Positions 1 through 64,000 of a stretch of 64,000 nt of DNA are shown here, piece by piece. The notes beneath the pieces are model-generated. The model did not search any database. It worked only from the letters and a program-made list of their open reading frames with translations, and was not told the DNA's origin. The stretch comes from Prorocentrum cordatum (Eukaryota; Sar; Dinophyceae; Prorocentrales; Prorocentraceae), in assembly GCA_963575745.1 (NCBI GenBank), contig CAUYUJ010007247.1, positions 245,001-309,000 on the forward strand, read 5' to 3'. The number at the start of each line of letters is the position of its first letter. Position 1 is the first letter of the stretch. The position numbers and the translations under genes are program-made.

Positions 1-2190
1 TGCGTTCTCTATGAAAACCAGTTCTTGGAACGCTGGGACCCAACTGCTGAATCTCCAGTCTGACGGGTGGGCCGTCATCGCCTTCACGGCGAAGTGGTGT
101 TGTTGCGCTTCTGGCGCGCTGAAGCAGCGTTCGAGCAACCGCTCCCTCGTGTAGTGCGTTGACACAAGTCTGATCAGTGGTTTAGCTCGGCCAAGGAACC
201 ACTTCTGGTGTGTAAAAGCCCGCAGGACGTCTTGTAGTGAGTTGTTGATGGTGTGCAGCATGCCTGGGATTAGAAGAGCACTGTGGAAAAATGCCCGCGA
301 ACCAATCGTGGAATCATCCAGAATCTCCTGCAGCGGCACGGGGTCTGGAGGGGGCGGTGGCCCCATCGGAACATCATTGTCATTGTCGTCCCCGCAGTCG
401 TCTATCACGTCCATCGTAGCCTCTAGCTGCGCAAGAGCTGGGGCGGGTGGCTGCCCCGTCGTCTGCGGATCGTTCTCCTCGCCGTTGTCCCCCACCACCT
501 CCAAGCGCAGCTGCGCGTCTTCGCCAGGCCCGAGGTCGTCGCGCATAGCTCCGTCGCCCCCGTCGCCCTCCACGACGAGCCCTGCCGCAACAGCTGGCTG
601 CCCGAGGTCGCCGTCAGAGCTCTCGAAGCCAGCGTCGTCGCCGACCTTGTCGTCAAAACCGCCGCGGTCAGGAAAAGCTTGCTGGTCAGCGTCTCCCCCA
701 TCGTCCTCCATGGGCGCGAGGTCCAGCCAGTGCGGGAATGCCGCTGCCAGATCCGCAGGCCGCGAGGCGGCCAGCTTGGACTCCGTCCCCATGTCCGACG
801 TGAAGCTCACAATGGCTTGGGTGCGGCGTTGGCACGCCATCATGCTGCTTGACGTCAGGCGGCACTGGTGGATAATCGCGCGTAGCTTATCCCCGAAGGA
901 TGCCGCTGGCGATCCGAGCCCCACCGCTGGGAGCATATGGTGCTCCCAGAGGCCAACTAGCTCTCGGGACAGTGTCTTGTAAACCCTGGCCGCGTCCTCG
1001 ATGTCCTGCAACCGCTCATCGTCGAGGTCTGGGCTGACGTTCCCTCGGACATGGTCAATGGCATCTTGGCGGTAATATGGCAGTTCCCGAACGATCTGAT
1101 ACACGCGGGATGGGTTCAGACAACGAAACGTTTCACTTAGCAACCAGTCGGTCCCCAAGAGCGGACTAGCGTCCGACAGGGCAAACTCGACGCCTTCGTA
1201 CTGCGGATCCGAAACCCAGTGCGCCCACCTGGCCTGCTCAATCCTCAACATGGCGGCGTCGAACGTTAAAACGTAACGTTGTACTGTACTCTGCGATGGC
1301 ACCGTTCCATGCTTAAGCTCCTCCAGGATTGGAGCGGCGATGGCAGGGTGTAAGCAGAACTTTATCGCATCTGCCAAGACTGACTATAGGTGGCGAGCGC
1401 CATGGAGTCGCGTCGTGATGAATATGGCGTGCAAGATTCTGGAAGCCGGGTGGATTCTGTGGCCGTGCAGGTGCACAGGTTTGCCAGAGTCCCTCAGTGC
1501 GTCCGACGTGTGCGCCAACCGCTGGATCGCCTCTGCGACTGCCTGCCGCTGGCGCTCTCTGGCGTCAGGCGGGAGGGAATCGAAGCAACAGCGGAGAGTG
1601 ACAGCGACTGTTTCCAGAGACGACGCTCGCAACTGGAACGCCGACGGGGGCGGCGCAACCAGGACCGACCCCGCCGCAGGCCCCGCCGCAACAGGAATCC
1701 CGAAATGGACAGCCAACTGATCGAACGACGCCGCACTGGCTGCTCCAGGCCACACGTACACGTGCTTGAATACGCTGCTAAGGAGCAGCTCGGTCATCGG
1801 GCATTGCGGCACGTGGGCGAACACCATGGAACTCTGGACCTCGAAGGCGTGACCCTCCTGGCTAAGTTCGGCAAGGGACTGCTTCACAACCTCCGCGCCC
1901 AGCAACATCCGAACGCTTGCTTTGGAGAGCCGCACGTACTGCTTGCGAGCTGCGACATCGCCGAACGTAAGAACATCAAGCGCTGGGATCCCATCCACAC
2001 CAAACCGCTTTACAGCAACCACTTGGGACCGCCAGACATCGTAGCCCTCGCCCCCGAAAGCGCGCAGCGCGCATCGTGCTTCGGGGTCGCTGATGTCGAG
2101 ATCCATCTCTAATCGGTCGGCTGGGCTGCGAACTAACATGACCGCCACTACACTGGATTCCGCCCGCGCACCACTGGGCTGGAATAGGTA
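1..2190 (-). pseudogene. DDE-transposase-like family protein, clipped at left edge
   Basis: Reading the minus strand from about 2190 down to base 1 gives one open frame with a single TAG at 1384-1386. There is no second stop before the window edge. Landmarks in order are a stretch ending in VWRSQVV, the TAG, STVQRYVLTFDAAM, then LSDASPLLGTDWLLSE (about 1170), then TSDMGTESK (about 800). An acidic, Pro-rich insert follows (about 330-720), then LIPGMLHTINNSLQDV (about 260). The same motif order (D-x-SP, then D-x-G-x-E, then PG-x-x-H) recurs in the gene at 46-49 kb, so the two look like one family. The spaced Asp and Glu residues are compatible with a DDE/RNase H-fold transposase, but that is inference. 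No ATG is certain; candidates are the in-frame GTG at 2148 or the ATG three codons on. The TAG could be a nonsense mutation, a read-through codon or a base error. Confidence 0.6.
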
Positions 2191-2568
2191 TCCGTCGCTG
2201 CTTCTGCCAGCGCATCCTCCTCCTCCTCCTCTGCTTCTGCCAGCGGCCGCTGCAGGTTCTCTTCTGTCGCTGCTGCCTGGGGGTTGTCCGCATCAAGAAG
2301 GTTGCTATCTCACCCGCACCCGTGCCTGCAAACATACTGCAACACCTTCGTCCCCCTTCCCATCCTCGCCGTTCCCATCTCACCTCCAAGCATATCAAAT
2401 ATAATGGAATGCAACATTAAGCCGCTCCCCTCCCCCTTCCATCCCTCGTCTTTCATTGCCCTCATCCGCGAGACGTCGCAATAGGGGTGCAGCTGTTTGC
2501 AGGGCACGGTGCTTTGCGGCTTGGGGTTCGGGGTCGGGGGTTAGGGCTGCGCGACACCTGCTTCAAAT
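2191..2568. other. Spacer without a recognised gene
   Basis: Short pyrimidine-rich CTC/CTT runs near 2214-2262 and 2340-2395 and no conserved frame. It lies between the minus-strand gene on the left and the plus-strand ORF starting at 2569, so a divergent promoter would have to be here. I see no recognisable element. Confidence 0.4.
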
Positions 2569-3117
2569 ATGAATGCCGAATCCACCGACGCACCCACGAA
2601 GGTGCCCCTGGCCATGTTCTTTGCCGAGGTCGCCCTCGCCACCAAAAACACAGCCACCAGGCGGTCCATCCTCGAAGGCAACTGTCAATCCATTATTATC
2701 CTTTGTCGTCCTCTTATCTGTTCCCCGTATCCCCTCTCCCCTTCTCCTTCCCCCTTCTCCTTCTCTCGTCTCTCCTTCTCCCTTCTCCTTCTCCCATCCT
2801 CCATGCCGTATCTCCTACCATACCCTATGTACTACCTTACTCTCCGCCATTGCCCCAGGCGCCGCATGGGAGGAGGGTTGCCCATAGGCATCGCTGTCCT
2901 CGATAACGCTGTCCTGAAGGAACTCGCTGCACACAACTCTGATATTCTCGAGGCCGCGCCTGGCAACATGCGCGCCCTAGTCGCCCGTGCCCGAGTGGGA
3001 TGGGATGGGATGGGATGGAGAGGGATGGGATGGGATGGGATGGGATGGGATGGGATGGGATGGGATGGAGGGATGGGATGGGCTGGGCCGGGTTGGGATG
3101 GGATGGGGCGGGGGTAG
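2569..3117 (+). CDS. Hypothetical small protein, possibly spliced, running into pentamer repeat
   Basis: The ATG at 2569 is the first after an in-frame TAG at 2542-2544. The first 36 codons and the segment 2857-2997 (containing IAVLDNAVLKELAAHNSDIL and EAAPGNMRALVARA) read like ordinary protein. The stretch between them (about 2680-2855) is a C/T-rich tract ending in TGCCCCAG, as an intron would. A GC donor at 2678 with the AG at 2857-2858 gives 181 bases, which does not keep the phase of the second segment. Either the donor is elsewhere or the tract is translated, since the frame is open throughout. After 2997 the frame continues only into the GGGAT array and ends at 3117, so the natural C-terminus has probably been overwritten by repeat expansion. 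The family is not recognised. Confidence 0.35.
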   Translation: MNAESTDAPTKVPLAMFFAEVALATKNTATRRSILEGNCQSIIILCRPLICSPYPLSPSPSPFSFSRLSFSLLLLPSSMPYLLPYPMYYLTLRHCPRRRMGGGLPIGIAVLDNAVLKELAAHNSDILEAAPGNMRALVARARVGWDGMGWRGMGWDGMGWDGMGWDGGMGWAGPGWDGMGRG

Positions 3118-3372
3118 ATGGGATGGGATGGAGAGGGAAGGAGAAGACATCGGAGGAGGAGAATGGGAGGAGATGCGATGGGGCGGGGGGGATGGAATGG
3201 GATGGGATGGGATGGGATGGGACGGGAGGATATGGGATGGGATGGGAGGGGCTGTGGTGGGATGTGGGATGGGATGGGGGGGGATGGGATGGGATGGGGA
3301 GGGGATGGGAGTGGAGGGGAAGGGATGGGACGGGGAGGGGATGGGGATGGGGATGGGGATGGGTTGGTTGGC
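2995..3372 (+). repeat. GGGAT pentamer array
   Basis: Imperfect tandem repeat of TGGGA/GGGAT with GGGGAT and GGAGAGG variants. The purest blocks are at about 2998-3075, 3196-3245 and 3285-3365. All six frames stay open across it, so the long Gly/Trp/Met-rich and Pro/Ser/His-rich ORFs here are artefacts. Runs of three or more G at short spacing give G-quadruplex potential on the plus strand. It differs from the TTTAGGG-type telomere repeat. Confidence 0.85.
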
Positions 3373-4560
3373 TGGGCACTCGGCGGAGACCTGGTCAAGC
3401 CAGGGTCTCATCGCATCCCATACGGTCAATATCAAAACAAGGATGCCGCCACACAGTGTCTTTGGGATGTGTGATGTGTGGCCCGAATTGAGGCTAACAA
3501 TTGGGCAGAATGCCAATCCAGCTGGCGGCGCTCTTATTCCGACCGAAGGGCGGGCCGACAAAGAAACGCGGGCCAAGTGCGTGCAATGTTGGAAGCGAGC
3601 GGAAGACGAGGAGGAGAGGGAGAGAGGTACGGATCCGCAACCGTGCTACTATTGAGATCTGCAATGGGAAGAGGATACAAGAGGATGAAGAGGATGCAAC
3701 CCCAGGGGAGGAGAGGAAGAGGAGAGAGGATACAACCCCTTTCGCGCTGCCATCCTCTTCATCCCCCCCTCCTCACTCATCGTGCTCCTCGGGGCCTCGA
3801 TGAACTTATTGATCGCGGCCCGCGGCGCGGGCGGCGGGCGGCGGGCTCGCGCGCGCGAGCCGCTGGAAACAGAAGCGGAGGAGGAGGGGGGGGCGGAGGG
3901 GGAGGGGGAGGAGGAGGAGGAAGGGAAAACGCGGATAACGCAGGTATTGGGAGGTCCGCATCCCTCCCCCCTCCTCCTCCTCCCGTTCCCCGCTCCCCCC
4001 ATCCCCTCCCAAGCGTGGCGGTCGGATGCGACGCCGATGCGGTGAGAGGTCAAGTAATGACCGCAACGGGAAGGGATGGGAGGGAGGAGGGAGGAGCAAA
4101 ATGTCAGATGTGACGCGAGCGTATCTAGTTTGCCTCTCTCTCCTCTCCTCTCCTCTCCTCTCCCATCTCTCCTCTCACTTCTCGCCCCATCTCGCGCTCT
4201 CACGGTGAGATTTCCACTGACCTATTGTCGCGTATTAGGCCACGCGTTGAATTTTGAATGTGTGGCCATAGGCCACGCATTCAATATTCAATGCAAGTGA
4301 CCAAGCATATTCCTCTCTTCACCCCTCCCCCTCCTGCCTCTTCCCTCCTCCCACCCCCCACCCCCCTCCTACCATTCGCAATTCGCCGCGCAACCTCATC
4401 CCTCCTCCCTCCTCTGTAGAGCCTCCGATACATCCTGCCCCCTCCTCTCCTCCCTCCTCCTCCTCTCCTCCTCCTCCTCCCCCCTCCCCCTCCGCCGCCT
4501 GGGCGCCTGGGCCCTGGCCCTGGGCCGCCTGGTTTGCAGCGCCCCAGCGCCCAGCAGCAG
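3373..4560. other. Low-complexity intergenic DNA
   Basis: No convincing gene. It holds GAG/GGA-rich stretches (3600-3740, 3870-3925), a CTCTC run (about 4130-4170) and a pair of near-identical short direct repeats beginning AGGCCACGC at about 4237 and 4269. Each of these repeats is followed by an AT-rich TTGAAT/ATTCAA segment, so the pair can also fold back on itself. Confidence 0.5.
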
Positions 4561-4710
4561 CTGGGCGCTGGACGAGGAGGAAGGAAGGGAAGGAGGGAAC
4601 GAGGAACGAGGGGAACGAGGGAGGGAGGGAGGAGGGCGGGAGGGAGGGAGGGAGGGAGGGAGGGAGGGGGAAGGGGGGAGGGGGGAGGGGGGAGGGGGAG
4701 GGAAGATGGA
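4561..4710 (+). repeat. Purine (GGGA)n tract
   Basis: Nearly pure purine on the plus strand, with a run of perfect GGGA units around 4620-4670. Tetra-purine tracts of this kind can form triplexes. The opposite strand gives a spurious Pro/Ser/Leu-rich ORF. Confidence 0.8.
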
Positions 4711-4803
4711 GAGGAGGGTGGGAGGGTTCTTGCCCCGCAATCTGCGCAAGTGCCCGTCCAAGCGAGCCCCCCCCCCCCTCCCCCCTCCACAAGGGCTCCT
4801 AAC

Positions 4804-4832
4804 TTCGCGCTTCGCGCTGCGCGAAGCGCGAA
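4804..4832. repeat. 14-bp perfect inverted repeat with 1-base loop
   Basis: Left arm TTCGCGCTTCGCGC (4804-4817), one base, right arm GCGCGAAGCGCGAA (4819-4832). The arms are exact reverse complements. Partial copies of the arm (CTTCGCGC) recur downstream near 4836 and 4946. Confidence 0.85.
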
Positions 4833-5079
4833 CAACTTCGCGCTCTCGCGCCGCCCGCCGCCCCCCAAAGCCCAAAGGGGAGAATATGAGGAGAAGGAAG
4901 AGGTGGAGGAGGAACGGTGACCGCGAAGCACGAACATCTAATAACTTCGCGCCCTCGTGCCCTCGTGGGGGCCCTTGCCTCCCCATCCCCCATCCCCTCA
5001 TCCCTCATCCCCTGTCCCCTGTCCACGGGCCGAAGGAGAGAGAGCTGAGGGCTGAGGAAGTGAGGTCGCCGCCGTCGTC

Positions 5080-5152
5080 CGTCGGTCGTCGCCGCCATCG
5101 CCGCCACCGCGCCGCCGCGCCACCTGGCGCCTGGCGGCCTGGCGGCGGGGCG

Positions 5153-5213
<61 letters not shown>

Positions 5214-5368
5214 GTTGTCGTCGTCGTTCGTCGTCGTCGTCGTCCCGTCGGTCGTCGCCGCCGTCGTCGCCGCCGTCGTCCCGTCGGTCGTTGGTCGTTA
5301 CCGCCGTCGACGCCGCCGTCGTCGGTCGGTCGTCGCCGCCGTCGGCGTCGTCGTCGTCGTCGTTGGCG

Positions 5369-5400
<32 letters not shown>

Positions 5401-5515
5401 GTCGTCATCCCGTCGGTCGTCGCCGCCGTCGTCGCCGCCGTCGTCCCGTCGGTCGTTAGTCGTTACCGCCGTCGTCGCCGCCGTCGTCGGTCGGTCGTCG
5501 CCGCCGTCGGCGTCG

Positions 5516-5549
<34 letters not shown>

Positions 5550-5812
5550 TGGCGTCGGCGTCGTCGTCGTCGTCGTTGTCGTCGTCGTCATCGTCCCGTC
5601 GGTCGTCGGTCGTCACCGCCGTCGTCGCCGCCGTCGTCCGTCGTCGCGTCGGTCGTTAGTCGTTACCGCCGTCGTCGCCGCCGTCGTCGGTCGGTCTTCG
5701 CCGCCGTCTGCGTCGTCGTCGTCGTCGTCGTCGTCGTTGGCGTCGGCGTCGTCGTCGTCGTCGTTGGCGTCGGCGTCGTCGTCGTCGTTGGCGCTGGCTT
5801 CGTCGCCCCACC
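5080..5812 (+). repeat. CGT/ACG triplet array with ~70-bp higher-order blocks
   Basis: Dominated by TCG/CGT triplets. About 70-bp blocks containing GTCGTTACCGCCGTC recur near 5290, 5455 and 5655, separated by purer CGT runs. Read on the minus strand it encodes poly-Asp/Asn, which artificially extends the reverse transcriptase frame to the right of it. The array begins exactly where RT coding ends, so the two share a breakpoint. Confidence 0.85.
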
Positions 5813-8800
5813 ACCTGAGACCTCGAAGATCACATAATCCATCGAAAAGTGTCGAAATCAGCGATCTGCTGAAATTAGTGAAGGACGCGGGTTTTAACAC
5901 CCGGCGGCACCCGTAGCGCAGCTCGTCGATCGCCAGGAGGTGGGCGGCCTTCACGCATTTGGGCTCCGGGAGCCTCGAGCGCTGCTTGTCAACGTCCAGG
6001 TAGAAGCCCCAGACCAACTGCTCTGCCTGGAAGGTACCCTCCTCCGCCATCTTGTCAACGTTGATCGCCTCGCTGCCCCGGACACGCCTCATGCTCGCGT
6101 CGCAGTCGGCTGCGCTGGGCCAGGGCCTGAGGCCGACCAGCGGCTCGACCAGGATGCCGTCGTCCATCAACCACTTGGACGACCAGCGCACCGTGTCGTT
6201 GACTGCGGGGTCCGGCGGCCTGCGCCGCTCGTGGTCCCACTTGGCGCTCCAGGCGAACGCCATGTACTCGCCCGGGGACCCCGACCACCCGAAGACCATC
6301 ACGCAGTGGATCATGATCACGCGCGTGGCCATGTCCACAGCCTCGCCTGGGAGAGAGGTGCCGAACTCGGCTACGTCCTCGTCGCGCACCGAGTGCCACT
6401 TGAAGGCCCTCGAGACGTCCCTCTTGGCTATCACCTGCGGCACCCCGGGGTGGCGCGCTGACCACCAGAGGGAGAGGCGCACGAGGGCCTCATGCTTCGG
6501 CTGAAGAGCCGGTGGGTGCAGCTCCTTGGGCGAGTCCCCGTTGGCGGCGCGCATGTCGTGTATAGGGCGCCCTTCGCTGCTCACCGTGCGGTCGGGCAGC
6601 ATCTTGGGTACTCGCCCGGACGGGCTCTCGATGAGCTCCGATGCAGAGAGAGCGTCCTCGGCCTCTGGGGTGGCCCAAAGCACGGCGCCGTAGGAGGTGT
6701 CCTTCCAGGCCTTGGCGTACATCTCCAGGGCGTGGCCCCGTGCTGAGGCGCGGGGCCCGGCCACGACGCGCCGCCTGGGCCGCTGCCTCCGGACGGGGGC
6801 ACCCTTGATGGCCATCTCGCGGAGGTACTGCTTGTGGTCCTCCTCCAGGGCCGCGCCGAACTCAGGGTCGAGCACCCCTCCGAGCGGATTCCCGAGGACG
6901 CGCTCCCGCTCCTCGCGAAGCCGCGCCGCGGCGGCTTCCACGCTCCCCGCGGCGAGGAGCAGACGATTCCCCAAGTCCGTCACCTCCTTCACCAGCTCCG
7001 GGGCGAACTCTACGTGCTCCAGGCACCAAGCCAGGTACTCCTTAGCCTCGGGGGCTCCAGGGCGAGAGGCAGCCGGCGGCGCCGTTGTTGGGCGCTCGCT
7101 CTGGCGCGCCTCCGCTCTGCTCTCATGGTGCGCGCCCGGGCGGACACACGCCGGCGGCACCTCGGGGCCTCCGCATCTACGCCCTGGGTCCCTTGGGTCA
7201 GGGGCGGCGCTGCGCCCGCGGCTCTCGCCCGGCGGCGACCTCGCTCGCAGTCTGCCTCTTGCAGTGGGGGCCATCGTCTCGGAGGCGGACGACTCTGAGC
7301 CGTCGTACACCCCTTCGGAGGACCTCGCTCTCTCGCGGGGGGCCGCCCCCGCGCCCCGACTGCGGCTGCGGCTGCGGGCGCTAGGAATGCCCTGGCCCTC
7401 GTATTCCTCGATGTAGGTCTTCTCGGTCTCGACGTAGATGGGGCCCAGGATCCCTCCTTCGGCGTGCTCGCCCCGCGGGATGCCGAGGCTTTTCATATTG
7501 ACCTTCAGCGCTTCGTGCTCCTCCACGTAGCGCGCCAAGCTCTCGCCGAGCTGGCGAGGTTCTGGCGCCAGGGTCTGATCCGTCGGATCCGCCCCAGGGT
7601 ACTCTTGCATCAACACGTCGCTGATCTGCCCGATCCCGTTCAGGTACAGGATATCCGCGTGCTGGAGGTCGTTGCTCTTGCCGCCCCTCCGTGCGTCATT
7701 GAAGTCCTTGACGAAGCGCCGTGCTGCATTGCACTTGTGGACTCCCCCACGACAGGCTACCCCCGCGTGTGTCTCGGTGGCCCTGCGTCCTGCCTCATCG
7801 GAGGTGGCCTCTTGGCCCCCCTCAGCCTCCGGTGGAGGGGGGGCTCCTGGGAACTCCTGCGGACTCTGAGGCCTCGGGGGGGCACTCATGGCCCTCTGGT
7901 CCTCGCGCTCCTTCCGGCGCGCCTCGCGCTGGAGTCGGGCGGCGCGGCGGGCCTGTACCTCGTTGCGCCTGACCTCCAGCTGCCCGACTGCACGCGCGGC
8001 GCTCCGCTCCTGGTCGCTGCCCTCGCCCGCTAGGCGGGCGTGGTGCCCCTGGGCCTCGGCGAGCTGCTCCTCCACTCGTCTCAGGGCGCCCGAGCTCCTC
8101 GAAGTGCCCCCGCTGGACGGGGGGACCGAGCTTGCCCTTTCGCCTCCTACTGCTGCGGCCACTTCGCTGAACGTCGGTGCTGGCATGCGGCTGCTGCTGG
8201 CTGCTGAGCTTGCTGCGGCCGCGCCTGATCCTGCAGCTGCCGCTTCGGCTGAAGCCCGGTCAGCAACCCTGGCTGTGACCCTCCGCTGGCCGGCTTGCGC
8301 TGTGGCGCCAGGTGCTGGTTGCTGATGTCGATCCCACCGGGGGCTCCAGCTGGTCCAATCCTTCGGCGGCTTCAGCGTGGCCCACAGCAGCAGCTTCTCT
8401 CCAGGGCGCACCGACTCCTCGTCGTCGAGAGGTGGCCCATGTGCGCCTGCCGTGTCCTCGTCCTCCGTGTACTCGAAGAGGTACAGCTGGTCCTCGTCGA
8501 AGATGCACCCGGACAGCGCATCTGAGACCCTCGGCTTCGCTTTGACCTCTCCTGCCTCGAACGGGCCCCCCTTGAGCAGCACCCGCTGGTCGCCCTGCTG
8601 CGGGAGAAAGACTCGCACTGGGCTAGCTCGAGATGCTTCATCCTCGGCTTCCCTCGCCTTCTTCTGGCGGCGGTTCTCCTCCTCCTCATCCTCGTCGGGG
8701 CTCTCACCCCCGTCGTCGTCACCATCACCATCTCCGCCTCCACATCGAGCGGCAGCTTCACGCGCCTCACGCTTGCGCGCTTGATTGCGCTTCCAGCCTC

Positions 8801-8930
8801 CTCGCTTGCCGCCCCGCTTGCCGCCCCGCTTCTCGTCGCCGCCGCACTCGATCACGATTGGCTCACCGTCGGTCTCCACCTCCACCTCGTCCTCACCTAT
8901 TGGCGTTCGCCCTTTAAGCTCCCGCCGTCC
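5813..8930 (-). CDS. Reverse transcriptase ORF of a retroelement (3' truncated)
   Basis: The N-terminal two thirds are low-complexity and charged (Lys/Arg/Gly, Glu/Asp, Ala/Ser, an SR-type stretch), as in linker regions of retroelement polyproteins. The RT domain follows. The finger motif EGRPIHDMRAAN is near 6540. Palm motif A is KRDVSRAF (6401-6427), motif B is GWSGSPGEYM (about 6261-6292), and motif C is LMDD (DD at 6159-6164) where YxDD is usual. After that comes a GFYLDVDK...LPEPK segment. The last feature resembles the post-palm region of DIRS- and gypsy-like RTs. No RNase H or integrase/recombinase follows, because coding stops at the CGT array at 5812. The start is unclear: the frame is open upstream to about 8950 and overlaps the previous ORF in another frame, implying a frameshift there. 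Confidence 0.8.
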
Positions 8931-9605
8931 TCCTCCACCACGTCTCTCTCCGGGTAGCCGTCCTTTGAACGACCGCCCCCACGGGGGCCCTTTGAGCTCT
9001 CGTCAGCCCTGACCTCCGCTGAGCCTCTCAGTTTCGGGTGGGGTAGGCAGTCCGAGACGCCGCAGCAGCTGGGGGGGGCCTCAAGCCAGCTGTCGTCGTG
9101 GTTGCAACTGCACCTGTTCCGATCCTCCTCTGCTTTACCAATGATGGCGCTCCTCCTCAAGCTGCCGCACTTCTCGCCATGCTCGCTGATGGCCCCGTCC
9201 TCGGTCGCGGCGCTCTCTGCCGCGCAGGCGGACGGGCGTGATGAAGGAGGGGGGTCTTGTTCCAGGGCGTCAAAACGCCCGGCCCGCGCCACCTTGCTTT
9301 CCAACTTCTCCTCCAAAGCCCGCGCCTCGGCGTCCATCGCCGCAATCTGCTGTTCCAGCTTCTCGGGGGCGGTGCCGGCAGCCGCTGCTTTCAGCACGGC
9401 TGCCCAGGCAGCGCACAGCCGCGGTGCATACTGCCCCGCGTGCTGGGTCCTCCGCATGCCCCGCAGCCCCAACCCAAAGCCGGCGCTTCCCAGCCCCCCC
9501 TTCACTGCAGCACTGAGCTGGGGGGTGCCGCTGGGGACGCGCCCTCCACCCTCCAGGTTGGGCGGGGCTTGCGTGCTGATGGTGAGGCGGAGCTCGCCCT
9601 CGGGT
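8897..9605 (-). CDS. Retroelement linker ORF between methyltransferase and RT ORFs
   Basis: Amino-acid sequence reads naturally here (GELRLTISTQ, then a predicted helical AAMDAEARALEEKLESKV, then a Cys-containing CSCNHDDSW...CCGVSDC stretch), while the frame of the preceding ORF turns to Arg/Pro-rich noise. The switch happens at about 9600-9605, where codons for FGKTR pass into the +1 frame reading PEGELRL. It ends with TAG at 8897 and overlaps the RT frame. This is probably the middle part of one original polyprotein. Cys spacing hints at metal binding, but I do not recognise the domain. Confidence 0.55.
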
Positions 9606-12600
9606 CTTTCCGAAGTAGAGGGCCCGCTGGTTCTCGGCCAGAGCGGAGTAGCGCCGCTTGGTGCGGAAGTCCACCCGCGCCCAGTGGAAGTTGTCTGGGG
9701 CGGCCCGCGCGACGAGCTGGATCACGCGGAGCAGCTCGTCGTCCGGGGACAGCCTGACTGTGGCGCCGTCCTCGTCGAGGCCATAGCGCCCGCTGGTCTC
9801 GCCCAATTTGGTGCTGAGGTTGATCAGCTCGCTTGCCTCGGCCTTGCTGAGCCGCGTGCGTGCGTCGAGGTTGTAGGCTTCCACCTGGGCGTCCGTCAAG
9901 TCGTGCGGCAGGCCGCCCTCCAACGTGCGGTGCGTGTGCTTGCCCGAGCACCGCCTGGCCAAGATCAGAGCGTAAGGGTAGAGCCCGAGTGATACCAGCC
10001 ACCAGGTTCGCATCTGGTACCGATACTGGGGCTCGTCCGGGGGTGCGAGTCCCCACTCGCGCATGTCTATGGCGAGGACCCGGGCCCCAGTCGCGTGCAC
10101 TAGAGCTCTCATGCAGGGTCGATCCCAAAGCTTGGGGTACCTGCCGCCCCGTGCTGAGGACTCGATGAGAAACTCTCGCCCTGCCTCGTAGCCCCGCTTT
10201 GCCCCTATGCACGCGAACTCCCCGAACACGTTGCCATCGATCTCGACCTGACGCTCTCCAGTCCCATCTGGGCACTCGAAGGTCCTCGTCCCTCCTGCTG
10301 CCAACTGCCAGGGGCAGTGGCTCACGCAGGGAGGAGCGAACTGTAGCACATTGGCTTCGTCCGGGCCTGGAGGCGCACTGAACTCCTGGTGCAGGCGCTC
10401 GCGCACTAGCGGGTCGCGGATGTCGAACTGCGGCCTGGGGTCCTTGCCGAGCAGAGGCTGCCCGTAGTACTCGACGGGCTCGCTGATGGCGATGCCCGCG
10501 TTCTTCATGGCCTGTGTCCGGCGCCCTGTGCCAGCGAAGATCTCCCGCGTCCTGAGACCCCATGCGAAGGCGGGTCGAGAGCGCAAAGGCGCCAGGTCCT
10601 TAAAGTCTGGGCAGGCCACCTCGGTGGGGAGCTCGACCACGGCGGGTGCGCCGCCGGCGGCTCTCCCACGCTGCTGCTGCTGTGCTACGAGTGCCCTGCA
10701 GTGTTGGCACGGTGGGGGTTTGCTGGACACCGCCGGGCTGCCCTCCTCCTCGGAAGCGAGGTATGTCTCCCAGCCCATGGTGGGGAGCTCCTTGAGGTCC
10801 TTCCCGCTCGTGGCCCAGGTGCGAATCAGCTCGTCGGCCACCCGTCGGCCCTCGGCGCCGGACGGAGGGTGAAGGACACGCATGTGCCCGCGATGGATGA
10901 TCACGTGGCACTCCTGCTTGGGTTCCCCCGCTGGAAGGACTGTGTCAATATCCAAATGACCCCAGTGATCTGCCCGCCAGACTCTGAGTACCACTTCGTC
11001 CAACGCCTCGCTCGGGAAAAGGGCGACACACCTGAAATCCTTGTCGTGGTCGCGGTGCACCGCGTCGTGGATGTGCATCCGGACCTCGGCCTCCCTGGGG
11101 GATATCCAGGGTGGGGCGTCAGCGAGGCCCGCAGCAGCGTCGGTCGCCTTCTCCAGGAGGTCCCTGCGGATCTCGAGGGCCAGGTCCTTGACCTGCTGGG
11201 CGTCAGGGGGTGCCTCGAGCTGCACCCATAGCTTGGCTGCCGCCAGATGGAGTGGGAGACATTGGCGTTCTTCCGAAACTCCGGTGGGCACATGCAGACG
11301 CTTCGCGATGCACTCGTCGAGGGGCAGCTGGTCCTGATAGTCAAGGAAATGCCAAGTCTGGCCCTGCACGGTGACGGAACCCGGGCCCACCGACTTCTCC
11401 GCGTTCCATCGCACTGGGGTGATGATGACGTCTGGATCGGCCCCCAGGTTGCCGGCTTTCGCCCCGATGCGGTCCAGGAGCTCGCTAGCCTCGGCAACCA
11501 AGGTGGGGCCCCCGTGGCGCGTTGCCTCAAGGAGTACCTGCTCAATTGAGAGCTCTTCCTCGCGCCCACGGGCACAGGCAAGGCGGGCCAAGACATGTGA
11601 CCGTAGGTAGTCACTGGCGTGGCTCACGGGGTCGAGCACTCCGCTCTCCTGGACAGCCACGAGCAGCTTCTGCTGGGCCAAGGCCCCCGCGTCTGTGCAG
11701 ACGCTCGTCCCAATCAGGGCGGGGCTGTCGGCGCGCGGGTCCTCCAACCAGGTGGCGTCGGGTCCCTGGGCAGCCTCGCGGAGCTCGGACTCCAGCTCGG
11801 TGCACTGAACCTCGGCGTACTCGTCAGGTGGTGCCCAGCCCATCTTGGTCGGCTGGTTCTCCGTCGCCCCCGCGCCTGCTGCCCGCTTGCTGTCCGCCTC
11901 CGTCTTGGCTTGGGCCCGCAGCTGCGCGATCCTCCCGTTGACCGAAGCTGGGTCGATCTTGGCGGCGTTGCGGAGCCCGCCTCGCCTGAGCAGCTGGCAC
12001 TGCACGGTCCAGTGCACATCCTTCAGGCCCTTGATGAGCTTGTGTGAATGCGAGCACCCTTGAGCGCCCTTCTTGCAGCCGATCCAGGTCGAGTTGTCCC
12101 AGCAGGGCGGCTTGCCCTGCTTGTCGCAGGGCGCGTGCCGGACGGAGCGCTTGATCTCCTGTGCGTTCAGCCGCTTGCCAGCGAGGTAGGCGGCGCGCGC
12201 TGAGGTGGCTTTCGGCTGGGCCTTGGCCTTGGGCTTCCTCTTGGGCGCTGCTCCTGCTCGCTGATCTTGCAGCTCAACAACCGGTTCGCCCCCTTCTCCG
12301 ACTTCGCCTGCCTTGCCCGGGACGCCGCGCACCCCGTGCATTGAGTCGTTGAGGACTGTCTGCAGGTAGCGCTGCTGGCGAGGGCGCGCGACCTCCTGGT
12401 AGTAGTCCGTGGGGGACTCTAGGTCAAAGACGTTGGGGAAGACGAACGCCGGGCGGCCATCCGCCTCGGGAGCGAAGGCTACCATCTTGAGGTCCTCCTT
12501 CCGGGGGTTGTCCGTCTGCAGCACGCGCAGGAGGCCTCGCTTCTTCGAAAGGCGCTCACACCAGGTCGACCACAGCTCCTCCCATAGTTCATATACGAAC

Positions 12601-14033
12601 TTGGGCGGGAAGGCGCGGTCGTCCTTCTCGCACTCCCGCGCAAGGATCTCCAGGCAGTCCAGGCGCTCTTTGACGTGCTCCCGTCCGAAGACGAGCCCGA
12701 AAAACTTGGTCATGTTCTGGGCCTGTCGCTTCCACTGGTCAAAGACCACTGGTGCCCTGGGCCTGGGCTCCAGCTTGGTGTCGTGCGGCGCGCTGTACTT
12801 GTCGAACACGACCGTCTTGCACGTCGGGAAGTCCGCCGCTGAGGCAGACCACGGGGCCAGGTTGTCCAGGCTGCTGCCGCCGAAGCTGAGCGAGGCGCAG
12901 GCCATCGCGATCCGATTGGACACCGTCGTGGGCGCTTCGACCGCGAGCATCAGGGCCTTGTTCTGCTCGCAGGTCCGGCGCAGAGCATAGAACAGCTCGC
13001 GCCCAAGGACCTCGTCGCAGACCTCCACCGTCAGCTGGCCGCACCCGCGCGCCAAGTAGACGTCCAACTCCTCCGCTCTTCCCAATGCTGCCACTGTCCC
13101 GCGCTGGGCCGCCTTGTCGCCTTGGCGGGCGCTAGCGACTCCCTCCAGGGCGTGCAACATCCGCGCGGTGTTCGCATCCATGGGTGCTCCGGGCTGCATG
13201 AGGCCAAACGGGTCGCTTCCTCCGCCTTCCTCTGGGGCTCCCGCGGCATAGCGTGCTGGAGCCGTAGCCAGACCTGGGGGCAAACCCAAGTCGCTGATGT
13301 GATGGTCGTGGCGGAATAGGGCCCCAACGTTTGGAGCCTGCGGGCGAAGAACTGGGGCGAGCCCAGCCGCGGCCGGCAAGGGGCCGGTGCCCCGCAGCCC
13401 AAGTGCAAATGCCGGTGCAGGCACTGCTGGCGAGCGGGGCGGCCGCGTCTCGCTCAAGGGCGCTATAGCGGCCTGGGTGGCCGGCGGCCCTTGCGAGCGG
13501 TGGCGCTCGGGCGGGAGCTTGAGCAGACCCTGCAGGCTGCTCGGCGCCGCCTCTGGGGTCTGAGGCCGTGAAGGCACCTGCTGCAGCGCCTCCCAGCTGC
13601 CAATGTGCCCATCGAGCCGTGCGAGCTCCTCAGGCTCGGTCGTCTGCTGCCTGAGGTGCTGGGCGTAGCGGATGAGGTTGGCTGGCGCCTGGTGGGCCTC
13701 CTCGCCGAAGCCGGCGGCCACACTCTGCACCGCCGCTGCGTCGCTCGATCCCCGGGCCTTCTCCTCCAAGTAGCATGCCATCATATCCCCGCCGTCGTCC
13801 TCCTGATGGCTCTCTCCCGATGCGGGTGCCTCGGAGCTAGCTGCGCGCCCGCCCTCGGCTGACGGCGAGCGTGAACCTCGCCGGGCAGACCCAGCTGGCG
13901 GCTTGGGCGAGCTGCTACGGTCCAACCGTTGCCAGTGGCTGCGCAATCTGGCGTCTGCCTCGGTAGCTCTCGCCTCGAAGCTTGGGCTGGGCGCCACTCC
14001 CCCTTCAGGGTGCCACCGGACTAGGCTGGCCAC
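9600..14033 (-). CDS. Retroelement polyprotein: gag-like region, CCCH finger, C5-methyltransferase-like domain
   Basis: The meaningful part is about 1,475 codons. A Pro/Ala-rich N-terminus is followed by a helical gag-like segment (about residues 290-560). A CCCH zinc finger comes next, C-X8-C-X6-C-X3-H, in CWDNSTWIGCKKGAQGCSHSH minus its last residue, at about 12040-12135. After a long spacer comes a Rossmann-type methyltransferase domain. Motif I is EIFAGTGRRTQAM (about 10510-10550), a PPC motif sits in FAPPCVSHC (about 10318-10345), and the tail contains YQMRTWWLVSLGLYPYA and CSGKHTHRTLEG. The PPC cysteine corresponds to the catalytic Cys of cytosine-5 methyltransferases, but the usual PPCQ/PPCP is PPCV here, so activity is uncertain. 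Dinoflagellate retrotransposons that captured DNA methyltransferases are published (de Mendoza and colleagues, 2018); I infer this is such an element. There is no ATG at the start: a 28-base overlap with the upstream ORF suggests entry by frameshifting. Confidence 0.7.
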
Positions 14034-15201
14034 AGCGGGCCTCGCTGAATGGCCCGGCTCGGCCGCCCACGGGGAGCCCGTGCCACGCAGCCAACTTGTG
14101 CCAGACTTTCTCAGGTATGTTGGTCGCTAGGACGCTGATGCCGAGCTCCTCGCAACCCAAGGGCGCGTGGTGGAGCATCTCCTCGATGAACCCTGCGGGC
14201 AGACGCCCCGAGGGCCCCGGAGCAGGTGCACGGATGACGCCGTCAGGCTTCACCAGAAAACGGATGACGGTGCCCGTCGGATCCTCCACCTCGAGGGCCA
14301 TCGCGCCGTCAAGGTACTCGGCGACCGCGCTGGCTGCGGCGGCATCGGCTGCCCTTCCCCTGGAAATCATCCACTGCGCCCCTTCTGGCCATCGCACCTT
14401 CGCCCGAACGATGAAATGCTGCCCGAGCGACATGGGCGGCGGCGTGGGCGGCTTGGGGAACTCTGGGACCGGCGGCGCCTCAAACCGCACGCTCGGTGGT
14501 CCCGCAGGCGCGGGGACAGGATCGCCCGGGCTGGTGGGCGCCTCCGGGGCAGGAACCGCCGGGGTGGAGCGCTCTGGAGTGCGGCTCCAGGCTGGAGCGG
14601 CGGCGGCACGCTCTGGCGTGCGGCTCCACGGGGCAGGGCTCCTCCTGGTCCGACGCCGCAAACCTGCGAAGAACCCGCCACTTGTGGGAGTGACGTTGAT
14701 CGCCTTGGCAGCGTCGCCGCCAAGGTGCTGCAGGCCGAGTGGAACCCCTGAGGCCATGCCCACCGCCTCGCGGAAGCACGTTACCTGAGAGCACTTCTCG
14801 CCATAGCGTAGGACCATGTAGATCTGCTTGTGGTGCTCGCATAGGCAAGCCGTCGCATTCCCCTCACTGGGGGGCGTGAGGCCTGAAGCTCGGCCGTCCT
14901 CCACCAACAGCACGGTCGGCTCACCGCGAGCGGCATCGCGACAGCCTTCAGGCGCCAGTGGACGCATCTTGCCTTTGATCATGAGCCCCACCTTCACCGC
15001 CTCGCAGGGGTTGTCCTCGACGTCCACCTCGGACTCGGACTCCTGGTCGAGCAGCCTCGCCACGGACCCCTGCACACCAGGCTCCGCATCGCCAGTCTTG
15101 CGACGGCGGCGTCGCCGGCGGCAGATGCACGCCCCGCAGCACGAAAGCCATGAGATGACGTACAGCAGCAACTTGTAGGTCAAGCCCAACCACCGCCAGA
15201 G
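14005..15201 (-). CDS. Retroelement ORF with N-terminal membrane segment
   Basis: It continues in the same frame as the upstream ORF, separated only by the TAG at 15202-15204. The first 30 residues are hydrophobic and Cys-rich (LTYKLLLYVISWLSCCGACIC) and followed by a run of Arg, the pattern of a membrane anchor with a basic stop-transfer. The rest is acidic, then Ser/Thr/Pro-rich with repeated WSRTPER units, and ends in a folded-looking C-terminal part (HFIVRAKVRWPEG..., SVLATNIPEKVWHKLAAWHG). No ATG lies near the beginning, consistent with TAG read-through or with a nonsense mutation in a longer protein. Its 3' end overlaps the methyltransferase ORF by 28 bases in a +1 frame. Function is unknown; a structural (gag/envelope-like) role is only a guess. 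Confidence 0.55.
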   Translation of the reverse strand, partial: LWRWLGLTYKLLLYVISWLSCCGACICRRRRRRRKTGDAEPGVQGSVARLLDQESESEVDVEDNPCEAVKVGLMIKGKMRPLAPEGCRDAARGEPTVLLVEDGRASGLTPPSEGNATACLCEHHKQIYMVLRYGEKCSQVTCFREAVGMASGVPLGLQHLGGDAAKAINVTPTSGGFFAGLRRRTRRSPAPWSRTPERAAAAPAWSRTPERSTPAVPAPEAPTSPGDPVPAPAGPPSVRFEAPPVPEFPKPPTPPPMSLGQHFIVRAKVRWPEGAQWMISRGRAADAAAASAVAEYLDGAMALEVEDPTGTVIRFLVKPDGVIRAPAPGPSGRLPAGFIEEMLHHAPLGCEELGISVLATNIPEKVWHKLAAWHGLPVGGRAGPFSEARCGQPSPVAP

Positions 15202-15858
15202 CTAGACGAAGATCCGGCAGGGTGCGAACTTCGAGTAGTCGCCGAGGTCCACGATAGCCTCGTTGTCGAGGGCGGCGTACTCCTTGCAGTGCAGCTCGTT
15301 CTCGCGCCCCTTGCACCCAGTGCAGCCGGCGGAGCGGCACAGGTGGAGCCAGCGCGGGTCGCGCTGCTCGAGCTCGCGCCGGAAGCCCTTGTCGCTCGCG
15401 CCCTTCACGGAGTCGTACTCGACCCACAGTCCTTGGCGGTTGATGCGCTCCGGGGACTTCATGTTGAGCTTGAGCCGCGCGACTCGGTAGTCGACCCTGA
15501 TCAGGAGGTCGTTCTGGCCACGCTTGGAGCCCCTGCCCTCCTTGATGCTCTTGCGGTGCCAATCGGTGGTCGGGTCCGCACCCACGGCTGGGCCGTGCCA
15601 TGCCACGTCGGTGAGGGGCGGGGCCGCCGGCGGGACCAGCTTGTCAAGCTTGGCCTCGCCAGGCGTCTGGCGCCGTGGGCAGGGGCAGCATGCCAACGCG
15701 AGACCGCATGTCCAAGCTGCCCAGCTGCAGGGAGCAAAGAGCGTCCTCAGGCTGTGGGCCAGGAGCGCGATCACGCCGGTGCCGGAGAGGATCGCCGCGA
15801 GCCCGGCGACGAGCGGCCACGCGGAGCCGAACAGGTAGAGGCCCATCTGGTCGGCCAT
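15202..15858 (-). CDS. Retroelement ORF, multi-span membrane N-terminus plus conserved-looking C-terminus
   Basis: Start taken at the in-frame ATG at 15858 (MADQMGLYLFGS). Upstream codons of the frame are Arg/Pro-rich noise, though the frame stays open to 16347. About 55 hydrophobic residues follow (LVAGLAAILSGTGVIALLAH, then a Cys/Trp/Ala segment), probably two membrane spans. The second half is soluble and basic, with KSIKEGRGSKRGQNDLLIRV and a Cys-rich tail whose four cysteines (C-X4-C-X2-C, then C) could bind zinc. It ends in TAG; the same frame is open beyond it into the next ORF. It is the first of the well-formed ORFs of this minus-strand element. Confidence 0.55.
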   Translation of the reverse strand: MADQMGLYLFGSAWPLVAGLAAILSGTGVIALLAHSLRTLFAPCSWAAWTCGLALACCPCPRRQTPGEAKLDKLVPPAAPPLTDVAWHGPAVGADPTTDWHRKSIKEGRGSKRGQNDLLIRVDYRVARLKLNMKSPERINRQGLWVEYDSVKGASDKGFRRELEQRDPRWLHLCRSAGCTGCKGRENELHCKEYAALDNEAIVDLGDYSKFAPCRIFV

Positions 15859-15884
15859 GTACAGCACCCAGCCGCCGTCTGAGC

Positions 15885-16250
15885 TCAGCCAACCTCCTGC
15901 CTCACAAGTCGAAAAGGCAGACCTGCATGAAGCCCCCAACAGCCCTGAAAGTGCCCCCGCCCATCCCCTCGGCGAACCAGTGTGCGCGGTTGCCGGTGTC
16001 CTTCCAACTGATGCCGAAAAGACTCCAACCCCTGATCCAGGACGACGGGTCCGAGTCGGAGGGGTCGGGGGGGTGCGTGGGTCGGGCCCTGGGGAGGTGG
16101 GTCGGCCGGCGGCGCGAAGCGCTCGCGCGGCGGACCCCCTCCGGCACCTCCCGCGTGAGCAGTATGCTCGCTTGCGGGGTGCGCCCTGATCGGCAGCGCG
16201 TCCTCGCGCGGGGAGGAGGCCACGGTGCCGTCGAGCCAGAACGCCTTCAT
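15885..16250 (-). CDS. Short ORF starting in an ATGA overlap
   Basis: The ATG at 16250-16248 overlaps the TGA (16249-16247) that ends the ORF upstream, giving a four-base ATGA junction typical of coupled reading. It begins MKAFWLDGTVASSPRED and is plausible for about 40 codons, then becomes Pro/Arg-rich. In a second frame (ending at 15902) the downstream part reads better (WIRGWSLFGISWKDTGNRAHW...), so a frameshift near 16100 is likely. No family recognised. Confidence 0.35.
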   Translation of the reverse strand: MKAFWLDGTVASSPREDALPIRAHPASEHTAHAGGAGGGPPRERFAPPADPPPQGPTHAPPRPLRLGPVVLDQGLESFRHQLEGHRQPRTLVRRGDGRGHFQGCWGLHAGLPFRLVRQEVG

Positions 16251-16420
16251 TGCATGTCCACGTCCGACACGTCGTCGTAGTACATGTACTCGGCCTCGTG
16301 GTCGGGAGCCGTCCGCCAGAGCATGGACCCGGCGTCTGCGGCCTCAACCGTCACCACGAGGATCAGCAGCAGGGCTGCAGCGCGGCTGTGGCGCCCGCCG
16401 GCTGGCGGCGGCGCCGAGGC
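16247..16420 (-). CDS. Short ORF with signal-like hydrophobic core and acidic tail
   Basis: A minus-strand frame ending in TGA at 16249-16247. It contains RAAALLLILVVTVEAADAGS followed by the acidic, Tyr-rich YMYYDDVSDVDMQ. That is the layout of a signal peptide or single membrane span with a short tail. The frame extends upstream into GC-rich sequence without a clear ATG. It leads directly into the next ORF through the ATGA overlap. Confidence 0.3.
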   Translation of the reverse strand, partial: ASAPPPAGGRHSRAAALLLILVVTVEAADAGSMLWRTAPDHEAEYMYYDDVSDVDMQ

Positions 16421-16800
16421 CCCGGGGCAGCTCCTCCAGGCGGGCCCCGGCGCGCGCGCGCGCTCTGCCGCCCTCGCCTGGCATCGAGCCGGCGCCGGCG
16501 CGGGCCCGCGCCTGGCCGCCGGCTCGGCGGGGGGAGGGCGGCGGCCGTGCCTCGGCGGCTGCCCCCTCGCCCCAGGGTGCTCCGCGGCTGGCGCGAGCCG
16601 GCGTCGCTCGGCGCCCGGGCCCCCCGCCGCTGCGCAGCTGCGCGCCCGCGGGCAGCGTCGCCGCCGCCCCCCGGCCGCGCGGCGCCAGGCGCGGCATCAT
16701 GCGGCCGCGGGCGCCCCCTTTCGGGTCTGGTCCCAGGCCCCGAAAGTCTTCTGGCCCCGGTCCCGGGGCCCGGCCTTAGGCCAACTGAGGCCGACCCCCA
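16421..16800. other. GC-rich spacer between two minus-strand elements
   Basis: Very high GC, with all frames giving Arg/Ala/Gly/Pro-rich ORFs and no conserved motif. It probably contains the 5' leader of the methyltransferase-bearing element and the end of the non-LTR element. No LTR or terminal repeat could be paired by eye. Confidence 0.4.
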
Positions 16801-17097
16801 GCTTGGCCTTTGAAAAGGCTTGAGCCGCCATGCGGCGGAGAGATGGGAAGAAGCGGGAAAGGGCAAGCAAGGAGGCAAGGGCAGGAGCAAGGGGACCGCA
16901 AGTGGAAGCCCGCGCCAGTTCTGGAAACGGGGAGATCCATCAGTTTTACCAAACATCCTATGAGCCACGGTCCACGAAGAAAGGGGTCGCAGGAGGAGAA
17001 CGAAAAGGGAGGAAGGACAGAGGGCCGCGCGCAATGCTGCGTCGACGCCTCTTTACGGCCACACGTAACTTTCATTTTTTTCCGCGGCACATGCCTC

Positions 17098-17570
17098 TCA
17101 GAGGTCGCTCGGCCGCGGCCCAGCGCCGCGCGCCAGGCGCAGGGCGGCCGCGCGGCCCCGCGCCGGCGGCAGCGGCGGCGGCGGCAGGGGCGGGGCCGGG
17201 GCAGGCGCGGGCCCGGCGCCACCCTCCCCAGCCGGTTCGGGCGAGCTGCCACGGGGCGTCGACGGCGCCAAGCTGGGCACCTCAGCCGGGCCCAGGCCGC
17301 TCTCCGCACCGCCGGGCGGCTGCCTGGGGCTGCGGAGTTCCGTCGGCTCCAGGCTGCCCAGCTCGGTCGGCTCTGGGCTGTGGCTGCCCTGCTCGCCCGG
17401 CGTCGCGCCCCCTCCGCCTCGCCCGGCCTCGCGTCTGCGTCGCCGGCGCTGAGCCGGATCGCCCGCGGCTCGTGCCGGACGCCGACGTCGCGGCAGCTGC
17501 CGAAGAGCGCCGCGTCCTCCTCCTCCTCCTCGAAGCGCGGCGCGCAGGAGTGCAGCATCCGAACGGCCCG
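17098..17570 (-). pseudogene. Low-complexity tail of the non-LTR element protein
   Basis: After the TGA the original frame continues for about 45 codons, then shifts to one reading TPGEQGSHSPEPTELGS and further Ser/Pro/Glu-rich sequence, ending in a Pro/Ala-rich stretch and TGA at 17098. It has no recognisable domain. Composition matches the disordered tails of these proteins. Confidence 0.35.
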
Positions 17571-18512
17571 TCACGCCAGCTGAACGCCGATGGCGCACCG
17601 GACCCTCCGGAGGAGCAGCTGGTGGCCGCGCGGCCCACGGCGCTGGGCCACCTGCGCCGCCATCGCGGAGAGCATCGCGCTGGTCTCCGGGTGCTCGCGG
17701 CCCCACGCCGACCAGACCATGGGCCGGCAAGTGGTGTCCTGCGCCCGCAGCTCCGCCTCGCACTCCTGGTAGTCCCCCTGCTTCTTGCGGAACATCGCGT
17801 CGCAGCAATCCGCGCCCGCGCCCGTAGCGTCGGGGCTCGCGATCCCAATGTCCAACGCCGCCAAGCGGCCCGGGAGGGCCGCTGAGGTCAGGATGTCCGC
17901 GGGGCGGAGCGTTGGAGCAGAGGGAATGAGCCCGAGAGCTTCGGTCGCGGCGGTGGGGTCTGCCAGGTGCCCAAGCCGGAACACCTCGCCCCGGACGTCG
18001 CAATGCCCGCGGGTCGCTTCCGGCAAGGCGCAGCAGAGGGCGCGGGAGCCAGTCGCGCCCAGCGAGGCGCCGCACCGGGCGCAGAGCGAGGCGGGGCTCG
18101 TGCAGACTGCGCCCACCCGAAGCCGGACTGCCACCTGGAAGTCGCTCCTGGGCACCACTGGGCCATGTGCGCGCGAGACCCGCCACAGCCACTCGTGCGA
18201 CACGGAGGGGTCGCGCAGCTCCAGGAGGCGCCGGCGGGGGCCCTGCAGCGCCGGCGTGCCCAGCTGCCCCAGGAGGCGGGCGGCCGCCAACTCATCCTGG
18301 ACGGCGCACAGGGCCGCCTGCAAGCTTGCAGGCTCGAGCTCGGCGCCCTCGGCTCCTGCGGGCAGCGCCGGAGTGTCCCCGGCCAGGGCCGATTCGCGCC
18401 GGCGCCTCGCGCCAGCGAGCGCCGCCTCTGGAGTGCCGCGCGCCTCGGCCGCCTGCTGCGCGAGGTCCCGGGCGCGCAGCGCGGCGGCCGCCGGGAGCGA
18501 CGCCTCAAAATT
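17571..18512 (-). pseudogene. Restriction-like endonuclease-type domain of non-LTR element
   Basis: A long open segment rich in Ala leads to SVSHEWLWRVSRAHG and a Cys cluster CARCGASLG...CCALPEATRGHC that could hold zinc. Then comes LRPADILTSAALPGRLAALDIGIASP and further on QECEAELRAQDTTCRPMVWSAWGR. The order Cys/His knuckle, PAD-x(n)-LD, then a distal charged stretch before W-x-WG resembles the restriction-like endonuclease module at the C-terminus of some non-LTR retroelements. An exact PD-x(n)-(D/E)xK cannot be confirmed by eye. It ends at a TGA (17571), beyond which the same frame continues with LHSCAPRFEEEEED. Confidence 0.5.
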
Positions 18513-19163
18513 TGTAAGCCCTCTGCGCGTCCGCGGTGGCGGCGTCGTGCGCGGCGAGCATGCCCTCGGGTCCTACCCCGGCCTCGCAGACACCTTGTGA
18601 GAGCAAGTCCACCAGCCACCGGGGCTCGACCCGGGATGCCACGAAGGCAGGGAAGGCAATGGCCGCGGCGCGCCGCATCCCAAGCCCGCCCTCCGAGACG
18701 CCGGCGGCGCACTGGGTGGCGGACAGCTCGCCCAGCTCCCCGCCCAGGCATCGCACCAACGACCGCCGCAACATGGAGTCGTACTCGGGTCGATCGAGGG
18801 GCCGGAAGCCCGCAGCAAGTGGACCGCCTTGCACGCGTCGGCACACTTGCGGAGCAGGATCAACTCCGACGCCGTGTCCCCCACCTGCGCGAGCGCCCCG
18901 TGGAGCTCAGAGACAGCCCCGGTGGCCCGGCGGAACTGGTCGGACGGGGTGTGCGCGTCTCCAAAATCGACTCTGAGCACATGCTCCGGGCGCGACGGGT
19001 CGAACGCGGCGCTGCTGAGCACGTGCTCCGTGGCCCGCCCAACCCCTGCAGGCAGCCACGGCAGCAGGCGGCCCGACGACGCGCGCGACGCTCTTCGCAT
19101 CGGCGCCCCATGCTCTCGCCGCGCCCGCACGGGCACCAGCTGCGTCGAGGGCCCGGAGCACAC
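18505..19163 (-). pseudogene. C-terminal fragment of non-LTR reverse transcriptase
   Basis: The segment HTPSDQFRRATGAVSELHGA...DTASELILLRKCADACKAVHLLRASG has the look of the thumb/C-terminal region that follows the palm in non-LTR RTs. The frame then shifts near 18830 to DRPEYDSMLRRSLVRCLGG...GLGMRRAAAIAFPAFVASR, again typical for these enzymes. A second shift at the AAATTTT run (about 18512) carries reading into the endonuclease domain. No catalytic aspartates remain, so it cannot work on its own. Family assignment is by recalled pattern, not by search. Confidence 0.5.
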
Positions 19164-19350
19164 TGGCCGGCCGAACCTCGCAAATCCAGCATCTCTCGGG
19201 ACGGGCCGAGCTCATTCGCACACTGGCAGACCAGACTGGAGACGATTTGGGAAGACGCTCCACGCCGGATGCTCGGGGCCGAATTCAGGCCTCCTGCCCT
19301 GGCCCATCGGGCGTTGCGGCTACGATGCAACTGGGACATCCGCTCCATTA

Positions 19351-20600
19351 GTGATGCCCCCTTGTCGCGGGCACTGCCATGCGAACATCGCTTGCGACGG
19401 GGCGTTCGACCCGTTCCCTATTCGCCCTTCTCTGCCTCCTGTGCAATGCAATCCGCCTGCCCCTTGGGGTCATCGGCGTGTAAGATGGGATCCCCAAACC
19501 CCTCCCCCTGGGGCCTGGTCCGATCGGTTCGGAGGCAGGGTGGGGTCCGGCGGGGCCCTGAGCGCGCCACGGGCCTCGCGACGGGCCATGGGCCCCAAGA
19601 CACCCACAAGATGGTGCAAGAGGGCCCCGAGTCGCCGATGGATCGTTCCAAGCCGCCCAAGGCGGCCCCCAGACGGCCCAAGAGGCTCCCGAGACGCCCC
19701 AAGAGGCCCCCTAGAGGCGCCCCAAGAGGGCCCACAAAAGCAGGCATCGTCCCATGCTCTAAAAAAGGAAAGGTGTAATTTTGGCACACGGCCCAAGAAA
19801 CCAGCAACAAGGCTCCAGAACGGCTCAACAAGGCCCCAAAACTGCCCAAGATGCCCCCGTGACGGCTCAAGGAGCGGACCCAGGCGGGGGACCCGAACGG
19901 GAATTTCGAGCCGTCGGCCTCAAGAAGCATCCGGGAGACCCCGCGAAGACCCCCCAAAACCCGCAAGAGGCCTCAAGAGGCCCACCATACCCCCCCCCAC
20001 CAAAAAAACACGGCATCGAAAGTGCTGCCAGCAGGCCCACAAGAGACCTACCATGAACATGTGCAATAAAGGACAACAGCGAGGACTCCAAATTGGATAC
20101 TTGTGCGTGCCAGCTCCTTTGCGTAATGCGACAGCAACGGAATGCGAGTTGTGAGTGCGCGCTAACAGCCCTGGGGGTGGAGGGTTGAGGATCAGGCGGG
20201 TGGAGGAGCGACGGCCAGTCGCCACTGTGGCTCGAACCAGTAGACGGTTCAAGGAATGCACTCCTGCATTGCGGCGCAGGGTGGCTGGTTTCGGCCAGCT
20301 ATCCTTTCCTGTCGCCAGCGTGCTTCGCTGCAGCGAGGCGCCCAGCCGTTTCGCGCCTTGGGGTCGCGACCTCTGCGATAGATAAGGCTCGGAGCCCAAG
20401 GCTGGCGCCTGCAAGCGCCGCGCATGCGCGAAATGCTGCGCCGCCAAAACCTGGCGCTAAACATTCCCGCCGCTAACAGGTGCGCGAACGTGGTTTCCAA
20501 CGAGGCGCGTTCGCGAGTTATGCTCGCCAGCGTTTGGGTTGCGTCTTCGACTTTTCCAGGGCGGCCGCTCGCCGGGGCACGGGCTGCATCTGACGCTGCC
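19351..20600. other. Intergenic DNA with short GGCCC-type repeats
   Basis: No gene supported. Between about 19630 and 19745, and again around 19930-20010, variants of CCCCAAGAGGC recur every 10-13 bases. The rest (20050-20600) is unique sequence. The overlapping ORFs seen on both strands have no conserved motif. Confidence 0.5.
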
Positions 20601-20619
20601 GCGTGCGCTCACCACTGCG

Positions 20620-20800
20620 ACTACTTCTACCGCTACTACCACTACTACAACTATTACGACTTCTCATTCTTCTTCTTTTTCTTCTACCACTGCTGCCGCC
20701 GCTCCGACTGCCACCGCTACAGCTCCCTTTTTTTCCATCGCGACGATTGCTACTACACATGCTGCCACTTCCACTACCGCGACGATTACTTCTTCCACGG
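20620..20800 (+). repeat. TAC/TTC pyrimidine-rich triplet tract
   Basis: Degenerate (TAC)n and (TTC)n runs, for example CTACCACTACTACAACTATTAC and TTCTTCTTCTTTTTCTTC fragments. The Tyr/Phe/Thr-rich ORFs reading through it follow from the repeat, not from selection. Confidence 0.6.
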
Positions 20801-21489
20801 TTCAGTGCGTCTTCGAGGGGCAAACTCCGCCTCTCTGTTCAAGCCCAGAACTCAGACGAAGGTCTGATTCATGTCTGTGTGGAACTCTTAATCAAGCCTG
20901 GCCCTCAACGCCAACTCCGGCGCAGGTATGGCTGGAACTCTGCCTAAGACCCACATATGATTGAGGTCTGACTGGGAACTCTAAAGTAAATGTGAATATG
21001 CTTTGGTTTAAACCCGCCGAAACCCATGTCGCGGCGTCGGCCCAGAACGCTGCCAGGTCGGCCCCGCGCGCATGCGTCTTCAAGAACAACGGGAGGAATG
21101 CACAGGCCAAACGGCAGGTCATGGCCGGGGGCCCAGCCGCCAGCTGCCAAAGACTGCGAGCTGGGCCGGGCTGCGCACGCCGCCATGCGGCAACGCTCAA
21201 GCAAAGGCCTGCGCGGGGGGCGCGGGGCAGCGCCCGCCGCCCGAGCGGCCCTGCCCAAAACTGCTCAACGGCAACTGGCGCGAAAAAAAACTCGCCCGAG
21301 GCTCGCTCCTCAACGCTGCCGGCTGTCGCGCCGCGACGGGATGCGCATCGCGGTGGCCGCCCCGATCCCTGGCGCCCGCCCGGGGCAGGTCGGGGGCAGG
21401 GCGCGCGGAGGAGAAGCGCCGCGCTTATCGGATGGCTCGGGGGCGCGGGGCGCGCCCTGGGAGGCGCCTGGAACGAAGGCGCGGGCGCG

Positions 21490-22640
21490 AAGCAAGGCTA
21501 GGAACGATCGCGAGAACGAAGGCGGAGGCGAGGGCAGGAACTGGGGCGGGAACGGGGGCGGGGGCGATGGGCGAGAACGGGGGCGAGAACGAAGGCGAGA
21601 ACGAATGCGAAAATGAGGGCGGGAGCGATAAAGAAGGCGGAGCGAGGGCAGGGGCGAGGGCTAGAACGAGGGCGAGAACGAGGGCGGGAACGAGGGCGGG
21701 AACGAGGGCGGGGGCGAGGGCGGGAACACGGGCGAGATCAAGGGCAGGAGCCAAGGCGGGAACGACGGCGGGAGCGGCGGCGGGGGCGAAGGCGAAATCG
21801 AAGGAGAGAACGAAGGCGAGAACGAGGGCGGGAACGAACTCTGGAACGAGGGCGGCAACGAGGGCGAGAACGAGGGCGGGGACGAAGGCGAGAACGAAGG
21901 CGGGCACGAGGGCGAAAACGAGGGCGGGGGCGAGGGCGAGAACGATGGCGGGGGCGGGAAGGAAGGCGGGGGGCCGCCTACGGGCGCCTCCAGGACCCCC
22001 CCGGGCGCCCCCGGGATTCGCCGGGCGCCCCCGGGGCCCGGGCCTCCAGGAAACCTCCGGGGAACCTCCGGGAGGTCTGTTTGAAGTCTGTTTGGAATCT
22101 GTTCGAGGTATGTTTAAGGTGTGTTTCTGTTTTGGGCTAAACTCTGATTGATTAAGGTATGTTCAAGGTCTGTCTAAGGTCCGTTTGAAATCTAACCGCA
22201 ACTTTGTCTGATTTCCCCGGGCGGGTTCCCCGGGCGGCCTCCGGGCGGCCCCGGAACGAGGGCGGGAACGACGGCAAGCTTGACGAGGGCGGGAACGGTC
22301 GAGGACGGCAGCGAGCGCGAGAACGAAGGCGGGAACGAGGCGGGAACGAAGGCGGGCACGAGGGCGATAACGAGGGCGAGAACGAGGGCGGGAAGGAGGG
22401 CGGGAACGAGGGCGGGGGCGAGGGCGAGAACGACGGCGAGAACGATGGCGAGAACGAGGGCGGGAACGAGGGCGAGAACGAAGGCGGGGGCGACGGCGGG
22501 AACGAGGGCGGAAGCGACGGCGCGAGCGAAGGCGAAAACGAGGGCGGGAACGAAGGTTGGAACGCGGGCGGGAACGACGGTGAGAGCAAGGACGGGGGGC
22601 GGGATCGACGGCGAAGGCGAAAAAGAGGGCCGAAGTGAAA
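21490..22640 (+). repeat. 12-bp minisatellite (GAGGGCGGGAAC-type), two blocks
   Basis: Dozens of 12-base units alternating GAGGGCGGGAAC, GAGGGCGAGAAC and GGGGGCGAGGGC, at about 21495-21965 and about 22255-22615. Because 12 is a multiple of three, three frames on each strand stay open, producing long GREGRERG-type or SFPPSFPP-type ORFs that I do not regard as genes. Between the blocks (about 22075-22200) lies a different AT-richer repeat of AGGTCTGTTTGA-like units. Confidence 0.85.
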
Positions 22641-23246
22641 ATGGCTTCGGGCGGGGGCGAGGGCGGGCGCGGGGGCGAGGGCGGAGACGAGGTCGGGCGC
22701 GGGACGGGGCACTGAGACCGAGGAACGAAGACGGACGCTAGATGCGGAGGAGGGGGAAGGGGGGATGAAGGGGGGCGAGGAGGAGGAACAAAAGGAACGT
22801 GCGAGGAATGGGGGCCGAGGGCAGAGGAGGGGCAGCGCGTGGAGGGCGACGGCGACCGAGGAAGGAGGGAAAGGGGCTAGGAAGGCCAAGAGGGGAGGAA
22901 GAGGGGGGGGAGGGAAGGCGGAGCATAAGGAGGGGGATAAAGGGGAGGAGGGAGGAGAAACACAAAGGAGCAGGCGGGGGCGGAGGGGGGGGCAGGGGCG
23001 CGAACGGGGTGGTAGTGGAGTGCTCTAAAAGGAGCGCGGCATCGGCCGACTTCCGAGGCCGCCCTCCTCAGCCCCTGGCCTTCAGGAGGATGGCAGCGCC
23101 TGGTGGGGGCGCGAAGGGCGCAGGGGGCCTCATTCAGCGAGGAGGTCCCGAGCACCGCTGCCGCTCCCAATCCCGCCGCCCTCAGGCGGCGGGCCCACGG
23201 GGAAGGTCTCCAGCAGCTGCCCCAGCTCGACGGACTGCAGCCCACT
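22641..23246. other. Purine-rich spacer
   Basis: G/A-rich plus strand (22740-23010), then GC-rich sequence into the 3' end of the minus-strand hypothetical gene. The continuation of that gene's frame (CELGFSAIVGHVRGNG, ending near 23215) suggests its real C-terminus lies in this spacer, after one more frameshift near 23320. Confidence 0.4.
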
Positions 23247-24770
23247 TTATGAAGATCTCGCGGCCCCCGTTCCCGCGCACGTGGCCCACGATCGCGCTGA
23301 AACCAAGCTCGCAGAGCACGAGGCCCGCCCCCCCCCCAGGGCGCCCCGCACCCGGTGCTCCGCCGCGTCGCCCGTGGCGACGTCCACGTACCGAGGCCGC
23401 TGCGCCCCGATCTGGCCCTTCTTGTCGAGGCCCACGCCGATGGAGTCGCTGCTCCCCACGCCGCCCTGCCCCTCGAAAGTGCCGCCGTCGTCGTAGAGCT
23501 CGTCGAGGCCGTCGCCGATGGAGTCGCTGCAGACCCCCCCGCCCTGCTCCTCGATCGCGTCGCCGACGTCCTGCTTGTGAGAGCCATCGCAGCTGGAGTC
23601 GCCCCCCACGCCGCCCTGCTCCTCGAACGTGTCGACGTCGTTCTGCTTGCCGAGGCCGTCGCCGATGGAGTCGCTCTCCGCCCCGCCCTGCTCCTCGACG
23701 GCATTGCAGACCACCGACCCCGTGACATGTGCGGCGCGGCGCCTTCCACGCGCCCCCGGCTTCACCTTCTCCGCGATGACCTTTGCGACCGAGTCCGTCT
23801 GAAGGCGAAGCGCTGCAGCTCGTTGGGCGCGCGCTCGCTCCACCTTCGCGAAGGCCTGCTCATTCAGCGCTCGCGCCTCCTCGAAGCCGTCGCGCTGCTT
23901 GCTCTCAACCTGGCCGATGCCGTCGTAGATGTTGCGGCTCTTAGAGGCGCTGCCCGCCGCCGCATCTGCTTCGTCATGAGCGTCAAAACTGTGCCCAGGC
24001 TCTGCAGCTGCACCTGCCACGCCTGGCCCAAAACTGTGGGCACTCTTGATGTCCTCCTCGTAGGCGTGCTGCTGGTTGCCCGATCCGCCCCCGTGCCACC
24101 AAGCGCCCAGCCCGTCGTCCAGCCACTGATGCTCCACGCCCTTGTCATTGAGCGCGAAGCACTGGATCAGCGTCGCCGCGGCGCACGACCAAGGTCCATC
24201 TCCGCTGCCGACCTCTTCTCCTCGGAAGGCTCCTTCTCCTTATTGCCCTTATTTTCTGTCTTGTCCTTCTTGTCCTTCGGCTTCAGCAGCTCCTCGCGCT
24301 TCAGCCTGCGGATCTCCTTCCAGCGCTGCCTCTCCAGCGAGTCCTCCCTCTCCTCCCTGGCCTCGCAACGCAATCCCGCGCGACCTCCTGCGCCTCCTGC
24401 GGGTCGCTCTCGAGGGGGGCCGAGGGAATGCCGTCTGATGGCGCCTCGCCTGCCGATGGGGCCGAAGGCGGCGCCCTGCGCGACGTCCACCTGTTCTTGC
24501 GCTCCCTGGGCGAGCCGTCCGCGATGGCAAGCAGCGGCTGAAGCGCCGCCGACGGCCTGGCCTTCGAGCGCGAGGCCTCCGTCGGCAGGGCCCCGATGGC
24601 CGGCAAAGGCCGCTGCGCCGACGTCGGCCTCGGGAGCGGCAGGGCCAGTCCCCCGGCGGGGGCCCCGGCGACGCCGCCTGCGCCTGCTGGAGCTCGTTCG
24701 CCGCCCTCAGCGCCGACCCCGCCGCCGCCGAGATGATGGCGCTCGCAGCATCCGCGCCCCATGTAGACAT
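23215..24770 (-). pseudogene. Frameshifted hypothetical protein with internal EEQGG repeats
   Basis: Start at ATG 24770 (MSTWGADAASAIISAAAG). Protein-like sequence passes through at least four frames. It runs from the Ala-rich N-terminus to a Ser/Pro/Arg segment (about 24640-24380). A Lys/Glu coiled-coil-like stretch follows (REDSLERQRWKEIRRLKREE..., 24370-24190). Next is CAAATLIQCFALNDKGVEHQW (about 24185-24120) and the long frame down to 23247. The last contains four degenerate units of the form EEQGG-x(3-4)-DS(I/S)-x-DG, each about 24 residues. Each switch coincides with a G/C run, so either the gene is a pseudogene or the sequence carries single-base errors. No family recognised. It is likely a host or element-derived gene rather than a shadow, because composition is coding-like only on this strand. 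Confidence 0.45.
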
Positions 24771-24789
24771 CCAGGCTCGGGGAATAAGG

Positions 24790-24919
24790 AGGGGGGGGGG
24801 GGGGGGAACGGAGCAGGGAGGGAGGGGGGGTAGACGAGGTAGGAAAGAGAGCGAGGGGAGGAGGGAGGATGGGCAAGGAGAGAGGAAACCGTAGAAGATG
24901 GGGGGGGGGGGAAGAAGGT
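24790..24919 (+). repeat. Poly-G tracts
   Basis: Two runs of ten or more G (about 24790-24806 and 24899-24911) with G-rich sequence between them, just upstream (on the minus strand) of the hypothetical gene start. Strong G-quadruplex potential on the plus strand. Confidence 0.7.
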
Positions 24920-24959
24920 CTCGCCGCAGGATTGGGGAATCCCCCCATCCTGCGGCGAG
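24920..24959. repeat. Long hairpin beside the poly-G tracts
   Basis: Arms CTCGCCGCAGGAT (24920-24932) and ATCCTGCGGCGAG (24947-24959) are perfect reverse complements. Inside the loop GGGG (24934-24937) can pair with CCCC (24943-24946), extending the stem. It could be a regulatory stem-loop or the remnant of a small inverted-repeat element. Confidence 0.75.
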
Positions 24960-25029
24960 GCCCTCCTTCGTTTGCAGGGAGACAAGCACACCTGCGCAGC
25001 GCGCCCCGCGCCCTCCGCCCGGGGCTGCC

Positions 25030-25325
25030 AGAACTCGCATGGTACTCTCATTCTGCTCTGTTTTGGCTCTGGCTTGAAACCCGGATTCATCTCTGGTTTG
25101 GCTGAAACTCTGAAAGCCAGGCCTGTAACTCTGATTCATCTCTCTGTCTTAGCTCTTAGCTCTGGTCTGAAACTCTGATTTAACTATGACGTTGCTCTGA
25201 CTGGGGACAGAGCCGAATCAGAGTTTAAGCAAAGTTCAGACCATAATTAAATCAGAGCTTCAAAACAAATCAGAAATGAAACAGAGTTCCGGGCCATAAT
25301 TGAATCTGAGCTGAATCAGAGCATT
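25030..25325. repeat. Imperfect inverted arrangement of AACTCTGATT units
   Basis: In the left half (25030-25195) the motif CTGAAACTCTGATT and close variants recur about every 30-45 bases. In the right half (25205-25325) the reverse complement AATCAGAGTT/AATCAGAGC recurs at similar spacing. The two halves therefore form a loose palindrome centred near 25200. Related motifs occur near 20840-20990 and 22140. Confidence 0.6.
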
Positions 25326-25423
25326 CGTAAGAACTTTTTGAATGTATTAGCTTTTGCGGCTAGTTTGCCTCCAAAAGACACTCAATTCTACTGCCATTCC
25401 TACCGCGACTGCCGGTGCGACTG

Positions 25424-25426
25424 CAT

Positions 25427-25506
<80 letters not shown>

Positions 25507-25507
25507 T
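25424..25507 (+). repeat. (ACT)n microsatellite
   Basis: About 28 almost perfect ACT/TAC triplets, with one interruption near the right end. All frames are open through it, giving poly-Thr, poly-Leu and poly-Tyr artefacts. Confidence 0.95.
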
Positions 25508-28500
25508 TACAGGGGCGACACCCTCTCTCGAGATGTCTCGCTTGCTCTGCGCGAGGGCCCCGCGCGGGGGAAGGCCCCGGCCCCCGCCCTCCTCTGCGCC
25601 GAGATTGCCCTGAAATCCCACGCGGGAAATTCCCCGCTCAACCCGCGCTCCTTCCCGGCATTAAATGGCCCAGCGCGGCCGATCCAAGGCCGGCCGCCGT
25701 CTGCGCGGCCCGACGAGTGGGGCCCCATTGCGGCGGCAACACTGTCTGCAAGGCGCATGGGCTGACAATTCCGCGCCCCCCTCGTCCTCATTGACTCCGC
25801 CGGCGGGCGCTGGCCCGCGACGGCGCGTTCGCCTGGCCTCGAGTGGTTTGCTGCTCCAAGTTTCACTCCCATGCCATTATCTGTGAATGTGTTGCTAGCT
25901 CCACAGTGCAGGCTATCATGCCAACCCCACCTGCAAATGTGGGGGACAATCCGATGGCGCGTGGCATCGCCTCCACCGCTGCCCACGCGCAGCGCCGCCG
26001 CTGGCGCGGACGCCCCCGGCCGAAGACCCCCGCAATCGAAAGCGAGCGTCGCGACTTTCCGACAGCGCGATTGAAAACGCCCCCCAGACCCAGCGGCGTA
26101 GCCTCTGCCGGCGCTGGCGCCGCGATCCCGCGCCCCCAGGCGCGACCGCGTTGGCGGGGGATGTCTTCGCGGACGGCCGCCGCTTCAAAGACGGCCCCGC
26201 GGGTTCCGCGCGGCAGGAGGGCCGCCCGTTAGAACCGGCGCCGCTGGCGAGCTTTACGCGGCGCTATGGGGCGCCGCAAGGGCGGCCCATCCCCGCGCCC
26301 CCCCCCCGCTGCGGAACGCATGGCTGTGCTCGCTGACACGTGGCGTTGTCCGCGCGCCGCTGCCATCTACTCTGACGTCCCAAGCGTAGCGCAATCGGCC
26401 ACGGCCCCGCGGGACAGGGTCGCGGCCCGCCAGCACTTCCGCGCATGCCTGGGCATCGGCATCAGAAGGGCCCCATCGCGGGGGCAAGACTTCAACGTGC
26501 TCGAGGCCCGCGCCCGCGCGGGCCCGGCCGCTGCGCCGCCGCCCACCCGCGAGCGGCATTTGGCGGTGGGCGGCGATTTGGCAAGCAGAGAGGCAGAAGT
26601 GGGCAAACGAAACGGCCGCGGACAGGAGATTCCTTGGGCGCGCTGCACAGGTCCTGAAACTTTCCCCGTCGATGCAAAACGTCGCCGCGAAGGTTTGGTC
26701 ACTGGCGTGGGCTCTGCAAGGAAGCCCACCCCCTGCCCTGCCCAGCCCCCAGGGCAGCCTCGCAGGAACGCAATCCGCCAAGAGCCGACCCAACCCATCC
26801 GAGGCCACCGATGGCATCGGAAGCACGCGCGCTGGGTTTGCGCAGCGCGCCTCGAGAACGCCAAAGGCGTAGGCCGCCGCGCACCGACTACCGCGCCTTG
26901 TCCAGGCCACTGCGCTGCTCTTTCGCAGCTGGCCCTGAACCCCGCAGGTGCGGCGTCCGCCTTTCCAATGACTCGTCGGGAATGGCCCGCAGCGCATGCG
27001 GCGCGCATTCGGAAACGGGGAAGCTCAGGAGGCCCAAGGCGGATTGCAACCTCGAGTTCACCTGCAAACGGGGCAGACCCAGACGCGCACCCCTGGGGCG
27101 AGTTCTGTAAAGGCCGAATTCCCGATTTCAAGAAAGTGCCAGCCAAAAAACTCGAAATGCACGTCCCTGGCCACGTTGTTGCAGTCGGAATCCTGCGCGC
27201 CCCCACTTCCCTCTCACCGCCCCATTGGATGCCATGCAAGCAGACGCACGGGCGCTAGTGGCTGTGCCTTTGCCAGTTCGCCACGCCCCAACGCTTCCTT
27301 CCCGATCCGACCCCGCCTGGATGCAGCCTTCCTGTGTTCCCCGTCATCCTACTCAACCGAGTCCACTTTGCGCAACTTGCGCACGCTGCCCTCTCCATAG
27401 TTCCCCCCGTCGATTACGGGCTCCACGTCGTCAGCTGGAGGCGGACAGACGGTCCGAGGAGTCAGGGGGCGAAAACGAGGTTGGCAATGTGGGGACTTTC
27501 CCCCCCTTCTCTTTGCCCTGGCCCTTCCTGTAAAGAAACTGGGGGGGGCGCCCCTCGAGCGATGAACTTGCCGAGCGAATCTGTCCGGTGGCCGCCTCGT
27601 TCAGGCCCGCAACAAATATCTTCGGATTGTTGGTGGTGCTTAGTGCCAGGTGCACCGGCCCCTGTCGACGGCGCCGGATGCCGGGGTCCAAATTTGCATA
27701 GGAAGGTCCGAGCATGTCGGCCGTCAGGCTTCAAGTGCACGAGGGTGCCCGGGCATTCATTTGCCCACGAGCCATGGCTCGAGCAACGAAAATGCCGCGA
27801 ATTGCAGCGTCAAGCCGATGTTCCGAAGATGGGCTTGCATCCACAGAGCCGCTGACGAGCTCTGCGCTTCGCGCCGGTGCTAAGCCGATGCCCCCTTGTC
27901 CCACGTCGCGTTTCCGAGCCATCCCGAGCACTGACTCGCTATCATTCAGCTTCCAGTACGGGCTGCCCTCCCCACAGCCCTCCGCCTCATGGTTCCCATC
28001 TCCACCTCGCGCAGCTTGTCCATCCAGCCCAATATTTGTCCTATCACGCCCTTCGCGTTTGCCAGGTCTGCACCCTCCCGTTCGCCATCCGCGCGCATTG
28101 TGTCAAATCCCCCTCCACATCCCCCGCGTCCGGGTCACCTGTCCATCCTGCATAAAATTGCACGCTTTGCCCTGGATCCCAACCCCCGCGAACCGACTTT
28201 TCAGACGTCGCCGTTGTCCCAATTTTAGCGGCCATCGCTAAGCAACTGACTTTACCGAAACTTGAATGCTGCGAACCACCAGTCCCGTGGCCGCAGAAAC
28301 CGCTTTGCTGAAAAGCGGGCGCCCCTTCCACCGGCTTGCTGGCGACTCGCATTGGTGGTGCGCAGAAGCACGTAAGGGGCGGCTGCGTAATCAGCTCCAA
28401 GCCTTCCCTTGGACCTATTTCCCAAGGCCTAAGGCAAACTAGGCTGGGCGCCAAGCGATGCAATTTCGTGGTGGCTGCTTGTCGAAGTCCACCTCGAATG

Positions 28501-28839
28501 GCAGCGTAAAGTCTGTGAGTCCTCCTCCTCCTCCCCCACCTCCTCCTCCTCTTCCTCCTGCTGGGCCCGAACAGCAGATGCTTCGCGCTGACGAGATGCC
28601 CGAGGCGGCGGAGAGGACTGTTGGGTTGCCTCGAGGGGGGTCAAGCTCGCAAAGGAAAAGGAGCACATCCTGAGGACAAATTCGGGCCCACATCATTGTG
28701 GATGTGGCCTCTCAGCCTGGCCAGGAGGCAAGACGCAAGATCTTGGCCCAAACTGGCATCGGTGGAGGCTGGGTGGTAGCCGATGATTCCCCCCTCTTGT
28801 GACTGCTCCACCACAAAGAAAGACGCCACCACCAACCGC
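25508..28839. other. 3.3 kb without a recognised gene
   Basis: GC-rich unique DNA. Several ORFs of 150-330 codons overlap on both strands (for example 26266-27258 plus and 26367-27239 minus), but none shows a domain or convincing composition. A CTCCTC run at 28520-28560 gives poly-Pro/poly-Gly. The last 400 bases flank the 5' LTR of the copia element. Confidence 0.5.
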
Positions 28840-29076
28840 ACTTTAAGGGTAGCTCTTTGGGAGCTGATATATGCAAACGGGAGTATACCCTGCGCGTCGC
28901 TGCCTTATGGCTCAAGGCGCGCGCGCCCTATTTGCCCGGATACCTGACGTGGTATTCGCTATGTGCTGGAAAGACCGATACGTCGATCTTCTCCTATCTT
29001 ACCAATCCACATCCCATATCGTATTCCTTCGACATGGAATTGGATGCAATGTGACCTACCAGGCTCACTTGAGACT
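28840..29076 (+). repeat. 5' LTR
   Basis: Begins ACTTTAAGGGTAGCTC and ends with GAGACT, immediately before the primer-binding site. It is co-linear over its full length with 44607-44843 and has no gaps. The ends are not the canonical TG...CA. A TATATG stretch lies at 28867-28872, but dinoflagellate promoters are not well defined, so no promoter is called. Confidence 0.9.
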
Positions 29077-29090
29077 TGGTAGCGGAGCTG
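29077..29090 (+). promoter_or_regulatory. Primer-binding site for minus-strand synthesis
   Basis: TGGTAGCGGAGCTG follows the 5' LTR directly. Copia elements usually prime from initiator Met tRNA, whose 3' end gives TGGTA at the start of the site. The reverse complement here ends in TACCA, as a tRNA with CCA added should. Which dinoflagellate tRNA it matches needs a tRNA list. Confidence 0.7.
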
Positions 29091-29363
29091 GCCGCGCTCT
29101 CGTGTGGTCAGCTCTTGCTCTCCTCACTCTTACGCTACCGGGCGCGATCCTCGTGACCACCTTCTACCCTGCGCCACCAACATCTACGAGGACTAACCCA
29201 AGAGCAAGAAGCAACACGAGAGGCACGACGTCTAGACAACAACATTGGTACCATATACGCCTCATCACTACGCTATCACCGACCGCTCGGCAACGAGCCG
29301 AAAGCGCAGCACCTGAAGCTCAAGCGGGGAGACCCGCAAGATAATGCGCCTCGCAGGCTTGAC

Positions 29364-30070
29364 ATGGCGCAACCACACAAGCCCCAGCGCGGCAGCGCGC
29401 CCGATAACCACCCATACCTCCACAGCCTGGGTTTGGTTATCTTCGCCATTCTATGGTTCGCGCTGGGCGCGGCAATCGGACACATGCGCCGAGGAGACAA
29501 CGGAACCGATGGGCAAACACATGGCCCCTACTGGGATCCGCAAGGCAACGTGCCCTTTCGCGAGTACGTCTGCGAGGTCAACGCGTGGCTTAACGTCGCG
29601 AGCGGGCGCATGACGCCACAAGCCCAAGCAGCCGCCATCCAACGCGGCCTGGGCGGCCTCGCGAGAACACTCGCCATGAGGGTTCCACCTGACATCATAA
29701 ACTATGGCGCGGACATCGACTGTGTCCACACCGACCCAGTAACATAGATCATGTTCCTCCTGAGCATGAAGTTCGAACGCCTAGAGGATGAGCGCCAACT
29801 CACCTCAGGCACTCAGCTCATCGACTTCCACGTGCCTAACGGAGAGCGAATCGACGTAACCCTTGCGCGGTTCGAAACGGCCCGTCTTGAGGCACAATCG
29901 GTGGGCTTTGACCTTCCCAACTTCCAACTACTTACGACTATCCGATTCCGCGCCGTAGGCGTCGGCAACCAGCGAGCCATGCAACTCTTACAACCACTGA
30001 ACCATCAAATGCCCCGACCACAACAGCAATATGAAGAGCTGTGTGAGAGGATCCGAACGGTCTCATGGTA
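29364..30070 (+). pseudogene. Gag N-terminal region with membrane segment, interrupted by TAG
   Basis: The ATG at 29364 opens a frame that runs to 30070 except for TAG at 29745-29747. Near the N-terminus is a strongly hydrophobic stretch (GLVIFAILWFALGAAIGHM) that would span a membrane, unusual in a copia gag. The body (EYVCEVNAWLNVASG, LTPQ-like MTPQAQAAAIQRGLGGLARTL, then after the stop FLLSMKFERLEDERQ and RFETARLEAQS...) matches the helical capsid-type region found in copia Gag. The TAG stands within a DPVT-stop-IMFLLSMKFE context. The frame then shifts to the next segment. Confidence 0.7.
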
Positions 30071-31968
30071 ATATAGGATCGGTATTTGGAAGTGGAAGGG
30101 GATCTGGCAAAGGAAATTTCGATACTACCCTAGCCTCCGATGCTCAGCCTGGAAACGGGCCCACAAACATATGGGCCGACGATCCTGGTGAATCTACTGC
30201 ACGCCTAGCAGGAGATAGGTCACAACCTAGCTAGGCAACCAGCCCTCCTCCTAGAGAACCTCAGCCTCGCCGCTCTCTCTGGGGAGAAGCGAACCCACTG
30301 AGCGACGGAGTATCCACCTACTTAGGATACGATGACTTTGATTCAGGCACTGACGCCGAAACGATATCGTCAGATGGTGTCGAACCGTTAGGTTGGTCAG
30401 ATATCATGCAAATGGAAAGTGATGGCCAGCGTGCCGAGCATCTGTTTTGGTTATTACAGCAAGCAAAGCGTAGGTGGAAGAGGTCTACACGAAAACCAAT
30501 GCGTCGCGTTAGGATGAGGATCCGGAGGAGCTTCAAAGGCAAAGGCAAAGGCAAACGGGGTCGCCGAAGGTTGAGCGGACGGGGCATCACGACTTTCCTC
30601 CAGAGGCTCTCAGCCGATCAGTATGATGAGATATCTTTCGGGGAAAAGGGTCGTGGAAAAGGCCGCAGGGAAACCCCGGGCAAGGGCAAAGGTAGGCGGG
30701 GAAACCCGCGAGGTAGAGACGGCCAAATCTTGAAGTGCCATGAATGTGATAGCACAGATCATATTGTGAAGGATTGTCCAGTGAAAGGGAACGGAAAGGG
30801 TAGAACGTCCGAAGTTCATTTGGGCTCAAGTGAACCTGCTATTGAGTATCTCAGTCTCCAAGAGATCGAGGCTTTGGAACAGACATTCTTTACGTGGGCC
30901 AGCAACGTGGACACGCTGGACGAGATCGAGGCATACGGCCACGGGCTCTACGCCCTTTACCTCGAGTACCTCCGCCGGTACAACATCGGAGCTATCGAGC
31001 TCACGCCTGTTGAAGGCGGAACGCTGGGAAACCAGCCCCTTTCCTTCCTTGACTGGATGTTCGGCAATCCAGGCAACATCATGGCCTTCGAGGGCAGCGA
31101 CGAGGACCAGATGGAGGCCGACACCGTCGAGGCCACCCCCTCGGAGGTCGAGTATAACCTTCGGCATCAGTCCGACCCCTTGCCTGGAAACGGGCCGACT
31201 CCAGTGTACCAGCCAAACTATCGCGAGTTGATGGGATTTGAGGCCCAGGCTTTCACCGCGGGCGTGCCAGGCAATCCCCATGAGCCGCCTGGCATGCTCG
31301 CGCCGGGTGTGTACGGACCATGCGCGGCGTTACAGACCCTCATGCAGATGCATGCCGCTCAAGCTGAAGAGTATCCAGACAGTCAGCAAAATGTCGAAAG
31401 CGGCCAAATGATGCTGCAGGACTCAGACGTTTGTGACGACGCGGACTTGCTGACGGCTGCCTTCTCTCTCATCGACAGTGTGCTCCCCGACGATGTACAG
31501 CGGCACCTATGGTACGCAAAGGGGCGCTGGCGCCAAGCCCTTCAGCGGGCCATCACCACGCGCGAACAGGCGCCTCCTCCGCCTGGATGGGGTCTCCAGG
31601 CGGCGGGGTATCACCCCGGCCATGCGGCTATGCGAAACATCATCGGGCAGCCCTCCTACAACTATGCTCAGCTCGAGACGCACGCCGAGCTCGGTAACGA
31701 GCCTGGTCCGACCATCATACCACCAACGCCGGGGCAGCCCAGCGGTGCACAGACGCCACCACAGCAGGGAAACCTGCCTGTCCCGAATGGGCAAATGACT
31801 CATCATTGGCAATCCGACCTCAGAAGCCGAAGATGGGGACGGCTGCGGACTGCGCGAGGACGAGACCACCATCCTCATGGCGAACATCGACGGCGAAGAC
31901 GAGGAGGTGGACTTCGACGGAGACGAGACCTACGCACAACCACCCGCACACGACTTCGCCATGACTGA
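30031..31968 (+). pseudogene. Gag C-terminal region with zinc knuckle
   Basis: One frame, broken only by TAG at 30232-30234. It holds an acidic YDDFDSGTDAETISSDG stretch, a Lys/Gly-rich KGKGKGKRGRRR region and a CCHC zinc knuckle CHECDSTDHIVKDC (30736-30777, C-X2-C-X4-H-X4-C), the RNA-binding hallmark of Gag. Beyond the knuckle are 390 residues of acidic and Pro/Gln-rich linker with several GNRA hairpins embedded. The end (after about 31830) is frameshifted into Arg-rich noise while the next frame (31877) takes over. Confidence 0.75.
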
Positions 31969-32755
31969 CCCTTACCAACAGGGAGACCTGCCTGCCCAGG
32001 ATGCGCCGCCCACACCTGCCCAGGACACGACGCCAACTCCTGCGCAGGCCACGTCAGCAACATCATCAGCAGACGACCGGGCCAGGAGGTCTCGCTCACA
32101 CACGCGTCCCAGAGACGATCAGCACCCCCAAGGACGACTCCCGCGTGAATATCGGCAGGCAGCTCCATCAGAGCACGCTGCCCGACGCGGGGGTCAGCTG
32201 CTAGCCTAGAACGATCCCAGGCGCAGAACGGGCGAACACTCTGCCTTTGGACAGGGCAATCCGATCTACAGGGGCGCCCAGGGCAGGTCTATACGGGGCG
32301 GATATCAGGTCGCTGCGAACATTCGACGTCCTGATAAAGAGGCAGTGCGGAGAGAGCTGAGAGCCGTCATCGATGAGCGCCGCCGCTACAGGCCTAACGC
32401 GGCCTGCGGCCCGTGCTCTCAGGATTTCCAGGAACACCGACCTGGCTGCCCTGTCGGCCTCAGCGACGTCCTGAGCCCTAACAGAGGCCGTACTCCTGCA
32501 AAGGAGGGTCATCCACCTCTTGTGCCCATGACTCAGGAGGAGATCAACGTGGTCAACAGCCGTCTCGAGGCCAGGCGCCTCAACGATCCTCCTTCCCAGA
32601 GGACTCGCTCGCCGCGGGGAAACCCGGCTGGTGTTTCCAGCCAGGCCCGCACTTACGAAATGACGAGCGACGACGAGCAGGAGGTCCAACGAGCCGCAGC
32701 AGAGGCAGAACGCAAGCGGTTGGCGGAACAACGCAGCCGCGAGGCAACTCGCTGA
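31877..32755 (+). pseudogene. Polyprotein linker region
   Basis: Acidic ANIDGEDEEVDFDGDETY, then a TPAQ repeat (PPTPAQDTTPTPAQAT), a stop at 32207-32209 and a second open part 32345-32755 in the same frame, containing a Cys/His cluster CGPCSQDFQEHRPGC and ending in a charged helix. The TGA at 32753-32755 is followed in frame by the KptA-bearing ORF. No catalytic domain is seen. Confidence 0.5.
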
Positions 32756-34774
32756 ATGCTGCAGGAGTCGCAAGCCGAAGCAAGGAAGCCACCGACGACC
32801 CCAAAAGCTTCGGACAGCGAGACTCGTGAATATAGGACGCCCTCAGGCGAAAGGCAGAATAGCCCCTCTACCCGATCCGAGGAGCGCGGCTTCAATGTGC
32901 AGATGGGAAGGCCCCTCACAGAGGTGCCGATGGCAACAGCCCGGGCAAGCCCTGCACATAGATCTGACCCCAGGCAACAACCTCAGGACTCCCTGGAGAT
33001 CCACAGGCGTCAGCCGAGCCGGAGCGGCTCCATCGCCAGCAAGGCCAAGGCGTTTGAGCGTACAGGGTATGCCCCTAAGCCTGCAGCGCCAGTGGCGACG
33101 CGCTCCAAGGAGTCCGAGGAGGGCGCTATGCCTCGGGGCCACTGGGTGCCTACTATCAGGAGCAGTGCTGGCCAAGAGGCGTCGCGGGGAAACCCGCCGG
33201 GCGCTGCGGCCGCAGCGTCTTCATCATCAGGAGCCGCAGCCTCGTCAGCAGCAGCGGCTCCAGCAGCAGCGACAGCAGCCCAAACAGTAGAAGAGCTGCG
33301 CCAACCAGGTGACACCTCATTCACGAGCGGAAGCCAGGAGCTGACTAGCGATCGGCGTGCACTACGGAAACTTCCACCTATCCGTTCGGTCGACGGGGCG
33401 TTCATGACGAGCTGCCGAAAGAGGAACATCATTCCCAACACCAACTACAAGCTCAAGCAGCTCAGCAAGTGCATCTGCAAGCACGCGCCGGACAAGCCGT
33501 ACAACCCAGGTTGGAATTTGAAGACGTTCGGCGACCACGACGGCTGGATCAACCTCCGCGAACTCGTGCACGACTTCCCATGGAGCGACGGCAATCGGCA
33601 CGACGGGTACTTCCCGAGGTCCGATGAGGCCAAGATCATCGCCGATACCTTTTACGGGAGGGAGGGCGACCAGATGGCTGCAATCATGATGGCGATCGTC
33701 CACGTCCGTGAGTCCGACGGAGAGGAAAAGCAGCGGTTGCAGTTCAAGGTCTTGGTGCGAGATTTGGGCATGGCCGATCTGCTCATCCGTGCTTCGCAGG
33801 GGCACTCGTGGAAGCTCCAAGCACCTTCGTCGTTGTACAAGTACATCGTACTGTGTGACAACCCAGCTGGGAGACCGGCCCCGTACCCTGATGTTGCTGT
33901 TCACGGTGCAAGGTGGGCGGCCTTCGAAGGCACCATGTGGGTCGGCCTCTCCTGCCGCAGGGAGCACAACACCAAGAAGAAAGGAACTGGGCGATCACAT
34001 ATCCACTTTGTTCCGACACTTCAACGTCGCGACGTTCAGAGCGGATGGGTTCCTGAGTCCGAGATTCTCGTCTCGATCGACTGGCACCAGGCCCTGAAAG
34101 ACAAAATCGAGTTCTGCTGGTCCGACAACGGTGTGTTGCTGTCTGAAGGGGTCAGTGGCATTATTGAGCCCTCCCATATCAACTATGTGGAGGAGATCGC
34201 CACAGGCAAGCAGTGGCGTAACCCGCACTACTTAGGCAACCACCGTGCACGCTGTACGCCAGCCGAACTGAATGCGCCTGACAAGTGGAGGCCAGTGGGC
34301 AACGCGAGCATTGGGTACAGGATGTCTTTCTGGCGTGACGACGAGCCCCCATCGGCGTGCTGCCAGAGAGAGTTAGGAGACCACTACAACCCAACTTACG
34401 CTGCCGAGAACCAGCCCGAGACTCACCAGGTCTTCATGATCAACGATAGTACGGCGGGGAGTGCGGCTCTCAGTCAACCGCCAAGCCGCGCTCCGAGTCA
34501 AGGACCCAGCGCCATATCCTGGCAAGTCCTCAGTAACTCAGATGTTGATCAGATTGCGGCTGCTCTGAGCCCCGAGCAGGTGGAACAGTCAGCGGACAGA
34601 CTCTATCAACAAGACCCCTGGGCTGCAGGTCAGGAAGCTATGTCCGCGATGGTGACTTGCCCGAGCCGCAGGGAGACCCGCAAACATCTGGCCGCGACAC
34701 CTTCGGAGAGCCAACTCGATTCGAGCAGATGCCAGAGAGCCCCTCGCACAGCGTGCACACGCCGAGGGGCATGA
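32756..34774 (+). CDS. Polyprotein segment with KptA/Tpt1-like RNA 2'-phosphotransferase domain
   Basis: Residues about 200-475 (33355-34185) follow the KptA/Tpt1 family in order. They are LSKCICKHAPDK (family LSK-x-LSYxLRH), then WNLKTFGDHDGWINLRELV, then IRASQGHSW (family IRAxQGHS), then HGARWAAFEGTMWVGLSCRREH (HGT...I...GL), then GRSHIHFVP (R-x-HIHF) and DNGVLLSEGVSG (NGVWLT). Known members use NAD+ to remove a 2'-phosphate from RNA, as at tRNA splice junctions. The Arg of the catalytic Arg-His pair is Lys here (CKH); the other two family arginines appear kept. The domain has about 70 residues more than bacterial KptA, mostly in the middle. The flanks are disordered and carry GNRA hairpins. 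After residue about 625 the frame drifts and 34657 onward reads better in another frame. Confidence 0.7.
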   Translation: MLQESQAEARKPPTTPKASDSETREYRTPSGERQNSPSTRSEERGFNVQMGRPLTEVPMATARASPAHRSDPRQQPQDSLEIHRRQPSRSGSIASKAKAFERTGYAPKPAAPVATRSKESEEGAMPRGHWVPTIRSSAGQEASRGNPPGAAAAASSSSGAAASSAAAAPAAATAAQTVEELRQPGDTSFTSGSQELTSDRRALRKLPPIRSVDGAFMTSCRKRNIIPNTNYKLKQLSKCICKHAPDKPYNPGWNLKTFGDHDGWINLRELVHDFPWSDGNRHDGYFPRSDEAKIIADTFYGREGDQMAAIMMAIVHVRESDGEEKQRLQFKVLVRDLGMADLLIRASQGHSWKLQAPSSLYKYIVLCDNPAGRPAPYPDVAVHGARWAAFEGTMWVGLSCRREHNTKKKGTGRSHIHFVPTLQRRDVQSGWVPESEILVSIDWHQALKDKIEFCWSDNGVLLSEGVSGIIEPSHINYVEEIATGKQWRNPHYLGNHRARCTPAELNAPDKWRPVGNASIGYRMSFWRDDEPPSACCQRELGDHYNPTYAAENQPETHQVFMINDSTAGSAALSQPPSRAPSQGPSAISWQVLSNSDVDQIAAALSPEQVEQSADRLYQQDPWAAGQEAMSAMVTCPSRRETRKHLAATPSESQLDSSRCQRAPRTACTRRGA

Positions 34775-35300
34775 CGCCGGCAGTGTCGACGCCGGTGCAA
34801 TCCCCATTTGGGACACCCGGGCGTCCTGCTCCGAGCGGCACCCTTATGGAGCGGATCGCTGCGGCCAGAGCTGGACAGGGCGCAGCTCTTCTGGGCATGA
34901 TGCCACCAGGCACGCCATCAACTTCGCAGGGGGACCTGCCTGGCACTCCGTTGCAGCACCGACCGCTGATCGACCAGAACATTCTTACAGGGGTGCCAGA
35001 CGATTACCGCACACGGGTGGCGGCCGCGGTGCAGCAGGTGCAGAGCCACAACTTGCCTCGCCCAAGCGGTCCGAGGTGGAGGCCGGCCTGGTCTTGGGAG
35101 CCCGAGGGTCCGAAACCGCTCGACCCTGCTCGGCAACGAGCCTTCATCCCGGCTTTCAATGCCCATCCGAGCATGGCCCAAGGCCAGAGGCCACCAGCCG
35201 CGACCATGGATCCGCCACTGTATCCAGACGGTTCCAGGGTCCCGAACAGGTTTGCGCGTGAAGCAGCGGACCAATTTCATCGCCTCACCAAACGCGTTGC
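34657..35300 (+). pseudogene. Polyprotein linker after the KptA-like domain
   Basis: Pro/Gly/Gln-rich sequence (TPRGMTPAVSTPVQSPFGTPG and similar), then PSGPRWRPAWSWEPEGPK and a stretch ending near REAADQFHRL. Four GNRA-type hairpins lie within or just before it. No domain is visible. The frame is lost near 35300 and the next ORF is in another frame. Confidence 0.45.
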
Positions 35301-35312
35301 AGTGATCCGTCT

Positions 35313-35900
35313 ATGTACCCTCATATGTCATGTATGCCTGCACCGACGATGCCAGACGCGGTTGTCCAACCCACAGCCCATTCGATATCATCGGGCAGCA
35401 GGGGAGTGCCAGACTACATCAGGCAGACACACCACACCAAACAGGCGTGTTTCAGACGCCGGCAGGCGGTGCATAGCGTACGTGATCAAGCACGCGCAGC
35501 AGCCCTTGAGGTACTGAAGGGCAAGGGCAAGGGCTCATCCACGCGAGGAGACTCGCCAGCTGCGTCGCCCGCAGCCTCCACAGTGGCAGCCGCCCCAGCA
35601 GCGGTTGCCCCAGCGCCGGAGGCTCAGCCACCCGCTGGGGATCCTCCAGCTGCCTTCCTGGACGCCGAGACGGTCTTGGAACGGCAACGGCGGGTGTATC
35701 CCAGGGCGGCGGACGTGGAGGTCTACACCGGGATGGAAGACACCTGCGCGGTATGTCTCGAGGAATTCATGCCGAGGGAGAACATGTACCGCATGCGGTG
35801 CAACCATCTATTCCACGAGGAATGCTGGAACGCAGACGCGGTGGGCCATGTCAAACCAGCGAGACGGTGATCCCCAACAGCCAGTGTGCGCCATCTGCCG
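35313..35900 (+). pseudogene. RING-H2 finger region of the polyprotein
   Basis: Cys/His ligands follow the C3H2C3 RING pattern: CAVC (35745-35756), 14 residues, CNHLFHEEC (35799-35825), then about 20 residues and CAIC (35887-35898). A one-base frameshift between 35830 and 35885 separates the last pair from the first six ligands, so in this copy the finger is broken. RING-H2 domains usually act as ubiquitin E3 ligases, with a Trp after the last Cys of the H2 half, present here (ECW). An upstream KGKGKGS stretch and Ala/Pro linker precede it. A RING finger in a copia polyprotein is unusual. Confidence 0.7.
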
Positions 35901-37702
35901 GGCACCAGGTATCATAGCGCCGTCGTTCCAATGGGCCGGCTCCGTCACGCAGGCTCCTGAACAAGCGGCGAGGGAGCTGCGGGAGCTGAGGAGCATGGTG
36001 GAAACAATGGCGGCCAGAATGCTGGACACGCAGGCGGAACAGCTCCAGCAGCGGGGAAACCCGCCGGAGGAGGTGCGTGCGCCGATGGAGACGGGGCACT
36101 TCGACCAGCTCATCCCGACGCCGGCGCCGCAGCAGGGCAACCTGCCAAACGCGCCACCTTCGCCGGCCCCTCCAACTCACTACGAGCCTGGGATCGGACA
36201 AGTGGCTCCTCCGATGTCTCCCCAAGGCGGGGGCGGGCCCGAGCTGCCGCTGGATCCTGACCAGCTACGGCAGCAGCGGGCTCGCCACTTCCAAGCCCAG
36301 ATGGAGAACGCACACACTACCTTCATGCTGGACGCAGACAACCCTGAAAGCGAAACATTCGACATCTCAGACTCGTCAGTAGCGACGTCGGTAGTGGCGG
36401 CCCGGGCCGACGAACTCTCAGCCACGAACAACGAGTTCGACGAGAGGTTGCAGTACCGGGATCACGTCATGAATGAGGGATTGCAAGACATTACTCTGCA
36501 ATCATACCTGACGGTGACGCGCCGTACCACTCAGGACCAATACACTAGCATACGTGACGAGTATGCGAACTGGCGGGAAGAACAGGGCATCAACGCCCAG
36601 GACGTGTCATATTTCCAATATATCGATCTGGCACGAATGGCCACAGGAAGGCAGAGTGCCAGAGCGTTGCGGGGAAACCCGCCAGGAGTCACGTCCCAGA
36701 CGCGGCGAAACCCGCCAGATGTAGCAAACGGCGCAACAGAGACGGTGCACGTCAAGCAGCCTAGCAGAACATTTCTCGAGGACGGCGGCAACACGATCCT
36801 CATAGATGCGGGCTCGAAGATCAACATGATGGGGGAAAACACGAGCCGCAAATTTGTTCAGGCTGCTGAGGCACATAATCGTCCCTGTACGTTTGAGCCC
36901 CGTTCGTTGCTGAACATAAACGGGGTAGGCGATGGGGCCGGCCCCATCTGATACCGCGGGCACCTTCAGCATTGCCTGCGAGCACCAGGGCTCGACCCAG
37001 ATCGACTCGTACAAGACCAATGCCGTGTCGGGTTGCGGCAAGGACCTGCGGGCTATCCTGGGTCTCGACAGCATGCAAGACAAGCGCGCTATTATTGTGC
37101 TTGAGCGAGGCCAGGAGAAGCTGATCTTCCCTGGGAAGGGGCAGGTCAAGATGGAACTCCCCGAGGGCTCCAAGATCATGCCTACAACCAAGCTGCCATC
37201 AGGCCATCTGTCAATCAGGTGTGATCGATTTAGGGCCGCGGGGCAACCCGCCTCAAATACGAGTACGACGTCGTTCCAGACGGTGCTGACGGGCGAGCTG
37301 TCTCCCGCACAAGAGCGCCAACAGGTGCAGGGAGACCTGCCTCAGGGCCTCCTCGCAGTCCTCGCCAAGGCGACGATGAGAGGCGACAGCGTCGACGATC
37401 TGGAGACGTTCGATTGCTTCGTAGCCAGGGCACTGGCCCAGCATGGCGGAGGTGCTGCACCGATGGATGCGTTGAGGACACGCAGGAAGATAGTGATGGG
37501 GTACGCGCGTCGCGAGCTGCAGACGGTCAACGACGCGAGGTCGAAGGGCATCCTGAAGCAGCCAATGGACAACCCGGCTATGCTGGCCACGTTTGCGGAG
37601 CAATCCGCCTCTGAGGCTACCGCGCGCTGTCATGCAGAGCTTCAGCGTCTGCGAGAAGCTCAGATGCTGGCGAGCGCGACAAGCGCCTCTTCCTCATCGT
37701 GA
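35899..37702 (+). pseudogene. Linker and aspartic protease (retropepsin-like)
   Basis: From 35899 the frame carries coiled-coil-like and Pro/Gln-rich linker. The protease begins with NTILIDAGSKINMMG, in which Asp-Ala-Gly (36805-36813) stands where retropepsins have Asp-Thr/Ser-Gly. The flap-like NINGVGDGA ends the first frame at 36951. The rest (AGTFSIACEHQGS..., AILGLDSMQDKRAIIVL, EKLIFPG) is in a second frame starting at 36932, so a one-base shift in the GGGGCCGGCCCC run breaks the enzyme. C-terminal to it is a 150-residue helical region ending at 37702. Confidence 0.65.
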
Positions 37703-38343
37703 AGAGGGCAAGGCGACGCTATCCCCGCGTCGCAGCCGAGAGGCCAGGGGCTCACAAGGACAGCGGGGCAACCTGCCATAAAAAGAAAGCTTTCGTCATC
37801 GAAGATACAAGAGAAGCTTGCGCTGACCTCCGCGCCCGAGGATATACCTGTGACCGAATCTCCCACAACGAGCTCAGGACAGCTGTGGGCACAGAGTATT
37901 TGGAGGCGGTAATTAGCGGGGACTACGCTCTAATCTGGGCCAGCGCTCCAGGGGACTGGTACGTAAGGACCCCAAGTAAAAGAGAAGCCCCACACTGGTC
38001 ACGTATTCAGAACCTTCTGACGAAAGCACGAAAGCTCCGGATGGTGATTATAGTGTTTGGACCTCCGGGATACGTTTGGAAGTTATATCCAGTACGTGAC
38101 ACTCTAGAAGATCTTAAGCTGGCTGTAGTGCGGATTCGGTTGTGTCATGTCGGTATTCGGTTCAATATGCAGGACAACGCGCCAAGTGGTACATATATGC
38201 AGGTAGCCACATCAATACCGATTAGCTCCAAGTTATGGGCATGTACGTGCAAACAGACGATACCACAACATGTTTCGGATTAGTACGGCCAACTGGTACG
38301 ACATGCCGAATGGAGAGCACAGACACGCATCACGCTCATTCGC
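37699..38343 (+). pseudogene. Methyltransferase-like segment 1
   Basis: After a short charged start, YALIWASAPGDWYVR..., MVIIVFGPPGYVWKLY, and RIRLCHVGIRFN...GTYMQVATS lead to W-x-C-x-C-K at the end. The alternation of hydrophobic strands with a PP motif and the closing Cys/His patch resemble the second half of retroelement-borne SAM-methyltransferase-like domains. There is no intact SAM-binding motif I in this segment, so it would need the segment at 39.0 kb or be inactive. Assignment is tentative. Confidence 0.35.
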
Positions 38344-39043
38344 CACCTTAATGATCGGATCCTGGGGAAGGGAAACACTATGCACGGAAACGTGCCGGTA
38401 TACCTAGGCACATACACACGTACGGACCATACTATACATCACTATGTGACGACCAAGCGAGGAAGACCCAAATGGTCTGATGTTATCCGACGTGTGACGA
38501 TCAACCTGAATACTAACACAATTATCCAGGATATCGCAGTAGCCGATCAACCGACGGGATATGATTAGCATGCACCATTACCCGAAGGGGTTGCGAACAT
38601 CAGCACACGCTTGCACTGGCAGCCCGAGGAACCGGTCATGCTCGGCAGCGAGCCTGCTCAATCACCACAGAAAACTAGACGCGTCATCATAGAAGATGAC
38701 TGTCCTTCCCCCCTCCCGACTCTGGCGATTGTTGCAGGTACCCGCTCATCAATGACGATGGGCACGCAGACCGGTGAACGCGACGAGCAAGTTCTAACGT
38801 ATCAAACAGAAGGAAAGGCTTAAAGCCGAAAAGGAAGCAGGCATCAAGCCTCGACGCATCAAAAAGCACGTCGAAGATGGAAACGACGATTGCGGTGATG
38901 ACTTGTCAGGACTCGGACAGGGCCTTATGGCGACCTGAAGCACTGACGTCCCTGTCGAGCTGATCAGCTCTGACGAGGAAGATGACCTGTTCCTTACCCT
39001 CCCCACATCTCTGCCCGACACACGCGCCGATGTATATAGTATA
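38344..39043 (+). pseudogene. Polyprotein linker between methyltransferase-like segments
   Basis: Two short readable pieces, HGNVPVYLGTYTRTDHT... (38380-38568) and HWQPEEPVMLGSEP... (38611-38823), separated by stops and in different frames. Two hairpins (38382-38395 and the GCAG-loop relative at 38640-38653) sit at the beginning of each. No domain is seen. Confidence 0.4.
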
Positions 39044-39690
39044 GTGGCTACTCTATGCTATGGCAACAACAATTGCGTGGACATGTTGGAACTGTGTGGA
39101 GGTGAGGGTGGCATTCCAAATCTTGCCTTCTCAAGAGTCCTCTCCTCAGGCGGAAATCTAAACAAGACCACGTGCGTCGACCTGGGAGATCCCTCGGTGC
39201 AGCGAGCTGTAGACCATTACTTTGCAGTGTGCTACGTGCGGGTTGCCATTCTACAGCCGAACTGCCGCACCACAGGACCACCATCCTACTACAACTACCA
39301 AAGCCAACTACAACAATTGGAAACAACACCACAAGGAAGACTTGCCACACATAACCTACTGTGGGAAAATAGCTGTAACACAGGACAACGCACGGAGGTG
39401 GTTTATACGCGAGCAACCCACAGGAACATGGGTGGATCAGATCCCTCCATAGAAAGAACTTGCCGACCGATCCCACATTACAACTGCACGCATCGACCAA
39501 TGTGCGACGGGACTCAAGGATACGGCTGGTGACTATATAAAGAAGCCGACGGATATCACCAGCAATGACGAGGCAATTCTTAAACCCTTTGAGCGGCTCA
39601 GGTGCAACGGCCAACACATACATGCACAGCCGTGCAATGAGGAGCTTTCACTAGCACAACAATATACTCGACGACTGCAGTCCGCCTTTG
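39044..39690 (+). pseudogene. Methyltransferase-like segment 2
   Basis: VDMLELCGGEGGIPNLAFSRV looks like a SAM-binding motif I (hydrophobic strand, then Gly-rich loop), though the listed run is trimmed here to its core GGEGG. CVDLGDPSVQRAV and VAILQPNCRTTGPPSYYN follow. In a second frame come HITYCGKIAVTQDNARRWF, the TAG at 39450-39452, and then YIKKPTDITSNDEAILKPF with a Cys-x-Gly-x-His-x-His ending, like the KPT...TN...C-x-H-x-H tail of cytosine-methyltransferase-like domains. One frameshift and one stop inactivate it. The position between protease and integrase is unusual for copia. Confidence 0.45.
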
Positions 39691-40429
39691 TGGAAGCCGT
39701 CTACCCGGCGAAACCCATTGACGACGCGCGCGGAAACGCGCCTGCACGAACCGCTCATGCTGATCCTGCCGACCTCCCCGATCAAGCTGAACCGGGAGAC
39801 GGTATGAAACGCCTTGGTGCCCGTGTCATCCCAGAAGTAGCCGCGTGCCCAGCATGCTTCGACAACGTCCGCAAGGACAGCCCTAGCCACAACAGGGATC
39901 CTACACAGTGTAAAACGACACCATCTCTGTATATTGGCCATGTCCTGCATGCCAGAGGGACCTCACGAGAAGCAATGGTGTTAAGAACCACCTCGACACC
40001 GAGCCCGGCAAATTCCGCTTTGCCGAGCCGTTCAAACTCCCACATGACCATGACCGAGAGGGACGCACTGTGCCAGCTTGGTGGAACCCCTTGCCCAAGC
40101 CGGGTGAGGGTCAAGCCTCGGCATCGGGCGGCCGTCAGGGCGCCCGCGCCAGGCCACCAGGACCACGCGCCCCTGGGAATACCGATCCCACATCAGGTGC
40201 GAGCAGATATGATATACTGCGAGACGCGCCCGAGCGTGAAACACGCCTACCGCGTCTTCGAGCTGAAACACGCTTTCCGCGTCTTCGAGCGAACCGCCGC
40301 AGGTAGCGGCCCGCCGTGGCCGCTTACAAGGTGCACCTTCACCACCAGATGCAGTTGACGAAGGAGACCGACTGCGGAGAGCCACGAGGGACCCTCTTGC
40401 CTCGACCGGCTCGGGGGCCCCACGACTGC

Positions 40430-41475
40430 CTGACTGGACGAGGTTTGATATCCAACACAGTCTGCAAAACCTCCGTAGTTATGAGCCTCATGTAGTCAAG
40501 AGGGGACTCCGCAAACTGCACCTACGGTGGTATCATGCGAAGGAACCCAAGATGAGGCTGATCCTGGAGAAGGTGGGCTTGGACAATGTTCGACTAAATA
40601 TGATTAGAGAAGTCTGCGACACTTGTCGGGGATGTAGAGCTTGGGGGCGCCCAGGTGACTCCACGTTACCTTTAGTGAGCCTCCCTGGAAATTGGCTCGA
40701 CGAAGGCGAAATAGATCATGTTTTAGAAGAACGGATCATATTCCATATTCTGGACCGATGTATTCGCCTGGCAGCAGGCCAAGAAGTCCCCAACAAAGAG
40801 CGCGGGACTATACTCAACGCCTACCACTACTGCTGGATCGCCTATCATGGACCCTTCAAAATATTGTTTTCGGACGGAGAAGGTGCCCTCAACAACGAAA
40901 CTGCCATGGCCACGATGGCGAATGAGGGTGCAACACTGCGTATCCGAGCGCCTGGCCAACGCGCGACCTCGATTGAGCCGCGCAACGGCATCCTCAGAAG
41001 CACTCTCCACATGATTGAGGAAGAGCTGAACAGACACAACATCCCCATTGTATTTACCAGAGTACTAGCAGAAGGCATCTTCGTCACTAACGCTTTCACG
41101 TTCTACAACGGAGTATCGCCGTACCAAGCACACACTGGGCGACAGCCCTCTTTCCTTCCTGACCTCGACCCCCTTGACTTTCCCAAGGGCCCCGAGACGT
41201 CAGGCCACGAACGCGAGCGTCGCGTGAGAGAAGTTAGCCCGGATGCAAGAACTCAAGCCACGGCGGTAGCGAAGACGAACCGCGCCCTCGAAGCCAAGAC
41301 GGCGCCGGATGGTGCTCGCCTATACTCTGCTGGGGGCCTGGTCGACTATCACCGACCCACGGCTACTACGGACGATCATGGAGGCTGGAACGGCCCGTTC
41401 CCTGTGACCCGTAACGTGCCCGAACGTGGACACGTAGTCGTCAAGGCAGGATCGCGTGAGGTGCTTGCAACGTAG
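40430..41475 (+). CDS. Integrase (HHCC zinc domain and DDE core)
   Basis: In frame from about 40430 (LPDWTRFDIQHSLQNL). The N-terminal zinc domain has His at 40519 and 40534 and Cys at 40615 and 40624 (LHLRWYHAKE ... CDTCRGCR). The catalytic triad candidates are Asp 40714 (GEIDHV), Asp 40873 (FSDGEG) and Glu 40975 (TSIEPRNGILR), with 33 residues between the last two, near the usual 35. The region after the first Asp (IIFHILDRCIRL) fits the retroviral integrase core. It joins the two ends of the cDNA to target DNA. The frame ends with TAG at 41475. This is the best preserved enzyme of the element. Confidence 0.85.
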
Positions 41476-41529
41476 CCCGATGCTCGCCACACGCTATATA
41501 TTGAATGCCTTCTCACCAGGGAACTTGGC

Positions 41530-42309
41530 ATGGATAACATGGCCATGCTGACCGCCCTCGCGTACGTGGCACACCTCGGTGCAGGGGAACCTGCCAAAGT
41601 GTTCGGCTATATCCCAGACTACAAGGGAAACCTCAACCTCTCCGACGACAGCAAGTTTCACCCGCGCGTGCACCTGGCACTACACTATCTCGTGCGAAAC
41701 GATTTCAGTGTTGAGCGCGTAGTAGCTGTGAGGTTGGCCAAGAGCGTGCTCAACCTACCTTCAGTGAAGTACGCCACAGGGTCTACACTGATCCACTACG
41801 ACAACGATGTCAACCCAGCCTTCCACTACTACGAGTGCGTAGGCACCGGCTTGAACATCTCCCAAATCACTGGTAGCACTCACTCCAGACTCATCCAGTG
41901 CCTGACGTCAGAAGCTCCTTCCCTAGGATTCCACGACGACCTGGTCCAATATCAACACTTGGACACAACGTCTGAAATACCTGACCAGCCTGGAGACAGG
42001 CCTGCTCCAGACACCCCAGGTGCTTCATCACCAAGTGAAGGTCGCCTGTCCACAATCTACGAGGAAAGCGAGGAACACGACATCGAGGCCATGATGATGG
42101 AGGAATGGTATGATGAGCTGCGTATGGACCTTCATCCCATGACGGTGACCGACGAATGTCTCTACCGCGTCCCAACAACTATGCTGCCCGACCAATGTGT
42201 CTTGGTCCCAGCATCAGTGGACGAGGAAGATACTTCTGCATCGGAGACGCTCGGCGACGAGCCTGAACAACAAGCTCTGCTTTGTCTTGTTATGCTCGAC
42301 CGCACCTGA
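41530..42309 (+). CDS. Integrase C-terminal extension / linker to RT
   Basis: 260 codons without a stop, starting MDNMAMLTALAYVAHLGAG. It has a mixed alpha/beta look up to ITGSTHSRLIQCLTSE, then an acidic linker (IYEESEEHDIEAMMMEE). Three GNRA-type hairpins (41581, 41988, 42249) lie in it. It has no known catalytic motif and lies where copia elements have the variable spacer between integrase and RT. Confidence 0.6.
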   Translation: MDNMAMLTALAYVAHLGAGEPAKVFGYIPDYKGNLNLSDDSKFHPRVHLALHYLVRNDFSVERVVAVRLAKSVLNLPSVKYATGSTLIHYDNDVNPAFHYYECVGTGLNISQITGSTHSRLIQCLTSEAPSLGFHDDLVQYQHLDTTSEIPDQPGDRPAPDTPGASSPSEGRLSTIYEESEEHDIEAMMMEEWYDELRMDLHPMTVTDECLYRVPTTMLPDQCVLVPASVDEEDTSASETLGDEPEQQALLCLVMLDRT

Positions 42310-43370
42310 CGAGGATTACTCTCTTGACAGTGGCGAATATGGCACATGCGCCGAATTGTGCTTCACGCCAGAAATGGCAAAGGTCGTGCTGGATCAGGCC
42401 CACCAACTTGCACAGCTCGAACCAAGTATGGTCGCAACGATGGGAGTATACGTATCATCGGCTGCTAAAGGTGCTGTAGTAGTTAAGGAAGATGACCTAC
42501 TCACCAAAGCCGACATAGCAGCACGCCCCAAAGAGGTCAGTGAAGCCTTGCACACCGAACTCAGGATCTGGCTCGACAACCAATGTTTTGAGATGTACGA
42601 TTTATCAAAAGCTTCCAACATTCTGACGCCAAGATACGCAAACAAATGTAAATTTGTGAAGGTGGGGACCGAGAATGTCACAACAATCCGTCTCAGACTT
42701 GTCCTCCGTGGATCTATGGACACGGAAGCTTTCGATGAGGAAACCTTCTCGGGAACTGCTCGCCGACAGTCCCAGAGGCGCCTGGCAAATAAAGCGGCGC
42801 GTCGTCCAGAGTGGATCTTAGCATCTATGGGCATTGACAAAACGTTCCTCAAAAGGCCTGACATATGAGGAACTTGCTCGCGCCACCGGCGAGGACACTC
42901 GCATGGTTTGCTTCGCACTTCCACCAGGAAGTGCCCAGGTGCTTCGCACCCTTCTGGGCTTCTCCTCTTATGATGAAAGCCGACATTGCCTTAGGTGCCT
43001 GAAGCCAGGAACCGGTACGAAAGACGCCCCAAGAGCGTTCCCTCTCAAGCTTCGCGCGACCGCTCGAGCTATAGGCCTTGCGCCGACCAGTTACGATCCT
43101 CAATTCGAATTCAGCCAGGATCTGTTAACAGCAAAACACGTCGACGACATTAATATGACAGGCTTGGAGAAAAACGTATATGATTACGTACAACGTGTTG
43201 AAAAGGTGTTCGGCAAATGCAAGCTCAACAAACACTCTTTTACTAACTGTGCCGTCCGCTACACGAAAAGACGAAAAAGGGGATGTGATCATGGACCAAA
43301 ACGAGTACATCAAACAACTACGTCCTATCACACATCCCGAACTTACAGGCGCAGCGGCCGAAGCTAAGGC
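42300..43370 (+). pseudogene. Reverse transcriptase, copia type (RVT_2)
   Basis: Frame one (to 42868) has ELRIWLDNQCFEMYDLSKAS, the copia motif IRLRLVLRGSMD, GTARRQSQRRLA and motif A in GIDKTFL. A one-base shift near 42840 moves to the frame with HCLRCLKPGTGTKDAPRAF and motif C KHVDDINMTG (VDD at 43140-43148; His replaces the usual Tyr of YVDD). A further shift near 43260 leads to the connection region (DVIMDQNEYIKQLRPI). The motif order is that of copia RT. The copy cannot make a continuous enzyme. Confidence 0.85.
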
Positions 43371-44200
43371 TACCAAGCTCATTACCGACATGTTCGTTGG
43401 CCTGCGAGGAGCCCTCACCTATGCGCTCTTCGCTCAGGTCTGGCTCATGGTGTACGTGGTGTCTCTCCAGAAAGAAGATCTAAGAGCCTACCAACCTACA
43501 AGTCAGGCGACTGAATGCTGCGACGCGAAAGATGATCAGCAACCCGAAACGCATCACCTTCCCTCGGATGAAGCCGACTGATGAAATAGACATACATAGT
43601 GACTCGGGGTATCGGAAACTCACCGGGGAGGAGGGCAATGAGACCAAGGGCTACGGCATTCGTGGGGCTAACGTACTAGGGCGAGGAAACTCGCCCCAAG
43701 GCAAATCCGTCGTTCACCTTTGCGACGGTCTATGCAAGTCACACCGACTGCAGGTGAGGCCCAGGTACGCCGCTGAGGCACTCGCAGCTGCGCACATCCT
43801 TGATGAGTGCTATCCCACGCTCATCACCCTCCACAAGCTCAGGGCTGGGGCACGCACTCCACGACAACTACGGGATATGCGTGAAGTTGGAGGCCTAGCT
43901 ATCGAAGTATCTCTCACGATTGACGCCGAGTCTGTATACAAGTCCCTATCTAGCAAAGACCTCAATATACCGACAGAACGCACACTGCTAGGACATATCA
44001 GTTGGATACGTGAGCTCATGGATATAGGTATAGTGCATAAAGTACAGTGGTGTGACACTAGGGACATGACCGCAGATGGGCACACAAAGGGGAGTATCGA
44101 TCGGGAGCTGCTTTTGGAAGTGATGTCAGGTACTCAGTCGTTTAAGTATGACGTGAAGCAGTTTGTTCCCTTCGGGGCCCTGAAGACGAAACAATGCTGA
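43370..44200 (+). pseudogene. RNase H, copia type
   Basis: The N-terminal part lies at the end of the 43180 frame and the rest in the frame 43532-44200. Motifs are IDIHSDSGY (first acidic residue), a Glu in RYAAEALAAAH, VSLTIDAESVYKSL, and WCDTRDMTADGHTKGSIDRELL. The last corresponds to the W-x-x-T-x-x-MxADxLTK signature of copia RNase H. It removes the RNA template after minus-strand synthesis. It ends at 44200, 407 bases before the 3' LTR. A seven-bp GNRA hairpin (43679-43696) sits inside the coding region. Confidence 0.8.
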
Positions 44201-44606
44201 AGCCGAATCGTTTCTACTCTGTCCTTGTTGCCTCTGCGGTCCAACTTGCCAGCGCGGGCGCCTATTGTAGGCGCTCCCCAGCACGCTCGGAAACGAGCCA
44301 TGCAATTTTCACGCTTGACAGAGAGCCTTCCCAATTCTGTCTAGGCTCCTTGCCCTAATACCTCTTGCCCGGAGGGGAATAGCCTGTTTGGCTAACCTTC
44401 AGCCGGGCCGATAGCCTTTGGCCATTTCAGGGGCTGTCTCTGCAAACGCGTGGGAAACCTTTGCGAGGTAACTCGCCAGCGAATGGAATCGCCCTTCAGT
44501 CTGGTGGTAAACTAGACTGCGAGTACTGTTTTTCCGTTCGAGCTGTCGCGCGATTGCTGAGAGCCTAGCGACTGCGCGGCTTTACTCTCCGTCTCCTCCC
44601 CTCCCG
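44201..44606 (+). other. 3' untranslated region of the copia element
   Basis: No coding. It contains two GNRA hairpins (44285-44298 and 44463-44476). Immediately before the 3' LTR, where a purine-rich tract should prime plus-strand synthesis, the plus strand is instead almost pure pyrimidine (44581-44605, TTTACTCTCCGTCTCCTCCC followed by CTCCC). Confidence 0.6.
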
Positions 44607-44843
44607 ACTTTAAGGGTAGCTCTTTGGGGGCTGATATATGTAAACGGGAGTATAGACTGCGCGTCGCTGCCTTATGGCTCAAAGCACGCGCGCCCTATTT
44701 CCCCAGATACCTGACGTGGTATTCGCTATGTGCTGGAAAGACCGATACATCGATCTCCTCCTATCTTACCCATCCACATCCCATATCGTATTCCTTCGAC
44801 ATGGAATTGGGTGCAACGTGACCTACCAGGCTCGCTTTAGACT
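44607..44843 (+). repeat. 3' LTR
   Basis: Full-length partner of the 5' LTR, same 237-bp length, starting ACTTTAAGGG and ending TTTAGACT. About 15 substitutions and no indels separate the two copies, so they diverged after insertion. Confidence 0.9.
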
Positions 44844-46140
44844 ACCACCAGCGAAAACGAACCCTCCGCGACCCGGGGCCCCAAGAACCCCCGCACGCTT
44901 GTAAGTCGAGCGGGCCGCAACAGGCATGCGACGGAGAAGGCGCGGATTAGTGGGGATAACGATCGGATAAATCGGCGCGGAATTGCAAACGCTGCGCTGC
45001 CCAGCGCGGTAAGGATCCGTGAGGGGTGGAGATTGATGAGGAAGCGAGGACGACAGGAGAAGAGAGGGAGCACAGGAACGGCTGGGGAGGCACGAGTTTA
45101 CGGCACCAGCGTGGGGCCACCTAGAAACACTGACCATAAACTTGTGTTCCTCATACAAACGCTGTCGCAGACGACAATGCGCGACTACAGCAAAATCGAA
45201 ACTTTTATGATGCTTCGCGCGTCGCCCAGAAACATCGCATGCGTTGCGCTTTGCGTGTCGCCGTTGCGTTGCGGTCGAAATGGCGCGGACGCGTCGCGCT
45301 TGCGCTATGGAGCGCCGCGCGCGATCGTGCTCTGCAAATGCTCAGGCCGCGCTAGCGGCCCTTGCGATGCACCAGAGCGCGCCGACGCGCTTCGCCGCAA
45401 CAGCGGCGCGAGCGACGGCGCCCAAACATGATCGTGCGACGGGCGCAGAGTCGCTTGATAGGGTTGTCGGAGAGCTGGCTCCGAATTTCAGCGCGGAGCG
45501 GGGGTAGAGCATTGTAGAACGCATATGGGGGATGGTGAAGCGGAACAGGGAAAAGTAGCACGCAGTAGATGTGTAGCGTAGATGAGGCGCAACGTAGGAC
45601 TTAGTAGGAGTAGGTCATAATAGTTTGGGGAAACATTAGGTCTCATTTGTAGGAGGAAAGAAAGAGCGCCTGCCAGGGCATGGGCTAGAATAGGGCAACA
45701 TGCAACTTCAACACGCCTGAAGAGCCACGCTGCTCAGTGGATTATAAGCGCGCGGCTGGCGGCCCAAGAGGCCCCCGAGGCATTCTCACGGGGCTTGTCT
45801 GGGGGCTCAAAGGGCTCCTCAGGGGCTGTTAGGAGGTCTCGGGGGAAAGGTGTCTGGGAAACAGAAAGGCCCCGAAGGACCCCCCCAATGGAGCTAGGCA
45901 GGGCCGTCACGAGGCCCTGGGGGGGGGCCTTTGTCGTGCGTCGAAAACCCTGCCAGAGGTGCGCTCTGATCAGAATTTCGACATTATTTGAGCCCTGGCC
46001 ACGAGAGATTCGGAGAGCCTTCAAGGGACCCAGCAACCTTGACATAAATATCCAACGCCGCCAAACAATACATAACAGTTCGGTCCAGCAGATCGGCTTG
46101 CTTCCCACGCACTCAATGAAGTTGTTTTGATGTCCATTGA
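44844..46140. other. 1.3 kb without a recognised gene
   Basis: Flank of the copia insertion. The part 45180-45480 is rich in GCGC/CGCG and repeats of the GCGCTTGCG type. The part 45740-45920 has GGCCC/GGGGCTC-type degenerate repeats like those at 19.6 kb. ORFs on both strands lack motifs. Confidence 0.5.
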
Positions 46141-49100
46141 TGGGGCGCCGTTCGGCCTGCAGGGCTTCACACAGACAGCGACGTGGATGGGCCGGACTCT
46201 GTCGCAGCATGCCCGCCCCCAGTGACAGAACGCATCGCCCGTGGGCCGCTCGCGCGTTATCTGATTGTTGCCACCCCTGGTGGGATGTGGGGCAGGATAT
46301 TTCGAAAAGATGAGATCGACGCGATGGGAGCTCCAATAACGAAGCCTCATGTTGTAGGGGCTGTGCTTGGCCAGTGGGCGCACGTTCCAGAGTTCCCGCG
46401 TGATCTTTCGACGGGGGAGTCCAGGATGCTATGCTCAGCCATTAGACGTGGAAAAGGGCGCCAATTCCTCTTGCTATGTCATCGCGTGACCGCGCGCTTT
46501 TCCTTCGACGACATTGCAGATTATAACGGCCAAGATGCGGCCCAGCTGTTTCCTGAGATCTCTGGGGGGCTCGAAGTCGAAGGTGACGACCCCGACGACT
46601 GGCAAGAACAATTCATGACTGCATTTCGCCGTTGGCGTGGAGAGATCAACGACGGCAAACAATTGCCAGCGGTGGTTGTCGAGCCCGGTCTGCACATGGC
46701 GTTGGCTACAGTTGCAAATCTTACGTTCTTGCATGCCGCGGTGCTCGGTTGGCGACTTTCTCGGAGGCACGCGTTGGGCGATTTACCTTCGGCATGGCAA
46801 GTCAGGCGTCTCATGAGCAGATTCGGGCCGTTCGACTGCGCACGGCTGGAGGCTTCACTCGCGAACTCATCATCGCTTGTCGAGCCCCACTCCCAGAGCA
46901 AGCCGCCCAATGTAATTCTTGATTGGATCGATGCGACGCGGGGCCTCGAACAGATTCGAATGAAATATGCAGCACGCAAGAAATTGTTTGCGCTAAGCAG
47001 CCGTGCCAGGCAACTTGGCGCCGTGCCACTGGAGGAGACAATTGGGTACAATGCGCTGAGGTTCGGGCGCATGCGGCTCGACTGCATGGCCATGTCTTTG
47101 TGCAGGAGACGGTTCAGAGCATTCGCGAATCATGATTACAACATCCATCTGCACAGCGATGGGTCGCCGCAGTGGGCTAGGGTGGAGCTGTTCGCATCGT
47201 CGTTCGATTTAATATTGCGTGACCCTGGTGGCAGTGGCATGTATACCTCCTCTAGGCGGTTGTTCCCAATGATTAACATCGGCATGGCAATGTTCACAAC
47301 GCTTGGGAAAGTGCTTGCTCTTCTCTGGCAGGTGTTCTTGCTGGCTGGGCCGCGCTTCGAGGACGTCCGAACGTTTCTAAGTCGCGTGAGGCCCCTCACG
47401 GTAGATTTCGGAGTTGAGCGGCTGCTGGCGGACCACGAGGACATGCTGCCACGGTTCTTCAGGGCGCTCGGCGGGCAATCTCAGCGAGAGCGATGCAGCT
47501 CTCCCACCTTATGCCTCGGTGTCTTCTGGCGCCAGGTTGGCGGCATACGATGGATCGTGTCATCAGGCGCGCGCGTGCATCATTGCAGTTCTTCCCAGAC
47601 TTCCTGAGGAAAGTGAAGTCCCTGAACTCGTTCACCAGGAACTACAGGAGCGACTTGGAGAATAACCTGAGAAATGGTGGTGCCGTCGGAGCTGCAGATC
47701 TTGCGAATGCAGCTCCCCTACCTTACTTTGCCGAGTGGAGGTGGGGTACTTTGCATGGCGTGCTACTGGCTTCGTCTGGTATATTCACATCGCTTCAAGG
47801 GGCGGCCGACCTCTCACCATTCTATCGGAGAGGCCGCGGTACCAACATGGTCCGAGACGTGCAGGCGGCGTTCACAGAACCAAGTTTTGGCTTCAGGATG
47901 GGCTTCATGGTGTGGATGGCAGAATTGCTTTTTAGGGTGCAAAACGCAGCGAGGTGGTGCCAATGTCATTTGGAGGAGTGCAAGGCTGGAGACTGCCCGA
48001 AATGCCCAATGTCTGGACGGATGTTGACAATCATTGTAGATATACGAGAGTGGTTCGTGGATCAGGCGATCGCAGACATGGAGCAGTGGACTGAGAACAC
48101 TTTCGGAGGCGACCAGGACTTTCTACGGCAACTGCAAGGGTCTGTTCGCTGGGCGCGCGGTCTCATCCTGGACGTCACCAAGTTTGCAGACTGCGTGCCG
48201 TACTTATTCAACAGGATTGGCGAGAGCGGCATCAAGGACGAGTGCGTGCGACAGTACAATCTTCAAGGCCATGACCAGCATCATAGGGTGACTCAACTGT
48301 TCATGGATCCAGCTGGCCTTCTTAGGATAGCTTTGGACAACGTCGAGGATGGCAGCGTCATCGAGGATGCGTACCTCAAGTCGGAGGTCGACTCCATTGC
48401 CAACATCAGCCTCGACGACAACATTAACGAGGGCCCCCACTCCACCGTGAAGCACCATATGAGCAGAGCTCGTGGAGGGACGTGGGCGTGGACTGCCTCG
48501 AGCGTGCGACTCGACCAGAACCTCGCAGATATTGCGAATTCTCCTGTGTCAGAGCCGGACAAGCAAGAACTGTGGAACACGTATTCTTCTATATTGCAGG
48601 TCTCGGTCAAGAAGTTTGGGCGGCCAATGAGATGCAAGAAAGATGTCTTCGTCGATCGGCTCTACTTCCTGCGAAGCGGGTTCGGCGACTTCGATGGCGA
48701 GTGCGACGCCGACGATGAGGGTGGCGACGCCAGCCCCGACGTCGACGACATCGACGGCGACGGAGGTGGCCCGCCAGACAGGGCGCGCAAGCGCCGACGC
48801 TCAGCGCTGACAGCCAGCGGCCACGCCGGCAAGATGGAGGCGAAATTGTTCAAGGAACAGGTTGAGACAGCATTGTTTGTGCGAGAGTGGCTCCTGGCTG
48901 CGGTGAAGCAGTATGACTACATTAGCTTGTGGACGGTGAGCGCCCAAGGTGGTAAGGAGATGGTTGTCATGCAGGTGCTCAGCGTGAACGTCAATCTCAT
49001 GACAGTTCCGACGGTCGAGTCCGACAAGTTGCAGGACTTTGGCTTGCGGGCGTGCGTGCAGGAGTTCGAGGTCTGGAGGTCGCAGGCTGTCCACCGCGAC

Positions 49101-49322
49101 ACCGAGAGCTTGGACGTGTTCGTGGGCCCACCTCCTGGCCACGTCGATTTGCTCGCCATACTAGGGACAGCTCCAGAAGATAGGCAAGCGATGTGTTCTT
49201 GGAGATCTGGCCTTTCGGATGTGGACGGGTGCACGCTTCTGTTCGATCGTCGGCCCGTGGCCCCGCAGATGGCGCTCATGGATGCTTCGTGCCCCGTGCT
49301 GTGCTTGGCGGAGGACGCCTAG
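46141..49322 (+). pseudogene. DDE-transposase-like family protein (second copy)
   Basis: The frame opens after TGA at 46138-46140. The first ATG is at 46285, so the true start may lie in an upstream exon. First part (to about 47500): an alpha/beta N-terminus, IGYNALRFGRMRLDCMAMSL, YNIHLHSDGSPQWARVELFA, LGKVLALLWQVFLLAGPRF and PLTVDFGVERLLADHEDML. A one-base shift near 47490 leads to LMPRCLLAPGWRHTMDRVI and a long helical region with a Cys cluster CQCHLEECKAGDCPKCP. An acidic stretch and a C-terminal domain end at TAG 49320-49322. The order D-x-SPQW, D-x-G-x-E, PGWRH parallels the left-edge gene. The two Asp and the Glu would suit an RNase H-fold transposase, but no Pfam-type assignment can be made by eye and no terminal inverted repeats were found. 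Confidence 0.6.
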
Positions 49323-49471
49323 CGCTTCGCGGGGGAGGGCGCCAAGGGGGAGGAGGAGGACGACGAGGAGGATGGGGGACTAGGACGGAGACGAGCGGAG
49401 GCCGAAGGAGGAGTTCCGAGGAGGGCGAGGACCCAGTTTGCAATCTAAGCTAATGCCCTGTTCCCCAGGAG

Positions 49472-50263
49472 CTGCAGTCCAGGGGCTTCTGCGGGGTTGA
49501 TCGCATGGTGGCCCACGTACCCAGTGGAGGGCCATCAGAGTATGACAGCAGAAAGCTCCCGTCGAAACGCAACTACTTGAAGTGCGTCCGTGCCCAGGCG
49601 ACACTTTTCGAAGGCGGCTGCATGCAGTTCAAATCCAACGGGCCCCAGTCCTATTACGCAGCCTTGCTGAAAGACCCCTTGACCGAGCCTGGGTTGGCAG
49701 CCAAGAAGTACGATGAGAAGTTGAGGCAGTTGACTGATGCAGATGGCCCTGCAGAGCTCGACCAGATCGTGCAAGCGCCAGCTCCGAGACGGCTGGAGGC
49801 GCCAACTGATCCAGACATCGACGGAAGCGACTTGGACGCACTGCCGCCGCCGCCGCCAGCCATCAAAAACGACAAGGATTGGGGGTCCAGCGCGGACTCG
49901 CACAGTTCGTCATCGGCAGCGGCGCTCACGGACCATGAGGATGATGCAGCTGACGGTGCAGATGCCGATGACCAGTACCCTGATCAGATCGACGGCATGC
50001 TGCTAAAGGGGGAGTCCCACCTTGGTCGCGGGGACAGCGGGCTGCGGGTTACGTGCCCCAACCCAGCGCACCCCACGTGCAACTGCTACCGCAGCACCAA
50101 GTTGTGGACAGAGGAGTTCGGGGTGCAGGCGCCAGTTCTGTTTTTAAAAACGTGGATGGCCAAGGCGTTCGCGATGTACCAGGCGAGGCATAAGCGTTGG
50201 AGGCCTGGCAAGAACGACATCAGACTATTATGCCTCGCCGAAGCGGGTCACAGTGCACTTTGA
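49472..50263 (+). CDS. Probable last exon or companion ORF of the DDE-like gene
   Basis: The frame is open from 49472, directly after a CCCCAG acceptor-like sequence, and reads ELQSRGFCGVDRMVAHVPSG, with the first ATG at 49505. The middle is acidic and Ser-rich with a Pro5 run. The C-terminal part has CPNPAHPTCNCY and WTEEFGVQAPVLFLKTWMA, ending TGA at 50263. Sequence 49323-49471 is GA-rich and could be an intron if a non-canonical donor lies shortly before the TAG at 49320, as dinoflagellates also use GC and GA donors. Otherwise it is a separate ORF. No family recognised. Confidence 0.5.
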   Translation: MQSRGFCGVDRMVAHVPSGGPSEYDSRKLPSKRNYLKCVRAQATLFEGGCMQFKSNGPQSYYAALLKDPLTEPGLAAKKYDEKLRQLTDADGPAELDQIVQAPAPRRLEAPTDPDIDGSDLDALPPPPPAIKNDKDWGSSADSHSSSSAAALTDHEDDAADGADADDQYPDQIDGMLLKGESHLGRGDSGLRVTCPNPAHPTCNCYRSTKLWTEEFGVQAPVLFLKTWMAKAFAMYQARHKRWRPGKNDIRLLCLAEAGHSAL

Positions 50264-50290
50264 CATATATATATATATATACACATATTG
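50262..50290 (+). repeat. (AT)n microsatellite
   Basis: About nine AT dinucleotides followed by ACACATATTG, right after the stop codon of the preceding ORF. A local AT-rich island in GC-rich DNA, possibly within its 3' untranslated region. Confidence 0.85.
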
Positions 50291-52500
50291 TAATGATGTT
50301 GGAGCGCTGTGCTCCGAGATACGTTGTCGACAAGTCGACTTGAGTTCAACAGATGCGAGGTGGCATCTCATCGTCAACATCGCAACCATCACCATCAACA
50401 TCATTAAAGCCCCCCAAAAGCAACCGCCTTGAAACCGTAATGACCGACAGTCCCAAACCGAAAGCACGTCGGCCACGAGATTGAACTTGTTGACGGGCTG
50501 GGCGGATCCAGTGACATAGGATTGATATGGGCGTTCTTTCCTTATTGGTATCGCTGTAGCCCGTGGCTGCCGCAGACCCCGCCCCAATGCGACGCTGCGC
50601 CCGCCCGAACGTCGGCGTGGGGCGCGGGTCGGGGCCCCGCGGGGCTCCCTGGGGCCCTATAGGGTGCAACCCTGTGGGTCGGGACCTCATGGGGCGGGAC
50701 CTCGGGTAACGGGGGCATCCCTCAATTTGGGGCCCCATGGAGCAGGGCCCTTTGGGCGGCGCCCAGCGGTGGGAGGAGGAAGAGGATGGGAAAGGTGAAG
50801 GGGGGGAGGGGGAGGAGGAGGAGGAGGAGGAGGAGGAGGAGGAGGAGGAGGAGGACATCGTATGGAATGAGGGTCCGCCGCGATCGCCCTCAGGGGCCGT
50901 GTGTTCTCCGAGCCCCAGAGGGTCGGTGCCCTATGGCGCGGTGCCCTGCGGTGCGTTCCTCGGGGCCCGAAGCGAGAGCCCACTGGGGCAGAAATGCACC
51001 AACGCACGCACGCATTAAAGCCACCACGTGTGACACCATCAGCCTGTATTCACATCAAGCATTTGGCGGGCTACCACGTTAGAAGCTAACTTAATTATGG
51101 CAATGGCGCGCCAACGGGCTGCAAGTCCACACTGTAATGCGCCATTGCGTTGCGGTGCCAGTCAAATCAAAACGTGGGCGCGATGCCGCGCTGAGGCGGG
51201 GCTGCAATTGCGCGCGCGCGAGCGCAGCTAACAAAACAACCCTACGGCTAGAACACACTAGCGTACTAGAGCAACCTTGCATGCACGAGCTGCCGCGCTA
51301 TCAACCCATGACAGTGCCACAATGATGCGCCACTGCTAGGGGCATTGCGCACGCGCGCTGGTTACTGCGAAACTGCGTCGGGGCCGCCGCGGCTTGGCAC
51401 ACATACGTGCTAACCCGCGCGCCCGCTGCACCATGGTGGCGTGATTGGGCCCATGCGCTACAATGGCATGGCGTAAACGCGTTTATGTGATGACAGTATG
51501 GCGCGGTGCCCCGCTGAACGGTTCGCGCGTCACTGCCTCCGTAAAAACAGGTTAGGGCCGCTAGTGGGTCTCGGCAGCCGGGCCCGAAGTTGCCATGGCG
51601 CACGTGCATTATGTTGTATCAGTTCAAGGCGCGAAAGTGTCAAGCAGCCGCTGCGTTGATGCATTACGCACAACCAGCGGTGCAGGGCAGAACGGCGGTG
51701 CTGCGCCATTACCGCATCAACCAGGCGTCAAGCCACCGTGCCCTGAGAACAACCGACCGAATATCGCGCGTGTGCGCCGTTGGTAGATTCAAGAAATGAA
51801 GGAGCAACGGGGCGGCGCGGCCACGCCAGGCCAGCGCAACGACACCCGCGCATTCAGTTCCCACGGCACCAAGTAATTGACCTGACCCAGGGCTGCTCCT
51901 GCACCGCGCGTAGCCCGCACTCGGTCACAAGTTGCACGCGACGGGCACGCCCCATGGGCCCTCCGTGACCAGGCTAGAACCACGACGCCGCAAGCGATGC
52001 AACGCCCCGCGCTACCCCTGGACACGCATGAATAATGCATGACTAGCACCAGGATGTCCGTTGGGAAGGATGAGCCACCCTGCCGCAATCAGGTTCGCGG
52101 CGTGAGGCATGTCGCGGCGTGCGCTGGTTAGGCTTGGCCTGGCCCCGAAGTGTGCCTGGGCTCGGTTATGTCCTCGCTGAGGTATCACCGACGCAGGCCT
52201 GCGTCGCATCGGGCTGTTCCTGAGATAGACTTAGGCTCAGGCGCGCAGGCGCTCAACCGCATGGGGCTACCCCTGGGCCGCGCCAAAGCTAGATGCCGTT
52301 AGCGTTTAACTACGCGCCCCGAATGACCGAGCAACGTTGTCCCCGTTATGCTGTAGACTTGGCTTGGACCGTTGCGTGCGCTGTTCCGCCCTGGCATCAC
52401 TTTGAGCTGCCCCTGGGCGGGAAGCCGACATCGCTTTCTTCGCGTTGGCGAAGGGCCGAACCACCTGCCCGAGCCTTCGCATGTAACTGAACACGGACGC
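50291..52500. other. 2.2 kb without a recognised gene
   Basis: Includes a (GGA)n microsatellite at about 50803-50852, GGGGCCC-type degenerate repeats at 50620-50760, and GCGC-rich unique DNA. From about 52030 on the sequence increasingly resembles decayed satellite units. Confidence 0.5.
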
Positions 52501-54530
52501 ACATGCGCTCCATCCTGGTCTGGTCCTACGCTACCCTTGCAGAGAAACCGCTGTCAGCACAGAACTACGAGCGGCGTCCAGCTGGTCCAACCATATCTAG
52601 TCCTGCCCCAGACTTGAACCAGGAGGCACAAGGCTCCGACAAACCTTTGCACAGTGCTGGGCGACTCCTGGCCTGGACGTTATCTGCGGTGGCTTGGCTG
52701 CCTTGACGAGCTGGGCCGCCGTGGCCGACTCCTGATGTAGCCTTGATCCAGGCTCGCGCAAGGCGTCGAATCACCTTGAAACATTCCTGACTTGGTCCTG
52801 CACTAGACGTCACCAGCGCTGAACTAGGAGCGGCGAAAGGCTGGCCCACCCTCACCCAGTGTGGAACTAGACGTGAAGTAGGGCGCCGCATGCGCTTAAC
52901 ATCTTGATCGAGTCAGGAATGCGTCCTGAACTGGACGCCGCCAGCTTTGCATTATCCGTCGCGGCGGCCTGCGCCACCTTCGTCTAGACCTGCGCTAATC
53001 TTGAAGTGGGGTGCTCGAAGCGCAGATCCACCCTGACCTCGCCCTGCACTGGTCTTGAACTCGACGTTGCCAGCGCTGGGCTACGAGCGCCCAAAGGCTG
53101 AACCTCTCTGGTGTAGTCCTGGCCCAGTCCTGGACTAAACGCTGCACGCGCTGAGCTATGAGCGGCAAAAGGCTGAACCACCCTGGTCTAGTCCTGGGCT
53201 GCACTTGAACTACGACGCCGAAAGCGCTGAACCACCCGTCTAGTCTTGAACTACGCCTGAACTAGACGTCACCAGCGCTGAACTACGAGCAGCGAAATAC
53301 TGAACCACCCTGGTCTAGTCTTGAACTACAATTGAACTAGGACGCCGAAAGCGCTGAACCACCCTGATCCAGTCCTGAACTACGCCTGAACTAGACGTCA
53401 CCAGCGCTGAACTATGCGCAGCGAGAAGCTGAACCATCCTGGTCTAGTCCTGAACTACACTTGAACTAGGACGCCGAAAGCGCTGAACCACCCTGATCTA
53501 GTCTCGGACTACGCCTGAACTAGACGTCACCAGCGCTGAACTCTGAGCAGCGAAAGACTGAACCACCCTGGTCTGGTCTTGAACCACACTTGAACTAGGG
53601 CGCAGAAGGCGCTGACCCACCCTGATCTAATCCTGAACTACGCCTGAACTAGAGGGTCACCAGCGCTGAACTATGAGCAGCGAAAGGCTGAACCACCCTG
53701 TTCTAGTCCTGAACTACACTTGAACTAGGGCGCTGAACCACCCGGATTTAGTCCTGAAATACACCTGAACTAGACGCCAGCAGCATTCAACTATGAGCGG
53801 CGAAAGGCTGAACCACCCTGATCCAGTCCTGAACTACATTTGAACTAGGACGCCGAAAGTGCCCAACCACCCTGATCTAGTCTTGAACTGCGCCTGAACT
53901 AGACGTCAACAGCGCTGAACTACGAGCAGCGAAATACTGAACCACCCTGGTCTAGTCTTGAACCACACTTGAACTAGGGCGCCGAAAGCGCTGACCCACC
54001 CTGATCTAGTCGTGAACTACGCCTAAACTAGACGCCAACTGCGCTGAACTATGAGCAGCGAAAGGCTGAACCACCCTGATCTAGTATTGAATTACTCTTC
54101 AACCAGGACGCTTAAAGCGCTGAGCCACTCTGATCTAGTCTGGGACTACGCCTGCACTAGACGCCACCAGCGCTGAACCATGAGCGGCGAAAAGCTGAAC
54201 CACCCTGATCCAGTCTGGAATCACACGTATACTAGGACGCTGAAAACGTTGAGCAACCCTGTTCGGGTCTTGATCCCGACTCCATCCAGAGATTCGCAAG
54301 GCGCCGAACAGCCTCGCATTAGTTTTTGCTTAAGTTTGAACTAAGCGTCGCCAGCGCCGATATACTTGTCGCGACGGGCTGAACCATTCGAATCTAGCAT
54401 TGGGATTGACGTGACCTCGGGCGCCATTCCCGCTGAACAGCCCAAGCCGAATCTTACGCTGCCCCATTTGAATTGGGCGCCAGCAGCGCTGAACTTTAGC
54501 GCAGTGGCAAGCTGCGCCGCCTGGCCGAGA
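52500..54530 (+). repeat. Satellite array, left block (~129-bp dimer)
   Basis: Tandem units alternating a ~75-bp part (GAACTACGCCTGAACTAGACG ... CCAGCGCTGAACTATGAGCAGCG ... CCACCCTGATCTAGTC, each trimmed here) and a ~54-bp part (ACACTTGAACTAGGACGCCG ... GCGCTGAACCACCCTGATC). The two parts share the skeleton TGAACTA-GACG-GCTGAAC-CCACCCTGATCTAGTC, so they are old duplicates. About 15 dimers; units at both ends are more diverged than the middle. Stops occur in every frame, so it is non-coding. Confidence 0.9.
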
Positions 54531-56180
54531 CCTCATACTTGGTCTACGAGGCGGCAGATGCCGAACTGTTCCAAGGCGCGCGTGGGCCCCCGCTGGCTTG
54601 GATGCCGCGCGTGCTGGACCACGACGGGGAATGAATTAGCCGCCATGTCATCCCTGAGCGCGTTGCGCATGTTTCTGCGTCGGGGTGCCCCAGCGCCCCC
54701 GAGCTGCCCCTGGACCACACAGGTTGCAAACGCCACGCAAGAAATACAGCCGTGGCCGCCGCGGCAAAAGCTTGAACTCTGTACCGCGCCTGGGCTGTCG
54801 CCGCGTACGTCGCGACATTTCGAAGGCCATAACCGCTGCGCCGCGAACCGATATGCAGACATGCGACGACAGCTGCCGTCGCGCGGGCAGCGGTTTGTTG
54901 GCGCGGCAGGAGAGAGCCCGCTAATTGGCAAGCCCGCGGGCCAGCGTGGACACGCGGGCGTCGCGACAATCAGGGACAGCGTTCGCTGTGGCTGCGCGGC
55001 CGACGGGATGGGCGCCGCCGCCCAGCGCCTGCGATGGTTGCGTGGACCTGTCCTTCATGTGGCCCCCTCCAGGGTGTGCGCGCGAGGCCGACCCGCGCAA
55101 CGACGCGCTGCGGCGCTTGCACGCGCTGCTTGGAACGGTGGTGCCATGGTTGGCTCGTGGGGCGGGGATGCGCGGCGCGGGTGGGCGTGGCCAACGCGGC
55201 GTAGTCGCCGAGTGCGCGCGGGCATGCGTTGCGTCGTCGGGGGGTGCATGCGGGCCATGGGTGCGCGGTCGAAATTTGTTTGCGGGCAATTGTTGTGTGG
55301 TCGAGATGTGTATTCATTCCTATGTTTTCATACACTTTCCGCCCGAGCCAGTTTGTATGCGGCGCGTGTGTTTGGACGGCGGATCTGGTGCCAGACCGCG
55401 TCGGTGCCCCGCGCGCGCGACGTGTTGGGCTTTGCGATTGCAGCGCCTTGTACGCTTATACATAGGCGCTGCCCCGCCGCTGGAGGCGCGCCCCGCATTG
55501 GTGCGGGGCGGGGGCATCGGGCGGCGCAGGCGCTGGCCGCTTCCAGGGCGACGCGGGCGGCGCGACGACCTCGGTTACAGCGTCGCAGTTGCGCGCGCAA
55601 GCAAGGTGCCGACTGTTGCGCGGTGCCGCGCTGACGGCGCCCGCGACGCGGTTGCCCCCCATGCGACCATTTGGGTAATAGTTTGTTCTCCGATTCGTGC
55701 ATGGGCAGCTCGTTTGCAGCGCGGTGTCGCATCCGAGGGGGGCGCGGGGGCGTCGATCCGCCATGCGCGGGCGACGTTCGACGCGGCGAGCGGAAGGAAT
55801 CGGCTGCGGCGGCATTGCAAAGCCGCGGGGTTTGCGGGCGTGCCCCAGCTGGGCTATATTGACGGCGTAGCCGCAGCGTGCCCCTGCGCAGGCTGCTGCG
55901 CCCACCCAACAACAAAATCTCAGTTTCCCGCCGCGCGGCGCGCGTGTATTTCTTTGCGCGCGCCTTGCCGCGCCGATATGCAAGCGGCGGCGTCTCCGAA
56001 CTACAGCTGTTGAGGCCGCATGGGGCTGGCAGCGCGGCACGCGCAGCCGATGCCGCCGATCTAGATGCCGCGTGTGGTAAAAGTCGCGCGGCGACGGGTG
56101 GACCCGACGCTGCGGTCCGGACACGGGGGAGGGGGGGGGGGGGGCGCGATTTTGCATGTGGCGCTGGCCGACCCGTGACG
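54531..56180. other. GC-rich block interrupting the satellite
   Basis: 1.65 kb with no satellite units. ORFs overlap on both strands (for example 54366-55634 plus, 54925-56013 plus, 55328-55915 minus), all Arg/Ala-rich and without motifs. Composition (GCGCG-rich) resembles 59.9-61.3 kb. A G12 run lies at about 56128-56141. It may be an insertion, or the junction of two arrays. Confidence 0.5.
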
Positions 56181-59100
56181 GGCCCTAGGGCAGAACCAGG
56201 CTAGGCGCCACCAGCGCTGAGCTACGAACGGCGGCAGGGCACTCCTGAATTTGTCGTGAACCAGACTTGCACCAGGACGTTGGAATCACAGAGCGCCCTT
56301 GACATGGCCCTGGGCTAGCCCCGAACGGGACGTCACCAGCGCTAAACTATGAGCAGCGAAAGGCTGACACATCCTGATATAATCCTGAACTGCACTTGAA
56401 CTAGGACGCCGAAACGCTGAACCACCCTGATCCAGTCTTGAACTACGCCTGAACTAGACGTCTCCAGCGCTGAACTATGAACAGCGAAAGGCTGAAACAC
56501 CCTGATCTAGTCCTGAGCGGCACTTGAACCAGGACGCCGAAAGCGCTGAACCACCCTGATCTAGTCTTGACATACGCCTGAACTAGAAGTCTCCAGCGCT
56601 GAACTATGAGCAGCGACAGGCTGAACCACCCTGATCTAGTCCTGAACTACACTTGAACTAGGACGCTGAAAGCGCTGAATGAACCACCCTGATCTAATCT
56701 TGAACTACGCCTGAACTAGACGTCTCCAGCGCTGAACTATGAGCAGCGAAAGGCTGAGCCAGCCTGATCCAGTCCTGAACTATACTTGAACTACGACACC
56801 GAAAGCGCTGAACCACCCTCATCTAGTCTTGAACTACGCCTGAACTAGACGTCTCCAGCGCCGAACCATGAGCAGCGACAGGCTGAACCACCCTGATCTA
56901 ACCCTGAACTGCACTTGAACTAGGACGCTGACAGCGCTGAACCACCCTGATCCAGTCCTGAACTACGCCCGACCTAGACGTCTCCAGCGCTGAACTATGA
57001 GCGGCAAAAGGCTGAACCACCCAGTCCTGAACTACACTTGAAATCGGACGCCCAACGCGCTGAACCACCCTGATCTAGTCTTGAGCTACGCCTGAACTAG
57101 ACGTCACCAGCGCTGAACCATGCGCAGCGAAAGGCTGAACCACCCTGATCTAGTACTGAACTACACTTGAACCAGGACGCCGAAAGCGCTGAACCACCCT
57201 GGTCTAGTCTTGAACTACGCCTGAACTAAACGCCGCAAGCGCTGAACTATGCGCGGCAAAAAGCTGAACCACCCTGATCTAGCCCTGAACTACACTTGAA
57301 CTAGGACGCCGAAAGCGCTGAACCACCCTGATCTAGTCTTGAACTGCGCCTGAACTAGACGCCTCCAGCGCTGAACTCTGATCAGCAAAAGGCTGAACCA
57401 CCCTGATCTAGTCCTGAACTGGACTTGAACTAGGTCGCCGAAAGCGCTGAAACACCCTGATCTAGTCATAAACTATGCCTGAACTAGATGTCGCCAGCGC
57501 TGAACTACGCGCAGCGACAGGCTGAACCACCCTGATCTAGTCTTGAACTGCACTTGAACTAGGACGCCGAAAGCGCTGAACCACCCTGATCTAGTCTTGA
57601 ACTACGCTTGAACTAAAAACCGCAAGCGCTGAACTAGGAGCGGCAAAAGGCTGAACCACCCTGATCTAGTCCTGAATTACACTTGAACTAGGACGCCGAA
57701 AGCGCTGAACTACCCTGGTCTAGTCTTGAACTACGCCTGAACTAGACGTCTCCAGCGCTGAACTATGCGCGGCAAGAAGCAAAACCACCCTGATCTAGTC
57801 CTGAACTGCGCTTGAACTACGACGCCCAAAGCGCTGAACCACCCTGGTATAGTCTTGAACTACGCCTGAACTAGACGTCGCCAGCGCTGAACTACGAGCA
57901 GCGAAATGCTGAACCACCCTGATCTAGTCTTGAACTACACTTGAACTAGGACGCAGAAAGCGCTGAACCACCCTGATCTAGTCTTGAACTACGCCTGAAA
58001 TAGACGTCTCCAGCGCTGAACTATGCGCGGCAAAAGGCCGAACCACCCTGATCTAGCACTGACATACACTTGAACTAGGACGCCGAAAGCGCTGAAACAC
58101 CCTGATCTAGTCTTGAACTACTCCTGAACTAGACGTCACCAGGGCTGAACTATGCGCAGCGAAAAGCTGAACCACCCTGATCTAATCCTGAACTGCACTT
58201 GAACTTGGACGCCGGAAGCGCTGAACCGCCCTGGTCTATTCCTGAACTACCCCTGAACTAGATGTCTCCAGGGCTGAACTATGAGCAGCGACAAGCTGAA
58301 CCACCCTGATCTAGTCCTGCACTACACTTGAACTAGGACGCCGAAAGCACTGAACTACCCTGATCTAGTCTTGAACTACGCCTGAACTAGACGTCTCCAG
58401 CGCTGAACTATGCGCTGCAAAAGGCTGAACCACCCTGATCTAGTCCTGAACTACACTTGAACTAGGGCGCCGAAAGCGCTGAACCACCCTGATCTAGTCT
58501 TGAACTACTCCTGAACTAGACGCCTCCAGTGCTGAACTATGAGCAGCGAAAGGCTGAACCACCCTGATCTAGTCCTGAGCGGCACTTGAACTAGGACGCC
58601 GAAAGCGCTGAACCACCCTGATCTAGTCCTGAACTACCCCTGAACTAGACGTCACCAGGGCTGAACTATGCGCAGCGAAAAGCTGAACCACCCTGATCTA
58701 ATCCTGAACTACACTTGAACTCGGGCGCCCAACGCGCTGAACCACCCTGATCTAGTCTTGAACTACGCCTGAACTAGACGTCACCAGCGCTGAACTATGC
58801 GCAGCGAAAGGCTGAACAACCCTGATCTAGTCTTGAACTACACTTGAACTAGGACGCCGAAAGCGCTGAACCACCCTGATCTAATCTTGAACTACGCTTG
58901 AACTGAAAACCGCAATCGCTGAACTATGAGCGGCAAAAGGCTGAACAACCCTGATCTAGTCTTGAACTACACTTGAACTAGGACGCCGAAAGCGCTGAAC
59001 CACCCTGATCTAGTCTTGAACTACGCCTGAACTAGACGTCACCAGCGCTGAACTATGCGCAGCGAAAGGCTGAACCACCCTGATCTAGTCCTGAACTACA

Positions 59101-59660
59101 CTTGAACTAGGACGCCCAACGCGCTGAACCACCCTGATCTAGTCTTGAACTACGCCTGAACTAGACGTCTCCAGCGCTGAACTATGCGCAGCGAAAGGCT
59201 GAAACACCCTGATCTAGTCTTGAACTACACTTGAACTAGGACGCCGAAAGCGCTGAACCACCCTGATCTAGTCTTGAACTACGCCTGAACTAGACGTCTC
59301 CAGCGCTGAACTATGATCAGCGAAAGGCTGAACCACCCTGATCCAGTCCTCAGCGGCACTTGAACTAGGTCGCCGAAAGCGCTGAACCACCCTGGTCTAG
59401 TCTTGAACTACGCCTGCACTAAGCGCCGCAAGCGCTGAACTATTCGCGGCACGAGGCTGAACCACCCTGATATAGTCTTGATCTGCGCGTGAACTTGGAC
59501 GCCGAAAGCGCTGAACTACCTTGACCAAGTCTTGAACTACGCCTGAGCTAGACGTCACCAGCGCGGAACTACCAGCGGCAAAAGGCTGGGCCCTATTGGT
59601 CCAGTCGTGCAACAAAGTTGGACTGGGACGCCCGAGGCGCCCAGTTACCTTTGGCAATTC
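56181..59660 (+). repeat. Satellite array, right block (~129-bp dimer)
   Basis: About 27 dimers of the same two-part unit as the left block, in the same orientation. Variants include GTCTCC versus GTCACC after GAACTAGAC and CCGCAAGCGC versus GTCGCCAGCGC. Neighbouring units are often near-identical (56.4-59.3 kb), and units decay toward both edges. This long stretch contains no open frame of any length. Confidence 0.95.
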
Positions 59661-62112
59661 AGAAATTCAAATTGAACTAACGGACAACATTAGGGACCAA
59701 CGCCATGGCGTCGGTGGATCCTTCCTGTTCTGGTCCTGGAATTGAATCGACCGCGGCAACTGACTGTGATGAGCCGCGCTGGTAGAGGCCAGCTCGGCTC
59801 TTGGCGTGAACGTCGCCAGCGCTGGAACATGATAGGCGAACGGTCGGGCCGCCGCCGAGTTCATCTTTCGAGGCAGGAACAGCGCGACTTCGTTGCAGCC
59901 GATGGTCAAACGTGACGCTGTTCGCTGACACTGCGTGGACAAGTCGCCACCAACGTCCGCCGCTCAGCGTCGAAAGGCACGGCCAACCTGGTGCGCGTTT
60001 GACAACACTTGGGGTTCGATGCGAGCGCTCGCGCGCGCGTTGAAGCGCAACGAAGCCTGTCTGCGGATTCGGTGCCTTGGCAGACCCAAACAGATGCAAT
60101 GCCCGATTGGCCACCATATGTGCTCATGGCAAGGATTGCGGTACTCCTCCATGCGCGGTACGGCGCGCTCACTATCAGCGACTGGCGCCGCGCGCCGCGC
60201 GCGAGAGCGCGCGCGTCTGGTATTGCGCGGCGTCGCGAGCGGGGGGCGGGGGGGGGGCTCGCCGCCAGGGGTAGGACTCGCACCGAGCTCAGCGATGGCA
60301 TGCGAGCTTTGTGGGCCGCTCGCGCGCACCGCAGGCTCATCCACCGTAGCGCTGGGCTCGCGCGCGGCCATTGCGCGGCGCAATATACATGGAACGCGCG
60401 CGAGATCGCGCGCGCGCAAATGCGCGCGTCGGCACTCGCACGGTGGGCTCGGCTCGGGCAGGATGGAGGCGTTGCGACGTTGGTCGTCAATGGCCAAGTG
60501 GCGCCCGGACGCGCTGCGCCCTGGTTCTCCATATCACAACTCGGCTCACGAACGCTTATACCATGGCGCACCGATCATCGCGGCGCGCGCGTACGCCCGC
60601 GCTCGCGCGGGCGCGCCCGTCGGCCTTGGCAGAGCATGGTGTTGAGAGTGACAAAGGAGAACGCCCGCGCTTTTTCTAGAAAGCGCACTTCTCCACCCTC
60701 GCTGTTGCGGACCACGTGGGCTTCCAAACATGCACGTTGTGCGCGGGTGTCCCATCCCATGGCGGAGCGCAGGGGGCCCGTGATGCCCCCCCTACCCATG
60801 CGCGCGTTCGCGTCGACGCGGGCATGGCGGGTTCTGCATCGCACGCGTGCGGTCACCGACATGCTGGGTTGGAATATGAAGAAGCACCCTCTGCGCTCGC
60901 CGCTTTGGGTTAGCAGACTAGTCGCGCTGTGCTGGGGGTGGCCAAGCGGAGCGCAGCGCGCGCCACGCCAGAGCGCGATTGCAGGCACGCAGGCGCGCGT
61001 GCCAACTGCGCGTCGCGCGTTGAATTCAGCAATGCGAACAAGGAGCGCCGCCACATTGGATTGGCGCGCCCCAGCGGCCCTGCGTTGTCCGCGTCGTGGG
61101 CGCACATCAGAACCGACACGCGCGTGATGGAACAGCTTTTTTGTTGCGCGCGTAGCGCGCGTGAGTACGACATCGCAGCGCAACGCGGTGCCGCTGAAAC
61201 ACGGATGCACAGGTCGACTGTCGCGCGCGCGTCCTACCCACTTGCGCGTGCTAGGGCTCTGCAGCCCCTGAGAAATATAGTCAGCTTATCACTTCAGCGT
61301 CAACACTACATGCTAACACATTGTGTAGGATGCTGGCGCGCGGTGCGCATGTCGCACTGGCGCGCCCCGCGGGTTATTGTAATGCCCGTGTTGCACTCAA
61401 GCATTCAACGAGAGTATCCCACATGCGCACGCACCCAAAACCAAAACCTGAAACGTACCATTCGCTCGCGTGTAATGGGGTGTCTGGGGAGGTCTGCACG
61501 GGGCTTTCGGGGTTCAAATGGGCCACTCAGTAAGTGCTCGACGGGGAATCCATGTAGACGGGTGCCCACGTCGTGCGTCGCTTCCGCCGTCACTTGCAAA
61601 CGGCGAACGCTCTGGGGAACGCAACGTTGTTATGGTAGGTGCCTGATGATATTGCAGGCGCCTGTCCTTCTGTGTGTGTGTACACGTTCGCTCTAGATGG
61701 TTTAGTGATCCATGCTCGCTGCAAGGGTGTTTGCAGCGCGAGGAGTGAATAGTTTCTTCTCGTGGATGAGTGCTGGTCGTTCTGGCAGCGGCAGTCCTTT
61801 CGTCCGGTGGAATGTACCCGGTGCTTTCGCTTGCTTTCTGACCCGAGGGGTAGATAGGAATCGCGGCGCGTCCGTGTCGCGCGGCCCCCGTTTCCAAAAT
61901 CTGCCCCTGGGCCGTGTCGGGGCCCTGCAGGTTCCTTCTCGGCAACTGTTCGGTGAGAGCTTGGAAATGCATTTTCGCAGTTGGGTCCGCGGGCCGACCG
62001 TCAGCTTCTAGGGTCAGAGGGCGAGCAATTTTAGATGCACTCGTGAAGGAGACTCTCGTTTCCCACAGAGCCGTTGCAGGCTTGTCTCCTCTGTATCGTT
62101 TTCTGGAGCAGT
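59661..62112. other. 2.4 kb without a recognised gene
   Basis: 60.0-61.25 kb is very rich in GCGC/CGCG (for example around 60180-60240 and 60390-60420), giving long Arg/Ala ORFs on both strands that I do not support. A G-run lies near 60250. 61.26-62.11 kb is more AT-balanced with a short GTGTGTGT run at about 61671-61683 and could hold the 5' region of the downstream gene. Confidence 0.5.
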
Positions 62113-64000
62113 ATGCCAGCTATGGCTCGGAGTCATTTCGTTCCTAAGTCCTTGCGCTGCAAGGCTGGTGCACTTGCCCAGGTCACAGTTCTTGTCAGCG
62201 CGTTGGGCGCCATGTCGGTCAGTGGAGGCTCTGACGTGGAGGTAGCTTCGAGCGCGGCGTTCCCACCGCCAGCTCAACGCAGGAGGGCGTCCTCCGCCGC
62301 AGCGTCGGCCCGCTCTTCGCCGCAGAGCCCCGCCCAGTGCTTCGCACGCTTGCAGCCTTGCACTCCAACCGACCACATCAAGAAGTGGCACGGCTACACG
62401 TTCCACGCTTCGCCGCGTTGGAATCCAGTTCGGGCTCGCACTCGCCTCTGTTTGGACAAGCCTAACGGCCTCAGGCGCGAGTTGGACATCGCGGCGTCGG
62501 ATCCCGAGCAGCGGCGTGCAGGTCTACGGGCATTCGACACAACGCTGGCACACACCGACCGCGCCATCGCCAGGGACACGCTACCGCAGCAGATCGACGC
62601 ATGCAACGAGGAGATCGAGCGCAGCGCACACCTTGTCCTCAGCGATGTGATGAAGTACACCAAGCAGCAGTACAAGGGCGCGCGCTTGAGGGGCATGGGC
62701 GAAGACGAGGCCAGCGTCGACTGGGACACCAAGTACGATGAGAACCCGATTACGAACGCGAAGGGCGAGGCATGCATTGCAATCGAAACCCCCGAAGTCT
62801 CTCGGCAGTTGGCGGGGGTGGAGCGCCGCAATGTGAAGCGCATGGCGGACGGCCCAGGATGCAGCTACGGCCGCGTTGCGGCCGCGGGGTCTGCGGGCCC
62901 CAGCGCGATTGCGGGCCGCCCGAAGGGGGCAGCGAGCACCTTGACGAGGAGGCCTTCATTGACGGAGGGCAACGTCAGGCGACTCCAGGAAGGCTTGGCT
63001 TCGTCGGGCACAGCGACTCCCTTGAGCTCGCCAGCGGGGGCGCGGGGCCAGAAAGGCATCACTCGCGCGCCGCCCATGGGCCAGAAGACCTTTCTGGATG
63101 AGAAGGATGCGATTGACAGCGCTCTCCAAACCATCATCGAGAAGCTCGACGGCTCGAAGCGGATGGGGATCGGGGTCCTGAAGCACTTGGAGGCGGCTCA
63201 CCAGAAGGTCCAGGACAAGAAATTGACCTTGACAGACCTGCCCCATGACTTCGCCTCGGTTCAGGAAGACCTCCAGCGCGTGGTTGCCGCGTGCAAGACT
63301 GAGAGGAGTAAGATCCCTGACGCCAAGAAGGAGCAGGTGCCCGCGCTCCAATATGTCTACGCTAACATGCTGAAGCAGAAGACCGATGCGGTAACCGAAG
63401 CAGTCGCCCTCCAAGATCACTTGCAGCACAAGATCAATAAGGCGACATCAAACGAGAGGTCCAAGTACCAGGTTAGAAAGTGGAAGAAGGAGAAGATGTC
63501 CCAAGCCTTGGTCAAGGGAAGGGAGGCGCCTCGGCTCCGTTCGCCAAGCACTTCGCCGACATACTCACTACTGCCGCCGAGGTTGTTGGCGAGGAAGACC
63601 CTTCAAAGGCTGTCCTGCGCGATCGGACCCAGGATAACACAATCGAGGTGCAGTTCGGTAACACCAAAGTGGCGGCCTGGACGAAAGACAACGCCACCGC
63701 CGACAGCCATGAGACCGCCCTCTGGCACAACATCATGAACATGTTCGTCCCAAGCTTCGAGACCTTCCTGAAGAGCAAGATGAAGTCCGTGACGGCCGGG
63801 CTCAGGAACCACGCGAACTGGCCAGGGGCGCTCGGCAGGATGACGGATTGTTGGCCTACTGCGTTGGATCGCATCTTGCCGTTCGACGCGAAGGATGTGC
63901 AGTCCAGGGGAGCCGAGATGTGGATCGTGGGCGCCAAGATGGATGCGATGAGGATGCGCCCAGCGAATGTGCCAATGCCTGGCGTCCCGTGCCTCATCTA
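62113..64000 (+). CDS. Hypothetical protein, clipped at right edge, one frameshift
   Basis: ATG at 62113 (MPAMARSHFVPKSL). The N-terminal 80 residues are Ala/Ser-rich. Then come KKWHGYTFHASPRWNPVR, a helical part (RDTLPQQIDACNEEIERSAH), a Gly/Ala/Ser linker and a coiled-coil-like region (AIDSALQTIIEKLDGSKRM, EDLQRVVAACKTERSKI, KTDAVTEAVALQDHLQHKI). Near 63518, in AAGGGAAGGGAGG, the sensible reading passes to the next frame (APFAKHFADILTTAAEVVG, ALWHNIMNMFVPSFETF, GAEMWIVGAKMDAMRMR) and stays open to base 64000. The original frame continues as Pro/Arg noise to 63738. The switch may be a mutation, an error in the purine run or a tiny intron. No known domain. Codon use looks coding throughout. 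Confidence 0.55.

What the first reader, a model, noticed from the sequence alone, without database searches (positions are those of the whole stretch)
29285..44476. A family of about 29 GNRA-tetraloop hairpins spread through one retrotransposon
Seen directly: 29 inverted repeats of the form GCNNG-GNRA-CNNGC on the sense strand of the copia element, from 208 bases after the 5' LTR to 131 bases before the 3' LTR. At least eight different stem sequences keep pairing by compensatory change, while the loop is always GNRA and the closing pair always G-C. With equal base frequencies the exact 14-mer pattern is expected about once per 2.1 million positions, so about 0.01 in 16 kb. GNRA loops are known for stability and for docking with RNA receptors and proteins. 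Most copies fall in linkers and read x-G-N/D-x-P, but others lie in another frame or in untranslated DNA, so the constraint seems to be on nucleic acid. They could be packaging or RT-guiding structures in the genomic RNA, protein-binding tags, or a tiny self-spreading hairpin element. I know of no description of this.
Basis: partly seen in the sequence, partly recalled or inferred. Interest (0 to 1): 0.92.

Follow-up and report, generated by a model that had tools for sequence, protein, structure and literature searches.

The report
Repeated RNA hairpins marking one retrotransposon
A family of very large jumping genes in a microbial eukaryote carries dozens of copies of one small RNA hairpin along its whole length, and evolution has preserved their base pairing while the letters changed, which suggests that the element's own RNA is tagged for recognition.

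Summary
Inside the LTR element at 28840-44843 there are 24 perfect GCNNG-GNRA-CNNGC hairpins, all on the sense strand, plus 17 with one violation; 300 shuffles average 0.02 perfect, and the rest of the window has none. The whole genome was searchable. Pairing, not sequence, is enriched: GCTCGGNRACGAGC occurs 6025 times (control 848), the same arms mismatched (GCTCGGNRACCTGC) 678 times (control 636). Of 100 listed places, 89 form 17 one-strand clusters spaced like the window element's, some with sites missing. Orthologous sites mostly keep the hairpin at 75-92% identity, also in 3' non-coding DNA, with compensatory changes at five sites. A sister lineage at about 65% identity has its own set with a different loop, GNCA. 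These are selected sense-strand RNA hairpins, about one per 400 nt. The best mechanism is dispersed recognition sites for the element's own RNA-binding protein (packaging). That step is inferred; no binding data exist. Self-spreading explains at most local duplications.

The parts
28840..29076 (+). 5' LTR, 237 bp, followed by a tRNA-iMet-like primer site TGGTAGCGGAGCTGG at 29077 (label recalled)
   Evidence: same letters follow the LTR of the sister element
44607..44843 (+). 3' LTR; 15 of 237 positions differ from the 5' LTR; flanking 5-mers ACCGC/ACCAC (4 of 5 alike)
29285..29298 (+). hairpin GCTCG-GCAA-CGAGC
   Evidence: same in copy C78
29324..29337 (+). hairpin GCGGG-GAGA-CCCGC
   Evidence: C78 has GCGGG-GAAA-CCCGC
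30696..30709 (+). hairpin GCGGG-GAAA-CCCGC
31023..31036 (+). hairpin GCTGG-GAAA-CCAGC; in copies C2, C130, C78 GCTCG-GAAA-CGAGC
31689..31702 (+). hairpin GCTCG-GTAA-CGAGC; absent in copies C2 and C130
31764..31777 (+). hairpin GCAGG-GAAA-CCTGC; same in C2 and C130
32739..32752 (+). hairpin GCGAG-GCAA-CTCGC
33184..33197 (+). hairpin GCGGG-GAAA-CCCGC
34926..34939 (+). hairpin GCAGG-GGGA-CCTGC
35128..35141 (+). hairpin GCTCG-GCAA-CGAGC (one arm changed in C14528)
35543..35556 (+). hairpin GCGAG-GAGA-CTCGC
36051..36064 (+). hairpin GCGGG-GAAA-CCCGC; copy C14528 has GCAGG-GAAA-CCTGC
36132..36145 (+). hairpin GCAGG-GCAA-CCTGC
36669..36682 (+). hairpin GCGGG-GAAA-CCCGC
36702..36715 (+). decayed hairpin GCGGC-GAAA-CCCGC; perfect in copy C16611
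37238..37251 (+). hairpin GCGGG-GCAA-CCCGC (reads AGQPA)
37327..37340 (+). hairpin GCAGG-GAGA-CCTGC
37595..37608 (+). hairpin GCGGA-GCAA-TCCGC (A-T closing pair)
38382..38395 (+). hairpin GCACG-GAAA-CGTGC
38640..38653 (+). hairpin GCTCG-GCAG-CGAGC (loop last base changed); fourth of the six GCTCG sites
39728..39741 (+). hairpin GCGCG-GAAA-CGCGC
41581..41594 (+). hairpin GCAGG-GGAA-CCTGC; sister element GCGGG-GAAA-CCCGC
41988..42001 (+). hairpin GCCTG-GAGA-CAGGC
42249..42262 (+). hairpin GCTCG-GCGA-CGAGC
43681..43694 (+). hairpin GCGAG-GAAA-CTCGC; sister element GCGTG-GCCA-CACGC
44285..44298 (+). hairpin GCTCG-GAAA-CGAGC after the last long open frame; copy C571 has GTTCG-GAAA-CGAAC
44463..44476 (+). 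hairpin GCGAG-GTAA-CTCGC after the last long open frame
30406..31968 (+). Gag-like open frame with a CCHC zinc knuckle (below the Pfam cut-off); candidate hairpin-binding protein
32756..34774 (+). open frame with a Tpt1/KptA RNA 2'-phosphotransferase domain
   Evidence: E 9.5e-18; also in the sister element
42834..43364 (+). part of a copia-type reverse transcriptase (frame broken on either side)
   Evidence: some homologues carry PF07727; sister element RVT_2 E 2.5e-11

Best explanation
The hairpins are RNA recognition elements in the sense (genomic and messenger) RNA of a 16-kb copia-type LTR retrotransposon. Shown: they are real, on the sense strand only in the window element, at shared sites across the copies sampled, kept paired by compensatory change, held in 3' non-coding DNA as well as in coding DNA (all three reading frames in the sister element), and the two lineages compared have different loop rules (GNRA in the window's family, GNCA in the sister family). 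Inferred: a protein made by the element, most likely the Gag/nucleocapsid with its zinc knuckle, binds the G-loop on a short G-C-ended stem. Some 30-40 such sites, about one per 400 nt, would let the element's RNA be chosen and condensed into its own particles, as dispersed packaging signals do in several RNA viruses. The lineage-specific loop would give each element preference for its own RNA. In coding stretches the hairpins sit where the encoded x-G-N/D-y-P or A-G-x-P-A is tolerated as a linker.
For: 24 perfect hairpins against 0.02 expected, none on the other strand. 26 distinct sites: 97.7% of cells paired against 77.2% after shuffling; covariation score 0.503 against 0.092, 0 of 500 shuffles reaching it; all four Watson-Crick types at pairs 3 and 4. 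Genome-wide, the paired form counts 6025 (control 848) and the mismatched-arm form 678 (control 636); the same stem with a GNCA loop counts 636 (control 470). 89 of the 100 places listed fall in 17 single-strand clusters spaced like the window element's: 10 hold six sites (7 with its spacing, 3 with the second site shifted), 7 hold fewer. Orthologous compensatory changes at five sites: 31023, 36051, 41581, 43681, 44285. Stems 66 of 70 and 49 of 50 identical where the background is 75.1% and 80.5%, while the free loop base is 4 of 7 and 4 of 5. Non-coding hairpin 44285: pairwise identity 0.960 against 0.836 in the flanks. A neighbouring site keeps a U-G pair in 18 of 20 copies, which favours RNA over DNA. 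In the sister element all 19 AGxPA peptides of one frame use GCG GGG NCA, 18 followed by CCC, although GCG, GGG and CCC are 26%, 17% and 15% of their codons elsewhere in that frame. A zinc knuckle in both elements, each below the Pfam cut-off.
Against: No binding, packaging or expression data. Folding of 314-nt contexts gives 16 of the 24 a probability of at least 0.8 at the middle pair, but 8 of 24 lie at or below 0.50, four of them at or below 0.14. In one search two of the five measures do not discriminate: pairs with a change on both sides (2 against a shuffled 2.0) and, less so, further pair types (9 against 6.8, 20 of 500 shuffles). At 43681 conservation over the flanks is slight among the 21 rows (0.943 against 0.920). 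Known retroviral packaging centres on the 5' leader rather than on dozens of dispersed sites (recalled). The partner could equally be a host protein, the RT, or the element's Tpt1 or RING protein. Only two lineages were compared.
Confidence: 0.5

Rival explanations
1. The hairpins serve the RNA in another way: bound by a host or element protein for stability, nuclear export, translation on a 16-kb multi-frame RNA, or as pause or template-switch points for reverse transcription.
For: All structural evidence for a selected sense-strand RNA hairpin applies equally. The element also codes a Tpt1/KptA RNA-end-processing domain and a RING finger.
Against: The strict loop rule and its difference between the two lineages (GNRA and GNCA) point to recognition by a co-evolving partner rather than to mere stability. 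I saw nothing tying the sites to frame boundaries, but did not test it.
Confidence: 0.33
2. A tiny self-spreading hairpin: copies of a 14-15-nt palindrome are inserted or copied into new places of the element and tolerated in linkers.
For: The sister element has nearly uniform GCGGG stems (25 of 34) and duplicated modules of about 45-57 nt with two hairpins; presence/absence at the 31689 site, where C2 and C130 are about 33 nt shorter.
Against: One orientation in the window element (in the sister element 38 paired sites on the sense strand and 4 on the other); loop position 2 is free while the rest is fixed, which plain copying would not give; sites shared by copies 8-25% diverged; just after 43681 the sister element has a second, near-perfect hairpin without any length change; coordinated changes of both arms.
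Confidence: 0.1
3. Protein-level motif (x-G-N/D-y-P or A-G-x-P-A linkers, for example protease sites) whose codons happen to be self-complementary.
For: 17 of 24 perfect hairpins read x-G-N/D-y in the longest frame (my tally); 19 AGxPA in one frame of the sister element.
Against: Two hairpins lie after the last long open frame and are conserved there; other frames are used; wobble positions are fixed to the pairing codons; paired arms are about 9 times as common as mismatched arms.
Confidence: 0.02
4. A DNA-level element: single-stranded DNA hairpins during reverse transcription, bound by integrase or another factor, or palindromes produced by quasi-palindrome correction.
For: G-N-N-A loops also stabilise DNA hairpins (recalled); stems are perfect in most copies sampled.
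Against: A conserved U-G pair in 18 of 20 copies and sense-strand loop orientation fit RNA better; mutational correction does not specify loops or GC ends.
Confidence: 0.05

Closest known systems
Dispersed packaging signals of RNA viruses (MS2 and others)
   Same: Many stem-loops along one genomic RNA sharing a short recognition motif; passages of PMC6281560 seen.
   Different: Here in an LTR retrotransposon, with perfect 5-bp stems, GC ends and about 40 sites; no protein partner has been shown.
Retroviral leader packaging hairpins with tetraloops bound by NC zinc knuckles
   Same: Zinc-knuckle protein plus tetraloop hairpins; passages of PMC7599994 seen.
   Different: Those lie in the 5' leader and are few (recalled); these run from leader to 3' UTR.
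Ty1/copia (Pseudoviridae) LTR retrotransposons
   Same: LTRs, primer site, zinc knuckle, RVT_2 reverse transcriptase (in the sister element).
   Different: 16 kb, with Tpt1/KptA and RING domains, and the hairpin set.
Rickettsia palindromic elements and similar in-frame coding palindromes
   Same: Palindromes tolerated inside coding frames (recalled; search listing only).
   Different: Those are about ten times longer (recalled) and insert into host genes; here 14 nt, essentially one orientation, shared sites and a loop rule.

Membership tests
Ty1/copia LTR retrotransposon | paired LTRs | tested here: met
   237 bp, 222 of 237 identical; sister element 289 bp at 98.96%
Ty1/copia LTR retrotransposon | short target-site duplication | tested here: inconclusive
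   ACCGC and ACCAC, 4 of 5 alike
Ty1/copia LTR retrotransposon | copia-type reverse transcriptase (RVT_2) | tested here: met
   sister element PF07727 E 2.5e-11; window RT piece hits proteins some of which carry PF07727; no Pfam hit on the window's own broken pieces
Ty1/copia LTR retrotransposon | integrase upstream of RT | tested here: inconclusive
   No Pfam integrase hit; order read by eye only
Dispersed packaging signals | multiple stem-loops with a shared loop motif on the genomic (sense) strand | tested here: met
   24 perfect on +, 0 on -
Dispersed packaging signals | selection on the structure | tested here: met
   covariation and site conservation
Dispersed packaging signals | binding by the coat/Gag protein and effect on assembly | not testable with these tools
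   needs experiment
Self-spreading palindromic element | clean insertions at new sites, both orientations | tested here: not met
   one orientation in the window element and within each of 17 clusters; same sites in the related copies sampled; one presence/absence site with a longer length change; local module duplication. Only some sites could be compared.

The most novel reading that the evidence does not exclude
Each lineage of these giant retrotransposons writes its own hairpin code (stem plus loop class, GNRA or GNCA) about every 400 nt along its RNA, co-evolving with its own RNA-binding protein, so that elements sharing one cell keep their RNAs apart: an RNA identity tag that is selected inside protein-coding sequence.
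Probability: 0.35. Interest if true: 0.93.

Novelty: new variant of a known kind. Interest (0 to 1): 0.83.

Why it matters
Dispersed packaging signals have been hard to prove because the motifs are loose (recalled). Here natural evolution gives an unusually clean case: dozens of hairpins per RNA, many genomic copies (2852 and 8046 first-look candidates), compensatory changes in coding and non-coding DNA, and two lineages with different loop rules. It makes the questions of how many sites an RNA needs to be recognised, and how cis-preference evolves, directly testable. The same elements carry a Tpt1 RNA-repair domain, which is unusual in itself to my knowledge.

Tried and rejected
Protein-motif explanation, DNA palindrome and self-spreading element: see rivals. 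Rfam over the window: no family reached its gathering score. ARAGORN: no tRNA. IMG/VR scans with two pieces gave nothing useful: the RT piece gave two loci by a 30-residue match, with one paired hairpin between them and no set; the Tpt1 frame gave none. Protein search with the Tpt1 frame: no hit, perhaps because of the length limits. Protein homologues at the 43681 site: some keep R-G-N/H-A/S/T, compatible with pairing, and others have no such motif; 120 proteins were taken, my expressions found an anchor in 70, and many of those anchors are off-site, so I do not count it as evidence. A search for a third lineage with P0092 listed 150 places at 58-60% identity to the query, which look like the sister family (open frames of about 2199 aa recur, and several listed contigs are those), so no third lineage was reached. 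The count of GCGGGGNCACCCGC did not complete. Paper search on retrotransposon, tetraloop and copia failed three times. A tblastn of the sister element's frames against these, the window's flanks and other loci found no further relative.
Full report
What was checked. The window lies at contig C7247:245001-309000 of an unnamed 4.13-Gb genome in 21,875 contigs. The large size and a GC of 62% in the window would fit a dinoflagellate such as Prorocentrum cordatum, listed with 59.7% GC and 4,750 Mb in PMC11453091 (passages seen), but I did not test the host; many protein relatives of the RT and RNase H pieces carry the EukProt label Pyramimonas_sp.AAC. The element spans 28840-44843: LTRs of 237 bp with 15 differences, near-duplicate flanking 5-mers, a CCHC zinc knuckle below the Pfam cut-off and a Tpt1/KptA domain, a RING finger and reverse-transcriptase pieces. 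Frames are broken by stops and shifts, so this copy is old; I read nothing through.

The hairpins. In the element 31 places match GCNNGGNRACNNGC on the sense strand and 24 are fully paired; no paired one is on the other strand. Shuffles give 0.02 on average. Among the 31 the two free pairs match 24 times against 4.4 by permutation, with all four Watson-Crick types at both positions; counted on 26 distinct sequences the covariation score is 0.503 against 0.092, reached by 0 of 500 shuffles, while two other measures of that tool do not discriminate or do so weakly (2 pairs against 2.0; 9 further types against 6.8, reached by 20 of 500). These 31 were chosen by the outer letters and loop, so only the two inner pairs are a fair test. 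For the looser form GCNNNGNNANNNGC, 27 of 45 places in the element are paired on the sense strand and 0 of 5 on the other; in the rest of the window 1 of 48 and 0 of 44, and in 20 other stretches of 200 kb 13 of 139 and 10 of 127, 12 of those stretches having been picked for a place listed. Allowing one violation of the strict form adds 17 places; the rest of the window gives 13 over both strands of 48 kb, so about 2 would be background in 16 kb (my arithmetic). With 6.3% LTR divergence, about 3% per copy since insertion, about 65% of sets of 13 constrained bases should still be intact, or 27 of 41; 24 are. So the imperfect ones look like neutral decay after insertion (my arithmetic).

Genome-wide. 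GCTCGGNRACGAGC occurs 6025 times (2955 + 3070) against 848 for the reversed pattern, which is itself a paired stem with another loop. The same 5' arm with the 3' arm of another hairpin, GCTCGGNRACCTGC, occurs 678 times against 636. The GCTCG stem with a GNCA loop occurs 636 times against 470 (half as many loops as GNRA). The loose pattern without regard to pairing counts 225,229 against 149,592. Of the first 100 places, 89 lie in 17 clusters and 11 stand alone. Each cluster is on one strand. Ten clusters hold six places: seven with the window element's spacing of about 2400, 3450, 3500, 3600 and 2030, three with the second site at 1749 instead. Seven hold two to five places with compatible spacing, one of them with the 1749 form. 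Only one stem type was surveyed in this way.

Orthologous sites. A DNA search with 41476-44606 scored 40 of 2852 candidates and reported 43 matches, the window itself among them and the others at 80-92% identity. I fetched short pieces of 20 of these copies. Perfect stems: site 44285 in 19 of 21 rows, 43681 in 18 of 21, 41581 in 17 of 21, and 44463 in 16 of 19, where two of the 21 rows were set aside for gaps, one of them wholly gapped (rows include the window). After the last long open frame, pairwise identity is 0.960 at 44285 and 0.916 at 44463 against 0.836 in the flanks; at 43681 it is 0.943 against 0.920, a weak contrast in conserved coding DNA; at 41581 it is 0.940 against 0.865. That script's row for a further site was misplaced; one search corrects it: 18 of 20 copies carry GCTTGGCARCGAGC, a hairpin with a U-G pair, which the window copy has lost. 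In two more divergent copies, all seven sites between 34926 and 36715 in C14528 and all five that the piece covers in C16611 carry the hairpin with at most one violation; stems are 66/70 and 49/50 identical against 75.1% and 80.5% elsewhere.

Compensation. Site 31023: GCTGG-GAAA-CCAGC in the window copy, C15 and C26; GCTCG-GAAA-CGAGC in C2, C130 and C78; decayed in C336. Site 36051: GCGGG/CCCGC in the window copy and C16611, GCAGG/CCTGC in C14528. Site 44285: GCTCG/CGAGC in most, GTTCG/CGAAC in C571. Against the sister element: site 43681 GCGAG/CTCGC to GCGTG/CACGC in a context with 92 of 134 columns identical, and site 41581 GCAGG/CCTGC to GCGGG/CCCGC with only 71 of 134. Most other sites could not be aligned with confidence between the two lineages. 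Site 31689 has no hairpin in C2 and C130, which are shorter there. So there are sites with and without it.

Sister lineage. At C1:2045383-2061818 an element with 98.96% identical LTRs, about 65% identical to the window's where they align, has 38 paired GCNNN-GNNA-NNNGC sites of 57 on its sense strand and 4 of 11 on the other. Its loops are mostly GNCA (31 of 38), with position 2 free; only 4 fit the strict window pattern. All 19 A-G-x-P-A peptides of its 2306-residue frame use GCG GGG NCA, and 18 then CCC, so the nucleotides are held, not only the peptide; all three phases occur over its frames. This lineage is abundant and young: a pattern at the 43681 site matched 669 places (control 15), and about 90 of the 100 listed are letter for letter alike; a protein search listed 150 places with frames up to 2226 residues open. 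Some hairpin pairs there sit in duplicated modules of about 45-57 nt, so local copying contributes.

Reading. Structure, orientation, site conservation, compensation, the free loop base and the U-G pair together show selection on a sense-strand RNA hairpin. The lineage-specific loop suggests a co-evolving binding partner. An element-coded zinc-knuckle protein acting on dispersed recognition or packaging sites is my best mechanism (0.5); it rests on analogy with RNA viruses (PMC6281560, passages) and retroviral NC (PMC7599994, passages). Against it: local folding gives 8 of 24 hairpins a probability at or below 0.50 at the middle pair, and nothing measured binding.

Novelty. Searches for dinoflagellate/retrotransposon/hairpin, GNRA tetraloop/retrotransposon/packaging, dispersed packaging signals, GNRA/retrovirus/packaging and LTR retrotransposon/compensatory/stem-loops listed no paper that describes such a set, as far as titles and abstract starts show; I saw passages of three papers only. 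The library lacks most subscription journals and one planned search failed, so absence from print is not shown.

Noticed in passing
window 32756-34774; L012:2895-9812: A Tpt1/KptA RNA 2'-phosphotransferase domain is carried by both retrotransposon lineages; such a domain in an LTR element is unusual to my knowledge and could relate to RNA repair or to ADP-ribosyl transfer.
   Followed up: partly
window 35262-35867; L012:2895-9812: A RING finger domain is coded in both lineages.
   Followed up: no
window 44540-44606: The tract just before the 3' LTR is C/T-rich rather than purine-rich, unlike a usual polypurine tract.
   Followed up: no
window 29285-44298: The six GCTCG-type hairpins are placed about 2.4, 3.4, 3.5, 3.6 and 2.0 kb apart, nearly even in the middle; clusters elsewhere repeat this, some with sites missing.
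   Followed up: partly
L012, L013 (C1:2045383-2061818): An abundant, young sister family with long open frames; hundreds of places match at one site.
   Followed up: partly
window 21489-22616: Arrays of a 12-nt GGGCGAGAACGA-like repeat.
   Followed up: no
window 52755-59650: About 31 copies of a 129-nt-spaced tandem repeat in blocks (43 codons if translated).
   Followed up: no
The nearest protein relatives include many entries labelled Pyramimonas_sp.AAC in EukProt at up to 88% identity, which suggests close kinship, transfer or contamination of that data set.
   Followed up: no
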